A stretch of DNA of 64,000 bases. Source: Pyropia yezoensis. Taxonomy: Eukaryota > Rhodophyta > Bangiophyceae > Bangiales > Bangiaceae. This document shows, piece after piece, positions 1-64,000 of this stretch (within the stretch, counting starts at the first letter, position 1; each line of letters begins with the position of its first letter). A program made the translations under genes and the position numbers. The notes beneath the pieces are model-generated. The model searched no databases and had not been told where the DNA came from. It saw nothing but the letters and a program-made list of their open reading frames with translations. Where the stretch lies: positions 27,938,894 through 28,002,893 of the forward strand of contig CM020618.1 of the NCBI GenBank assembly GCA_009829735.1, read 5' to 3'.

Positions 1-204
1 TGGAGGAGCCGCTCCAGGGTCCACGCCGCCCGGGAGCTGTGGCGGCTCTGTCTTGGCTGCGGCATCGGACCTGGTGACCGTAGGACCTGGTGACAGGAAC
101 GCGTTACCCTACCCACCCCCCGCCAGCGCCGCGACGACTGCGCTCCTCCGGCACCGACCCTTCCGCAACTGCCCGCACTCAATCCCCCCCCCCTTGTCCA
201 CCAG

Positions 205-310
205 CGGCGCCGCTGCCGCCGCTGCCGCCGCTGCCGCCGCTTCTGCCGCTGCCGCCGCTGCCGCCGCTGCCGCCGCCACTACCGCTGCCGCCGCCGCCAC
301 CGCCGCTGCC
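205..310. repeat. GCC/GCT triplet array
   Basis: About 100 bases built almost entirely of GCC and GCT (GCCGCCGCT-like units) with a few interruptions. It produces low-complexity open frames on both strands, so the frames here are not evidence of a gene. It could still be part of an alanine-rich coding exon whose remainder lies left of the window. Confidence 0.8.
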
Positions 311-1505
311 GTCAGTGTGGCACTGCTCTCCGCCATCTGCTGTCACCCTCGCGGCTACCACAGGGGGGGCAGCGACGTGGAGTCGCCCTTGGCCGGGCGG
401 TGGAAGGGTGACACCGTGACCATCCCTCGGATGCAGAAATGACGGGGTAGGTGTTCGCACAGGCGCGTCAGAGTGGGATGGGGCCGTTTGACTGTGCGAG
501 ACGCACGTCTATGTTCTGGGACGGGCGCGCCAGCAAGGCGGGATCGACGGCGCAGGACTGAGGCTGCGCAACCTCTTCGCCTCCCTTGTTGATAATCATA
601 AATGAGGCGGACGGTGCATGCCCTCCGCCAGCGCATCCTCTCCTGTTACGTGGGAGTCGTGTTGCGAGTGTGTGCGGGTAGGGGGAGGTTCTGCGCAATG
701 TGTTGGGGTGCTGGCTTGAGGGGAAGACGAAGACAGACCGCTGTCGCCTGCAGTGACTGTTGTCGGTGCAACAATAGTGGCGCCTGACACGCCAAGTCAA
801 CCCCTCTATGGGTGCAGCTCCAAGCACTGCTTGTAGGAACCTCCGCGGGGCACTTCCTCTCACGCGTACGTCAGCATGCACTTGGATGGCCCATTGAAGC
901 CTGTAACTGCGGAGCCCCTGCTCTGCGTCATCGGGCGGCACTGTGAGTAGTACTTGTGCACGAACATGCACGTCGGGGCGGTGGAGAATCAGTCGCACTA
1001 TCCACTATCCACATAGGGATACAAGGCCATCCCTCTTGCCCCCGGTGTGCGCATCCCAGCGCCCTCAGAGCACTCCCACATGACCCACAGAACAGTCCGG
1101 CACCCCCCCCCCCGACCCCCTCGTACATACTTCTCTCTCATGTCAAAAAAACGAGCACGTCGCAGGCACTCTCCTCATATGGCGTACACCCGGAGAGAGT
1201 CAACGATGGCGCGAGGAAAAATAAATCTTTGTCTAAAATCCCAACATGTATACAGACACCCCCAGTAGCCAAGACAGCCAGGGGTCCGCATGCCATTCCT
1301 GTCCAGGCTCCTCATTGGGTACACTCTACCAGACGGTGCCAGTCGCGGAGGGGGAGATTTCTGCAACGCCCCACGCAATGGTGATGAGTTCGCGGAAAAC
1401 GAATTTTCCCTTGCGTGGCCGCAGGAAGCGACGCCTTGCTTGGCAAGCCCACAATGGTGCCCACATCCGAAACAGGAAGGGTTTTTTGAGGGGGATTACA
1501 TACTG

Positions 1506-1619
1506 TGCTTCCTGTAAAAGGTGGATGTTGAAGGGACGTGAGGTGAGGGATCCATTGGTTCAGACAGCGATTTTCATCACCTTCACGTACCGTCAACATC
1601 CATTTTTTACAGGAAGCAC
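1506..1619. repeat. Long imperfect inverted repeat (hairpin)
   Basis: The left arm (about 1506-1546) and right arm (about 1577-1619) are reverse complements over some 42 bases, with four mismatches and one gap, around a 30-base spacer. Both arms begin at their outer edge with GTGCTTCCTGTAAAA. It lies outside any supported gene, in a less GC-rich stretch. This size and shape fit a small foldback or MITE-like element, or a transcribed stem-loop such as a microRNA-type precursor. The sequence alone does not decide. Confidence 0.75.
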
Positions 1620-2499
1620 TAAAGCAGGCACTGCGCTATCTATATACCGAGAGCGGACACTAGGGTTCAGAGCGATTCCGGATCAGCCATTGGCTCGGAG
1701 GATGCTGTCGGGAGCAAATATGGCGTAAATTGAAAACTCTCAGGATATTCGAGGGTTCATACAACGTGTCTGTATAGAATTGGTGCACAGCTGCCTGGGG
1801 TACATGCGGTGGACCTCTGAGGTAAAAGAATAACACGGAATCTGCCTCATGGGAGCAGGGCACAGAGCTTCACGTGCATCAACACAGCAGCAACATATTT
1901 ATTTAAGTGCAATGGGCCTCTGAAAGCTGCATTCGCGCGCGGACTAACTGCCGAAGCATTGCGAACCGAAGACATATCTTCGGTGCAAAAAAAGGCGCTT
2001 TTTATGCGACTTTTTATGGTATTATGAGAGATACGGTGCCATACCATCTTTTTCTCATGTTTTTTTTTTTTTTTCTCACTCTGTTACTTCTTGTTATGTG
2101 CAGTCGTTTACATTTTCTCTCGTCCAACCAGGAAGTCATATCAACGACGAAGTCGCGCGAACGTTGCACGCGTGGAATGTAATGCAATATTCGGTGTGAA
2201 CCCTAATGTCCACCCTTAACTGGGGGTGGGGCAGGGGCGTGGCTATCTTCTTTCATTGCGCCGGGGGCGTCACTGGCGGTCGCGTGACGGGTGCCACGGC
2301 CGCCCTTCGCTTCTTCCCATCCCTGCAGCTACGCAGCAGCCACTCCCCGCGGGCCCCACCGCCCACCAGCCCTATGGTCGGCTCTTCCCCCTCCCGACCC
2401 CTCCCTCCCTGTTGCGGACACTGCCGTCCATCCATCCGCCCCCCCCCCATCCCTTCCCCCCCTCACCCCTTCTTCCTTCCGTCCGCCCCCTCATCCACC

Positions 2500-3993
2500 A
2501 TGGCCGCCGTTGCCGCCCCCACCGCTCACCCCGCCCGATTAGTCGGCACGCCAGCCGCGGTGCCACCCGCGGCGGCGTTTGTGGCTCCCGCCACGGCGGG
2601 CAGCATCGCCGCTGCCGCCCGCCGTGGCGGCGCCGTCCTTCCCCTCGGCCCTTGCCGCCCCCTGCCACCGAGCGTTGGCCGCGGCTGCCGCCGCCGGCGG
2701 CCGGCCTCTGCGCCGCGGCTGCTGCGGCCACGACATGCGGCGGGTGGCCCCGTCATGGCAATGGACAACCCGGCCGCGGCGCTGCGGGAGCTGCTCACCT
2801 CCCCGACGTGCCTGCTCATGCCATGCGCGTTCGACCCCCTGTCGGCGCGGCTGGTCGCGCGGGCGGGCTTTCCGTTGACCTTTATGAGCGGCTTTTCCGT
2901 GGCCGCCTCGCTGGGCCTGCCCGACACGGGCCTCGTCGGCTACGCCGAGGTGGAAGCCCGCCTCCGCTCCATGACCGCCGCCGTGGACATCCCCATCATT
3001 TGTGACGCCGACACGGGCTACGGGGGGGTCGCCAACGTCTCCCGCACGGTGCGGGGGCTGGCCGCCGCGGGCGCCGCGGGGGTGATGATTGAGGACCAGG
3101 TGTGGCCAAAGCGGTGTGGCCACACCAAGGGCAAGGCGGTGGTGGATAGGGAGACCGCCTTCCTGCGTGTCAAGGCGGCGGTCGATGCGAGCCGCTCGTT
3201 GGGTGACCGGTACGTCGACGGGGGTGCTTGGGGCTATGTACCAACGTGACGGAAATCGTTGCGCCCCTCTGAGCGCGTGCGCGGCTGGCACGGTTTTCCA
3301 TCCTGGTGGGTGCGTTTGGTTCCCTTTTTGTTGTTCGGGTTCTCCTGGAGTGCTGAGCTGACTGGCCATCTGTGGTTGGTATTTGTGTACCACGTTCGTG
3401 TGGCTCTTGTCGTCTTTCACCTGGGAGGCGCGTTTTGCCCACTCCTTTCCGGTGCGTCGCTCGCCCCACCCGCCCCCCCCCACAGTGGCCCCGTCATTGT
3501 TGCTCGCACCGATGCTGCGCGATTCTCCATGGACGAGGCCCTCACGCGCGTCCGGCTCTTTGCCGAGGCCGGCGCGGAGGTGACGTTTGTCGAGGCCCCC
3601 CGCAGCCGCGCGGAGCTCGCGACGGTGGGCACGGCAACAGACGGCCCCAAGCTGGCCAACATGCTGGAGGAGGGCCAGACGCCGCTGCTGTCGGCGGCGG
3701 AGCTGGGCGCCCTCGGCTTTACCATTGCCGCCTACCCGCTGACGCTCGTGTCCGCGGCGATCCGCGCGATGGAGGCGGCGCTGGCGGCGCTCGCGGCGGG
3801 TGGGGGGGACACCCCCGACGGCCGCGCGCTGCTCAGCACGTTTGCGCACGTGCAGGACGTGGCGGGCTTCAACGACTTTTACGCCCTCGAGGACCGCTAC
3901 GCAGAGATGGGCGTGCAAGCGGCGGTGTCGCCCCCCCCCGATGCGCTGGCCGACGTGCGCGACGGCAAGGTGGGGGGGGTCCACGACGGGTAG
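2500..3993 (+). CDS. Isocitrate lyase / PEP mutase superfamily enzyme, one intron
   Basis: Two exons, 2500-3209 and 3486-3993, encode 405 residues. The intron (276 bp) starts GTACGT and ends CACAG; splicing makes an in-phase Arg codon and yields the uninterrupted family motif VIVARTDA at about residues 240-247. Other motifs: DADTGYGG at 169-176 (metal and substrate site) and KRCGH at 204-208, whose cysteine is the lyase-type catalytic residue. The family comprises Mg-dependent TIM-barrel enzymes acting on 2-oxo-carboxylate-type substrates (methylisocitrate lyase, oxaloacetate hydrolase, carboxyvinyl-carboxyphosphonate mutase-like). The pattern is closest to the plant carboxyvinyl-carboxyphosphonate phosphorylmutase-like proteins; the exact substrate cannot be assigned. 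The roughly 80 residues before the barrel are rich in Ala, Arg and Pro, which suggests a plastid or mitochondrial transit peptide. The start at 2500 is the first ATG in a good context (CCACCATGG) after a C-rich leader; the frame stays open upstream. Confidence 0.88.
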
Positions 3994-4318
3994 GGTGGGG
4001 GTTGGGTGGGCGTGGCGTGTTTGGGCTGCCTGCCTGTGCTGGTCTGTGTCACGCATGGCCGACGGGCTGCCGCACTGCGCAGACCACAGCGACGGTCTAC
4101 GGCGTCTGGAAGGAAGGCGGGAAAGCAAGAGCGTGGCACCCGGAGAGGAGGGTGGCAGCAGCATGGGACCGGCCACGCAGACGCACCCGTTCATTTGCAC
4201 ACAGGGCAGCGGCGCCTGGAAGGTGGGAAATAGTGTTTGACGGCCACTGCAAGCTCTTATGGAAGCGCCAGACCATGCCGCCCCCCAACCCCCCACCCCC
4301 CCCACCACCGCCATCTAT
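3994..4318. other. Intergenic region between convergent genes
   Basis: 325 bases separate the stop of the lyase-family gene from the stop of Arp5. The region should hold both 3' untranslated regions. A C-rich stretch lies at about 4275-4310. No AATAAA-type signal or clear gene is seen. Confidence 0.6.
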
Positions 4319-7300
4319 TTAGTCTGGGGTTGCGTACCACCGGTTGCCAGTGAGGTGCTCGACGAGGTAGTCAGGCCCGACCTCGTCGTACATGGCCCGC
4401 GTCACGCCCGCAGCGGCGTACGCGTCCCCCCCCCGGGACGCCCACAGCGCCCCCCCCCGCCACGCGTCCCGCAGGGGGTCGGCGGCGGTGGTGACACCCG
4501 CAACGAGGTCGGCCCCCCAGGCGGCGGGCAGCCGGCACCGCATGTCCGTCACCAGGCGGCGGGCGTAGCCCGGCAGCAGTGCGGGCCCGCCCGTGAGAAA
4601 CAGGTTCCCCGCCGCCCGCCGGACGCCGTCGAGGGTGCCACCGTACAAGCTCACCGCGCGGGGCGGGGCGAGCGCCAGCGCCGCCGCCTCGGCAATGCCA
4701 CACTGGTCGACGCCGAGGAGGGGCGGCCGGAAGAGCACCTCGGGCGCCCGCACCCGGTCCACCGACAGCCGCAGCTCCCCCACGGGGGAGGGGGCGTACA
4801 AGGTGCGCGCGCCAGTGGGCGGCCGGAGGTCGTCGGGGGCGGCGGCGGCCGCGTGGGTGGATGGCAGCTCGCCGGTGGAGACCATGTCGGCCAGCTCCGT
4901 GGCGAGCTCAGACAGCCGTGCGTTGGCCGCGGCCGCCGCGGCGGCCGCCGCGGCCGACGAGCCTGCCGACGTTAGCTGCTGGTAGACGTCCCAGTCCTCG
5001 TCGTTGGCCCCAAACGTGTCGTCGGCGTCGTCGCCACCGGCAGTGGCGGCGCCGGGAGCCCCAGCGCCGCCCGCCGATGACTTGCGCTTGCGTTTCCCCG
5101 ACGGAAGGGCGGTGGCCTCACCACCAGCGCTGGCGCCACCGCCGCCAGCCACGCCTCCCCCGCCCGCGCCCCCGCCGCCACCATCGCCGCCACCACCATC
5201 AACAGAAGGTTTTCCCCCCGAAGGGCCGTCCCCGGCCCCCCCCCCGGGCGTTGCCCCGCCGCTGTGTACGGCCAGTAGACGCATGCGGTTGCGGCTGGCC
5301 GACGAGCGCCGGTCCGAGCCCGCCGCCACGGCGCTCGCGGCGGCCTTGAGCCGCGCCAGCAGCGTTGTCTGCTCTGCCCGCAGCGCCGTTGCGTAGGCCA
5401 TGGGGTCCGCCGCGCGGCGGGCGGCGGTGGCGGCCGCCGCCTCTTCCGCGGCCGCGCGGACGGCCGCCTTCTCCGCCGCCGCCCGTGCGCGCGCGGCCGC
5501 CGCGCCGCGCATCATCTTGAGGCGGCGCTTGACCTTGAGCTCCGCCGCCGGTAGGTCCGCGTCGGGGGTGGCGAGCAGCGCGTCCTCCGCGACAACCCGT
5601 TCGTGGGCGGCCGTGACCGACGCGGCCTTGGCGGCGCCCAGTGCGGCTGCCGCCTCGCTCACCTCCGCCTCGGCGGCAGCGAGCGCGTCAGTCACGGCGC
5701 CAGGAGGGGGCAACCGCCGGTGGGCGAGGTAGAGGAAGAAGGCATCTTCATCAGCATGGCGTAGGGAAACGGCGCGCCGAAGCGGGGTCGCCTTTGCCAG
5801 GGCTGCCAGCAGTGGAGCCGCCTCCTCCTCTGTGTAGGGCACCGGCGGCAAGGGGGTAGGTGTGGAGCCGGGACCAGGCGATGTGCCTCGGGAGGGCGCG
5901 CCGCCGCCCTTGCCGCCGCCTCTTCCACCACCAGACCGCCCGCCTTTGGCCTTGCCCTCCCCAGAAGGAGACAGGGAAGACCGCTTGACGCGGGTTTTGC
6001 CTTCTGCGTCGCCATTGTCGCCCCCTCCCTCGTCGTCGTCATCCATGTCGACATCCTCCTCTTCCAGCTCCATGTCCACGTCCTCGTCGTCATCGTCATC
6101 GTCCTCTGCATCCGCATCGACCACGACGGCGCGCCGCGGTCGCCCCCCACGGCGTCGACGAGCGCCACCGCCACCGCCGCCGTCGCCGTCGCTATCATTG
6201 TCGTCGTCGTCAGCTTCCGCTGCTGCTGCCGCCGCCGCCGCCGCCGCCTTTTCGGCATCGCGCTTGGCCTTTTTTGCAGCCAGCATCTTTTTCATGTTTT
6301 CGCTCCGCGCCACTGCCCGCCGCGCCAGCTCCTCTGCCGAGGGCCCCGCGGCGGCTGCGGCGGCTGCCGCCGCTCGTGGCAGCCGCACCCGCCTGACGGC
6401 GGCGTCAAACACGTCCGGGTCGTCACGCAGGGCAGCCAGTTCCGCCTCATAGTCGGCCGACACGTAGGCCGTTGCCGCGATGAGCGCCTCGGCGTGATCG
6501 CTGCGGAGGGAGGGCCCGTCCTCTGGGTGCAGCAGCTGCACGCGGCGGAGAAAGGTGGACGAAACGGCGGCGCCCCCCACGTCCACGCGCACCGCACCCG
6601 ACGCGGCAAAGCGGCCGCCCGCAACAGGCAGCACGTGGGACGCGGCGTGGCCGGCCGACACGACCAGCGCGTCGGGGGAGCTATAGGTGAGAGGCGGCAG
6701 CTTCCCCCCGCCGCCCGCGTCGGCCGCAAACACCCCCCGGCCGGCCGAGCCCCCCCTGTGGGTGTTGCAGTTGTACAGGTAGGAGAGGAGACCGTCCACA
6801 GCGTACGTGACGGCTGGCGCGCCGTACGCCTCAAACAGCACTTCCGCCAGCGCCCCCCGAATCGCGTTGGGCACCGCCGGCGCCTCGGTCATCAGTACCC
6901 GGTGGGGCAGCGCGGGCACCTCTGCCAGACCCAGGTGCAGGAGCACCCCGTCGAGCAGCCGCTCGGACGTGGTGGCGCCCCACGGCAGGTTGCCATCAAA
7001 CGGGGATCGGCTGATGCCCCGCGTGGCGGGCGCCATTGCCTCGGCGCCAATCGCAAACCGGCGGTGGCCCGTCGCCTCATCGCGGACGCGCGCCACCCGC
7101 GACGGCTCGTCCAGGCGCGGGAAGGCGGGGCCGCCGGCCGGGGACCAGTCGGACGAAAAGCCCGCCCGCACAGAGGCGGAGCCCATGTCAATTACCACCG
7201 ACGCGGCGGCGGGGACGCGCAGGTCCCGGTAGTCGGCAGGGGTGAGGGGGCGGCCCCAGTTTGGGGGCGGGGAGGGGGGCGTCGGCGGCGCGGGGGGGGG

Positions 7301-7495
7301 CGGCGTCAGCCCCGCCGCCAACGGTAGCCGCAGCGACGGCGGGAAGCGCGGGGCGGCCAGAGCGGTGGGGGTCGGGTGTAGCTCATTGTCGTCGCCAAGA
7401 AAAAAATGGGGGGGGGGCGGCGGCGGGGGGCCGCCGCCTTTGGCCTGCTGCCCCTCCCCGCCCTTGGGAGGCCGCGCCTCCCCGTCGCCGCCGTC

Positions 7496-7526
<31 letters not shown>

Positions 7527-7648
7527 TTGGCAGGCGCCTCCGAGCCGCCTGGCCCGCCAACGTCCCCCGCACCCGCCATCCGCCCGTCTGACGCGCCCGC
7601 CACGTCAGACATCCGCACGTCCCCGATGGCGGCAGCGGCGGGCGGCAT
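4319..7648 (-). CDS. ARP5: Actin-related protein 5 (INO80 chromatin-remodelling subunit)
   Basis: One exon, 1109 residues. The actin fold is split. After a low-complexity Gly/Pro-rich head (1-140) comes the nucleotide-binding start VVIDMGSASVRAGFSSD at about 151-167, followed by VLMTEAPAVPN and FEAYGAPAVTYAVDGLLS, which match the Arp5 versions of subdomains 1 and 3. The fold resumes near the C-terminus with NLFLTGGPALLPGYARRL. Between them lies a very long insert (roughly 430-950) with Asp/Glu runs, Ala/Gly runs and Lys/Arg-rich helices. Arp5 is known for such an insert, which contacts the nucleosome with Ies6 in the INO80 complex, but yeast and human Arp5 are only about 600-750 residues, so this one is unusually long. 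The start is the first ATG; a second in-frame ATG follows 12 codons later. It is convergent with the lyase gene and divergent from the ankyrin gene. Confidence in Arp5 rather than another nuclear Arp is good but rests on motifs only. Confidence 0.85.
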
Positions 7649-8586
7649 GGCGGCACGGGGTCAAGGGGGAAGCGGGAGAGGGCAGTCGAAGAGGGGCACG
7701 CCCGGGGGCCAGGGCCGGGGCAGGCCCCACCAGCGTGGCACGCTGCGGGGGCCAGCCTGCCCACCTTCGCCGAGCTCACCCTGCTCACGTTTGCCTCGGC
7801 GAGCGTCGCGTCCACAGCTGGCGGCTACCACCACCGCGCCGCCTCCGAGCCACCACAGCCAAGCTTGTAGCGCGGCGCTGCGCAGCCGCGCCGCGACCAA
7901 GGCGGTCAGTGTACCGCGGTCAAGGCTGGCGACCATCCATTGGCTCCTGCTCTTCCCAATGTGGTGTGGTCCTTCGAAATCGTGAAGAATGTGTTTTACG
8001 AAGTAGCGAGAAAAGTTCGTTGGTGTGACTGTCTTCGAGTACGAATTGTACTCTCATTGATGATAAATAATGAGTACTTAGACCCCGCTGTGCTTGTCTT
8101 GCATGCATCGGCACTACTGTCGCGCATGCAGCTCTCGCGCCTTTTTTTTCTTTTGAGCGGCTCGGTCGTCTGCGACGCGCGCCCAACCGCTGGCCTTGGT
8201 CGCGCTGCCGAGCGGTGGTCAAGACGAGCCCTTGACCAGTGTGTGCGCTTGCGTGCCTCTCGCCTCCTGAAATACTTCGCCCAGCCCACACCAGCCGCTC
8301 GTCTCCGCCACGAGTGCCGCTGCTCGGCGCCCTCCAGTGCGAGCCGCGACGCCCTCCCCCTTGCCCCCCTCCTCCCGCCTCTCGCCTCTTCTGCAGGCCC
8401 CACCGCAGACTTGACCGCCACCAGATTCGTCCAGCCCGTCACCTCTGCTAGCCGTTGCGCCCACCAACTTCCCTCACCCCCATTGCGCCATTCGTCTGCG
8501 CTTGACCTGGCGATCTCTTCCCCCTTGCTCTCTGCCCCTCCCACCTCGCTCTACCCCCCCCCTCTGAGCAGCCGCGGCCGGCGGCC
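7649..8586. promoter_or_regulatory. Shared upstream region of divergent Arp5 and ankyrin genes
   Basis: 938 bases lie between two divergent start codons and should contain both promoters. An AT-richer core sits at about 7975-8100. C-rich, pyrimidine-biased sequence precedes the ankyrin start. No defined transcription factor site can be named. Confidence 0.45.
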
Positions 8587-10605
8587 ATGGCGTCCCCCGC
8601 CAGCGCCCCTGGCGGGTCCAGCCCTGCCCTTCCCGCCGCTGAGGCGACGGCGGCGGCCACAGCGGCCCCTCCCGCCTCGCTGGCGGTGCCGCCCGTTGTC
8701 GCAGCGTCGGGCGCCGCCGCGGCGGCCGAGACCGCCAACGGCGCCGCCGCCGCCATCGACACGACCTTCACTGACGCCGCCAACGGTGCGACCGCGGTGG
8801 CCGCCACACCGGCAGCACCGTCGCCCCCCGTCGACGGGCGTGCCAAGCGCGTCGCCTTTCAGGTGCCGCCTGCCGGCGTGTCGGCTGCCGACGGCGACAA
8901 GGACGACGACGACGACGACGACGACGACGGCGACAGCAGCAGCGGCGGTGGTTCGGAGGGTGCCGCCGCTGGTGCCGCCGCTGGTGCCGCCGCCGCCGTT
9001 GCCGCGGCATTCCCTCCCGGCCTGCTGTCGGCAGTCTTGTGCCGGGGTGGCATCGGACCGCTGCCCCTGCACGCCGCGGCTGCGGCGGGGGATGTGGCCG
9101 CCATTGGCAAGCTCCTGGGGAAGGGGGGGGCAGATGGCGCCAAGGCGGGCGCCGCCGGTGCCGCCGGCGCTGCCGGCGCGGCCAGCGCCCCCGGGTCGGG
9201 CGACGCGCCGGGCGGCACGGCTGCAGCGGCAGCCACTGGCGGGGAGGCAGACGTCACAGCCGCCAACGATGGCCGCGCCACGCCCGTTGCGGGCAGTGAC
9301 GCAGCAGCGGATGTGGCGGCGGCAGAGACGCCTGCGGGACTGACGGATGGGGCCGGCGTCGGGAATGGGAACGGGACGGCGGCAGCCGATGACGCCGCGG
9401 CTGGCGTGGCCCCGGCTGCTGATGCCCCTGCCAAAGCTGTTGTCGAGCCCGCGGCCGTTGCGGCCGACGGTGACGCCGCGGCCACGTCGGCAAATGGTGT
9501 GGCTGCTGCGGACGGCAACACCAGCAAGGGCGACGGTGGGGACGTCGCGGCCGACGCCCCAGGCGCCGCCGCCGGCGCCGCCGCCGCTGAGGACAGCGAC
9601 GGCAGCGACGACGACAGCGACGACGACGACGACGACAGCGACAGCGACAGCGACAGCGAGTCGGACGCTTCGGAAGACGATGCGGACGGGGAGCCGCTGC
9701 CGCCCCCCCCCGCCCCCACCGTCCACGACACGGACGTGTACGGCTACACCCCCCTGCACGTGGCCGCCGAGGCGGGCCACGCGCCTGCCGTCGCGGCGCT
9801 CCTGGCGGCGGGTGCCAACGCTGCGGCCGTCACCCGCCTCCACGCGTGCACGCCGCTGCACTACGCCGCCTGGGGTGGCCATGCCGCCGCCGTGACGGCC
9901 TTGCTCCGCGCGGGCGCCGCCGTCGACGCGCGCACCGACACGGGCCGGACGGCGCTCTACCAGGCGGCGGTGGGGGGCCACGCGGTGGCGGTCGCGGCGC
10001 TCCTCGCGGGGGGGGCCGACCCGGCGGCGGCCGAGGGCGGGGGGGAGACCCCCGCCGCCGCCGCGCCGGTGGGCAGCGAGGTGCGGGCGGTGCTCGAGGC
10101 GGCGGTGGCGGCGCGCCCCCCCGCCGCGGCGCCAGTCGTGGCGTCGGCGCCCGCGACGGCGGCGGCGGCGGCGGCGGCGGGGGAGACGGCAGCCGTGCCG
10201 GCGACGGTGCCGGGGACGGCCCCGTCGCCGACGGGGGTGGCCACGCCGGCGGCGGCGGCGGGGGCTGCCGTCGACCCGGCGGCTGGCGGCGACGTGCCCC
10301 CTGGTACGCCGGGCGGGACGGTGCCGGCCAACGGCGGCGGTGCTGCGGCGCCCGAGGGGGCACCCGCGGCGGTGGTGGCGGCAGCGCCTGCAGAGGTGGC
10401 GGCCACTGCGCCGGCGGCACCGGTCAATGGCGACGGCGCTGCGACCGCCGCCACCGCCTCCGCCACCGCCTCCGCCACCGACTCCGCCAAGCGCGCCCGC
10501 GCAGACGGGGACGCAGACGGCGTGGCCGCCGCCGACGGCGCGGCAGGCACCGCAGAGGGGTCTGCCGACGCGGCGGGGCCGGCTGCAAAAAAGGCGCGCG
10601 TGTAG
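8587..10605 (+). CDS. Acidic, alanine-rich ankyrin-repeat protein, probably nuclear
   Basis: Single exon of 672 residues starting at an ATG in good context (GGCCATGG). Three clear ankyrin repeats lie at about 383-500, with hallmarks such as GYTPLHVAAEAGH, TPLHYAAWGGH and TALYQAAVGGH; a weaker repeat-like piece (PLHAAAAAGD) is near 157-170. Asp runs precede each repeat area (about 100-112, and Ser/Asp-rich 335-365). The remainder is low-complexity Ala/Gly/Thr/Val. The C-terminus carries basic patches, AKRARA and a final AAKKARV, that look like nuclear localisation signals. Ankyrin repeats bind partner proteins; the partner is unknown. Because so much of the protein is compositionally biased, only the ankyrin core and the tail are informative. 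It shares its upstream region with Arp5. Confidence 0.8.
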   Translation: MASPASAPGGSSPALPAAEATAAATAAPPASLAVPPVVAASGAAAAAETANGAAAAIDTTFTDAANGATAVAATPAAPSPPVDGRAKRVAFQVPPAGVSAADGDKDDDDDDDDDGDSSSGGGSEGAAAGAAAGAAAAVAAAFPPGLLSAVLCRGGIGPLPLHAAAAAGDVAAIGKLLGKGGADGAKAGAAGAAGAAGAASAPGSGDAPGGTAAAAATGGEADVTAANDGRATPVAGSDAAADVAAAETPAGLTDGAGVGNGNGTAAADDAAAGVAPAADAPAKAVVEPAAVAADGDAAATSANGVAAADGNTSKGDGGDVAADAPGAAAGAAAAEDSDGSDDDSDDDDDDSDSDSDSESDASEDDADGEPLPPPPAPTVHDTDVYGYTPLHVAAEAGHAPAVAALLAAGANAAAVTRLHACTPLHYAAWGGHAAAVTALLRAGAAVDARTDTGRTALYQAAVGGHAVAVAALLAGGADPAAAEGGGETPAAAAPVGSEVRAVLEAAVAARPPAAAPVVASAPATAAAAAAAGETAAVPATVPGTAPSPTGVATPAAAAGAAVDPAAGGDVPPGTPGGTVPANGGGAAAPEGAPAAVVAAAPAEVAATAPAAPVNGDGAATAATASATASATDSAKRARADGDADGVAAADGAAGTAEGSADAAGPAAKKARV

Positions 10606-11236
10606 GGCGTGGGCGGGGGTTTACTCTGCGCAGGCGAGGGGAGCGCAACCCGCGAGGGTTGGGTGGCCTTACAGCCGGGCGGCTGCTGCCAGGCGGCAGT
10701 GGCGGGGGCGGGGGGGTGGAGGGGGGGCGGGCAAGGGCCATGGTGGCCTGACAGAGGCGGGTGGCCTGGCAGACGTGCGTCTGCCCCTGGTGTACTGTAC
10801 TATTCTTCGTGTGGGTGTGTGGTGGGTGTCGGCGTGGGTGGCGACGACAGCGCGGTGTTGGGTGGACGGGGCTTGCTACCCCACCCATCATTTGTTCTGC
10901 CGAGGGCCGTGGCGGCGGGCATGGAGGGCAGGCGGTTCCGTTTTTTTTTGTATTTGTGCCCGACACCAGCGCCCTCTTCGTCTGTCTGGCCCCCACAGCC
11001 ACGCGGGGCGCGGCGGTGGCGGCGTCAGCTGCGGCAGCGGCGCCGTCAGCGGCGGCCTGGGCGGTCTCTGCCAGTGGGGAGGTGTCCCTGCCGCGCTCCC
11101 CGCAGCTTCCTCTTCTACCCCTGTGGTCATACATAGCAGCGTCTCTTCTTGTTTTGACTGCCCAGGATAGAGGCCACAGGGGTGGGGGTGTCTCGTTCCA
11201 AACACCGCCCGCGGAGGACCGTCAGTCGACGCGCCG
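10606..11236. other. Intergenic region between convergent ankyrin and Yippee genes
   Basis: 631 bases between two stop codons, G-rich then C/T-rich, with a T run at about 10940-10950 and the short palindromic motif TGTACTGTAC at 10791-10800. No gene is supported; open frames here are compositional. Confidence 0.55.
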
Positions 11237-12591
11237 TCACTGGCGGATGCGGGGGGCCTCGAGGATGGTCGTCCCCGCCTTGTAGGCTTGGCGCTCGTCG
11301 GCAGCGGCTACCTGCGTGTGGACGGGCGCGGGGCAACGGGTCCGGCGCCCCCCCCAAAGAAGCGATGCGCACCCTGTCAGTTCCTGTGCATCAAGAGCAC
11401 ACTGCTCACCGGTGGCGCCCCGCTGCGAGCGGCCCCTGGCGACGGTGACTGTGCAACGGGCAACGAAGAGCAGTCGGCTGCCACGGCAGCAAGCCGTGTG
11501 GCTCCAACCGGCAGTCCCGCCTCGCAGCCGCCTTCTGGTGGTGGTGCCCCCCCGTTGGTCTCTACTGCAGGCATCGCTCGCTCCCCAGCGGGACGTACGT
11601 AATTCCAGCCCACGACACTGCCACAGGCCGCACACGGGACTTCTGCAAGGGCGAAGCGCCCCGTGAGGAGGGCGCGCTCCTGGCTCTCCCCCCGTGCCGT
11701 GTTGACGCTGGAGCCGCTCACGCCCATGGAAAGTAGGGCGAAAGGCCGTCCATAGTCTCCAACTCATTGGGGCCAAACGACACAAAAACGGTAGCCACAA
11801 GGGTCAGTGCACCCCTTTCCTTCTAACGTGAAAGGCGCCTCCACCCCCATTCCCTCTCAACCCCCCCCTCACACTGCCGCCCCTCGCTGCCCCTGCCGCA
11901 ACCATCACCAGTCATGCTCCCGGGAGCATTGGCCGTCCAAGCCGCGTAAGATGCGCGGGGTGTACACACACGTCTCGCGGTACTGGTACGCGCGAACGAG
12001 GGGGCCCACAAAGTTCCGCGCACGTCCCGCCAGGCAGGGTAGCCACCGCGGCAAAGGGGCGCACACACAGGTGCACACGGAGATGGTCGGGCGGAGCGCG
12101 CCGACGCCTGCGACCCACACAGCGACCGCCAGAGGGTGACGCCATCAGCGGCCCAATGGAAAAAAAATAGAAGGGGGGGGGTTGGTCCCACCCCCACCCC
12201 CCACCACGCCAATCCCGCCGGGCCCACACGCTGCTCGACACCCCCCCGCCCCTTACCCCATCGATGGGCGGCCCACACAAGCCCCTCATGGCCAGACGCC
12301 GCGCCGGGCTCCCCACCGCCAACGCACCGACGACAGCAGGTCGGCCGCCTGGGCCAGGTGCGCGCCGCACGACGCGCACGCGACTGGCGACTCTGCCGGT
12401 GGGCGCACCACCCGCAGCGGCGGGGGCGGCGTAATGACGGACGCTGTCGGCGCTGGCGCAGCGGCAGCGGCAGCAGAGGGAGTGGTGGCCGCGTCGGCGG
12501 CGGCCGGGGCGGCGGCGGCACCGGCGCCGCCGCTGTCGGCCATGTTGCGAGCGGTGTCGTCCGCACCGCCGGGACGGCCAGTCTCCGCCAT
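11237..12591 (-). CDS. Yippee-like zinc-binding protein, about four exons
   Basis: A Yippee domain is scattered over small exons. Exon 1 (12591-12328) ends with CASCGAHLAQAADLLSS, the first zinc-binding CxxC. Exon 2 (ending at 11972) encodes NFVGPLVRAYQYRET, matching the family's FxGxxGxAYLF segment. Exon 3 (11707-11599) encodes VNTARGESQERALLTG and PCAACGSVVGWNY, the second CxxC. Exon 4 (11311-11237) encodes ERQAYKAGTTILEAPRIRQ, matching the YKEGxxILE ending. Introns 11971-11708 and 11598-11312 have GT/AG ends and keep phase. With a minimal exon 2 the two CxxC pairs are 52 residues apart, the exact Yippee spacing. The 5' edge of exon 2 is unresolved: the only AG nearby (around 12108) would insert about 33 extra residues. 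The first exon adds about 65 Ala/Pro-rich residues; the ATG at 12591 or at 12543 could be the start. Yippee proteins are small conserved eukaryotic zinc proteins; human YPEL5 is part of the CTLH ubiquitin ligase. Confidence 0.82.
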
Positions 12592-13411
12592 CAGCACGCG
12601 CCCGTCGTCGGGACTGGTACGGGGGGGGTGCACAACGCCCCAGCGGCGGCGATGGTGCCGCTGGAGGGGGCGGCGGCGACCGCACCGGTGGTCAGTACTG
12701 CCTGGTGGGGGCTGCCAAGTGGACGCCACGAGCGTCGCAACGCGCCGCTGCGGGCGCCAGGCCCCAGCGGCCGAGCCGCCGCCATTGTCCTCATCAGCGC
12801 GCGCCGCGCGGGATTCGTGCGCGCTCCCGGGAGCCCCCGACACCCCACGCCCAACGCCTGCCCCCCCCCCTCTCTCTCACTCACTACAAGGATGGATGGA
12901 CAACTGCGCCGGAGCTCACCGGCGGAGGGACCAACCAACTCAGCACGGCCACTGGGTACTATACTGCCGCGCTGGCCGGGCGGTCTACGGCTCGGTGCGG
13001 CGGCTGTGAACGCACGCCAGCGCACCACTGCCGGCCGGATTCATTAGTCCTTTTTCCCGGTCGAATAGACAAGTGTCTAGACTGACCCGCAACTCCCGCT
13101 CGGGGGGCGCGTATGTACATACAGCACACACACCCCACGCGGCCGTTTCCCCCAGCGCGGGGGGGGGGGGGGGGCAGGAACACAAAACAGTGCCATCCCA
13201 AGCCGGCGAGAAATGCAGGAGTGGGTGGCCACGGTGGGGCTCCACCAGCAGAAGACCACCGCAAACGCCCAGGAGCACTCGGGCACCACCCCTTCAACAC
13301 CCCCCCCCCTTCAACCCAGACCTCCCCGCCAACCCTCCCCCCAGCCCCACCCCCTCTTCCTCTTTCACCACACCCACCCCACGAACACCTGTCGGAAACG
13401 ATCCACCCCTC
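12592..13411. other. Intergenic region between Yippee start and Hint-gene stop
   Basis: 820 bases holding the presumed promoter of the Yippee gene and the 3' flank of the Hint-domain gene. Homopolymer C and G runs occur (for example about 13157-13175). Long open frames on both strands overlap Yippee exon 1 and look like composition artefacts. Confidence 0.5.
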
Positions 13412-14770
13412 TCATGCGCTGCCCGCCACCGTCGCCCACGCGGCGGCCACCCACCGCGCCGCCGCGGCCGCAGCGGGGGCCCCTCCGGCCAGCACCCGCC
13501 CCGCGGTCGCCTCACGGACCAGCCCACACGATGCGGCCGCCGAGACGGGCGCGAGAAGCGTCTGTGCCACCCCCACCGGCACGGCGGTGGTGTAGGCCGA
13601 CACGCGGACGCCGTCGACGACCAGGTCGCCCGACGGGGTGTGGGGGTTGTACAGCCCCGAGCCGACGGCCGGTGTCACCGCCACCACCCGCCCCGCGTCG
13701 GTGGCGCCCGTCGCCGTGGCCAGCGGCAGTACGTCGCCCACCGCCACGGACTTTGCGGGCGTCAGCGCCCACCCGCTGGCCGTTGCGGCCGACGCCGTGT
13801 ACACGAGGTGCCCCGTCGTGGCAACGAGCACCCGCCCCGACGCGGTGGTCAGCGCCACATAGTCGCCCGTGGCGGCAGCATCCCGGTGGGAAAAGAGCAC
13901 CACCGGCTCGTAGGCAGACGCCGACACGCGCACGCGGTCGCCCAGCCGGAGGTCAGCCATCGCCACCGCCCCGCGGGCCTCCACATCCACCGTCGCCGAT
14001 GCGGGGAAGCACGCCGACTCGTCCGCCTCGGCGGTCGGCGACGGCGCGGTCGTCGCATCCAGGGGATCGCGCGGGTCGTTGGTATCGCCACCAGTGTCGT
14101 TGCCGGGGGTGCTCCCGCCCGCACCCTCTACTGACGCCGAGTACACACACGACCGGCGGGTGGTGTCGGGGAACTGGACCGACAGGAAGCGGGTGTTCCC
14201 GGGGAGCTCCACCGCGTCTGCCCCCGACCCGACCGTCAGCGACGAGGGGCCGCCGCCAAAAAAGTAGGCCGCCGTATTCACCGGCCACTCCCAGCGGCCA
14301 CACGTCAGCGCCTCAGAGACAATGCCAAACGTGAAGTCGTCATCAGCGGCGCGAAGGACGTCGGCGGTCGGGCCGGTCACCCCGTCCGCAGTCCCAGGGA
14401 GGACCGCCACCTCCCCCCCCGCCGCGCACGAAGCGCCATCCACCACCAACGACGCGGCCGACAGGAACGTCACGCCTTCGTCATCGTCGCCATCGTCTCC
14501 GCCGCCACGGATGCGCACCGTCTGGGGGCACCCGGCCGTGGCGCCATTCGACAGCAACCACGACGCGGCCACCACCGACGCGTCGACGGCTTGCCGCACC
14601 GCCGCGCCCCCTCCCGCAGACGGCAGGGACAGGCCAACCGCTGCGGGGGGGGGGGGGAGGGCGCCCAGCACCGACGCTGCTGCCGTGGTGGCCAGCAGCG
14701 ACGGTACCGCCGCGGCCGCGGCGGCCGCAGCGGCAATGGCGGGCGCTGCCCGCAAACGCCGACGCGTCAT
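13412..14770 (-). CDS. Secreted protein with C-terminal Hint (Hedgehog/intein) autoprocessing domain
   Basis: Single exon of 452 residues from the ATG at 14770. The N-terminus (MTRRRLRAAPAIAAAA and a long Ala-rich hydrophobic run) looks like a signal peptide. Residues of roughly 40-210 form a Cys-containing extracellular-type region with no family I recognise. A Hint domain begins at Cys254 (ACFPASATVDV), continues through MADLRLGDRVRV, has the TxxH motif in TTGHLVYT, and ends with GLYNPHTPSGDLVVDGVRVSAYT. These are the hallmarks of Hog/intein self-splicing folds: the Cys acts as nucleophile and the TxxH His assists the N-S shift. In Hedgehog proteins this cleaves the precursor and can attach a sterol. 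The tail of about 55 residues is Ala-rich and hydrophobic and could correspond to the lipid-binding extension. Hog-type proteins are known from protists and algae. An open frame continues upstream to 16009, but that part is low-complexity Pro/Arg sequence and is not counted. Confidence 0.85.
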   Translation of the reverse strand: MTRRRLRAAPAIAAAAAAAAAVPSLLATTAAASVLGALPPPPAAVGLSLPSAGGGAAVRQAVDASVVAASWLLSNGATAGCPQTVRIRGGGDDGDDDEGVTFLSAASLVVDGASCAAGGEVAVLPGTADGVTGPTADVLRAADDDFTFGIVSEALTCGRWEWPVNTAAYFFGGGPSSLTVGSGADAVELPGNTRFLSVQFPDTTRRSCVYSASVEGAGGSTPGNDTGGDTNDPRDPLDATTAPSPTAEADESACFPASATVDVEARGAVAMADLRLGDRVRVSASAYEPVVLFSHRDAAATGDYVALTTASGRVLVATTGHLVYTASAATASGWALTPAKSVAVGDVLPLATATGATDAGRVVAVTPAVGSGLYNPHTPSGDLVVDGVRVSAYTTAVPVGVAQTLLAPVSAAASCGLVREATAGRVLAGGAPAAAAAARWVAAAWATVAGSA

Positions 14771-15042
14771 GGTCGGTGATGGGCGGGGAAGGGAGGGAAG
14801 AACGCGCGGGAAGGCTTGGGGGAGGGGGACGGCGAGGAGGGGGGTGGTGCGGGGCGGAATAGGCAGGGGGGGAAGGGGGGGCGAAAGGGATGACGGAGGT
14901 GGTGCGGTGGGGGAGGGAAAGGAGGGATGGCGAGGAGGGAATGGTGGATGGGAAGGGGCGGCGGCGGCAATGAGCGTGTGACGGTGCAGGGGCCAACAGC
15001 GGGGCACGCACACAGGGGGTGGCCGAGGGGCGGCGGGCGGCC

Positions 15043-15138
15043 GACGAGGCGGGGGCAGTGGTGGTAGACGGTTCCCACCACAACCCGCCGGACGAGGCGG
15101 GGGCAGTGGTGGTAGACGGTTCCCACCACAACCCGCCG
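15043..15138. repeat. Perfect 48-bp tandem duplication
   Basis: Two identical 48-base units abut, at 15043-15090 and 15091-15138, beginning GACGAGGCGGGGGCAGTGG. Identity of the units implies a recent duplication. It lies upstream of the Hint-domain gene's start. Confidence 0.92.
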
Positions 15139-15409
15139 CGGGAGGAGGACGGGGTGAGGGGGGGCGAGGGGGGGGATGTAGGCGAACCAGCCACACGTCG
15201 AAGGCGGGCGGACGACGCCGCCACGCGGTGGCACCGCCGGCGTCCACGGGTGCGTGCCGCACGCGCCGCGGCAGGGCACGGCCGGTGGGCACCGCCGTCG
15301 CCGCTCGCACGGCGGGGAAGAACACACGCAGCGAACGCAGGGGCCGGGCGAGCGGGTGGTGGGGGGGAGTGGGAGGGTGGGGGGGGTGGGCAGGCGCGGC
15401 CGAGGAAGC

Positions 15410-15480
15410 GGGCGGGCTGGCGGGCGGGCGGGCGGGCGGGCGGGCGGGCGGGCAGGCGGGCGGGCGGGCGGGCGGGCGGG
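15410..15480. repeat. GGGC simple-sequence array
   Basis: Around 70 bases of GGGC/GGCG repeats with one interruption (GGCAGGCGGG). On the plus strand the regular G triplets could form G-quadruplexes. A similar GGGC-rich tract lies at about 34780-34845. Confidence 0.85.
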
Positions 15481-16185
15481 GGCAGAGGCGCAAAACGCGC
15501 CCACGCACGCGGCCGCAGCGTGCACACACCGTGCACCAGAGAACGCCGCCGCGGGGCGCCGGGCAGGCAGCGAGCGGGACTGCTTGGGAGGGTGGGCCAG
15601 TGTGGTGGCGTCGCCGCGGTCGCGTGGCGCCCGGTCCAGGTCGACGGGGCGGGGGCGCCGCGGGTGGGCCAAGGCCGCCGTGCACCAGCTGCACGGACAC
15701 TGCCGCTATGGACACACTCGCAGATATGCCACACCGCCTGTGACAACAGAGAGGGGGTGGGGGGGGGTGGGAGAAGTGGCGACCACGGCAGGGGGCACGC
15801 GGTCGGTGGGGACTGGGGGACGGGAAGTGCACTGTACGCGGTGGAGGGGGGTGGGAGGGGGGGGTGGTGGGGCCCACGGGAACACCTGCGGCCGACGGGG
15901 TGGTGGTGCGAGAGGCGGTGACGGCGGTCGGCCGGCTAGTCTTGGGCGGCCAGCGGGCGACAGCCGCTGGGCTGCTCCCGCTGCCTGTCCGCCGCGCATA
16001 CCTGTACACATTGAAAACTGTTCCCGTGAGCCAACGTCACCTTGGGGTGGCAAAAATCGCTTACACAGGCGACACGCAGAGAGCGAGCCACTGCAGACCC
16101 GATCATCCGATGGACTTTTGCAGTGGCCTGCGTGGGCTCTGCACGGCGACTGGGTCGGTGCCGCGCGCAAGGCCTCCCGCCCCTC

Positions 16186-16245
16186 TCAGAGAACACTCTC
16201 CGAGACAACTCTCAGAGACAACTCTCAGATCTCAGAGACAAGCAG
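16186..16245. repeat. Short degenerate tandem repeat
   Basis: Four or so degenerate copies of a roughly 14-base unit related to CTCTCAGAGACAA, in a non-coding stretch. Confidence 0.7.
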
Positions 16246-17546
16246 GGGTGGCGCTCAAGGCGCTGTCCCATTTGCTCACAGTTCCTACAAACGTTCACCA
16301 ATCGGATGATATATGAGTTGTATGATAAATACATTTCGATTTACGATATCTATACTTGAAAACACAGACGGCGGCCTCGTCGTTGTCTTGGAGGGGGGGG
16401 GTTGCGTCAGGGCAACGGGACCAGAAACGTAGAGCTGGCAACTCTGTGGGCTGTGTATCCTGAACAGCTCGGGGGCTGCCGACACGCGACAGTTGTGGAA
16501 ACCGTGATTCTATGGCTAATAGGCGGCTTGGACTGCCAGACGACGGCCAGTCGGGGCTCAACGCAACGGGCAGCTGCAGCCGGTACGTGCAGGCCTCAAC
16601 ATCTGTCGCCTGGGGGGGTGGCTGGAAGTGGGACAGGGTGTTGTAAGCCAGGGGAGCTCTTGGAGTGTCCTGCCCATCATAGTGAATCGGCGCACACGGC
16701 CCCATCGTCTGCCCGCTGGGGCGGCACGCCCTGCGGGCAGGGGGCGGCGGTGGAGGGCCACCGCCCGACCCCCAGTGGCGTTAGAGCAGTAGGTCGGTGA
16801 GATACCCGTCAGAACAACACTAGGAATGGGGTGTAGAAACAAGAAAGCCGCACGTAAGGTTCCTGCACTGGACGGGATGATCTTCACGGAAGACGGACGG
16901 GCTCGCCCCTCCACCCCCGCAGTGTCTGACCAGACGAAGCCGTCCAGTGGCTACCTATTTCTTGCCAGACACCACCGAGCTGGGCACACTGGCGGCTTGG
17001 CAACTTTTAGGCGGCCCCCCTCCCAGCGCTCCCGAGCATGCGGCACTGGCTTACAGTACCGACATCCGCACTCTCATCATAATTGTTGGCCGAGGTTTTC
17101 TCCCTTGAATCAAAGTACATGGCGTGTGACTTAACTACAGTGATCATCAAAGTATCAACCCCACCCACGTGACGATGCACGACGTCAGACACGACAACGG
17201 CTGACACGCTCGCGGTGGCTCCCACAGGATTCGGGAGGTCGACGTGGCCGCGGTAGCCGGGCAACGAGACAGTGAGGAGGAGTGGGGGGCAGCGGTGTCC
17301 ACTCCCTGCCATACCCCCTCCGGCTCGCCAATGCACGGCGCTCGCGTCGAACTTTCTTAAGTAGGTGCGCTGCCGCACGGATGCCCACCTGCGCCCCACC
17401 AACGGTCTATCACCCAGTCCCGCCCACATCACTCGCTGGTCTTGGCAGGGAGCTCTGCCGGTTTCTCCTTCTCTCTCTCGTCGTCTTGTGCACTCCCACA
17501 CCCTCCCTTCTCCCCTTCTCCCCCCGCCCTGCAGTCCAGCTCACCC

Positions 17547-18563
17547 ATGCTCATTCGTCTGGTTGTAGGTGGGGTCCCTTTTGAGGTGCTGGCTGTGCAG
17601 GGGGCCCCGCGAACCCCCATGTATCCCGCCGACGCTCTCCTCACTCCTACCGTCTACATTGACGCTGTCGCGGGAGTGCGTGCCACCACGAAGAAGCTTG
17701 TAGCAGCGTTTGGAGGTATCGAAGGGCCCACTCGTGGGGAGGCTGCCACTGCCGCGGCGACATCATTGGCAACCGCTGCCATCCTCTCCCGGGGCTCCCG
17801 CCCCACCACCCCCACCGAGGTGACCGAGTCGGTGGCTGCCCATCAGCGGGCCGTTGTGGACATCCTTCGCGCTGAGTACGTCAACCGGTTTCATGCCCCC
17901 ACCCGTGCGGCGCTTGATGTTGCAGCCGCGGCGGCAGAGGTAAACTGGGAGCACCCGCCCCCCCTGGCCGATGCTGCCGCCACCGTGGCGCGGGGGGCGG
18001 CGGGCATGTGGCTCTACCGGGGCCCCGCGGTGGGCACCCTCTCCTACCGATACCGCCCGCCCATCTACCGAGACTGCCCCGGCGCGCCCCGCCCGAACCG
18101 CAGGGGCGGCAAGGCAACGGCAGCAGCAGCGGCATCCGTACTCGTAGAACGTCCCCCTCCGACCGCCGCGCAGCTGCGCACCCACTCCGGCATTCTGTGG
18201 GTGAAGGAGCTGCCCGTCCCCAAGAGGCGGATAGTGGTGACGTCGGAGCTTCAACCCGAGAGGGTGGTGGCAGCCTACCAAGTGGGCGTGGCACCCAACC
18301 GGGTTGGCCAGTTTCCGTACCGATACGGTACGGCGTGGGTCGGGTCATGGGCGGTTCCGGCAGGCAGCGGCCGCAATGGACCCGACGGGTGCCTCCCCAG
18401 GGGCCCGCCGGCCACAGGGACACCTCCGCCAGTGCCCCGCCAAGAGCGCCACCCGCCAGTGCTCCGCCAAGAGCGCCACCCGCCAGTGCCCCGCGTTCGC
18501 ATTAGGGACTGCCGGGTGCACCGCAATCGGCAGCTTGTGAGGGGGTCGTGTGAGGACGGGTAA
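17547..18563 (+). CDS. Hypothetical protein, unrecognised
   Basis: An open frame of 338 residues from the ATG at 17547, which follows a C/T-rich tract resembling other 5' leaders in this window. I do not recognise the family. The first 240 residues look like a folded protein: MLIRLVVGGVPFEVLAV opens with alternating hydrophobics, followed by Ala-rich helices and WVKELPVPKRRIVVTSELQ. The last 60 residues include a 9-residue repeat (QERHPPVLR-like, from a 27-bp DNA repeat) and a basic tail. No signal peptide or membrane segment is seen. The last part may be read beyond the true end if an intron removes it. The frame is open further upstream but without an ATG. Confidence is moderate because GC-rich DNA gives long chance frames. 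Confidence 0.45.
   Translation: MLIRLVVGGVPFEVLAVQGAPRTPMYPADALLTPTVYIDAVAGVRATTKKLVAAFGGIEGPTRGEAATAAATSLATAAILSRGSRPTTPTEVTESVAAHQRAVVDILRAEYVNRFHAPTRAALDVAAAAAEVNWEHPPPLADAAATVARGAAGMWLYRGPAVGTLSYRYRPPIYRDCPGAPRPNRRGGKATAAAAASVLVERPPPTAAQLRTHSGILWVKELPVPKRRIVVTSELQPERVVAAYQVGVAPNRVGQFPYRYGTAWVGSWAVPAGSGRNGPDGCLPRGPPATGTPPPVPRQERHPPVLRQERHPPVPRVRIRDCRVHRNRQLVRGSCEDG
18429..18495. repeat. 27-bp tandem repeat, about 2.5 copies
   Basis: Units start at 18429 and 18456 (CCAGTGCCCCGCCAAGAGCG-like) with one base difference, and a partial third unit follows to 18495. The length is a multiple of three, so within the hypothetical gene it encodes a repeated RQERHPPV-type peptide. Confidence 0.85.
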
Positions 18564-20603
18564 AGGGTGACACGTCTGCCCCCCTGCTGCGTGTCGCCCA
18601 TGCTATCGTCCGTCACGGGGCAAGGTCTCCCCCGTCGCCCTGCGCAGTGGAGTCTTGAGGCCCTTGGAATAGGTCCTTGATGCGGATTGCCTCAAGAGTG
18701 GAAGCGCCTTGCGGTCGGTAGCATTGACGATGGCGGCGGGGCGCCAGTGCCTCTCGAGTGGCAGAGGTGGACCGGCGAATGACGGCCATCATGGATGGCT
18801 CCACACCATGATGGTAGCGGCGGCCACCGCTAGGATATCGGCTGCTCGTGGTGTCACTTGGGGGTGACGTTGGTGGAGCGACCCCCCTTCCAGTCACGGC
18901 CGGCTGTCGCAACCCGTGCGGTGGCAGCCTGCAGAGGTGGAGCGTGCAGCTCCACCGCGGCTGCTGCTGGTCGGCCGCCACTTGCCCCGGTGCGGTCGTG
19001 CGGCCGCCTCGCGATGGCCCCAAAGGATGACCGGCTGTCCGCACACGTCAAGTCTCGTTCGTCTTGTGCCGCGTCCGACGCCACCTCTGCCTGTAGGGGA
19101 CGCCACCCCAACAGCGGAGGCAGCGACAGGGAGAGGATGACTTCCAAGGGCTTTACTGGTGCTACCACGGGGGGAGAGCCGTGACACGGGGGCGGGGGGC
19201 TCTGGGGGTGGTGGTCGCGGTGACCCGCTGCGGCTGCTGCGGCTTTGACACCGCCACCCCCATCACCGCAGCCACCGCCACGACCGCCGCCACCGACGCT
19301 GCTGCCGACGATGATTCGCGAGACTCGCAGGGCTATCCGCCTTGGGCCCTAGTTGATGCAGGCGCTGACGGCGCGACATGGTATGGGAAACTGGCGGCCG
19401 TGGGGGTCGTCCACGAGAATGTAGAAGAGGCAGTACTGAGGCAGAGACGCGAGAAACTGGGAATAATCGATTTGCTCGCGTGTCCCACATCGACGGATCA
19501 AAATTCATCGCGACGGTGGCCCGCCCTACTTCAACGCGGCCGCATGACTCGTCCGCTCCGGGTCGCACATGCTCTCCACAACACGGCAGCTGCGTGCGAA
19601 CGAGCAGCTTCCCACCAGTCGGCGCGCGCGTCGTGGCCGCTTGCGGCTGCCTCGCGCTTGCGTTGTTGTGGGGGCCGCCAGGCGCGCTGTTGAAGAGCAA
19701 ACCCATGACAGGGCTGCTAAAACCGTGCGGCGCCCCCTTTCCATGGGCTCCCGCACGACCTGAGCAGCCCTACACAAGACTGAGCGCCGGCCTGTCCATG
19801 CCGATGCTATGTGCAATACTTTTCCTCCCTTGCTTTCCGTAACGTGGTGAATGCCTGTCCACCATCTGCTGTCCCCGTCGCTCCCATCGTGCCTCCCCAG
19901 AGTGTAGAATACAGAACGAAGCAAAATGGTCATCAGTAAACAGACAGTGGATTTTAGTACAACTGACACAGACTGGGCCCGTTCCCGCTCTCACACGCGT
20001 GCTCGCACCAGCCAGGGAGCGCCAGTCGACATGACGAAGCACCCATTGCCATGCGACACAGCGGCGTCCGGCAGCGCCTCTCACGCGCGCTCATCCCGGG
20101 CCCGAGCGCGGTCCCGGCACAAGGCACGGCAGTGCTGGCAGTATGCCCCAAACGGGGGAGTATGGGCACAAAACACCCACAGCATCTACTTGACAGGGGG
20201 CGACCGCCGTCGACGGGTCAGACGCCGTTCACCTCTTCCTCCTCCCCCTCATCGCCCAAGCTCCTGTGAATGCGCAATTACGGCCGCAGGTCGCATGAAG
20301 AGTCGGTACGCAGTTGCCTCCGGCGCAAGTGGGAAGAACAGACAGAGAAAATAGGCAGGCCTGAACAGCCACCGCAATCTTGGCCGACGAGGGAGGCGGT
20401 AGGTACGGGCAAGCGGCGGGAGGAAGCAGGGCAGGAGCCAAGGTGGTACACTCAACACAACCCCGCCATGGCCGCCTTGTTGAGAGTGGCGATGCCGCTG
20501 CCGCTGCCGCCGCGCCCAGCTGCCACCTCTGCGAAGCAAAGTTGCCCGCGACTAAAGTCCGCATTCGCCTCAAAGCGCTTCCACTTCACCAACAATCAGC
20601 GGT
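18564..20603. other. Gene-poor stretch before Hub1
   Basis: About 2 kb of mixed composition with only short frames in all phases and no recognisable protein, RNA or repeat. The right edge should contain the 3' end of the minus-strand Hub1 transcript. Confidence 0.5.
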
Positions 20604-21239
20604 CTAGTTGTAGTACAGCTCCACCCCCGATCCATCCTTGATTTCATAGTCCCTGTTGCAGAGCAATAAAAAGCAGTAACGACCAGACGCGCACGCAATG
20701 ATGGCAGCAGGCATAAGCATAGCAGGTCAGTAAAAGATACCACCAAGAGCAGGTACCAAACGAGGGATTCGCTAGCCGCACAATGACATGCCCACGACCT
20801 CGCATGCTCCTCTGCACAAGAGGCGACGAAAACGTACGCCAGGGTGATGTGGTCTTTATAGACCGTGTACCACTTTTGCAGGCGGAGCTTCTCAGCGCGC
20901 GTTCCGGTCTGCGCGGCGATGAGCTTCTTCAGGTCCGCGATGGTGTCGTCGGGGTTACACTTGACTCGGATTTTCTTGCCTGGAGCATCGTGAGAGCATG
21001 AAGCGGAGAACAAAGAACACCATCAGACACAAAAAAAACTTGGAAGAACATGCGCCACCGGCTGTAAGAAGAGCTACTCACAGCAAGACGAGAAGGCTGC
21101 TGCATGCAGAAGAAGGGCAGGGCAGCAAAACAAATCAATAAACCAGCCCCCCGCTGAGCAGGGCCGGCACAATCTCAGAACGACGGTGATGGCGCAAACC
21201 CTACGTACCCAGTCGGTCATCACAGACTATCTCAATCAT
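20604..21239 (-). CDS. UBL5: Ubiquitin-like modifier Hub1/UBL5, three exons
   Basis: Three small exons (21239-21209, 20979-20838, 20652-20604) join in phase to a 73-residue protein, the same length as Hub1/UBL5 in yeast, plants and animals. Exon 1 gives [11 protein letters not shown], exon 2 gives [27 protein letters not shown] and [12 protein letters not shown], exon 3 gives [15 protein letters not shown]. Both introns (229 and 185 bp) begin GTACGT and end in CAG. Hub1 ends in a Tyr-Tyr pair plus one residue rather than a free Gly-Gly; it binds partners non-covalently, notably the spliceosomal proteins Snu66 and Prp38, and tunes splice-site choice. Almost every residue matches the family, so the call is firm. 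Its start faces that of the PAPS transporter 737 bp away. Confidence 0.96.
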
Positions 21240-21976
21240 CTTGACAAGACTGCTCACTTGATCGCAGCTCGCAGCGTTCGAGCCCAAGAACCTCAGGAGG
21301 CAATCACGGAGCTCCAAGAAGGACCGCCCCAAGGCCACGTACGTCAGGTCACGCAGCTGTCGCAAGAAAGGGAACGTGCGTTGCGGAGGTAGGGAGACGA
21401 CAGAGCGTGCGCGGTCATGTCGAGCAATCTCTAATCTTCGACAACCTTACGCACGCTAATTGGATGTTCATGTCTCAAAGTCTGTTGATACGTAGGTATG
21501 TACATACATAGTTATGTACAGGGCGACACCTCAAACCAGGGGTAAACCAAGGAGTAGCCCGCCTTTTGGATCTCCCACTCAAGTTCGACGTGTCGTCCTC
21601 AGAGTCTCCTTAGCTGACACCTGCGGTGGCAGTTCGACCGCCGGACAGTCCTAAAAAGTGGCCAACGGCGCAGCTATCAAGTGCTGTAATGGGGGAACCC
21701 CGCACACTGTGAACCTGTGGCGCTGCGGGTGGGCCGTGCGGAACCCCGCGCCTGCACACGTCCTGCACAGCGGCTGCACTGTTGTCTGATCAGGCAGGTC
21801 GTCTCCCTCTCGCACTCGAAGACGTTGGCGATTGCCTCGCTCAGACGGCTGTGACCGGCTGCGTGGTTCTTTCCTTCCCCACCTTACTCTTTACTGCCGA
21901 CCGCCATCGCTGCCTGTCCTCGTCCGGCGCACGCGCCGCCGTGTGACAGCCGCGTCCCAAGTCCCGGAGGTCGAGC
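21240..21976. promoter_or_regulatory. Shared upstream region of Hub1 and PAPS transporter
   Basis: 737 bases between two divergent start codons. An AT-richer segment at about 21420-21530 includes TATGTACATA (palindromic, 21498-21507) and ATGTACAG. C/T-rich sequence precedes the transporter start. No open frame here is convincing. Confidence 0.45.
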
Positions 21977-23110
21977 ATGATGCAGGGCGGCGCCGCGCCA
22001 GCTGCGGCTGCTGATGGTGCGGCCATCGTTACGGCTGGCCACGCTAGCCCGGCTGATATGGAGGCGGCGACGGTGGAGCCAGCGCCCCCTGCTCCACGCT
22101 CCGGCATCTGGGAGCACTTGCCTTCTTGGCGCGTCTTGATGTGCGTGTTTGGCATCATGGGTTCCCTCATGATCTACGCATTGTTGCAGGAGCGCATTAT
22201 GACCAAGCCTTACCTGCTGCCAGGTGCGACGGAGGGGGGAGAGCGGTTCACGACCTCCTTGGTACTCGTGCTGGCCAACCGGCTGGCCGCGGCGGTTGTG
22301 GCAGGCTGCGTGCTCCTCTATCGAGGGTCCTTTGCTGAGCTGCGCAACAAGGCCCCGCTGTACAAGTACATGATGATTTCTTTCTCCAACGTCATCGCCA
22401 CCAGCTGCCAGTACGAGGCGCTCAAGTGGGTGACCTTCCCGACCCAGACGCTGGCCAAGTGCGCCAAAATGATCCCCGTGATGATTTGGGGTACCGCCAT
22501 GTCGGGAAAGAAGTATTCGGCTGTTGAGTATGCGGTGGGGGTGATGGTTGCGATTGGCTGCACCATCTTTCTCACCTCTGGCTCCATTAACGCGAAGCAT
22601 GCTGCTGCCTCCGACTCGTGGTGGGGCCTCGCCTTGATGGTGGGCTACCTGGGCTTTGACGGCTTCACCTCCACATTCCAGGAAAAGCTGTTTGCGGGCT
22701 ACAATGTGACCATTTACGAGCAGATGATGTACGTCAACGGCTGTTCGTCCATTGCTGCCATGCTCTTCCTTGTGTCTTCTGGCAAGCTGTGGGAGTCCAT
22801 GGGCTTTATCACCCGGTACCCGGCCGTTGTCACCGATATGAGCGTGCTGTCTGTGTCGGCTGTGACAGGCCAGTTCTTCATCACGTACACCATCAAGGAG
22901 TTTGGGGCTCTTCTCTACGCGACCATCATGACCATCCGGCAGTTCCTGTCCGTGCTGATCTCCAACGTGGTGTTTGCTCATCACATGTCGCTGCTGCAGT
23001 GGGTCGGAGCTGTCGTGGTCTTTGGCAGCCTCTTTTACAAGTCGTACGCCAAGTCTGCGGGCAAGGCTGCCAAGCCCTCCGCGTCTCCGCCGGCTTCTAC
23101 CCAGGCGTAG
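21977..23110 (+). CDS. PAPS transporter of the SLC35B (UAA) family
   Basis: Single exon of 377 residues with about ten hydrophobic segments, as expected for the nucleotide-sugar/drug-metabolite transporter fold in the Golgi or ER membrane. SCQYEALKWVTFPTQTLAK followed by IPVMIWGT is the signature of the PAPST1 (SLC35B2) branch, and GYLGFDGFTSTFQEKLF matches its FDSFTSxxQ segment. Members exchange PAPS, the universal sulfate donor, from cytosol into the Golgi lumen for sulfotransferases; a UDP-sugar substrate remains possible but less likely. The N-terminal 45 residues and last 20 residues are disordered and cytosolic-looking. The ATG at 21977 is followed at once by a second ATG. In an alga that makes sulfated cell-wall galactans, a PAPS carrier would feed that pathway (inference). 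Confidence 0.88.
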   Translation: MMQGGAAPAAAADGAAIVTAGHASPADMEAATVEPAPPAPRSGIWEHLPSWRVLMCVFGIMGSLMIYALLQERIMTKPYLLPGATEGGERFTTSLVLVLANRLAAAVVAGCVLLYRGSFAELRNKAPLYKYMMISFSNVIATSCQYEALKWVTFPTQTLAKCAKMIPVMIWGTAMSGKKYSAVEYAVGVMVAIGCTIFLTSGSINAKHAAASDSWWGLALMVGYLGFDGFTSTFQEKLFAGYNVTIYEQMMYVNGCSSIAAMLFLVSSGKLWESMGFITRYPAVVTDMSVLSVSAVTGQFFITYTIKEFGALLYATIMTIRQFLSVLISNVVFAHHMSLLQWVGAVVVFGSLFYKSYAKSAGKAAKPSASPPASTQA

Positions 23111-26100
23111 TGGGTGTCACCTGGCTTTTTATGGCTACCCTTGCAACGGCATTGGCCCGACTTGGATGTGGTGGAAGCAGGGGCGATGAAAGGCTACCCT
23201 TTTTATTCCGTGCTTTTGTTCTCCCTTTCGGGCGTCGTTTGTCTGCGTTGTCGACGCCGCTCTTGTGTTTCACTTGTGGCACGCCGTTTCGAAGCCCTCT
23301 TCCGCGCAGCCACATCCCTGCGGCCGTTCCCAAAGGTTCTGTGGACTTTTACGCCGCTGAGACGTAGCCCTGTCCCTGAGCTTGTCCCTGAGTGTGTCCT
23401 TGTGTCCAGTCGTCGCCGGCCCTGGGGGGCAAGCACCCTCTCGTGTGAACCACCGGGCTATGATACCATCAATCCTATCCGTCGCCGGCAGAAACAGCCT
23501 GCTGCGACCCACTTGCCATCCCGCCACGCCCCTCCAGGTCTGATCCACCCATTCTGATCCACCCATTCTGATGGACGGTCGGCGCGCCTCTCTCCCCCTC
23601 CTGGTGCCTGACGCGTCGCCCGCCCGACACACGTGCGCCAATGCCGTGGTTGTGAGCGACCCATCGTCAGCGCCCCAGTGCAAGCGTCGTGCGTCCTAGT
23701 GCCGCGCGAGAAGCCGTTAGCAGCTACTGTACTCCCGCGGCACCGGCAGCCATGCAACGGGCGCAGAGTCACGAGTTATCGCTCCCGGGAAACACTCGCA
23801 TTAGGGGGATTAAGGATTGCTATATTAGGGGCATCCCGGCTTAATTTTCCTATGAGGGCAAGCCCAGGAGGCGGCCTGTCTCAAGTCCAGCGCCAACGGG
23901 CTATCCGGTTCATCTCGGGAAATGTTTCCCGAGCGGGAGGATCTGGCTGCATCGTTCCCGCCGTGGTGCCCCTGCCTCACACACCCAGTTAAGACCCCCT
24001 CTGAGCGGACATAGAGGTTTTCGAAGGATTGCCAGCGCTCCATTGGCGGCCGGTGAACATCTGAGGGGTCTGAGCCCACTGATTGGTGGCAGCACAGAAT
24101 ATCAGCAGGAACACTGAAGAAGCTCCGAAGTCGGAAACGTGGCTTGATGCACCCCGCCAGATTGCTCGAGTGGGGGCGCCCTGCTTCAATTCATGGACAC
24201 TTGACGGTGCTGGTGCCCCACTTTAGAGAGTTTCCGTGATGAATGATTCAAACGGCTCCAGACCTTTCACGGCCGCGACTGATTGACTTGGCCGTTTCGC
24301 AGGAGTCGGCTCGCTATGGATCCACACCTCAGGAGGGGGGGGGATTCACGCGCGGCGCACACACCAGGTGACTCCCTCGCCCTTCTCAGTGACTGCGCAG
24401 GGAGCATACATGCACAATGAGTGCGGCTGGAAATTCTTCACCAACTGCGAGACCTCATAGCGAACCCAGTCAAGGTGCATAGGCAGGAGAGAGGAATAGG
24501 GCCTCGTAGCGAAAAAGTGAGCAACGGTTCCAGGGGTTCCAATGGGACAGGAAGAATCAGCAAGTCATCGCGCATCCGCTCATACATGCACCTGTCCAAG
24601 AAACGCGGCGCACACGACCGTTCTTGCGCTCCAAAGACAGTACAGGTCCGGTTGATATCGCTTTCAGCCGTATTGACGCCAGCTGGCTACCTCTTACGTT
24701 CGGTGTGGCACAGAGGCCTACTTCTGTCTCGGGTGGAAGACGTTCCTGGGCGCTGGTTCGACTGCATCAGCAAAGGATGCGCTCATAGTGCCCGCATGCC
24801 CGGACTTGGTGGTGCAGCCCCCGCGGTTACCCTCACGCCGACGGCGCGCACAGGCCACACAGACCACGCAAGTTTTACAATATATTCAAATTCTGTCACA
24901 CGTGGCTCTGTAATGAGCCAATACGCTATGTCCACCCTTAACTGGGTGTGCTCAATAGGAACTCGGTTCCTTTCGCTCGGGAAACACACCCCGGGAAACG
25001 TCGCTGAGAGGGGTACGGATCATGGAGAGATGATGGCTATACGGCGGCGGCGGCGGCCGGAGACTCGGGTTAGGGTCCGTCGCAGCGGGCGGCGCGGGTG
25101 GCGCGTCGCCCGTGCTCCCCTTCGCCTCGCCCGCGCCGCCGCCGCCCGAGCCGACGCGCCGATGCGGGCGCCATCGCGCTGCTCGCCCCCGCCCTTCGCC
25201 GCCGGCAACTTAGCGACGGCCGCGGCCGTTGCCGCGGCGGGCGTGCCCGCCGCCCTCGCGGCGCACCTCCGCGTCGTGTGGTCCCCCCCAGGCGCGGCGG
25301 CGACCACCGCCTACCGCGGCCAGCTATTTTTGACTTTTATTTTCACCATAAAATAGCATGTACATTTGATGCAACGTTTCAAAGAAAAGCTGATGCATTC
25401 ACGTGGCCGCCCTTGATGACCAGGCTCGCGCCTCGGAGTGAGCGTGGGCGTCGGCTGCCCCCCCGAGCCCAACAGGACCACCGTTGCTTCGTCCCCACCC
25501 CACCCGGCCGCGTTAACGTTGCCCCTTCATTTACATTCAGCCGCATCCCTTTCAGGGGTGCGCCTGCTGCCGCTGTCCGCCGTGGCTGCGGCGCCTGGTG
25601 GGAGGAGGGCACCTCCCCTCCGGATGGGATAGAGAAGAACGGCGACCATGATCGGGAGCGGGCGGCAGCACCGGCCCCAGAAGAAGAAGAGGGGGCGCGG
25701 GTCTCCACATCACCTGCCGCGCCCGCCGTCGCTCCTACCATGACGATGTGACACGACTTGCCGACATCCCCACCGCCCCTGGGCGGCTTTGCGCCCGCTG
25801 ATGCCGACACCGCTGCTGTTCTTGTCATTGCTACCGTCGGCCACTGTTGTGGAGACCGCTGTCCGCGGCGGCGATGGGGAAAGGCGACGGGTGAGTGCGG
25901 TGGGAGCGCGGGGGAGTCAGCCTCACTGTGCGACGCTGAGGGGGGGGGGGGGGGCACGTGGGTGCTATGGCGACGCGGCCTGCTGCGGCAGCGGCAGAAA
26001 GCGTTGCCCGCCCTCTCCCCCCGCCCCCCCCTGCTTCACGAACAGGAAGCGGCTGTGTTGTGGGAACGCCTGTGCATATCCCCACCCTTTGTTTGAAATC

Positions 26101-28551
26101 AAAAGCATCAGCCCCTTGCGCCCAGATAAAAGGCGAACTGTCCACGATAGAGGGAGGGGGGATGGGGCCACACGAACTCGCTGACACCACCCTCCTGCAC
26201 AGTGGCCACAGCTGTCTTGGTGGCGAACCACCCGCTAGCTTGGCCGACAGAGTATCCCCGCCCGCCCCACCCCCTCCCCGGTGGGCCGTCTCGATGACGG
26301 CGGCGTTGCTCAGCCTTACGTGCTGCTGGGAAACGCAGGGTGGTGGCGGCAGATTGTTGGCGCTCGACCCTGGCTCACAGAGGCACTGCCTGCCCTGCCA
26401 CAGGGGGGCACTGCCCTGGCTCACAGAGGCACAGCAAAAGACTGTCCGCCGTCGTGACGGGGAAGGGGACTTGCAGGGGAGCAGGGGCGGCGGGCGCGAG
26501 GGGGGGCAGGCGGCGTGCCTGCTTGGCTCTCACAGCCGCACCCAATGCTGGTTCTCCCCCCCTCTCAACCCCCCCCACTTCCCCTTTCGAAGGGGTATCT
26601 TGCATCTGGATGACCGGCGCGCCTTGGACTTTGCCCCGACCAACCATTGTGGCAGGGTGAAGGCAGCGACATTGCGAAGCGGAACGCGCCCGTGGCGTGG
26701 GCGTGCCCGTGGCGTTGCCTCGGCGCGGAGTGGCGGGTAATCGCGCGTTTGGTCAAATCCGGCATCGTACTCCATCAACAAATCGTTCCATAAGTGGGGA
26801 CTTATGGTGGCTCTCAGCACCTTCCCCAGGCCTCGTCAATTGGACCGACGCCCCGTGGATGTGCGCGACGCAAGTTCAGCAACAACTGTGCCAAGAGCGC
26901 CGGTGATTGGTCCACCCAAACCCTGCAAAGCGCACCCAATTGACTTTGATCCCTGTCCAGCCTGGGAGGCCCGGCCCCCCCCACACCTCCACCACCACCA
27001 CCGCCGCTGAGGGGCCGGTGGTGGGGAGCGGTGGGGGGCTTGCGCCCGCGCTCTCGTGCCGCGTCCCTGCCACCCCCCCCTGCGGCGTCTTCTACGAGGG
27101 GCGGCGCCCGCGCGGGGCCGGCGCGGTCGCGCAACGCCCGTGGCGGGTGCGGCGGCCGCGCGTGCCGCCGCCGCCCCCGCCGCCGCCCTGCTGACGCGAC
27201 AGGTCATGCCACCGACCGGGCACACGCAACGGGGGTGGCGGATGGAGGGAGGGAGGCGCCCCGGCCCCCCCCAGTCTTCTACCCACCACCCCACCCCCCC
27301 TTGACCGCACATTCTCCCCCCCCCCCCCCCCCCCTGCCATCCTGACCCCAGACGGGCTTTGAGCTCCGTCCGCTTGGACCCCCGCGCCCGCGCACCCCCC
27401 CGCGTGCCGGGGGTCGCTCCTCTTTCCCTTTCCTACCCGCCTCCCCTCTCAAGGGAATCCTATGCCGTGATCGCCTCGCGTCCTTTGCCCCCCTGCGTCC
27501 TGCCGCACGTTGGCCGCTCCCCCCCTTGCCTGCCAGGCAAGCCTGCGGGCTGGGGGACACCCCCCCACCACCCACCCTACACCCTGGCCGGCCCGTAGCG
27601 GCGGGCACACGCCATGCCAGCCCCGCTGGCAGCGTGCCCCCCCTCCCCCTCTGTGTCTGGCCCCCCATCCCCTCTGCCTGCGTGGTTCGGGTGGGGGGGT
27701 GGGCCGGGCGAGGTAGGAGGGCGGGGGGGCCCCCCCCGCCCTTCTGGCCCTCCGGGGGGGGCAACGCCGGGGTGCCGCAGCCGCTCACACCACACCCCTG
27801 ACGCCGAGCGGCACGCGGTCGCGACTGCGAGGCGGGATGGGCTCGCAGCCGCGCCAGGGTGGTGCTCTCCCTGGCCGCGCGCCGGGGGGGGTGTGGCGGC
27901 ACTGCGGAGCGCCGCACGGCCAGCCGCCGTCACTCCCCAGCAGGCGTTGTGGGACACGGCCGCACACGCCCGCCCCCCCCCGCCCCCGTCCTTCGTGAGG
28001 TGGCACGCCCCCCTAGCTGCGGGCCTGTGGCGAGGTGGCGGCCTTCCTTTTGCCGTCAGCGCCGCGTATTCGCGGGCATTCCCCACCCCCCCCCCCTCCC
28101 CACCCGTCCCCCGCCGTCTGGGGTGCGCAGAGTCGCGCGGGGGTGGAATCTGCGGTCCGCCGAAGTCGCTGTGGCAGTGGCGCGCCCCCCGCTTGCAGCA
28201 CTGGGAGCGACGAGGCCGGTTCCAGTCTGGGCCTACTTTTCTTGTAGAGCGGGCGTGCGGCGGTGGATGGTACTCCGAGCTGTACCCCACCGACCACTTT
28301 TTCGTTTCCTTCGCGCACTTCTGGTGCCTGCTAGCATCTGCCCTCGTGCGTGTCTACCACTGCGCCGCATGCCCACCACCCCCCAACCTCCCCCCTCCAC
28401 TCCCCTCGCAGCCCGCCCGTGCTTCGGCCGTGTACCTCCGCAACTCTCTGCCGCGTTGCCGACAGCAGCCTGACTGACTGCAGGCCAGCCACCTACCCGT
28501 GCTTGTTCGTCCCGCCCCCCCCATCACCGCACAGCCGATCCGCTCTGCGCC
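23111..28551. other. Long gene-poor region
   Basis: About 5.4 kb without a supported gene. 23.6-25.0 kb is the least GC-rich part, with a perfect 9-bp-arm palindrome at 23914-23933 (CTCGGGAAATGTTTCCCGAG) and related GGGAAAC motifs at about 23788 and 24973. A GC-rich island at 25035-25320 has open frames in several phases and might be a gene fragment. 25.9-28.4 kb is rich in C and G homopolymers, which open long low-complexity frames on both strands. The last 200 bases, C-rich, should be the nitrate reductase leader. Confidence 0.5.
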
Positions 28552-31422
28552 ATGGAGGCCGCCTCGGGCGCCCTCAGCGAGCTCCGGCTGGAGAAGGGGG
28601 TCAAGGGCTGGGACCCCGTCAAGGTGCCCAGCCGGAGCTCCCTCAAGAGCACCCCCATTGCCACCCCCGAGGGCTCCCTCCGCGGCGGCTCTCTGTATAC
28701 GACCCGCGCGGCAGACGGCGGGGCGGCGGGCGCCAACGGCGGCATGGCGGCCAATGGGGTGTCCACGTCGTCCACTTCGTCGGGACTGAGCTTTGCCCCG
28801 TCGGGCGGCAGCGGCAGCGGCAGCGGCCGCGTTGGGTGGACGGAGCTGAACAACGCGCTCAACGCCAAGCTCCTGTCCAAGTCGACGATGCTGGACAAGC
28901 AGCTCGTTGCGGAGGAGGTGGACGACCGGGACGTGAAGACGCCAGACAACTGGATCCCCCGCCACCCGGATTTGGTCCGGCTGACGGGCAAGCACCCGTT
29001 CAACTGTGAGGCGCCGCTGTCCATGCTAGTAGACCAGGGCTTCATCACCCCCCCGTCGCTGCACTTTGTGCGCAACCATGGGGCGGCGCCGCAGTTGTCG
29101 TTTGACGACCACCGGCTGGAGGTGAGCGGCCTCGTCGACACCCCCCTGACTCTTTCCATGGAAGACATTTTGGCCATGCCAAGCGTCACCATCCCAGTGA
29201 CGCTGACGTGCGCAGGCAACCGGCGGAAGGAGCAGAATATGACAAAGCAGACCATTGGTTTCTCGTGGGGCGCCGCGGCTACTAGCTGCAACTTTTGGAC
29301 GGGCGTGCGCCTGCGGGATGTGCTCGAGAAGGCGGGCATCCAGATGGACAAGGCCCGTCATGTGTGCTTTGTGGGCTGTGACGACCTGCCTGGTGGCAAG
29401 TACGGCACATCGATTGACCTGGCGACGGCCATGGATCAGTTTGGGGAGGTGATGCTCGCGTACGAGCAGAATGGCATCCGCCTGACGCCCGACCATGGCG
29501 CGCCCCTGCGGGTGGTGATTCCAGGGTGGATTGGCGGCCGGATGGTCAAGTGGCTGACGGGCGTGTCGGTGACAGCTGAGGAGTCACAGGAGCACTACCA
29601 CTTCTTTGACAACCGTATCATGCCGCCTCACGTTGACGCGGAGCTGGCCAAGTCGGAGGGCTGGTGGTACAAGCGGGAGTACCTGTTCAACCAGCTGAAC
29701 ATTAACTCTGCCATCAGCTCCCCTGCCAATGGGGAGCTGATGTCCCTGTCGGGCGCGGGGGTGTACACCCTGAAGGGCTACGCCTACTCTGGCGGTGGCC
29801 GTAAGGTGACCCGCGTGGAGGTGTCGGTGGACGGCGGTAAGACGTGGTTGCTGGCCACCTTGGACCACCCTGAGGAGCGTCACTCTCACGCTCCCTCGTA
29901 TGGCCGCTATTACTGCTGGTGCTTCTGGGAGTACACCATTGACAAGTTTGCCCTGCTAAACGCGGCAACCAGCTCGGGCGAGCTGCTAGTGCGCGCATGG
30001 GACGAGGGCAACAACACCCAGCCCGCCAAGCTGACCTGGAACCTGATGGGCATGGGCAACAACTGCTACTTCCGTGTGACGGTGGCACCTAAGCAGTCGT
30101 CGGGTGAATTCGCGCTTGAATTTCTGCACCCGACGGTGCCCGGCCCCGCGGAGGGTGGCTGGATGCCCCCACCACAGGAGTCGGTGGTGGCGGCCGCCGC
30201 TGCGGCAGTGGTGGCGGAGACGCTCAAGCGGGCGAAGTCGGCGCCGCAGATCAACAAGATGGACCAGGAGGACACCAAGACTTACACCATGGAGGAGGTG
30301 GCCAAGCACGACACGGAGGAGGACTCTTGGATTGTGGTGCACAACAAGGTGTATGATTGCACACCCTTCCTCAAGGACCACCCTGGTGGCGGCGCCAGTA
30401 TTGTGATGAACGCGGGTGCCGACTGCACAGAGGAGTTCGACGCGATTCACTCAACCAAGGCCAAGGGCATGCTGGACGACTATTACATTGGTGAGCTGGC
30501 CATCGAGGACATTGAGGACGAGCCGGAGCAGCCAGCTCTGCACATGTCCAAATCGTCTGTGCAGCTGATGAAGGATGACTTCAAGGAGCAGAGCGTCCGC
30601 AAGGCCGTGGACGATGAGGAAGCAGCACCCGTGGCGCCTATGGCTCTCAACCCCAAGAAGTGGGTTCACTTCCCGCTCATCCAGAAGGAGGAGCTGAGCC
30701 ACGACACCCGGCGCTTCCGCTTTGGGCTCCCTACAGAGGGTCACCGGCTGGGCTTGCCCGTCGGCTTCCACATGTTCCTGGCCGCTACCATCGAAGGCTC
30801 CATGGTCATGCGGGCCTACACGCCAACGTCGTCGGACGCACAGCTGGGGTACTTTGACCTGGTCATCAAGGTGTACTTTGCCAACGTGCACCCCAAGTTC
30901 CCTGGCGGTGGCAAGCTCACCCAGTACATGGAGGAGATGTCTCTTGGCGACGAGATTCGCGTGAAGGGCCCGCTCGGCCACATTGAGTACCGCGGCCGCG
31001 GTGAGATGACGATTGACGGCAAGCCGCGCACGGTCAGCGCCCTGACAGGCCTGATGGCGGGGAGCGGCATCACCCCCTTTTACCAGATCCTGCAGGCTGT
31101 CATGGCGGACCCAGAGGATAAGACCGAGCTGTACCTCATCTATGCCAACCAGACACCGGAGGACGTGCTGCTGCGGTCAGAGCTGGATAAGATGGCAGCG
31201 GAGCGCGACAACATCCACGTTTGGTACACGTGCGACCGCGCACCAGAGGACTGGCAGTTTGACATTGGCTTCATGACCGAGAAGATGATCAAGGAGCATG
31301 GGGCGCCGGCGGGCCCCGACGTGCTGGGCCTGTCGTGCGGACCACCGCCATTTATCAAGTTTGCGGCGACCCCAAGCCTGACCAAGAATGGCTACGCGGA
31401 AGAGGACCAGTTCCTGTTCTAA
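28552..31422 (+). CDS. NIA: Assimilatory nitrate reductase (NAD(P)H)
   Basis: Single exon, 956 residues, reducing nitrate to nitrite in the cytosol. Domain order is the full plant-type set: a Ser/Gly-rich head (1-115); molybdopterin (sulfite oxidase fold) domain with the Mo-ligating cysteine Cys220 in TLTCAGNRRKEQ; dimerisation domain; hinge 1 (about 540-580); cytochrome b5 with heme ligands His610 (HPGG) and His633; FAD domain with RAYTPTS at 754-760; NADH domain with GLMAGSGITPF and CGPPPF around Cys929; the chain ends EEDQFLF. It is slightly longer than typical enzymes of about 900 residues because of the head. Hinge 1 contains RAKSAP (560-565), which fits the RxxSxP shape of a 14-3-3 phospho-site. 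The start is the ATG in good context (GCCATGG). A bZIP gene converges on it 490 bp downstream. All catalytic motifs are intact. Confidence 0.97.
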   Translation: MEAASGALSELRLEKGVKGWDPVKVPSRSSLKSTPIATPEGSLRGGSLYTTRAADGGAAGANGGMAANGVSTSSTSSGLSFAPSGGSGSGSGRVGWTELNNALNAKLLSKSTMLDKQLVAEEVDDRDVKTPDNWIPRHPDLVRLTGKHPFNCEAPLSMLVDQGFITPPSLHFVRNHGAAPQLSFDDHRLEVSGLVDTPLTLSMEDILAMPSVTIPVTLTCAGNRRKEQNMTKQTIGFSWGAAATSCNFWTGVRLRDVLEKAGIQMDKARHVCFVGCDDLPGGKYGTSIDLATAMDQFGEVMLAYEQNGIRLTPDHGAPLRVVIPGWIGGRMVKWLTGVSVTAEESQEHYHFFDNRIMPPHVDAELAKSEGWWYKREYLFNQLNINSAISSPANGELMSLSGAGVYTLKGYAYSGGGRKVTRVEVSVDGGKTWLLATLDHPEERHSHAPSYGRYYCWCFWEYTIDKFALLNAATSSGELLVRAWDEGNNTQPAKLTWNLMGMGNNCYFRVTVAPKQSSGEFALEFLHPTVPGPAEGGWMPPPQESVVAAAAAAVVAETLKRAKSAPQINKMDQEDTKTYTMEEVAKHDTEEDSWIVVHNKVYDCTPFLKDHPGGGASIVMNAGADCTEEFDAIHSTKAKGMLDDYYIGELAIEDIEDEPEQPALHMSKSSVQLMKDDFKEQSVRKAVDDEEAAPVAPMALNPKKWVHFPLIQKEELSHDTRRFRFGLPTEGHRLGLPVGFHMFLAATIEGSMVMRAYTPTSSDAQLGYFDLVIKVYFANVHPKFPGGGKLTQYMEEMSLGDEIRVKGPLGHIEYRGRGEMTIDGKPRTVSALTGLMAGSGITPFYQILQAVMADPEDKTELYLIYANQTPEDVLLRSELDKMAAERDNIHVWYTCDRAPEDWQFDIGFMTEKMIKEHGAPAGPDVLGLSCGPPPFIKFAATPSLTKNGYAEEDQFLF

Positions 31423-31912
31423 GATCGGAGAGAGGCGCCCCTTGCATGTTTGTTCTCCCTGTTGTATTATTTCCTACGTCTTGATGATGTGACTGATGTA
31501 GGGTCAACCTGTCATGTTGGCCGACGGCAGCGCTTTAGCTTTACTCGAGCTGCAGCCACGATACATCACTTTCTGATTATGTTTTGACTAGCAACGACTG
31601 TGCTGTGTGGGCACAATCAGAGAAGCGGTGTGCTGAGCGCGTGATGGACAGGAAGTGAGGTCTTTCGGGCGGACGGGTTCTGCTGCCCTGCCCCGTTGTC
31701 CTCCACTCGACAGTGGTCTCCACGGCTACAGCGGCAAGCTCCGCGTCGTGAGGACATAGAATAGGACAGTACGATAGCAGACAAGAAAACGCAAACGCAG
31801 TAACAGGTAGATACAGGATGAAAATAGGATCAAACGGTTAAAACGGTTAAAAAAATCAAGGGCATAGATACAGCCATACGCCCTCCACTACTGCTCGCAC
31901 GCCCGACGACGG
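31423..31912. other. Intergenic region between convergent nitrate reductase and bZIP genes
   Basis: 490 bases, noticeably richer in A and T than the flanking genes, holding the two 3' ends. It has a TTGTATTATTT stretch near 31461 and a small direct repeat AACGGTTAAA at about 31833-31852. No gene is seen. Confidence 0.6.
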
Positions 31913-34165
31913 CTACGCGGCATACGGGCCGCCGCCCCCCCCCCCGCCGCCCTCAGGCCCCTCCAGCACGGGCACCGCGTAGCCCGCCCCACACGACATG
32001 CACCGCAACGCCTCCCCCGGCAACCACCGCGGTGGGTGCTCGTGACGCGGCCCGGGCATCCGCGACGGTGGCGGCGGCGGCGGCGGCGCCGATGCGTCGG
32101 CGCCGCCGGGCATGGCCCAGGGCGGCGGTGGCGGCGCGCCGGCCATGCCGGCCATGCCGGCCACCAGGCACCCGCCGCCGCGGTCAGCCATAGCGGGAGC
32201 GACAGGGGCGATGGGGGCTGCGGCCGCCCCCCCCCCCCCCCCCCCGGCGGCCCACGCGGCGCGCGCGCGCGCCTGGTACGCGCCCAGCTCCCGCCGCGTG
32301 TCCATGACCTCCTGGTGAAGGCCGTTGTTGGCCTTTTTCAGCTGCCCATTGTGCTCAGCGAGGCTGGCCACCTGCTGCTTGAGCTGCTCAATCCGCTCCA
32401 CCATCTGCTGGGACTTGAGCTTGGCCTTGTTCCGCGCCTTGCGCGACGACTCCTTGTTCCGCGCCGCCCGCTCCAGTCGCTGCGCCTCGGCCTTGGTGAC
32501 GTTTTTCCCGCCGTCGACGGTTTCGCCCAGCCGAATCCCCGACGCAGCCGCCCCGGCGACTGACGAGGCGGGCGCGGCGGCACTCGTGGACGGCGTGGCC
32601 CCGAGGGGGGCCCTCACAGAGGGGGCGGCGTCACCGCCGCCGGGAACACCGCCGCCCCCGCCACCGGCCCCACCGCCAGAGGCGGTGCCACCCACACGGG
32701 GTGCGAGCTCCCCACTGTCGTGGCCGCCACTGCTGTGGCCCTCGGCGTCACCGTCGCGGTCGCTGTGGTAGCTGTGACCGTGCGTGGCGGTATATACATA
32801 GGGCCGCAGCGGTGCCGGCGGCGGCGGCGGCGGCGGCAGCGGCGGCAGCAGCAGCGCCGCGGGCGGCGCCCCCACCCCCGCGCTTGTCAGCGTCAGCGGC
32901 CCGCCCCGGTCGCCCGTCGTTGGTCCCGGCGGCGCCCCGCGGCTGCGTTTGACCTGGTCACGCCACCGGGAGGGGGGGGGAGGGGGCGGCGCGACGGTGG
33001 CGCTGTTCTCGTCCGAGCCCCCTACGGTCAGGTTGGCGGCCACCGCGTCAAAGCCAAACACCCCAGACGACGCGTTGGCCACCAGGTACGGCTCCATTGG
33101 CGGCACCGCGAGAGGGGGCTTGACCAGTACGGCCCGGCCGCCGCCGCCGCCGCAACGACCGCTGCCGCCACTGCCACCGCTGCCACCGTCGGCGGTGGTG
33201 GTGGTGGACACCTCGACAGGGACAGTCGAGAATAGCGACCCGACCACGCCGGTCGGCGACGGCAGCGGAGGCAGCGGAATATGAGGGAAGAGCGGGTTGT
33301 CACTGCCGCCGCCCCCCCCCCTAAGTGCGTCGAGCGTGGGCGTCTGCAACGGGAGCCGCATGGGCGGGGCCGGGTCGAGTCCGACGGGCGTCATGCCCGT
33401 CGGGCGGGCGAGGTACTCGTCCACCGGCCCCCGCGGCGGCCCGTCGGCAGGGGAACACCCCCCGCCGGGGAAGGGGGAAAAGAGGAGCGCGTGGTTGGCG
33501 GCGAGGCCCTTGATGTCCCCGCAAGGCGTGGCGAGCCCGCCGCCGGCGCCGCCGTTCTGTTGTTCACTGGTGAGGGTGAGGCTGTACTCGGGTACCAGCG
33601 ACGGGGAGACGGCCGACGACGCCAGTAGGGGATTGTCGAGCGGGCAGCTGGGGAAGCCTTCCCCGTCGCAGGTGCCGCTGCCATAGCTACCCGACAGCGG
33701 GGTGGGCGACACGAGCATCCCGCTGCCAGCCGACGGGAGGCCCCCCAGTGGGGAGCACCGGCTCGATAGCACCGCCGCCAGCGGCGGCACCCCCCCCACG
33801 CCGGCTGCCCCGTGAGCGCTCCCCGCCACGAACGGGACCGCGGGGGGGTGTAGGCCAAGCGCTCCCACGTTGCTGCCGCTTCCACCGCCAACACCGCCCC
33901 CACCACCGCAGCCGCTGCCGCTGCCGCTGCCGCCGCCACTCAGCCCCCCTGATCGCGGTGACCGCACCAAGGTTGTCGTGTAGCCGGCGCCGTCGCCGCG
34001 GACGTGCGGCGCGGCTCCATACCGAGACGACCGTGCGGTGCGCACAGCTTTTACATCCAGCTCCAGGTAGCCCAGGCGGCGGTGGGGTGGCACGCGCCCG
34101 CTGGTGCGCCCACCGCTGCGGGGGGCGTCACCCGCGCGGGGCCAGCCGCCGCGGTCCGCGTTCAT
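31913..34165 (-). CDS. bZIP transcription factor
   Basis: Single exon of 750 residues from the ATG at 34165; the frame is open further upstream but has no ATG there. The basic region lies at about 560-585 (RLERAARNKESSRKARNKAK) with the invariant N-x7-R (Asn570 to Arg578), followed by a leucine zipper with heptad residues in IEQLKQQVASLAEHNGQL to about residue 630. It should bind DNA as a dimer in the nucleus. Outside the bZIP the protein is low-complexity: Gly/Ser/Pro-rich N-terminal two thirds, suitable as an activation region, and a Gly/Pro-rich C-terminus with one CxxC (CMSCGAGY). Homopolymer C/G runs in the gene make single-base sequencing errors possible. It ends 490 bp from nitrate reductase, in convergent orientation; a regulatory link is only speculation. 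Confidence 0.88.
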   Translation of the reverse strand: MNADRGGWPRAGDAPRSGGRTSGRVPPHRRLGYLELDVKAVRTARSSRYGAAPHVRGDGAGYTTTLVRSPRSGGLSGGGSGSGSGCGGGGGVGGGSGSNVGALGLHPPAVPFVAGSAHGAAGVGGVPPLAAVLSSRCSPLGGLPSAGSGMLVSPTPLSGSYGSGTCDGEGFPSCPLDNPLLASSAVSPSLVPEYSLTLTSEQQNGGAGGGLATPCGDIKGLAANHALLFSPFPGGGCSPADGPPRGPVDEYLARPTGMTPVGLDPAPPMRLPLQTPTLDALRGGGGGSDNPLFPHIPLPPLPSPTGVVGSLFSTVPVEVSTTTTADGGSGGSGGSGRCGGGGGRAVLVKPPLAVPPMEPYLVANASSGVFGFDAVAANLTVGGSDENSATVAPPPPPPSRWRDQVKRSRGAPPGPTTGDRGGPLTLTSAGVGAPPAALLLPPLPPPPPPPAPLRPYVYTATHGHSYHSDRDGDAEGHSSGGHDSGELAPRVGGTASGGGAGGGGGGVPGGGDAAPSVRAPLGATPSTSAAAPASSVAGAAASGIRLGETVDGGKNVTKAEAQRLERAARNKESSRKARNKAKLKSQQMVERIEQLKQQVASLAEHNGQLKKANNGLHQEVMDTRRELGAYQARARAAWAAGGGGGGAAAAPIAPVAPAMADRGGGCLVAGMAGMAGAPPPPPWAMPGGADASAPPPPPPPSRMPGPRHEHPPRWLPGEALRCMSCGAGYAVPVLEGPEGGGGGGGGPYAA

Positions 34166-37077
34166 GGTCCCTTTGTCCCCCCACAGCAGATGAAGGAAGG
34201 GGAGGGGGGAGGGGATGGCGGCAAGAGCGGGGAGCACCGTGGGATGCGGGGGGGGGGGGGGGGGGTTAGGGGGAATCGGAGGGCAGCTGAATGGGTGGGA
34301 AGGGAGAAGATAAGGGGGAAGGCCACCACCACAGCCGCGGTCCACGCCGGGGGAGTTGCGCGGACATGTGCTCGCCCGCCGCGGTGATGCGGCCGTGGCA
34401 CGCGCGGCGGTCGCCCGTCGGCGGCAGCTGTCGCGGAGGGGTGGCGTTACTTAACAGGTTCCGCACGCGTCGTGCAAGGGCGACCGGGAGGAGGGGGCGG
34501 AGATGTTGGGAGCGGCGGGGGGCGGTGGAAGGGGCGACGGCCAAGGCGGCAACGCCGTCGGCGCCACGGCAACACGCCCACGAGGGGGCAGCGCGTCTCT
34601 GGTACAGCCACTGGTACGGCCGGTACGGCCGTGCGCACCCGGCGCCCCCTCAATCGCTCATGGGAGGGAGGTGTGGGGGGGATGGGGTGGCTGTCCGTGC
34701 CCTCCCAACGACGACCACTCGGCGACACCCCCGCCGGCGGCGGGGACCTTGCGGGCCGAAGGGGGGTCGGCGGCCTTGCGGGCGGGCAGACGGGCGGGCG
34801 GGCGGGCGAGCGGGCGGGCGGGCGGGTGGGTGGGTGTGGGGGGGGCGACGACTGCGGAGTGTGCGGCGGTGGGTAGGGCACGGCGCGGCTCACGACGCGG
34901 TGCAAGCCACGGCGTGCACCCCCGCAGCACAGCGAACCACAAAGGGAAAACCAACCGGAGAGGATGGGGGGGGAGGGTGGGTGGAAGCAAGGCTCCCCCC
35001 GCCCGGTACAGCAGGTTTAGATGCAAGAGATGGAGTGGGTGAGGAGGGCGCAAAAGGGGAGGGGGAGCGGGGGAGAGGGGGAGGGGGAGCGGGGGGGACG
35101 CGGCGGGCGGGTGGAGCGACCGACCGACGTGGTGCCCCCTGTCGCAGCTGCCACCGTCAAGCGCGCCCAAAACACAGGCCCAAACGCCAGCGGCCGGGGC
35201 TCTCTGGCTGCCACAACCCCCCCGTCCCCCCACCCACCCAGCCACATTCCCGAAACACACGCGGCCGCAGCAAGAGGCCTCGTTGCCAGCTGCTGCCACG
35301 TCGAGACGTCTCACGGCGCGGCGCGCGGTGGGGAAGAGGGGTGGCGGGCGGGGGAACCGCGGGCGGGGGGCCCGGGGAAAGGGCGCAGCTGGCAAGGTCG
35401 TCGTCGTCTTTGTCGTCACCCCACCCCCCCTCCCCGATGCCCTCCCACGTTTGAAATGGAATGGGTGGCTGGCAGCAGTGAGGGGGGGGGGGAGGGGGAA
35501 GGGGGGGTTGAAAGAGAAGGAGATGGGGGCGGGCCCACTGGTGGGGGGGACGACGCCGGCAGCCAGGGGCAGCCCACCAGCCCCTGACGTGGCCGTGGCG
35601 GCCGCCGGCGCAGTAGCCGCCCGATCTTGACACTGCCAGGCCGTCGACCAGATCCGCAGGCCGGCGGGGCGGGGATGGGGGGGGGGGGTGCCGCGAGTGC
35701 ACCGCGTGCGCGCGCGCGAGCGCGAAAGCCACAGGGCGCTGGCCCAGCGACAGTCATCGCGAGGACCGGCCGCCGAGGGGGGGGGGGGGGTTGGCCTGGC
35801 GCGTAGGTACGCGGGCGGTCTGGGTTGGTCACGCTGGTGAGGGGAAGTGGGCTGCTGGGGTGGGGGTGGGGGTGGAGCTGGGGGTCCCTTACGCGAGACA
35901 CCCGTGTGGGTTTGCGGCGGTGGCTGGCACCAGACCGTTCCGCTCGTATCCTCCGTCCGCCCAGAGGGCGCTTGCAGCAGGCACTGTCAGTCCACAGATC
36001 CCCTCGCTGCACAGAAGACTGATGAGAGCGCCAGGTGCTGTCGATGTTGAGCACGTCCTGGTCTCCTCTCACTCAAAGAAAGAGCTTCTGCGGAATATTC
36101 TGTCCCTTTCATAGAACTTTCTTCAAAACGTTGGCGTGAAGCACGTGTCAAATAAGAATCGGCACGACATCCGGCAGATTAGTCATCGTGCCCAGTACTT
36201 CCGAGAGTGGGACGTACGCCCAACCACAGCAAGAACAATACACAGCCCCACCCTCGAGAGTACCGACCAAGGCAACTGCCAGGAGAGGGGCGGACTGGCC
36301 TACAAAGTGAGGGCATGGAGTCTTTCTCCATTCCTGTAGCACCTTGTCTTGGGCACGGTGTCCGGTCTGAGGCACATGCACGACTTGCGGTTGCCACTTG
36401 CAACGTACGACGATGTATGTGCACTTCTGGGACACAGTAAGTATAGAACTTGTCCCTCCCAGCTGTCTGCTATCAGTTTACTGAGGGGGAGAGTGACAAG
36501 TGGACGGCATGACAAATAGGGTCTGAGGGAGTTAGCTTTTCCCCTGTATCTTGTTCGCGTACTTCATGTATGTTCAAAAAAATCAGTTCATTTTGACAGG
36601 TTTGTGCTTTACACCTTTCAAAGGTATTGTTGGTTTGAGCTCCTGCGCGACGTGAGCCGCGCGATGGTCACCAGAGGGCCAGCCAAGGAGGGACCCGGTG
36701 GCAGACACATAATGGGGCTGCCGGCCTTGGCAAGACTTCTTTTACTACAGCGCCACTCGCTGTTGGCCCGGCTGGCCAGCGCGCCTTCGTCAACGACTGG
36801 GAGGAATCCACCACTGGCAAAGCAGCCTCTGTGGGGAATGCCACTGGTCTGGCAGCGTAGCCTACCTTCGCGATGCAGACGAACAAAAGGTTTGCGTGGC
36901 GTGCGGCGGCGTCGCCCCCCCAGGCATCCTCCGCTGCGTTTACGAGCCGTAGCAGTTTCGACGCCCTCCCGTTCGCCCTGGCCGCCGCCCCAGCCAGCAG
37001 TACTGCCCGACGTGTGGGCGGCCGCACCGGCACACGCCCCGCGTGGTCGCCCCCGCGACCATCACAGCACCCACAAC
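34166..37077. other. Gene-poor region between bZIP gene and transposon copy A
   Basis: The first 1.6 kb is extremely G-rich on the plus strand, with a GGGC/GGGT array at about 34780-34845 and purine runs around 35040-35100 and 35475-35530; it includes the bZIP promoter. From about 36.1 kb the composition turns balanced. Only short or low-complexity frames are present, and I recognise no protein. Confidence 0.5.
34780..34845. repeat. GGGC/GGGT simple-sequence array
   Basis: A run of GGGC units grading into GGGT units, resembling the array at 15410-15480. It is a candidate G-quadruplex-forming tract upstream of the bZIP gene. Confidence 0.8.
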
Positions 37078-37104
37078 CGACACAGGAATTGACATTGGCT
37101 CTAA
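37078..37104 (+). repeat. Left terminal inverted repeat of copy A
   Basis: CGACACAGGA followed by ATTGACATTGGC. It is the inverted counterpart of the copy A right end and matches the left end of copy B (GACATTGGC shared). Homology between the A and B left arms continues for about 220 bp inwards. Confidence 0.75.
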
Positions 37105-37570
37105 ACGCTGAACGGGATTGAACTCGCAGAATCGCCTAAACTTCCACATGGTCGTCTGGGCTATGTCCAACGGTCTGAAGGCCGGCCTTGCCGAAATGCG
37201 AGGCCGGGGACTTCGACCAGGTCTCGCGCTCACGGCGCGAACGACGGCCGACAAGCTCTCCTGACTTGCCTGCCTCTGATGCCCTCTCTGCTGAGCTCTG
37301 TTCATGGTGTCCGATCAGCACGCGACACGCACATCCGGCAGGCTGACAAGCCGGTGGATCGGTGCTAAGGAATGCAAAAAGCAACTTGGCGATGAGCAAA
37401 GAACGTATGCCAGTCACTTCGCGTCGATATGCCTTTGGTTCCCCTGGACGCTTTGTTCAGTGCCTTTCTTCGCAGACGCTGAGTCGCTGTTGCGCTTCTC
37501 GCCGGTCCCCCTGTGCTGCTCGCCAGCGCGAATCGACGCCACCGTCCTGGGCCCGCCTGTGTACCTCTGG

Positions 37571-38520
37571 CGGCGGGGCGGTGGGGCAGTGGAGACCAGG
37601 ACTGTGGGCGAGCCCGTCGTCCTGGGCGCGTGTGCCTACCTGCGGCGGCGGGGCAGCGTCGCAGACGCGGCGGAGCTGGTGCCTCAGACATTCATGGAGT
37701 GCGACTAACCTGGCAGTGCAGCGTGGGGTGGGCGGCGGCATGAGGCGGTTTCAAGTTGTCAACTTGGAGGTGCTGCTGCCTTGGCCGGGACTTTTTCCAG
37801 CGCCGCGGTGGTGCCGAATGCACCTGCAACTGTGTGCGTGGCCATAGTGCTGGGCCTGCATGTGTCAATGCGGCGGTGTGGCAGCGTTGAGGGCGCGGCG
37901 GTGCATGTGGCGCCGACAGTTGCTGGCGTGGCGGCTAACCCAGCCGAGCTGTTTTGTGCAGGAGGGGACGCGATGCCGTGTTCGGTGATCAAGCTTGTGG
38001 TCCTGTCGCCGCTGCTGCTGGCCCCCCTTGTCCCCCGGACGATGCGGCGGGGCGGGGGGGCAGCGGCGACCACGATTATGTGCTAGGCCATCCTCCTGGG
38101 CGGGCGTGTCTACCTGCGGCCTCTTGGCAGCGTGGTGGAAGCTGCGGTGCTGGTACTACAGGCACTCGCTAGATTGCGACTCACCTGGCGGGGCAGCGTG
38201 GGGTGGGCGGCGGCATGAGGCGGTTTCAGGTTGTCAACTTTGGGTTGCTGCTGCCGCTGGCCTGGGCTTTTTGCAGCGCCGCAGTGATGAAGCATGCGCC
38301 CGCGACTGTGTGCGAGGCCACAGTGCCGGGCCTGCATGTGTCAATGCGGCGGTGTGGCAGCGTTGAGGGCGCGGCGGTGCATGTGGCGCCGACAGTTGCT
38401 GGCGTGGCGGTTAACCCAGCCGAGCTGTTTTGTGCAGGAGGGGACGCGATGCCGTGTTTGGTGGTCAAGCTTGTGGTCCTGTAGCCGCTGCTGCTGGCCC
38501 CCCTCGTCCCCCGGATGATG
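37571..38520. repeat. 475-bp tandem duplication in left arm of copy A
   Basis: Two units, about 37571-38045 and 38046-38520, align at a constant offset of 475 bases with scattered substitutions (for example GTTGAGGGCGCGGCGGTGCA in both). The units' frames are interrupted, so they look non-coding. No matching pair was found in copy B's left arm. Confidence 0.85.
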
Positions 38521-38992
38521 CCCGCGGCTGCCGCTCGCCCAAACGTTGCGGTCGCCCAACTGGGTGTGGCGCTCGAGCACTGCACTTCAAGTTGCACGGC
38601 GACTGTGGCAGGGCCACAGTGCGGGAAAAGCTCCACCATTGCCGCATCGGCGCCGCCCGGTGTGGATGGCGGGCCTGACCGCTGCCGCCCGGTCATTTTT
38701 TTTCGCACTCAGTGCGACGTCGGCACGGCTTCGGTGCTGCTTCGCAGCCCCTGTCCCTCGGTGGGTGCACCGCTACTCCCAAAGTTCCCCCGGTGTCGCC
38801 CTGCCGCAGCGTCGCATCAAGTTTTGAGCAGCATACCTGCCACATTTGCTGTGGTCGCAGCAGCGTGCCACCTCCATCCCCAGGCGGCCGTCCCCCCATG
38901 GTTGTCGCGCCTGAGTCGCGCAGACAGTTCTGCGCATATTACTCGCACCCGTAAAGAACAAGAAGAGCCCATGTTGCCAATAGCGCTAGCAA

Positions 38993-41900
38993 CTATGCTG
39001 TCTCTATCCCCTCCTCCCCAGCCCGTCCCCCCCCCCATCGTTCAATCGCCCCGCGGCGGAGCTCGTCAGGCGTATGCGGATTTTTAGAGGGCGAGGCATT
39101 GACGCCGCACCGCTCCTCCAAGTCCCGCCAGTCCGGGACGATGCTCTCAAGACGAAGCACCCGCGCTGCGTCGATGAGCTCCACGGTAGGCCAGACATTC
39201 TGCAGCGTATAGAAGTGCCAGCCCAGACGTTGACACCCATGAGCCGTCAGTACACAGCCCGGCCGGGGCGCTGCAACGCACATGCGCTTCACAACAACGC
39301 ACTGACGCCGATCGGGGCCCAACACGTCGCAAGACCAGGCGCGCCTCACCCCAATGCACCTCCCCGTTGTCGGCCTTGTAGCGCAGGTGGTCAAAGTACG
39401 GCTTCGCGTTGAACGAAGTGGTCGCCCGCAGAGACTGGATGCGCGACTGCGCGCCCCACTAAAACTTTGCGTTGAACTTGAGAGTCTTGGCGCCGACGAC
39501 GGTCTCTGCCACATCCATCTCCAACAGTGTCGGAAGATCTTGAAGAACTGGGAGAGCACTCACGACCCCCACGGCGATGCGCACCCCACGCGTGCTCATG
39601 TGCAGCACGCTGTCTGGGACAACATCCACGTCATCCACCCGCGCCGTGTGCATCGCATTGACCTGCTCTACCCGCTCCTCGTCTTCTGACACAGCATCGT
39701 CGTCGGTCTCCCCGCTTGTCAAACCACGCAGAATCTCTGTCTGCGCCTGCTTACCCCGCATCATCTGCATCGCCAGAGTGGGGCCACGCTTCTTCGAGCG
39801 CTAATACATCTTCTTGCACACCTTGTGCAGCGACTCATACCGGCTGGTGTCCCCCTCCCAAAGGTTGCCGCGGCCCTCGAGCTCGTTGCGAAGGTGCCAC
39901 ATCAATCAATGAAGCTTGGACGTATGAACCGGTCCGAGGAGCACCTGGATTGAGCGTCCGACGCAGAAGGCCGCGTCCACCATAGCAGAAGCCTGTCTCC
40001 CTGTCGTATGCACCGTGTCCGCCATGTTGTCACCACACAGCATGCCTCCTAGCTGGGCAATCTGACAGAACATGTTCTGCACCGCGTCCTGGACTGGCAT
40101 ATCCCCAAACAGCGACTGGTACGCCGTGCCGTCGCCAGTCGCTACACCGGCGGGGGGGGGGGGGACAGCCTGGTGCGCGTCCTCGTCGCCCTCGAGCCCG
40201 GGGCCGTCGTCTGAGTCGGCAGACACCGGCCCGTAGGCACCAACAGCACTCAAGTCAGCCTGGAAGTTTTTCAGGCGCTCCAGGTCAGCGGGGCCAATGA
40301 TGCCCGCGACCGTGTGAGGCCAAAAGACAGAAACGTGCCGCCAGCTGTGCCCCGTCATTGTTGCCTGCTTCTCCTCGGGAGGAATGAAGCACCCAGGCGC
40401 TGCCGGCTTAGCACGGCACCGGCGCCCCTGTTCGAACCCCCGATGGTTCAAAGCGTCGAGGGTCTGCCGCACAGAGCCCATCGTAGCCCCCTCGGACTGG
40501 GTACAGATCGCCCTCAAGAGCCCGGGGAGCCGCTGTGCCACCGTGCTCTGGACGCCAATCTTCCACACATGGAGCAGGTCGAAAGACACGACGCGGAAGT
40601 AGCTCATGCTCCCCGTAGATAGACCGTGCATGAACCCCAGCACCGGCGCAAAAGCCAGGGCGCTGTGGGCTTTGGCGAGCGGGCCGCGGAGCGACACGCG
40701 AGGATCGACCACCCGCTCCTCGGCAGCAGCGAGCTACGCCTCGAGGGTCTCCACAACGATCCGCGGCTCTGCGCGTGGCGAGTCCACAGCACAGGACGCG
40801 GAGTGGTGCACGCGGCAAAGGGAGCATATCATGGTGCTTCCACTGCCCATGAGCGCGTACAGCGAGCGCTGCTCGATGAAGTCCACCACGATGCCGCCCG
40901 CCCGCGCCACAAGAAGAACCGTGCCAACGCTCGGGATGTCCACAGGGTAGCCGGCCTCGCTCGCCCGGGAAAATCGGCGAAGGACGAGAGCCATGCAGCG
41001 TTGACGCAAGTCGTTGCGCCTGTCGCTCGCCTCCAGCTTGGCCTTGTCGGTGCGGCTGACAGCCTTCGGAATGTGTGGGATGTAACCGACGGTCACCCAA
41101 CGGCTGCCATCATCTCGCTCACTCGGGAGCTGTGCGTGGATAGGGTAGACATACGCGGTGCCGCTTCACGAAACGACGGCCGCGTCCGAGGGCAGAGAAG
41201 CAGAAAGCGGCCGTGCTCTCTGGCCATGAAGGCGCTGCACCGCGCGCACCTCGTTGACGAACATGTCGGCGTTAAGCGTCTTGGAGCGCCGAGGAGACCC
41301 ATCCGCCGCAGGCGGCGAGCGGCCCCCCTCCAAGTCCGAATTTTCAGCGAAGCGCACCGCGTTGACAGCCACATCGAGGAGGTCTCTGAAGTAAAATGTG
41401 TACGTTTTGCTGCCGACCTCAATGGGTGCCCTCATCCATTTCAGCTTCGAGAGAATGCGGTTCTGCTCGCCCCGCAAGCCTGCCACAAAGGAAGCGTCCG
41501 ACGGGAAGACGTCGGAGAAGTCGCCGCCGTCGTTCCCGCTCATAGCACCCTCAAACGAGTGAAGAAAAGACGCGAGGGCTGTCTGATCCTCACGTGACAA
41601 CCCGCTCCCGCCGGCTGTGATGGGAAAGTTCAGAAGGGACCGCAGCACAGGGCCGCGGAAGCGGGAAGGAGCCTGCCCCACGAGCGGAGACACAACAGGA
41701 GTGCACTTGGATGACTCCGGCAGGGCTTCATAATACGCCCGGAAGCGTGCGGTCACGCTGGCGACGAAAACGTTGCGGACGGCGCCGGAAATGGGGCGGG
41801 GACCTGCAAGAGTGCCCCGTGCCACCCCGTCGTTGCGAGCACGAGTGAGGAAGTCCTTCGCAGTCTCGTTCACAAATGCGCTAGCCGCCGCCGTCGTCGC

Positions 41901-42278
41901 CAGCCCCGTCCCGGCCGACGCGGCCTCGACCAGCCTCTGTCCATCCACACGCGCTGTCGATCCAACGCCGGCCAGCACGCCTCCTTCAGCATCATTTGCC
42001 ACGAAATCTTCGGTGGTCAAAACATCGACGGAAGCAGATGTGGCGGCCGCAGCCGCGGGCGCTGCACCAGTCGAGTCGGGATCCGCAAGATGGTTGGCCA
42101 CGGGCGCGTCGACCATGTGCGCGTCGACCACCGTCAGGGAGTCGTGACTGTGCGCCGCCGTGATGTGGCGTTGGCGCGTGACGGTCGAAAAAAATGCGCG
42201 GGGACAAAACAGGCACTTGAGCGCCAGCTTAGAGACACCAGCCCGTGGGGTCGGCGAAGAAAGCCGTGAGGGAGCCAT
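38993..42278 (-). pseudogene. Transposase of copy A (zinc-finger, CACTA/Plavaka-like), decayed
   Basis: The coding line can be followed from an ATG at 42278 (MAPSRLSSP) to about 38993 by comparison with copy B. An N-terminal C2H2 finger (CLFC-x12-H-x4-H) is followed by conserved blocks SRFRGPVLRSLLNF, TYTFYFRDLLDVA, RWVTVGYIPHI, DLLHVWKIGV and SWRHVSVFWPH. DLLHVWKIG resembles the D-x-x-H-x-x-K motif of CACTA-type transposases, and the block around VTVGYIP resembles the one following the first catalytic Asp in Plavaka proteins. About half a dozen in-frame stops plus at least one frameshift interrupt it, while the reading frame is otherwise largely kept, which is the pattern of neutral decay by point mutation. 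Identity to copy B looks around 60-65 percent by eye. Confidence 0.8.
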
Positions 42279-42449
42279 GCGCACAGGGAATGAACAGAGT
42301 GAAGCCTAAGGGACGTGGTCGCTGTTCATGGTTGGCTGGCTGACGAGCTGCGCGGGGGCGATGCCCCGACGTTTGAAGTACTGGTAGCTGTCACCGGCCG
42401 CTCCTTAAGTGGTGCGACGTCCACTGGGGAAGCTCGACCCGAAGCTGAC

Positions 42450-43480
42450 ACACCCGACAGCCACCACCAACCGCAGGCCCCCACCACAACCTTTCCTAGC
42501 ACCTGCGCGACGCGGTCAACCGCGACCGACGTGGCGGTGGCTGAGGACACTACCATCAAAGCAGACAGATCACGCGCCACGGTGGGTTATGACAACGGTC
42601 AAGGCCGACGCCAGCCAACGCACGCGACGGCAGCAGGAAGAATTCACGCAATCGTTCCGGTGGCCGCCTCGGGCGGCTACGACCAGACGCCGCAACGTGC
42701 CCAAGCGGGCCATCTCAGCCTCCATGTGGGGGCCACTGGACCAGCACGGCCTCACCCGTCAATGCACATGACGGAGCCAACACAACCCGGGGGTGACCAC
42801 CAGCCGCCAACTGGGGACGCCACAAATGGCAACACCCGCCGGCAGGTGGGTGTCCCCAGCCAAATCCGCCCACGGCCACCGCTCGACGCAACAGCACAAG
42901 GTGCCAAAAGAGGTTGTGCCCCTCCAGCTGCACCGTAACGCCGCAACTCGCGGCACCCGCCGGCAGGCGGTTGCAAGCCGCGCAGGCCACCAACACCAGC
43001 CGTCCCACACAACAGCAGCAGGCGCCAACCTTGGGGACCACCAGCGGCCACTGCGCAACTCCACAGCCGGCGGCACCTCCCGGCGGGTGGCTGCCACCCG
43101 CCCTGTCAACCCACACCCGCCGTCGCATACAAAGGTGGCAGGCGTCAACCGGGGGGACCGTCAGCAGCCACCGCACATTGTCATAAATGCCAACACCGGG
43201 TGGCAGGAGGATGGCACCCCCCCAGTCGACCCACAACTGCAGACCGCCACGACAGCAAAAGGCGTCAAGAAAGGTTGTCCACCACCAGCGTCCGCGCCAC
43301 ACCACAGCTTGTGGTACCCGCCGGCAGGTGGCTGCTACCAGCCCAGTCCATCACCACCCCCCGTCCGCCACGCCGGCAGTAGACGGCACCCCTGGTTGAC
43401 CGCCGCCCCTGGCGCCAAGCCACAGCGGGAGTCCACCACCCTCTCATGCCATATGCCGGCCCGCTGGCCTCGCAGACGTC
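42450..43480. repeat. Tandem array of about 120-bp units between the divergent transposon genes
   Basis: The landmark CACCCGCCGGCAGGTGG and variants recurs at about 42833, 42954, 43074, 43191 and 43315, a spacing close to 120 bases; weaker units extend left to about 42.45 kb. Units also share GTTGGGGACCACCAGC-like and CCACACAACAGCAG-like stretches. They are diverged, so the array is old. Its place between the two start codons suggests a promoter or a binding region for a transposon-encoded protein (inference). Confidence 0.78.
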
Positions 43481-44560
43481 GCCGGACGCAGCCACCGCAA
43501 TCAGCCCCGCCCCAGCGCCAGCCGTCCCCCCATACTGAAACAGCCAGCGCCGTGCTACGACTACTCAGGTAACACCCAGGTGACACTGCAAGACGATGGC
43601 CGAAGGGACCACCTCGCTCCATCAGGGACCGCCACAGCGCGCGACTCCCGCGCGTGTGGGCGTGTGCACGTCAAGCATGACAGTCGAATGGCAGCGGAGC
43701 CATGTAGAGCGCTCCATGGCGTGGCAGAAGATCCCGTCGAGAGGTTTTACCTCATGATGACGCCGCCTTCGGGGATCCACCTGCAGGCAAGAGGAGCAAA
43801 ATGACGGGCGTACCTGCCCGGCCCCCGACGAAGACAACGAGCCATGGTTGGCACCGCGCCGGCTGGAAGGTGCAGCTCTCGTCAATTAAACCGGATTGTT
43901 CTCTGCATCCAATGATCATCGATTGGGTGTCGCCCCACACTTTCAGAACACGCCTTGCACCAATCAACAGTCGGTACCATATGTGTAAGAAGTCGGAATT
44001 TGTTTACAACTTCAGTCGGGCTCCGGCCGCCACATGGGATCTTGGCCGTCAGCAACTTACGCGTCAACCAGGCGGGTGCACACCTCACCGCCGTCTTCGA
44101 TCATGCACACCTCTTCGCAGGCGTACCTTTTACCACGCAGCGGAACATACAGCACCACAATCTGGAGCCCGGTGGCGGTAAGACAGCAATGGCGACCACT
44201 CGCGACGGCGCTGGTTGCAAAGATGGCTCGTAGATAGCGGGGGCCGCACGTGCCGCCAGCCTGATGCTCTGAGGGGAGGTGCCGCAACGCGCAGGGGACC
44301 TTCCGCGGGGGAGCCTCGCGTGCGTGCCCCGCTAGTCCTACTGGGGGAGCTTTTCAGTTGTGCGGATGGTGTACGTGACCGCGATGGTTGCCGGCATTCA
44401 TAGCGCTTAACAAGAGCTCTGACTCGCGAACGGCTCAATTTCGCCCGCTTTTCCAACCCGCCTCGTCCTCGTGCCCACTGCTGTCCCTACTTGTCTGCCT
44501 TGGACCCCTTCTCACCGCCTTCCAACTCTCTCCGCTCCCCTCCTCGCCCGACGGAGCACC

Positions 44561-46375
44561 ATGGCGTCGGGGTCGGGCTTCCACTACTCACATGACGACA
44601 GGCGGCGGATGGTGGTGACTACAAACGCAAATGGGTCGTCGTCGGCGTCCGCGTTCTTCAACGGCGGCGCAGCAGCTCTTGCCAGTGGCGTTTCGTGGCC
44701 GAGTCCCTCTCACGGCGCCCACCCTGCGTATACGGGATGGATGAGGCATGCGGTGCAAGCTCTACCGGTGCCACCCGCTTACAGAGCTACTCTCCCGACC
44801 CCTCCTGCTCCTGTCGTCGTTCCTAATGGGGGTCGTGCATACGCGGTTGGAAGTTCTCTTCCACCCGCATGGTCTACGCGGGCTGCCGCCCCTCCTCCTG
44901 GGACACCTACGTCTCCTGCGCGTGGCCCACACAATGGCCGTCGAACGGCACGCCCATCAATCGCGCGGACTCGGCCACGCTCGCCAGTACCGCAGGGGCC
45001 AGCCGGACCCCCTGGAGCAGACACTGCGGAGGCTACGGACGCTGAGCAAGAGGAGCTGCGCATCGGCGACGTCCTGAGCGCGGTTCAGCGCAGCTTTGCC
45101 ACCGTGCCAGCCGCCCTGACGGAGCAGCGCGGTAAGGTGGCTGATATGGGGCGGCAGGTCGCTGCTGGCATCGCCAATGCAGACGCGCTTGCGGTTGCTT
45201 TGGAGCACAGCATGGCGGCGCACGCCGTCGACCGTGCGATGCTCATCAAGATGTCATAGCAGCTCGACGAGGTCACGCAGCACCTTGCCGCAGAAGACGA
45301 TGAGGCCACGGAGCCAGCGCCCGCGGAGGACCCGTACGCATGGGTAAAGCCCGTACGCAAGGACTTGCTGCGTGTGCTGAAGGAAGAGTTCATCCACGCG
45401 GAAGCGGCGTGGGATGTGTCCAAGCCAATGGTGGACCACCGCACCACACTGGTGAAGCTGGTTTGCGAGCGTCTGGGCCTGACGGAAGCTGAGGCCAACG
45501 CCAAGCTGCTGACGCGCATCCCCTCCGGTAAGAGGAAGGACAGCAAGGCCCCGGCCACGATCGTGGCGTATCGCTACCTCAAGCGCGCCATCTCGCACTT
45601 CTACGAGAACCTCGGCAAGGGCGCCGTGAAGGCCTTCGTGTCGTCCATTAACGAGAGCACTAGCATGGGCAAGCAGATCCCTGTTAGGAGCACCAAGACG
45701 CGGACTGTCTTAACGCTTACCAGTGAGGAAGCCGGGCACCTACGCCATGGAGACCGGTTCATCCATGAGGCGTATGGACACAAGGCGCTGCTCAGCGGGG
45801 CCAAGAACATGATCGCTTCTATTACGGCGAGCGGGCTTTTCGAGGGGACTGAGGAGGGCTGCGCAGACAAGACTGTCGTGTGCTTGCTGGCCCACATGGC
45901 CTTCGTCGTGACGAAGGTGCGCGAGCATCTGCGCCATCGTGCGCACGGTGGCTCCGCGCCGGCGCTCATGGACACTGTGGGCATGAATGAGGGCCATCGC
46001 GAGCCGTGGCTGCGCGAGCTCGTCACGCTCGACGCCGTTTACTGGCGCCTTTCCGCGGCGAGCAATGGGCTCCGCCTGATTGACGCAGCGTCACCTGCTC
46101 GGGCGTCGGCAGTGCGAATCGCAGGTCCAGTAGCGGATGGGGCGTCTTCTGGCGGGGGAGATGCGGCGGGTATTCGAACTGGCATTCAGGTGGCGGATGC
46201 CGCTGCCGCCGGTGTTCCGGTGGCTGCCGCGGCTGCCGGCCGCGGTACGATGGCTGCGGCAGCTGCCGGTGGAGGACGTGGAGCTCGTCCCGCTGCCTCA
46301 GCGGTGCCTGGCGCGGGCAGAGGGGCAATGTCGACGATGATGCCGGATGGGGGGCTGCTTGAGGACATGGACTAG
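44561..46375 (+). pseudogene. Accessory protein gene of copy A, one internal stop
   Basis: Opens at the ATG at 44561 (MASGSGFHYSHDDRRRM) and runs in one frame for about 604 codons with a single in-frame TAG roughly 230 codons in. No known family is recognised. A Pro/Ser/Ala-rich disordered region (about 30-160) is followed by an acidic patch and a helical, probably coiled-coil stretch ending near the stop. The C-terminal half looks globular: AWDVSKPMVDHRTTLVKLV, KAPATIVAYRYLKRAISHFY, KAFVSSINESTSMGKQIP, GHREPWLRELVTLDAVYW. It ends in a Gly/Ala-rich tail and LLEDMD. Copy B encodes a clear homologue over the whole length, also divergent from the transposase. By analogy with two-gene CACTA elements it may be a terminal-repeat-binding or regulatory protein, but that is inference. 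Confidence 0.75.
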
Positions 46376-47091
46376 AGAGCGGTGCGCCCTTCCCGGACGA
46401 CAGTCGCACGCAACCTGTCGCCAATCGCGCCCGGGTAGGTTGATTTCAGCTGGACACCGCGAGAGGCGGTGTGGGAAGGGCGGCGGTGGGCACGGCCGGG
46501 GTGTGTGCGTCTGGTGCAGATCGTTTGTGTATGGACTAGCCGGTGATCGAACGGGAAGGGAGTGTGCAGGGTGGCGGCGGGCACTGCCACGGTGTACACG
46601 TTTGGAGCAGCTGGGGCCGCACAAAGAGGTGGAGCAGGCAGGGGGACGGCGAGCTCTGCCTGGGTGTTTACGTCTGGGCCAGCCGGGATGACGCGGGGGG
46701 TGTGGCGTCGTTGTAGACTTACGCCAAGACCTTGTCGGGGGCCAGCACATTGAGAAGAGGGATCCTGTGGTGGTAGCGAAGCCGTTTTTCTGTTCTTTCC
46801 ACGCCGCACCAGCCGATGTAGCGGAGCTACGCCATGACCCCCATCCTGCCACGCCGGCCATATGTACCGCTAAACGAGCACTAGTGGAGCCGTCTCCATT
46901 AGCACCCTTGATTAAGGTCTCACGCGAGCCTGTGCACAGCGAAGTCATGCCGGGGCCAAGTGGGGTTGTTCTCTGGCTTCGAGGGGAGTCTCCATGTGGC
47001 CCACGAGACGGCGCTCTCAACCGCTACGAAAATCCGAAATTTGAGTTCCCACCGTGTGTCGACAGGTAACTGCACGCAGCCCGAAAAATCG

Positions 47092-47120
47092 CTTAGTCCG
47101 AATTGTCAGATCCTGTGACG
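47092..47120 (-). repeat. Right terminal inverted repeat of copy A
   Basis: Read on the minus strand from 47120 it begins CGTCACAGGATCTGACAATT, pairing with the copy A left end at 37078. The adjoining inner sequence CCGAAAAATCGC on the plus strand is shared with the right end of copy B. Confidence 0.78.
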
Positions 47121-47239
47121 ACGGGGCGTAGGCCAGACCCCCGCCGCGCGGCAGCGGCGGCCTACGAGACGTGGCCGAGCAGCCTCGCAACCCGCCGAGA
47201 TCGACGACGGCGCGAGCAAACCACGCAGGGCTCCCCCCC

Positions 47240-47266
47240 CGTCACGGGAAATGACATTGGCACTAA
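47240..47266 (+). repeat. Left terminal inverted repeat of copy B
   Basis: CGTCACGGGAAATGACATTG, continuing GCACTAA. It shares GACATTGGC with the left end of copy A and CGTCACRGGAWMTG with all other ends. Confidence 0.78.
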
Positions 47267-49132
47267 TCCCTGGACATGGCTGCACTGGCGAAGTCGCGTA
47301 AACTAGCATGTGGGCGGCCAGGCATTGTGCAACGGTCTGATGGCGGGACTTGCCGAAATCAAAGGTCTGCCCTGTCGGCCAAGTCTCGGGGTCGTCGCGC
47401 GTCATCGTTTTGCCGAGGGGCTCGCATGGTCTCAGGTCATGCTGGTCTCTGATCGTCTTTCTGCTGAGCTCTGCCGCCGAGCCCCAGCCGAGGTCCAATG
47501 AGCAGTCGACACGCACTCTGCCTGAACCCAAGCTCTTTCGTTATGTGCACATTAAGACGAAGGGGGGCTATTAAGTAGACATAGGGCCCCAGCCGCCCGG
47601 CGCCCACCCGCCCAACCAGTGCCTTCGGCGCGCGGCGGCTCTCGTCGGCGTGGTTCTGCGGGGCTTTCTTCTCTCTTGGCCCAGTTGGCACTTCTCCCTC
47701 GTGCTGCTGCTGTCGCCTGCCCACGCCCGAGGGCCAGTTGCCGCTGGGGATGGCGGCCGCGGCGGCGACGAAGCAACGACGCGCTGTGCAATGCTGGCGG
47801 CGGCGCTCTCTCTGTTGCGGGGACGTGCCGACGACAGCGGCGCCGTGTGTTGGCGCCAAAGCGCTCAGGTGCTAGCCGACCTAGCGAAGGCGGCGGCGCA
47901 TTCAGCGACGGGAGCCACAGCTGTGGCTCTGCAGCGGGCTCTCTCGCCCCGTTCTAGGCCACTGCCCTCTTGCTCTCGCCCGTCCGCGCATCACTACCGA
48001 TTGCTGCTCACCATGGGCGGCCTCGGCGGCATCCTCGCGACGACGATGCGAATTGCGTCAGTGCAGGGTGCATGGCCCTGTGCCGACGACTGGTCATGCA
48101 GTCGGCGAATGCGGCACAGCCCCCACACCCGACGTCTGAGGCAGCCGGGTAGACGTGCAGGTCGATGGCGATCGCGGCGGCAGTGGTCGCGTCGGCTCCA
48201 ACGGTGGGGTGGTGGGGCGCTTGGAGCCGACCGGGTGGAGGCGATCGCGGCGGCAGCGGCCGTGGCGCAGGTGCAAGAGCCCCTGGTTGGCGCGCCCCTT
48301 CTGGGTGTCGGTCTTAGCGGGCACGTCATGCTGCCGACGCCGTCGGCCACCGGGGCATGTGGCTGGGCCCGGGGTGGTAGCAGCAGGGGCGGCTCCGGAG
48401 GCTTACCTGGACCGGGCGACCCCGGCCTGCCCGGCCTACCACTTCCCGGGCCGCTCTCGGCGGTGGGGGCAGCGGTGGAGGCCGCCACCACCGCCGCCTT
48501 CCCCCGCGTGTTGGAACCGCTATAGGAGGTCGTCGTCGATGTATAGGCTGGATTTATTCGGGACGTCCTTATCGCATGTGCCAACCCATTGACGACGCAC
48601 GGGGTGGTGCTGAACGTCGACGTTGGGGACGATGGCGGCGTCAATGGCGGCGTCAATGGCGGAGTCGATGGTGGCGGGGGGGTTGGGCTCTCCGATGGCG
48701 GTTGCGGCCGCGGTCGTGATCTTCAAAGGCGCGCGCCCTCCTCACCGCCCGGGCGCCAGCGGTGCCTCTATGGCAAGTAATAGCGTCGCCGACGGCGGTG
48801 CGCAGCGAGGCCGGCTTGGCCCTTTGTCTTAGCGAACGTAACGGGCGGCGATGGGCGCACGGTGAGAGGCTCGGCGACGGAGTGGGGGGATCCGAGAGTG
48901 TGAAACAGGGCGCAGAACTCTTTGTAGGAGGAAACCGCGGCGTGCACACCCGCTTTGTCCTTGACAGACAAGTCAACGCTCTTAAGACCATGAAAGAACT
49001 ATCATGCTACTCTCCTCCTGTCTGGTCCACACACGTTACTTCTCCGAGAAGCATTTCTACAGGCCACACCGACGGTGCGCCCACTCTTCGCACGCAAAAG
49101 TGTCAGTGGTCACCGACAGCAGGTCTAGACGT

Positions 49133-52100
49133 TCACGGATAAAAGACGTTGACAAAGAAGCGCTCAAGACGGAACTCGGCAGCGGAAGTCACCTTATTGG
49201 ATGGCATCACGTCCAGCCCGTGTCGGTCCGCCATGTCTCGCCAGTCCGGTACGATGTTCTCCAGTCGCATCAGCCGCCCAATGTCCAGGACTTCAATGGT
49301 GGGCCAGATGGCGTCCGGTGTCTGGAAGTGCCACGCCAGGCACTGACACCCATGCTTCGTCAGCACGCAGCCAGGGTCCGGCGCCACAACGCACATCCGC
49401 CGCACAACGACGGCGTACCCAAGGCGAGAAGGGCCCACACGACACAGCACGAAACGGGCTTCACCCCAGCGTACTTCCCCGTTGTCGCCGTGGTAGCGCA
49501 CGTGGTCTTACCAAGGCTTCCTGTCGAAAGAAGAAGTGGCACGCAGGTACTGCACGCGCGTCGCAGCGCCCCACTCAAACCGTCCATAAAACTTCAGCGT
49601 CTTGGCCACGGCAACCGACTCCGAAACGTCCATCTCGAGAAGGTGGGGAAGGTCTTGTAGACCCGGAAGTGCGCTCAAGTCCCCAACCGCAACACGCACC
49701 CCACGTGTGCTCATGCCGAGCACGGAGGGCGGGACAAACGTCACGTCCTCCACGTGAGCAAGGTCCACCGCGTTGCGCTCCTCCAGGCGCTCCTCGTCAT
49801 CAGTCACGTCTTCTTCGTCGCTGTCGTCGTTGGGGAGACCACGGAGGATCTCGGTCCGGGCCTGCTCGCCTCGCATCATCTGTAGCGCCAGGGTCGGGCC
49901 GCGCTTGTTGGATCGCAAGTACATTTTCTTGCAGACCTTGTGGAGCGACTCGTTGGCGCTGGTGTCCCCCTCCCACAGGCTTCCGCGGCCCTCCAACTCT
50001 GCACGCAAGTGCCGCATGATGCGATGGAGCTTGATGGTATGTACGGGGCCGAGCAGCACTTGGGCACGCCGGCCGACTTCTTGCGCAGCTTCCACCATCG
50101 CTGCCACCTGTGTACCCGTTGTGAGAACGGTATCGGCCACATTGTCGCCGCAAAACATGCCGCCGAGCTTAGCCACTCGGCAAAACAGATCCTGCACCGC
50201 GTCCTCCACCGCCACGTTGGCGAAGAGTGCATGATAAGGCGTGCCAATGCCAGTGTTGACGCCGGACGGGACAGGCTGGTGGGCGTCTTCGTCGGCACTA
50301 TCCAGCTCGAAGCTGTCGTCACCGTCATCGGTTGTCCCCTCTGCAGCATTCTCCGTCCCCACTGTGGGAAGAGCCACGTGAAGCCGCTCCGGGTCCGCAG
50401 GGCCAATGAGAGCCGCGATGATGTGCGGCCAGAAAACTGAAAAGTGGCGCCAGCTCTGCCCCGTCATGGTGGCCTGCTTCTCTTTGGACGGCACAAAGCA
50501 CCCTGGCGCCGCAGGTTTGACGCGGCAGCGGCGCCCCAACTCAAAGGCTCGCTGGTTGAGCACAGTCAGCGTCTGCTCCACGGGTCCCAACACAGCGCCC
50601 TCTCCCGCAGTGCAGACGGCCTTGAGACAGCCAGGTACGCGTAGTGCAAGTGTCCGCAGCACGCCAATCTTCCACACATGGAGTAGGTCAAGCGACATGA
50701 CGCCAAAGTAGTTCATATTGCCGGTAGACAGACCGTGCATGGCGCCCAGCGCCGGAATAAACGCCAGAGCACTGTGTGCCTTGGCCAACAGCTGGCGAAG
50801 AGAGACCCGTGGATCAACAACGCGCCGCTTGGCGGCAGCAATCTGGGCCTCGAGCGTCTCGACGACGTTTTGCGGGTCGGCGTCCGGCACGTCAGCTGAG
50901 CAGCAGACGGTATTACGTACGCGACACTGCGTACAGATCATCTTGCTGCCCGAGCCCATCAGCGCGAACATGGAGCGCTCCTCGAGGTAATCGACAACGA
51001 TGCCCGCCAACCCGCGCAACAAGGAGGACCGTGCCTATGCCTGGGAGGTCAACTGAAAATCCAGTCTCACTCGCCCGCGCAAAGCGGCGCAAGACAACAG
51101 CGAGACAGCGCTGCAGCAGGTCGTTACGACTGTCACTGACGGCAAGCTTGGCCTTGTCCGTCCTGGCAGCGGCCTTGTAGATGTGCGGGATGTAGCCGAC
51201 CGTCATCCACCTGCTGCCCTCATCGCGCACGCTCGGAATCTGGGCTCGAAGAGGGTACGCGTACGCGGTGCCACCCCAGGACAACACGGCAGCGTCTGCG
51301 TGCAGGGACACGAACAGCGGACGCGCACGCTGGCCATGAAGCCTAACCACCGTCCTGACCTCAGCCAGAAACACGTCCGAGTCTAACGACGATGAGCGCC
51401 GAGAAGACCCGTCCTCTGCAGGCTCCAAAGGGCCCCCATCCAGGTCGAGCGTGGTCGCCGACCTAACCGCCGTCAAAGCTGCATCAAGAAGGTCTCGGTA
51501 GTAAAAGATGCGCGTTCTGCCGCCGACCTCAATCGGAACCTTGGGCCACTTCAGGGTCGCTAGGACGCGGTTCTGCTCCGCACGCAGCCCCGTCACAAAG
51601 GACGAAGCTGTCTCAAACTCGTCCGAGAAGGCAGCACGGTCAGTGCCGTGCGCCCCTCCCTCGACGCCATGTAGCAGAGACGCAAACTGTATCTGGTCCG
51701 TCCGAGACAGGCCGCACCCGCCCGCTCCTAGTGCAAACTTTAGTACGGACCGCATAACCGGTCCGCGGAATCGGGAAGAGCCTTGCGTGAATATAGGAGA
51801 TACCGCGGGCGTAGAGAGAGACGCCTCCGGCAAGGAGTCGTAGTACCCACGGATGCGTGCGGCCACACTGGTGGCAAAAAACATGCCGGACCGCGCCCGC
51901 CGGCGGGCGGGGCCCTGCGATAGCTCCTCGGGCCACTCCATCGTTGCGCTGCCGAGTGACAACTTCCTCAGCCGACTTGTTGACAAAGGCTGCCGCCGCA
52001 GCCGTTTCCGCCAGCCCAGTCCCAGAAGATGCCGCCGCCGCCAAGCTGGCGGCAGGAGGTGGAACTGCCGAGGAGGCTGCAGGTTCATCAGCTACAGACC

Positions 52101-52392
52101 CACCGCCTGCACCTGCGGGAGCCTGCATGGAGCCCTCGGCATCAATCACAGCGCCGTTGAATGTGTCCGCCACGGCCGCGGAGGCGGCAAGCCCAAGAGC
52201 TCCTCCGCCAGAGGAAGGCACCAAGTCAGACCGCGGCGCACGTGGCAGCAAGGGGTTGTCGTTTGCGTGAATTGCCATCATGTGACGTTGCCGTGAGAGG
52301 GCAGACGAAAAGCCTCGCAGACAAAAGATGCACTTGTGCGCAGGCCGGCCAAGTCCTAGCCAGGAGGGAGGGGAGGGAGGTGAAGGGGCCAT
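49133..52392 (-). pseudogene. Transposase of copy B (zinc-finger, CACTA/Plavaka-like), decayed
   Basis: Starts at an ATG at 52392 (MAPSPPSPPSWLGLG) and can be followed to the stop at 49133, roughly 1080 codons. N-terminal C2H2 finger (KCIFC, then H-x4-H in RHMMAIH). Conserved blocks: SRFRGPVMRSVLKF, FYYRDLLDAALTAV, RWMTVGYIPHIYKA, a CxxC in MICTQCRVR, DLLHVWKIGVLRTL, FELGRRCRVKPAAPGCF, SWRHFSVFWPHI, ESLHKVCKKMYLRSNKRGP, and a C-terminal block NIVPDWRDMADRHG. DLLHVWKIG and the VGYIP block are what relate it to CACTA/Plavaka transposases; catalytic residues cannot be fixed without an alignment. Two single-base frameshifts and one in-frame stop separate it from a continuous frame when compared with copy A. 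One frameshift lies in a T run and one in a G run, so part of the damage could be sequencing error. Confidence 0.82.
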
Positions 52393-53721
52393 GCTCAAAG
52401 ATAGAGCAGCGAGGCGCTCAGCGTGGTCCACGCGGTCAGTCGTGGTGGATTGGAAGTCGTTGTACATTTCCCAGGTAGCGGAGGCGCGCCTCTTGTAGCT
52501 CGGTGCCACAGGCAGGCGTGCGTGCAGGCAGCGGCTTCGGTGGGGAGCAACGTCGGCCCCCCTCGAGCCAGTCGCTCCCTCTGGGTGCCAGAGAGTCCTC
52601 GACGTAGACTAGCTGGGCGACGCCACCCCTGCAGACACCCTCCGGCGCACGGGGAGCTCTACTGACGGATGCCGCAGTCTGCAACTGCTGTCAGCTACCA
52701 CAGGCACATCTCTTGAGCGACAGCGGCGGTGACTGAACCCCGCAGCACCCACCCCGCCCCAGCGTCCACCGTCGCAGCTCAGGTGTGCAGGAGGATGAGC
52801 CACGCCCTCCGCCGAGGCCCCACGCGAGAAGCTGTGGCATCCGCTGCCGCTGGGAGGTACTACTTCCTCCGGGGGCGTCCTCACGACGCCATTTCAGGAG
52901 GCCAACGCACAGGTGGTGCTCCCAGCCAGCTCTCTGAGCCCCACAGTTGGCGACACCCACCGTATGCGGTGCAGGGCCTGGTAATATGCGTCGCAAGTCC
53001 ATGCGCCGCATCGAGAGCTGTTTGCCAATGCGGCGAGAAACAGTGGGCGACACGTCGCGGCCGGGTGGACCACCGCCACGAACGATAGGCACCCGCCTCT
53101 CAGTAGCACGACCAAGCGTCGCCGTGGCACACCCCACAACGGTCAGCCACTGTCGCGGGCACCGCCCCGCCGCGGCAAAAGCGCTGAGGAGGGAAATGCG
53201 CCAAGTGAGGACGAGACGCAGCGCGCAACTGCGCTGCCTTGCATTGAGCTGCCTCGATGGCAGCCGCGAGAGTCCGCTGAACCCCGCAAGTGACGGTGCG
53301 CCACACGCAGCGAAAAGCAGCGCTCTTTGGGGCGCCCACGTCGCATACGCCACCGGGCTGCTGCGGCGCGGCGTGGATCGCGCCGCAACAGCGCGAGTCG
53401 TCAGCCTGAAGCACCTCCAGGCCCAGGTACGGATGGTGCCACCTCGTCGTCGGACTCGGGCTGGCACAGCTGGTGGACCGGGACACCTGCACGCGAGGCG
53501 GGTGGCGCGAGTGAGCGGCACCTGCCCGCAACTGGCGAAGGTGATCCAGGTAAAACCCAGCACTGAAAGCGACTGTGACTCAGAAAGCCACAGCTTTTGT
53601 CCTTTGACGAACCAGTCAGAATCGCTTGTGTGTTGTTTCATTCGTTTCGAGTCACAGTGCGCCAATGAACGACCGAGTCAGGTGTAAAAAATATGCACAT
53701 TTTGCGCTGGATTTCATGGTT

Positions 53722-53768
53722 CGAAAAACTAGCCAGCACTTGCGGCAGCAGGTGCTGGCTAGTTTTCG
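53722..53768. repeat. Strong hairpin in the spacer of copy B
   Basis: Arms of about 21 bases, CGAAAAACTAGCCAGCACTT on the left and its near-perfect reverse complement on the right, close on a 4-base loop with one bulge and one G-T pair. Weaker outer complementarity (GTCACAGTGCG near 53651 against CGCACTGGCCCGTGAC near 53797-53812) could extend it to a foldback of about 160 bp. It lies between the two divergent genes, closer to the accessory gene. Confidence 0.8.
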
Positions 53769-54393
53769 TCGAGATCTCACCCGCGTTGCGCCCCAACGCA
53801 CTGGCCCGTGACGCACACCAATCCCACTCGCCCGTGTCGCTCGTCCACCCACTCGCCACTCCACCTCCACGGGTGCCACCACGGACACTTTCTGTGCCAC
53901 CATCGTTGCAGCTGGGCAAGACACCACTCAGTGATGGTGACCCATGGTTGTGCGCGGTCTCCGCGACCGCCCGAGGCGGTCACCCACGAATGGTACGTGT
54001 AGCATCGAAGGCTCATCGAGAGCGGGCTGTATGTGCGACGACGCTGGAAGGGCGCGCGCGGCACCCGCCACGCGCCGCCCGTCGCCAACCGCGAGCTTTC
54101 CGCCGCGCGGCGCCTGCCCCGCTTTCTTCTCGGCGCGTTGGACCCACAGTGGACCATGGCCTCGACAGCGTCGACATGCAGGGTGACTCGAGGCCCCGGG
54201 GCTGACGTGGCTTCGCTGGCTACAGTACCGCTTCTTAAGGCTCTGTTCTGACCGTCTACTGGGTCTCCCCGTGTCCCATCGCCACCTGTTACCTCAATCT
54301 TTGTGCGCTATCCACACTGCTGGAACTCTTCAACACGTGCATCCCCACCACCTCTTCTGCCACACCGCTCCCTGCAACTGCCCGCGCATCACT

Positions 54394-56325
54394 ATGGCGT
54401 CGGGTCAGGGCTTTCACTTCTCGCAGGACGAGACGCGCCGGACGGTCATGACCGCCGACACGAACGAGCAGTCGTCGGCGGCGCCGTTCTACAGTGGCGG
54501 TACTGCGGCCATAGCCAGCGGCGGCTCGTGGCCTACTGTCCCGCAGGGACCGCCCTTGCCCAACCCTGCCTGGGCGGCCCATTCTCTGCCAGGGGCAAGT
54601 GTCGCTGCCGAGCACGGGCGGCGCAGCGCTGTGCTTCCTGCACCGCCAGTGGCGGTCGTTGTGCCTAGCGGCGCTCGTCCTCGGGCTGAGCGCGCTGCCA
54701 CCCCTCCTCCTGCGCCTCCAGCACCCTCTACTCAACGGACGCGCAATGGACGTCGGCCTTCGCGCGCTTTGAACATGCAGCAGCGGTCTCGCTCTCCCCT
54801 CCCACCCGGCTCTGCGGGTCCTGCCGTCCTGGAGTCGGCCCCTTGGACGGACGCCGAGGAAGACGATCTCGGGGTCCGTGACGTCCTCACCATGGTCAAG
54901 CGGAGCTTCGCGACGGTGCGGGGCGCGTTGACGGAGCAGCGCGCAAAGACTGACGACATGGCGCGCCAGGTGGCCGCCGGTATGTCGAAGATCGATGCAC
55001 TGGCTGTCGCGCTGGAGCAGAGCATGGCGGCGCATGCCGCTTCCCAGGGGACTCTGATGGACATAAACGATCGCATCCAGCAAATCAAGGATGCTCTGAA
55101 CGACGGCAGTGGCGCTCAAGAGCCAGCGGCTGCCGTCGAGGACTCCTTTGCTTGGGTGCCGGACTTGCGTGTATGTGGTCTCGCGGCGAGTGGGTCTGGT
55201 TGGCACAAAGGCGTCTGGAAGCGAGGGGCGTGTCAGGACATCGTCCGAATGGTGCCCAACATGATGGCTCGGGCGGATTGCGTTGAGTGTGCTTGAGTGG
55301 GTTGCTGTTGCGGTCTTGAACAACAACTCACATCTCACCGTGTCTTCTTTCTTGACCTGCTTCTCGCATTGCTCGCTTGGCGGGGACCACGACGACAGAA
55401 GGAGCTCTTGGCCATCCTCGCAGATGACTTCAGCAACGCCAAGTCGGCGTGGGACATCTGCAAGCCCACGGAGGAGCACCACGCCAAACTCGTGGTGCTG
55501 CTCATGGAGAGCCAGGGAGTATCCCCGGACGAGGCTACTGAGATGCTTCGTTCGCGCATGCCGTCGCGGAAGCGGAGTGGCAGCAAGGCGCCAGCAACGG
55601 TCGTTGTTTACCGCTGCATTAAGCGCGCCGTGTCTCATTTTTACGAGAGTTTGGGCAAGGCTGCCGTGAAGGCGTTTGTCTCGTCCGTCAACGAGTCTAC
55701 CGGAATGGGAAAGCAGCTTCCTTTCAAGAAGAGCAAGACTCGCACGGTTCTGACCCTCTCCCCAACGGACGCCGCCCACCTCTTGGAGGGTGACCGCTTC
55801 ATCGGTGAGGCCTTCTGCCACAAGGCTCTGCTGGCGGGGCTCGCCAACATGGTGGCGTCCATTGGCGCCGGCCATCTCCTTGAGGAGCCGGCACCCGGTG
55901 GCGGGGAGCCGACGATGGTGTGCCTGCTGGGGCACATGGCCTTTGTCGTCGTGAAGGTACGGGAGCATCTCAAGCTCCGTGCGTGTGAGGGCCCCGCGGG
56001 GACCTACTATGGGCAGCTCCCAGGTGGCATCAATGAGGGCCACCGTGAGCCGTGGATTCGGGAGCTGGTGCGGCTGGACTCTGTATACTGGCGTCTGTCC
56101 GCACCCCGCAACGGCCTGCGTCTTGCGGACGCGACCTCCTCCACGCGTGCGTCCCCGGACCGTCCAGCCCCCCCCGCTCTGACCGGGCTAGCTGGTGAGA
56201 ATGCAGCTGCAGCTGCGGCGCCTGGAGGCGGCGGTGCCGCTCCACAGGCGGTCGTCGGCGGGGGCGGCGCCGGCTACGACGCGATGGTGACGCAGGGTGG
56301 GGGACTGTTGGAGCAGCTGGACTGA
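54394..56325 (+). CDS. Accessory protein gene of copy B, possible intron
   Basis: Opens at the ATG at 54394 (MASGQGFHFSQDETRRTVM) and is homologous to the copy A accessory gene to its end (GGGLLEQLD, stop at 56325). Order: disordered Pro/Ala region with SRSPLPPGS, acidic patch WTDAEEDD, predicted coiled coil (about 160-245), then a conserved globular half with KAPATVVVYRCIKRAVSHFY, KAFVSSVNESTGMGKQLP and GHREPWIRELVRLDSVYWRL. Between FAWV (about 55155) and KELLAIL (55399) is a segment absent from copy A that contains stops. It ends in GACAG and could be an intron: a GTGCCG donor at 55156 would keep the frame, whereas the better-looking GTATGT donor at 55169 would not. It may therefore be a spliced gene or an inserted, broken one. 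No known domain is recognised. Confidence 0.7.
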
Positions 56326-56831
56326 GAGCGATGATGTGCGCGCATCAGGGAGGTGTAGCACAGTCAGCGTGCGACTGCGTGCCTGACGGTGTCGATGCGT
56401 GAGGGGGGTGAGGTAGCGCTCGTAGCAGGGCGGCGTGTAACGCCGGCTGGATGCCGATGACGACCTGCACAGCAGTAGACAGCTGCGCACACCCTGCGAA
56501 TAGCACTCGTCCTGTAGCCCAGCTAAATGCATGTTTTTCCACCCTCCGATCCGCATACGCCAGCTGCCGTGGCACTGCCATGCGACCCACCACATGTCAC
56601 CAGCACGGCTGCTAAATATGGCCTGCATTAAGAAACGCGTTAAGCACCCACGCGCGTGCTTAGCGAATGACGTGCACAGCGTCGCGTCGATGAGGTCACC
56701 TGGTTTCCTGGCCGTGTCTCCTGACGAGTCGCGAGCGTGCCCACGAGAGAGTGAACTCAACCGCGACGAAAATCGGCTAGTCTTATGGCCCACAGCTCTC
56801 GGCCCACCACCGAAGCGAGGCCGAAAAATCG

Positions 56832-56860
56832 CGTCGTTCAAATCAGCATATCCTGTGACG
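56832..56860 (-). repeat. Right terminal inverted repeat of copy B
   Basis: Read on the minus strand from 56860 it begins CGTCACAGGATATGCTGATT. Just inside on the plus strand lies CCGAAAAATCGC, also present at the right end of copy A, and a second CGAAAATC motif lies about 50 bp further in at both right ends. Confidence 0.75.
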
Positions 56861-58208
56861 CCAGCACGGTGTAGGAGACGGAGAGAGATCCGCCCTGTTC
56901 CTCTGGTATCTACTCTGGGTTGCGTGAAGGTTGGGGGGGGGGGTGGGGGGCTCGCCACCGCCACCACCACTGCCACCCCCACCGCCACTGCCGCGGCCGC
57001 CTTCCGTCGCCGCCTTCCTCCTGCAGCCCGGATGGGCAGCTGCTGCAGCGTCGCTTGCGCCCAATGGTTGCTCCAGGAACAAGGGCGGGACGCCGCTGCC
57101 CTGTCGCGCCCACTGACTTCTTGTGCTGCTCGCGAGGCGACCCGCCTGCAGGCACACCAAAAGTGTCCCCTCCGCGGCGGCCAGCTGTCCCCTTGCGTTT
57201 GATCTCGCAGAGGATGCTCGCCCGAGACGACCACGAGCCGGGGCAGCTAGGCGGTGACGCTACTGACCACAACGCACCGGTGGAGGTCGGGCAGGCGAGG
57301 GGGGAAGGGAGGGGGGGGGGGGAGCGAGGGCGGGGGGGGGATCGGGGGGGCTGCTGCCGCCACCGCTGCCGCCGCCGCCGCCGCCTCTTAACGCAACCAA
57401 ATAGAGAGACAGCCACCCAACCCCGCCTCCCTGCGCCGCTGTAGCCCCCTTGGTCAAGCGCCGTGGACCCTCCCCGATGCACCCGACAGGGCCAATAGGC
57501 GGGCTGGTGTGCCTCCTTGGCCGCGCCCCTCGACGGGCGGTCGCCGTCGTCCCCCGAGTCTCGACGGCCGCCGCAGCGCCCGGCGGCTGTTTGCTGCTTG
57601 CCCATCCTGCCCACGAGCGCCTGAGGTGATCCCAACGTCAGACGAGCGCGCCGACCCCTCTTGTTTTTTGTTTTCTTCTCTTTTTGTACAGGTACCTCCG
57701 AGCGCCACCGGCTCGCCGCCGCTGCCTCGCGCGCCGCGCCGGCTGGGGACGTGGGTGCGTCGGCCGCCGCAGCGGCCATGGCCTGCCAAGCAACGACCCT
57801 CGACGTGGCCAACGATCGTGGGCAAAAGCGGGAAGCGGAGAGGGGGAGGGGGGGTTGCATCCCCGGCACGCAAATGGTGGCGTGCGCGCCCCCCAACGGA
57901 CCAATTAAGTGGCGCCCGTCCCCCAGCCCCCCCCGCCCCCCTCCCCCCAAGGTCGGTGGTGTGAAGTGGGGCAAGAGGCGGGGGGGAGGAGGAAGGGAGA
58001 CCAGAGGCGGAGCCCCCCCCAGCCGGGGACGAGCGGGACAAGGTGCGGGCCAGACGGCAGGCACCGCAGACCCCTCCCCCTCCTACCCCAACGCGCTGGA
58101 ACGGCCTAGACGGCTCCCCGCCTTCCACGCCTGCACCCCCATCCCGCTCACGCTCTCTCCGTGGCTCCCTTGTCCCCGCCCGTGCGGTCGTGATCCGCTT
58201 GCGACCAC

Positions 58209-58262
58209 GGTGCGCACCGCACCGGTGCGCACCGCACCGGTGCGCACCGCACCGGTGCGCGT
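58209..58262. repeat. 15-bp tandem repeat
   Basis: Three perfect copies and a partial fourth of GGTGCGCACCGCACC. Each unit contains the palindrome GGTGCGCACC, so the array can form several alternative hairpins. Confidence 0.9.
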
Positions 58263-60599
58263 GCGCGGGGGGGAGCGGCGGCGGCGGCGGTGGCGGCGGC
58301 GGTGGCGGCGGCGGCGGGCCTGCAGGGCGGTGCGGGGGGGGGGGGCGACGCTGCAGCTACGGCCGCCGCTGACGACTGGAGGAAGCTGGGAGCCGCGGCC
58401 GCTCGATCTTTGTAGCGTACACGGGGTGGGCAGCGGGCGGCGGAGGGGGGCGGAGGGGGGTGGGGGGCGGGGGGGGGTGGAGGCCATGGTCGTGGAAGGC
58501 TGGGCGGTCGAGGGGGGGGGAGGGGGAGAGCCGTGGGGGCGGCGGGTCTCGCCGAGCACCTCTCGGCCGGCATCGGGGAGGGGGGGGGGGTGACGACGGC
58601 GGCGATGAGGGGGGGGGGGGGGGGGTGGGGGCGGCGGCGGGCGCCACCTTAACGGTAGGGTTTTGTGGGCTCCCGCGTCTGGAGGGACGACGCACCGTGG
58701 CGACGGCGGCACCGACAGCCACAGGGGGAAGGACGTGAAGGTGCAGGGGGAGGGCGGTGGTGCTTGGGATACGCGCGCGACTGTAGGCGGCGGTAGGTGT
58801 GTAGGGGGGGGGGGGTGGGGGTGGTAAGGGGTAGGGTTGGGGGGGTGATGGGGCGCCAACGGCGCCGGCCACGGGCACTTGCCCCACCAGTCGATGAGCA
58901 CGTATTGGTCGGGCCGGTAGCCGCCTCGGCGGTGGCCGCTGTGGCAGCGTCCCCATCTGCCAGCGTGTCCCGTGACCATCTACCTATCTGGCTGCCGGCG
59001 ATTGCAGCTACCCTACCGACGTTCTTGTGTGTCCTTGACTTTGTCCGAGCCAGACGTGTCGTTGCCGCGCCTGGAGCAATTACGCCCCCTCCTACAACGG
59101 CCTTCACCCCGGCCGCCACGCATCTGTTGTCAGCCAACGGTGTCCACACACACCCCGCCTCCGCCCCCCCCTCCCCCCCCCCCCGCCACCTCACGCCGTC
59201 GTCAGCGGACACCACAGCTCACAGGCCGCAGAGGGCTTCAGCGGCAAGCACCTTGCTCTCCCACCCACTGGCGTTGACGGCGGACGAGGGAAACGGCGCT
59301 CGCCGCAGGCGCACTCCCCCCCCCGAGCCCAAGAGCCTTCTGTACTGTACAGTACATGTAAGGATAGTACCCCCCCCCCCCCCCCCCCCCCGCACACGCC
59401 CACGGCATTGGGGGCTCCGCAGAGCCCTGCGGTCGTCACCTACGGCGGCCGCCGTGGGTGACACCGTCACGGCCCGTTGGCCGCAGGTTTGGCACGCCCC
59501 CGCACGAGGCGGCGGCGGCAGCTGCCGGGGGGGGGGGGGTGGCTCGGCGAGAGGAGTAGGAAGGGGGGGCGAGCGAGCGGCGGGCGTGTCTGCCTACCAC
59601 ACCCCCCACCGCTCACGGCTGCGGGGGGTGGCGTCAAAGAGGGGGGTGGCGAGCGCGTTTGGGGGGGCGTGGCGGGGGCGTCACGATGCGCCGACCCCGC
59701 GCCACGGGGCGCCGCGCCACGCCTGCGCCGCGAGCGCCTGGCGGGGCGCGCCCCCGGCGGGGCCACGCGTCGCCAGTGGCCGGCAGCCGGCTGCCGCTGC
59801 CTCGGTGCGGTCATTGGCATTCCCCCGCTCCTGCGTCGGCGTCGGCCGCCGCCCGCCCGTCGCAAACGGCGCAGGCGTTGGTGCGTGAGCGGGGCCTGTC
59901 GTTGCGATGGCGGACTGCCGTTGGGGGCGGGCGAACAGGCTTGCGTGGGGGGGCAGGGGGTTGTGCGACCCCCCTGAGGGTGTTCGTCGTACCGCTTGCG
60001 TTCCGTGGCACAGTGCAGGTGGTCACTTTCGAAAAAGCGGTGCTACTCACGCCGGGCTGCGGCGACAGCAAGGGAGTAGGCCGCCCGGCGGACGCCGCGG
60101 TGCTGGTGGCGCTTCAGGCTGGCTGCCGACGGGAGCGACCTCACCGACGAGGTGGGAAGGGTGAGCTGGATTGGTTGTTGTTGCCCCGTGTGGCGCTCGG
60201 CCTCCCCCAGCCCATCGTGAGGACGGCACGTGTGCAAGGGGAGATGGACGGGAGAAGGAGGAGGGGGTGGAAGCAAAGCGGCAAGTTGGTTGGGGCGGGG
60301 CGGGGAAGAGGAAGGGCGTCGGCATGGCAGTCAACTGGGGCTCGTACCGAGAGTGACCAGGGGCAGCCCGCGCTGGCTGCGTCTTTCACGGCATCGTTGC
60401 GCTCGGCCGAGGGTCCGCCGTGCAGCTATCTGGGCATGACATCGTCACCTCCCTTCCAGGCCGCGTTGAGCCTGACGGCGGCCACCAGGAAGTGCCTCCA
60501 CCACCGTCTTCCCTCTCCCACTCTGCGTTTCTCATTCTTTTTGGACTTTGGCCAACCGCCCGTCCATCTCGTCGCACAGCCTGTTCATCCTGACCAGCG

Positions 60600-60836
60600 A
60601 TGGCCACCCATGGATGGCGCAACTGCATAGGAGTGGAGAAAGAACGAGAAGCGCTGCCGCAGGATACGGAAGCCCTCCTTTGGGGCTATTTCATTCTATT
60701 CAGCACCACTTCAGTTGTTTTTACTCTCTCCGCCCGAGCGCCGTCTTTGGGCTGCCCCCTCCACCCCAGTGTCTTGGTGTCAGTCGCGCCCTCGGGGAGC
60801 GTGCGCCCCACCCGTCACGCCGTGCTGGCTGGGTGA
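60600..60836 (+). CDS. Candidate small membrane protein, possibly the first exon of a gene
   Basis: A 78-codon frame from an ATG at 60600. Its first half reads like a real protein rather than GC-biased noise: GWRNCIGVEKEREALPQDTE followed by a hydrophobic stretch LLWGYFILFSTTSVVFTLSA that could cross a membrane once. The second half is Pro/Ser/Arg-rich and may be intronic read-through. I do not recognise a family. It could be the first exon of a small multi-exon gene, like the Hub1 and Yippee genes here, with later exons before about 61.0 kb. Confidence 0.28.
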   Translation: MATHGWRNCIGVEKEREALPQDTEALLWGYFILFSTTSVVFTLSARAPSLGCPLHPSVLVSVAPSGSVRPTRHAVLAG

Positions 60837-62123
60837 CACCATCGATCCAGGCGCCGCATACCACTCTGCCGTGCGAGGCCCCTTTTTCGGTGCTCTGTGC
60901 AGAGCCCAGTCACAGTCCGCTGTCCCGTCTGTGCTTCTCCCACGACCGGAAATACAACCACTTGAGGAACTTGCAAGGCAAATACGACTGACGCAAGGCC
61001 GGCGGCGTGCAGCGTCAGGCGTCTACCTCTGTGCAAGGACCCCCCCCCGCCGTCGCAGCCGTGGGCCCGCCAGACGCACCGTGCAATCGACCAAGGGCAT
61101 CCCCCCCCTTCCCTCTCTCCCGCCGACAGGGCGGGGGGCACCCATGCCTGCCGTCCTGCTGGCGCTGGCATCGTCGTCGCCGCCCCCCTCCCCGCCCCCC
61201 GTTCACCCGCCGCCACACCCGTACTCCCTGACGCCCCTGACGGTTCCGGCTCCTCCCCCTCCACCCCGCCCCCCCCCCCCTCCCCCGCGCCGTCCACCAT
61301 CCACAGTCAGGGCGCGGGGCGCCCCCCCCTTTTTCACGGCCACCCCCGCCCGCCTGCCGTGGTGGCGCCGGCGGCGGCCTTCCAGCGCGGCAATAGCTCT
61401 CCCGTAAGGCTAACTGGTGGTTTCTGGCGAGGAGCTGGGCGGCCGGCGGGGGGAGCGGAGGGAGCAGTTTGGATTTGGGCTGGGGTAGGGAGGCCGAGGA
61501 CCGGCAGGGGGATAGAGAGCATGTGGGGCGGGGGGGGGGGGGGGGGGGGGGTGGGGGGATGGGGCTTAGACGGGGAAGCGCCAGCAACGGGCACTGTCTG
61601 AGGCGCGACGAGGGGAGGGGCGAGCTGGGCGCGGGGGTAAGGGATGGCTGCGAATGGGCGAGCGGGGACAGCGGGGGCGGAGCCACGGGCGCGGCCAACG
61701 CGGCGGTGAGTGAGTCCCCTGTGGGCGTCGTGACCGCCACCCCGCGGGGCTGCAGCGGCGGGCCGCCCCGCGGGTCGCGGCGCGGGCGCGTGTGGCTGCC
61801 GCCACCCACCGGGGAGGCGGTGCTGGCGGGGCGCCGCGGTCGCGGCGGGGGCGTGGTACTTGAGCCCCCCCCGCGCACGCAACGTGCCGCCCGCTCCAAC
61901 CCCCCTCAGTGTACGTGACAGCCCCGCCCAGTCGCCGCTGTCGCTCCAGTTCCCGTCAGTGACCGTCTCTCCGACGCCCAACCCTTTTTCTTTGTGTGGC
62001 ATCTCGCTCCACCCCCCCCCATCCCCTCCCCCGTCCCCCTCCGCTTCCGCTTCCCTTTCTTCCCCCCCCCGGATCTCTGCTCTTCCCCCCCCCTCTTCCC
62101 TTCCACCCTCCTTCCCCTCGACT

Positions 62124-62792
62124 ATGGCGCCAGCTCGGGGCCGCCGCCTGTTCCCCTCTGCGGCCGTCGCGGTCACGGCGGCCCTCTTCCTCTGCGCAGA
62201 CGCCGCACCCTCCGTCTCCAGTGGCGTGTCCACCCCCTTTGTCCCCCCCATGTGGTGCAGCGTGATGAGCTGTGCCGAGGCGGGCGCCGCCGCCGAGTGC
62301 CTCAACGACGCATCTGCCACCATCACGTGCGCCGAGTACGCTGCCTACGAGGGCGTGTGTGGGGATGCGGCGGTGGCGTGCCTCGGCGCTGACCTCCCCC
62401 GCCCCCCCCGGTGCAGCATCGGCGACTCAGACTGTGAGGGCGACGCAGAGGGCTGCGCCGCCGCCGCCGCGTCGTGCCTCCACGGCTTTGAGGGGGCCGC
62501 CGCGTCGGCGACGCCGCCGCCGCCGTCACGGCCGTCGGTACCGCGGCCGGGGTGTGTGGACCACCCCGCCGACGGGGGCCCGGTGTGCCCCGCGTACCGC
62601 ACCTGCATGTCGGCGGCGGACTGTGGGAAGTGGGCGGGGGCGGCCATGGCGTGCGTCGCGCCCGCGGGGGAGCGGCAGTGCACGCCCAGCCGGTGCCGCC
62701 AGATGGCGGAGGGCGGCCTTGGCTGCAAGCCGGCCGGCGCGTGCACCCGTGACTGCCGGCCGGGGGGGTACTGCACGCCTCTCTACTGCTGA
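62124..62792 (+). CDS. Secreted cysteine-rich protein
   Basis: Single exon of 222 residues from the ATG at 62124, preceded by a C/T-rich leader; the frame is open upstream without a better start. MAPARGRRLFPSAAVAVTAALFLCADAAPS is split into a basic start, a hydrophobic core and a small-residue cleavage region, a classical signal peptide. The mature part has 22 cysteines in two clusters: about 45-125 (WCSVMSC, ECLND, ITCAEY, VCGDAAVACL, RCSIGDSDC) and about 143-222 (GCVDHP, VCPAYRTC, DCGKW, RCRQM, CTRDCRPGGYCTPLYC). They are joined by a Pro/Ser linker, and the chain ends in Cys. The even number and secretion suggest a disulfide-rich extracellular or cell-wall protein. I do not recognise the family and infer no activity. 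Confidence 0.75.
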   Translation: MAPARGRRLFPSAAVAVTAALFLCADAAPSVSSGVSTPFVPPMWCSVMSCAEAGAAAECLNDASATITCAEYAAYEGVCGDAAVACLGADLPRPPRCSIGDSDCEGDAEGCAAAAASCLHGFEGAAASATPPPPSRPSVPRPGCVDHPADGGPVCPAYRTCMSAADCGKWAGAAMACVAPAGERQCTPSRCRQMAEGGLGCKPAGACTRDCRPGGYCTPLYC

Positions 62793-64000
62793 CGTGGCGG
62801 TGCCCGGGCGCCACGTGGGCCCATGGGTACGCGCGGGGGACGGCGTTTGGACGGGTACGCACCCCACCGTGGCTGCCTTGAGGAGAACTGATTTGGAGGG
62901 AGGCAGGCGGGAAGGGAGGGGGCGGGGGGGAGGGTGGGGGGGGGGTGAATAGGGGGGAGCGGGGCGCCTGCCACGCTCTTGATTTTTTTCTTTACCGTCC
63001 TGACTGGGTCCGCCCCCTGCCTATGCCCGCCCGCCTCGCCGCGGCGGCAGCAGTGTGGGACAACTGTGCACAACTGGAGGCCCCGCCGGGTCAAACGACA
63101 CGGTCGTAGCAACAGGAAGCCCGCGCGCCGCGGTCACGCTGCGCGCGGGCGCGCCACCCACCGCGGACACACGCCGCTGCCGCCGCTGCTGCTGCTCGTC
63201 ACGCTCCCCCAGCCCCCAGCCCCACGGAAGGGCGGGCGGGGTGGAGGGGGAAGGGGGGGAAGTGCTCCCAGCTGTCTTTCCGTCGACCCTTCGCGACGTT
63301 TCCCTCCCCCACCCGTCGCCTTTGCCGCCCGGCGAACCATGCAGCCAGCCCGGGCGACCACCCAGCAGCGCGGGCAGCATCGCCATGTGCCCCCCCCCGC
63401 GCTGCGGTCTGCTGCCGTTCGTGTCTTAAGCGTCAAACAAAGACCAGGGGGTCGCACCCTGACACAGCTGCTCGGTGGGAGGTGTCCGTCGCGCCGCAAG
63501 GATGGCAGACAGAAAACCGAATGAGAGAACAGTATGTATGTATGTACAGTACATTCAGTCAGTACAGGGTGGTGAGTTCGGTGGCGTTGGCAGCACACTC
63601 CGTGGTCCCCACGCCAACGGCGGGTGCTCGGACGAGGCGTGAAGGGCTGCAGCATCCCGCCCCACCCACCTCCTTCCCGCGCCTCGTCGCAACCGGGGTT
63701 TTAAAGCCACCGGGGTCTTGACGCCTGGCTGGAGGGGAGGGGCCGTTTTGATCAGACAGGGAAAGTGGTGCGCCGCCAACCGTCTCAGTTGTATGTAGAG
63801 TACATACTGCGTGTATGTACTGTACATACGGTACAGTACCTGCATACCACAAAGGCGGTACAAAGAAAGGACTGGAAAGGCCGTTCGTGAAAGGACTGGA
63901 AGACTAAATTAACGTTGGGCTGCCAATACGATGTTTCGCTGCCCGTGTTAGTTGAGGCTGTGTAAAATATTATGGGTGCTACTTTGTTTTACACGGCGTC
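62793..64000. other. Right end without a supported gene
   Basis: About 1.2 kb downstream of the cysteine-rich gene. A T run at about 62985-62995 and mixed GC-rich sequence come first; from about 63.5 kb the DNA is less GC-rich. The latter part contains short GTAC-centred palindromes: ATGTACAGTACAT-like at about 63543, GTATGTAGAGTACATAC at 63791-63807 and GTATGTACTGTACATAC at 63813-63829. It also has a direct repeat AAAGGACTGGAA near 63866 and 63890. Confidence 0.5.
63791..63829. repeat. Pair of GTAC-centred palindromes
   Basis: GTATGTAGAGTACATAC (7-base arms) and GTATGTACTGTACATAC (8-base arms) lie five bases apart. The arms are nearly the same sequence, so the pair is both a direct and an inverted repeat. 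Confidence 0.85.

What the first reader, a model, noticed from the sequence alone, without database searches (positions are those of the whole stretch)
37078..56860. Two tandem copies of an apparently undescribed two-gene DNA transposon family
Copies A and B share terminal repeats, orientation and a divergent gene pair: a zinc-finger transposase and an accessory gene with no known domain. The transposases look roughly 60-65 percent identical, so the copies are old relatives, not a recent duplication, yet both kept the accessory gene over its full length. That argues the accessory protein is needed for transposition or its control. Motifs (DLLHVWKIG, a VGYIP block) suggest the CACTA/Plavaka group, but a divergent, roughly 10-kb, bipartite element of this kind is not one I know in an alga.
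Basis: partly seen in the sequence, partly recalled or inferred. Interest (0 to 1): 0.82.

Follow-up and report, generated by a model that had tools for sequence, protein, structure and literature searches.

The report
Two relic two-gene Plavaka-like transposons
Two old, broken copies of a roughly 10-kb jumping gene lie side by side here; each carries a transposase that looks related to the fungal Plavaka group and a second, divergently transcribed gene of unknown family that selection preserved for a long time, so it probably helped the element move or stay active.

Summary
Element A is 37078-47120, element B 47240-56860, same orientation, 119 bp apart. Both ends align in register from base 1; three of four ends read CGTCACRGGA; 2-bp flanks match (AC, CC). 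Each encodes a divergent pair: a ~1,085-aa transposase (62.0% identical over 1,046 residues) and a 567-604-codon accessory gene (53.4% over 560). Differences pile up at third codon positions in both (rough dN/dS 0.21 and 0.25), so both were under purifying selection after A and B parted. The transposase matches Pfam Plavaka marginally (best 26.4 bits, gathering 26.3) and shows CMCT-type motifs; no CACTA or KDZ profile matched. EnSpm-Plavaka elements are reported from one green alga (PMC12633428), and two-gene elements are classical for CACTA. New here: a divergent accessory gene without recognisable domain, conserved beside a Plavaka-like transposase. I read it as a TnpA-like partner, by inference. 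Copy number and host identity could not be tested.

The parts
37078..47120 (.). Element A (10,043 bp), ends CGACACAGGA ... TCCTGTGACG
   Evidence: Boundaries from in-register alignment with B starting at base 1 at both ends and terminal sequences
47240..56860 (.). Element B (9,621 bp), ends CGTCACGGGA ... TCCTGTGACG
37076..37077 (.). Putative 2-bp target duplication AC, left of A (right copy AC at 47121-47122)
   Evidence: sequence
47238..47239 (.). Putative 2-bp target duplication CC, left of B (right copy CC at 56861-56862)
   Evidence: sequence
47121..47239 (.). 119-bp spacer between A and B
   Evidence: sequence
38996..42278 (-). Transposase of A, broken: stops at 41166, 40734, 39906, 39801, 39459 and a frameshift near 39320; N-terminal C2H2-type finger; C-terminal end uncertain beyond about 39059
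   Evidence: Plavaka 23.3 bits as composite and 26.4 bits as trimmed piece, but no match as full Q/W read-through
49139..52392 (-). Transposase of B, broken: frameshifts near 51877 and 51003, stop at 49508; 1,085 aa as read-through composite
   Evidence: Plavaka 15.6 bits as composite and 18.9 bits trimmed
44561..46375 (+). Accessory gene of A, 604 codons, one in-frame TAG at 45257
54394..56325 (+). Accessory gene of B: exon 54394-55170, inferred intron 55171-55398 (GTATGT...ACAG, phase 0, 228 bp), exon 55399-56325; 567 codons without a stop
   Evidence: A reads straight through the same point
37078..37300 (.). Conserved left terminal region of A, matching 47240-47473 of B
46999..47120 (.). 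Conserved right terminal region of A, matching 56739-56860 of B; CGAAAAATCG and CGAAAATC lie at the same distances from the end in both

Best explanation
A and B are two dead copies of one family of cut-and-paste DNA transposons of the Plavaka-like branch of the CMCT group (CACTA/EnSpm-Mirage-Chapaev-Transib). Shown here: shared in-register ends, matching 2-bp flanks, and a divergent pair of genes that both evolved under purifying selection after the copies' lineages parted. Inferred: the long protein, with an N-terminal C2H2-type finger and a DDE core carrying C2C and H4H motifs, binds the conserved ends, cuts them and inserts the element with a 2-bp stagger. Inferred, less sure: the accessory protein (a stretch that looks like a coiled coil, a strongly basic conserved core) acts like plant TnpA, binding DNA near the ends, bringing them together or keeping the promoter active. 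The two copies landed 119 bp apart, and both transposases later decayed.
For: In-register ends with no match outside on the left; exact end motif 3 times in 64 kb, all at ends, expected 0.41; matching 2-bp flanks in 2 of 2 copies. Same gene order and strands in both. Differences at codon positions 1/2/3 are 0.268/0.210/0.532 (transposase) and 0.305/0.259/0.580 (accessory); NG86 dN/dS about 0.21 and 0.25. Plavaka is the best Pfam match of both transposase composites: A E 4.5e-5, 23.3 bits; B E 0.0097, 15.6 bits; trimmed A 26.4 bits, E 5e-6, against a gathering score of 26.3; trimmed B 18.9 bits, E 0.00097; 0 of 2 reversed controls match Plavaka. D365, D466, C485-x2-C488, H785-x4-H790 and E808/E815 are invariant (A composite numbering) and fit the C(2)C and H(3-4)H signature given for the CMCT clade including Plavaka (PMC12730594, passages). 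Three of four ends read CGTCA (outward end), one base from the PlavakaB end CATCA..TGATG, which has 2 or 3 bp duplications (section read). The accessory core has net charge +12 and +14 over 74 residues.
Against: The Plavaka match is marginal: it reaches the curated cut-off only for one trimmed piece with X at the stops. The same piece with Q/W there gives 25.5 bits, the full-length A read-through with Q/W gave no Plavaka match, and no single open piece of A (2 tried) or B matched. A reversed control gave an unrelated family at 15.6 bits, E 0.013, so B's 15.6-bit match alone is at noise level. Structure predictions failed (pLDDT 40.8 and 30.1), so the DDE fold is unproven. The two ends of one copy are not significantly alike by alignment (51 and 148 of 200 resamplings), and A's left end is two bases from CATCA. 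A 2-bp duplication is weak evidence. Nothing shows directly that the accessory protein binds DNA.
Confidence: 0.7

Rival explanations
1. The element is as described, but the accessory protein is not part of the cut-and-paste machinery; it is an anti-silencing, regulatory or passenger gene that serves the element in another way.
For: Transposons of fungi and algae carry accessory genes outside the cut-and-paste machinery, e.g. TET/JBP in some fungal Plavaka families and a ParB-like/methyltransferase gene transcribed opposite to the transposase in Sola1 of Ectocarpus (PMC12477816, passage). No Transposase_24 (TnpA) or other domain matched the accessory protein.
Against: A freely captured passenger would not be expected at the same place, orientation and full length in two copies this diverged, with dN/dS about 0.25. 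tnpA is itself said to be highly diverged between species (PMC8195511, passage), so lack of a match does not exclude a TnpA-like role.
Confidence: 0.3
2. A standard EnSpm/CACTA element with TnpD and TnpA and 3-bp duplications, not a Plavaka-like one.
For: Read from CACRGGA inwards, the ends have the CA..TG form common in the CMCT clade; two-gene layout; long transposase.
Against: No Transposase_21 or Transposase_24 match; at CAC..GTG boundaries there is no 3-bp duplication in either copy (CGA/ACG and CGT/ACG); Plavaka is the match instead.
Confidence: 0.12
3. A tandem duplication of an ordinary two-gene host locus, not a transposon.
For: Two adjacent copies in the same orientation.
Against: Transposase match; conserved short ends at both sides with no match outside on the left and only a weak one on the right; no A/B match in the DNA between the two genes.
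Confidence: 0.03

Closest known systems
Plavaka DNA transposons of fungi (PlavakaA and PlavakaB; CMCT clade), Pfam PF18759
   Same: Transposase profile match; C2C and H4H motifs between second D and E; 2-bp flanking repeat; end CGTCA against CATCA of PlavakaB
   Different: Match is only at the Pfam cut-off; ends differ by one base (three ends) or two (A left) from PlavakaB and fully from PlavakaA (TGT..ACA); the second gene shows no domain, whereas some fungal Plavaka carry a TET/JBP dioxygenase
EnSpm-Plavaka elements of the green alga Auxenochlorella (PMC12633428, preprint)
   Same: Same named group, reported in an alga
   Different: The main text names it once (passages read); gene content and ends could not be compared because figures and supplements were not available
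Plavaka giant repeats of Amoebidium (PMC11244446, passages read)
   Same: Plavaka transposase beside further genes outside fungi
   Different: Clusters up to 50 kb with many genes, many encoding tyrosine recombinases; not a two-gene element
En/Spm (CACTA) with TnpD and TnpA (PMC8195511, passages read)
   Same: Two-protein element; helper protein highly variable in sequence
   Different: Divergent genes here against overlapping transcripts in Spm; no CACTA end, no 3-bp duplication, no Transposase_21/24 match
Sola1-1_Ec32 of Ectocarpus with an opposite-strand accessory gene (PMC12477816, passage read)
   Same: Large algal DNA transposon with an accessory gene on the other strand
   Different: Different superfamily; its accessory is a ParB-like/DNA methyltransferase protein, here no domain is found

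Membership tests
Plavaka | Transposase matches the Plavaka profile (PF18759) | tested here: inconclusive
   Trimmed A with X at stops 26.4 bits against gathering 26.3; same piece with Q/W 25.5; A composite 23.3; trimmed B 18.9; B composite 15.6; no match for the full Q/W read-through of A or for single open pieces of A and B; 0 of 2 reversed controls match Plavaka, one gave an unrelated 15.6-bit row
Plavaka | DDE with C(2)C and H(3-4)H between second D and E (CMCT signature, PMC12730594) | tested here: met
   D466, C485-x2-C488, H785-x4-H790, E808 or E815, invariant between A and B; assigned by eye, no fold support
Plavaka | Ends TGT..ACA (PlavakaA) or CATCA..TGATG (PlavakaB) | tested here: not met
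   CGTCA at three ends (one base from PlavakaB), CGACA at A's left end; hence called Plavaka-like and not filed as PlavakaA or PlavakaB
Plavaka | 2-bp (or 2-3 bp) target duplication | tested here: met
   AC/AC and CC/CC in 2 of 2 copies; no empty site available, so weak
EnSpm/CACTA | CAC..GTG ends with 3-bp duplication | tested here: not met
   No 3-bp duplication at CAC..GTG in either copy
EnSpm/CACTA | Transposase_21 (TnpD) and Transposase_24 (TnpA) domains | tested here: not met
   No match with max E 10 for the composites; HMMER's filters drop most rows above about 0.1
KDZ (Kyakuja-Dileera-Zisupton) | KDZ transposase domain | tested here: not met
   No match in Pfam with max E 10; that Pfam holds a KDZ model is recalled, not checked
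DNA transposon family | Dispersed copies with the same ends | not testable with these tools
   No host genome is held; 2 copies in this window

The most novel reading that the evidence does not exclude
The accessory protein founds a new family of transposition partners: a probably helical, basic DNA-binding protein encoded divergently from a Plavaka-like transposase and required for its activity, an independent counterpart of plant TnpA.
Probability: 0.3. Interest if true: 0.6.

Novelty: new variant of a known kind. Interest (0 to 1): 0.4.

Why it matters
Plavaka-like elements are little described outside fungi: 11 papers of the searched library hold the word and 10 were listed, among them one on a green alga and one on the animal relative Amoebidium. 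A helper gene kept under selection beside such a transposase would suggest that two-protein control, known from plant CACTA elements, also exists in this branch, and it would give testable partners for excision assays.

Tried and rejected
Own-genome search: no genome is held. Relatives in viral contigs: none in 4 scans, two for the transposase and two for the accessory protein; in prokaryote genomes: none in 2 scans for the transposase. These are not collections of eukaryote genomes, so this says little. PDB sequence searches gave only rows at E 0.67 or worse. NCBIfam gave none for three open pieces. AlphaFold models of the accessory core (pLDDT 40.8) and of A's transposase (30.1) were useless, and no fold search was run. 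ANTAR, Virilizer, Spidroin, spectrin, Gemin6 and similar Pfam rows are weak, far under their cut-offs. Stronger decay of transposases than of accessory genes (9 lesions against 1) was considered as a sign of longer retention of the accessory gene; P = 0.084, so not claimed. Subterminal repeats: the best shared 8-mer, CTGTGCAC, occurs 3 times in the four 300-bp ends and 0 times elsewhere in the elements, and CGAAAAATCG and CGAAAATC lie at matching places at both right ends; too few to call a TnpA-type array. Other window ORFs: 28 were put to Pfam; 5 of them matched a family at E up to 0.01 (all), none a transposase. Row dropped: the C-terminal piece of B was left out of the alignment for the structure job because A's row did not reach that far and it had been misaligned.
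Full report
The window is 64 kb of GC-rich DNA (59-75% GC in 2-kb steps) with eukaryotic-type genes and no genome held for it. The finding covers two units that self-BLAST shows as direct copies, about 10.1 kb apart in their transposase parts and 9.8-10.0 kb apart in their accessory parts.

Boundaries. Comparing 300 bp at each end, the left ends of A and B align from offset 0 over 223/234 bp (score 96; maximum of 200 resamplings 28), and the right ends from offset 0 over 122 bp (50; maximum 28). The DNA just outside does not match on the left (112 of 200 resamplings reach the score), and on the right only weakly (11 of 200). This puts A at 37078-47120 and B at 47240-56860. The end motif CGTCACRGGA occurs exactly three times in the window, all at element ends (expected 0.41; 1 of 100 shuffles reaches 3). 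The fourth end, A's left, has one mismatch, and at one mismatch the motif is at chance level (12 against 11.8). Opposite ends of one copy are not significantly similar by alignment (51 of 200 resamplings for A, 148 of 200 for B), so the inverted repeat is short: the local alignment covers 14 bp in B and about 30 bp, imperfect, in A. The two bases outside each copy are the same on both sides: AC/AC and CC/CC. By hand estimate (no call) this would happen by chance in about half a percent of cases with the boundary fixed.

Genes. On the minus strand each copy has a transposase, starting MAPS in both (42278 and 52392). A has stops at 41166, 40734, 39906, 39801 and 39459 and a frameshift near 39320; B has frameshifts near 51877 and 51003 and a stop at 49508. 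On the plus strand, starting 2.0-2.3 kb away and diverging, each has an accessory gene (44561-46375 in A; 54394-56325 in B). A's has one TAG. B's is open over 567 codons if a 228-bp stretch with GTATGT and ACAG borders is an intron; A's coding sequence runs straight through this point without a gap. The intron is inferred from sequence only.

Selection. Over 1,046 aligned transposase residues identity is 62.0% and the fractions that differ at codon positions 1, 2 and 3 are 0.268, 0.210 and 0.532; over 560 accessory residues 53.4% and 0.305, 0.259, 0.580. NG86 gives dN 0.283, dS 1.364 and dN 0.365, dS 1.484; a second method (YN00) failed with an error for both. dS is near saturation, so the ratios of about 0.21 and 0.25 are rough, but the codon-position pattern is clear. 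Apart from the left terminal 121 bp, the non-coding DNA gave no A/B match in that BLAST; the right terminal match appeared only in the finer comparison. Both genes were therefore kept for a long time after the two lineages parted, and decay came later.

What the transposase is. Plavaka (PF18759) is the best Pfam match of both composites: A 23.3 bits, E 4.5e-5; B 15.6 bits, E 0.0097. A 341-residue piece of A reaches 26.4 bits with X at the stops (gathering 26.3) and 25.5 bits with Q/W there; a 292-residue piece of B reaches 18.9 bits; two reversed pieces give no Plavaka match, though one gives an unrelated family at 15.6 bits, E 0.013, which shows that B's 15.6 bits alone would mean nothing. 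Also against it, a full-length A read-through with Q/W at the stops gave no Plavaka match, and neither did the separate open pieces of A and B. The order D365, D466, C485-x2-C488, H785-x4-H790, E808 or E815 (A numbering; invariant between A and B) fits the signature that a 2025 paper gives for the CMCT clade, including Plavaka (PMC12730594; passages; its section 3.2.2 read). That paper gives PlavakaB ends as CATCA..TGATG with 2 or 3 bp duplications; here CGTCA at three ends and CGACA at the fourth, with 2 bp. A finger C-x2-C-x12-H-x4-H (counted by eye) sits at the N terminus of both; Pfam sees it weakly in B (E 0.021 and 0.031) and not in the A composite. I call the family Plavaka-like and do not file it as PlavakaA or PlavakaB.

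What the accessory protein is. No Pfam or NCBIfam family beyond weak rows, nothing useful in the PDB by sequence, no usable model. It has a proline-rich N-terminal part with a basic patch, a stretch that looks like a coiled coil (by eye), a conserved core with net charge +12 and +14 over 74 residues, and an Ala/Gly-rich tail ending GGLLE-x2-D. For plant CACTA elements the literature has two proteins, the transposase TnpD and the subterminal-repeat binder TnpA, and calls tnpA highly diverged between species (PMC8195511, passages). A TnpA-like partner is the simplest reading. The main rival is an accessory function outside cut-and-paste, as with TET/JBP genes in some fungal Plavaka families (PMC12730594) or the opposite-strand ParB-like/methyltransferase gene of Ectocarpus Sola1 (PMC12477816, passage).

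Novelty. The word Plavaka occurs in 11 papers of the searched library, 10 of them listed. One is on a green alga, Auxenochlorella, and mentions potentially active EnSpm-Plavaka transposons once (PMC12633428, passages); one describes Plavaka-flanked gene clusters in Amoebidium (PMC11244446, passages). I saw no description of a divergent accessory gene of this kind in the listings or in the passages read; no search was aimed at the accessory protein by name, since it has none, and subscription papers and Repbase were not searchable. Hence 'new variant of a known kind', with moderate interest.

Noticed in passing
55171-55398: Inferred 228-bp phase-0 GT-AG intron in B's accessory gene that is absent from A: intron gain or loss between two copies of one transposon family; the stretch showed no second copy in the window self-BLAST.
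   Followed up: partly
28474-31422 +: A single uninterrupted 982-aa open frame with the domains of eukaryotic nitrate reductase; no intron is needed in this frame.
   Followed up: no
13412-16036 -: 874-aa open frame with a C-terminal Hint (hedgehog/intein-type) module, E 1.8e-26.
   Followed up: no
53725-53766: 42-nt palindrome (90%) between the two divergent genes of B; the self-BLAST shows none in A. It contains CGAAAA and GCTAGT words that also occur near B's right end.
   Followed up: partly
37570-38521: 475-bp tandem duplication, 87% identical, in A's left non-coding region; no match in B.
   Followed up: no
42787-43429: Diverged repeats with a period near 120 bp between the two genes of A, not found in B.
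   Followed up: no
4319-7660 -, 8506-10605 + and 31913-34450 -: Open frames with an actin-family domain, with ankyrin repeats, and with a bZIP-like stretch just under its cut-off.
   Followed up: no
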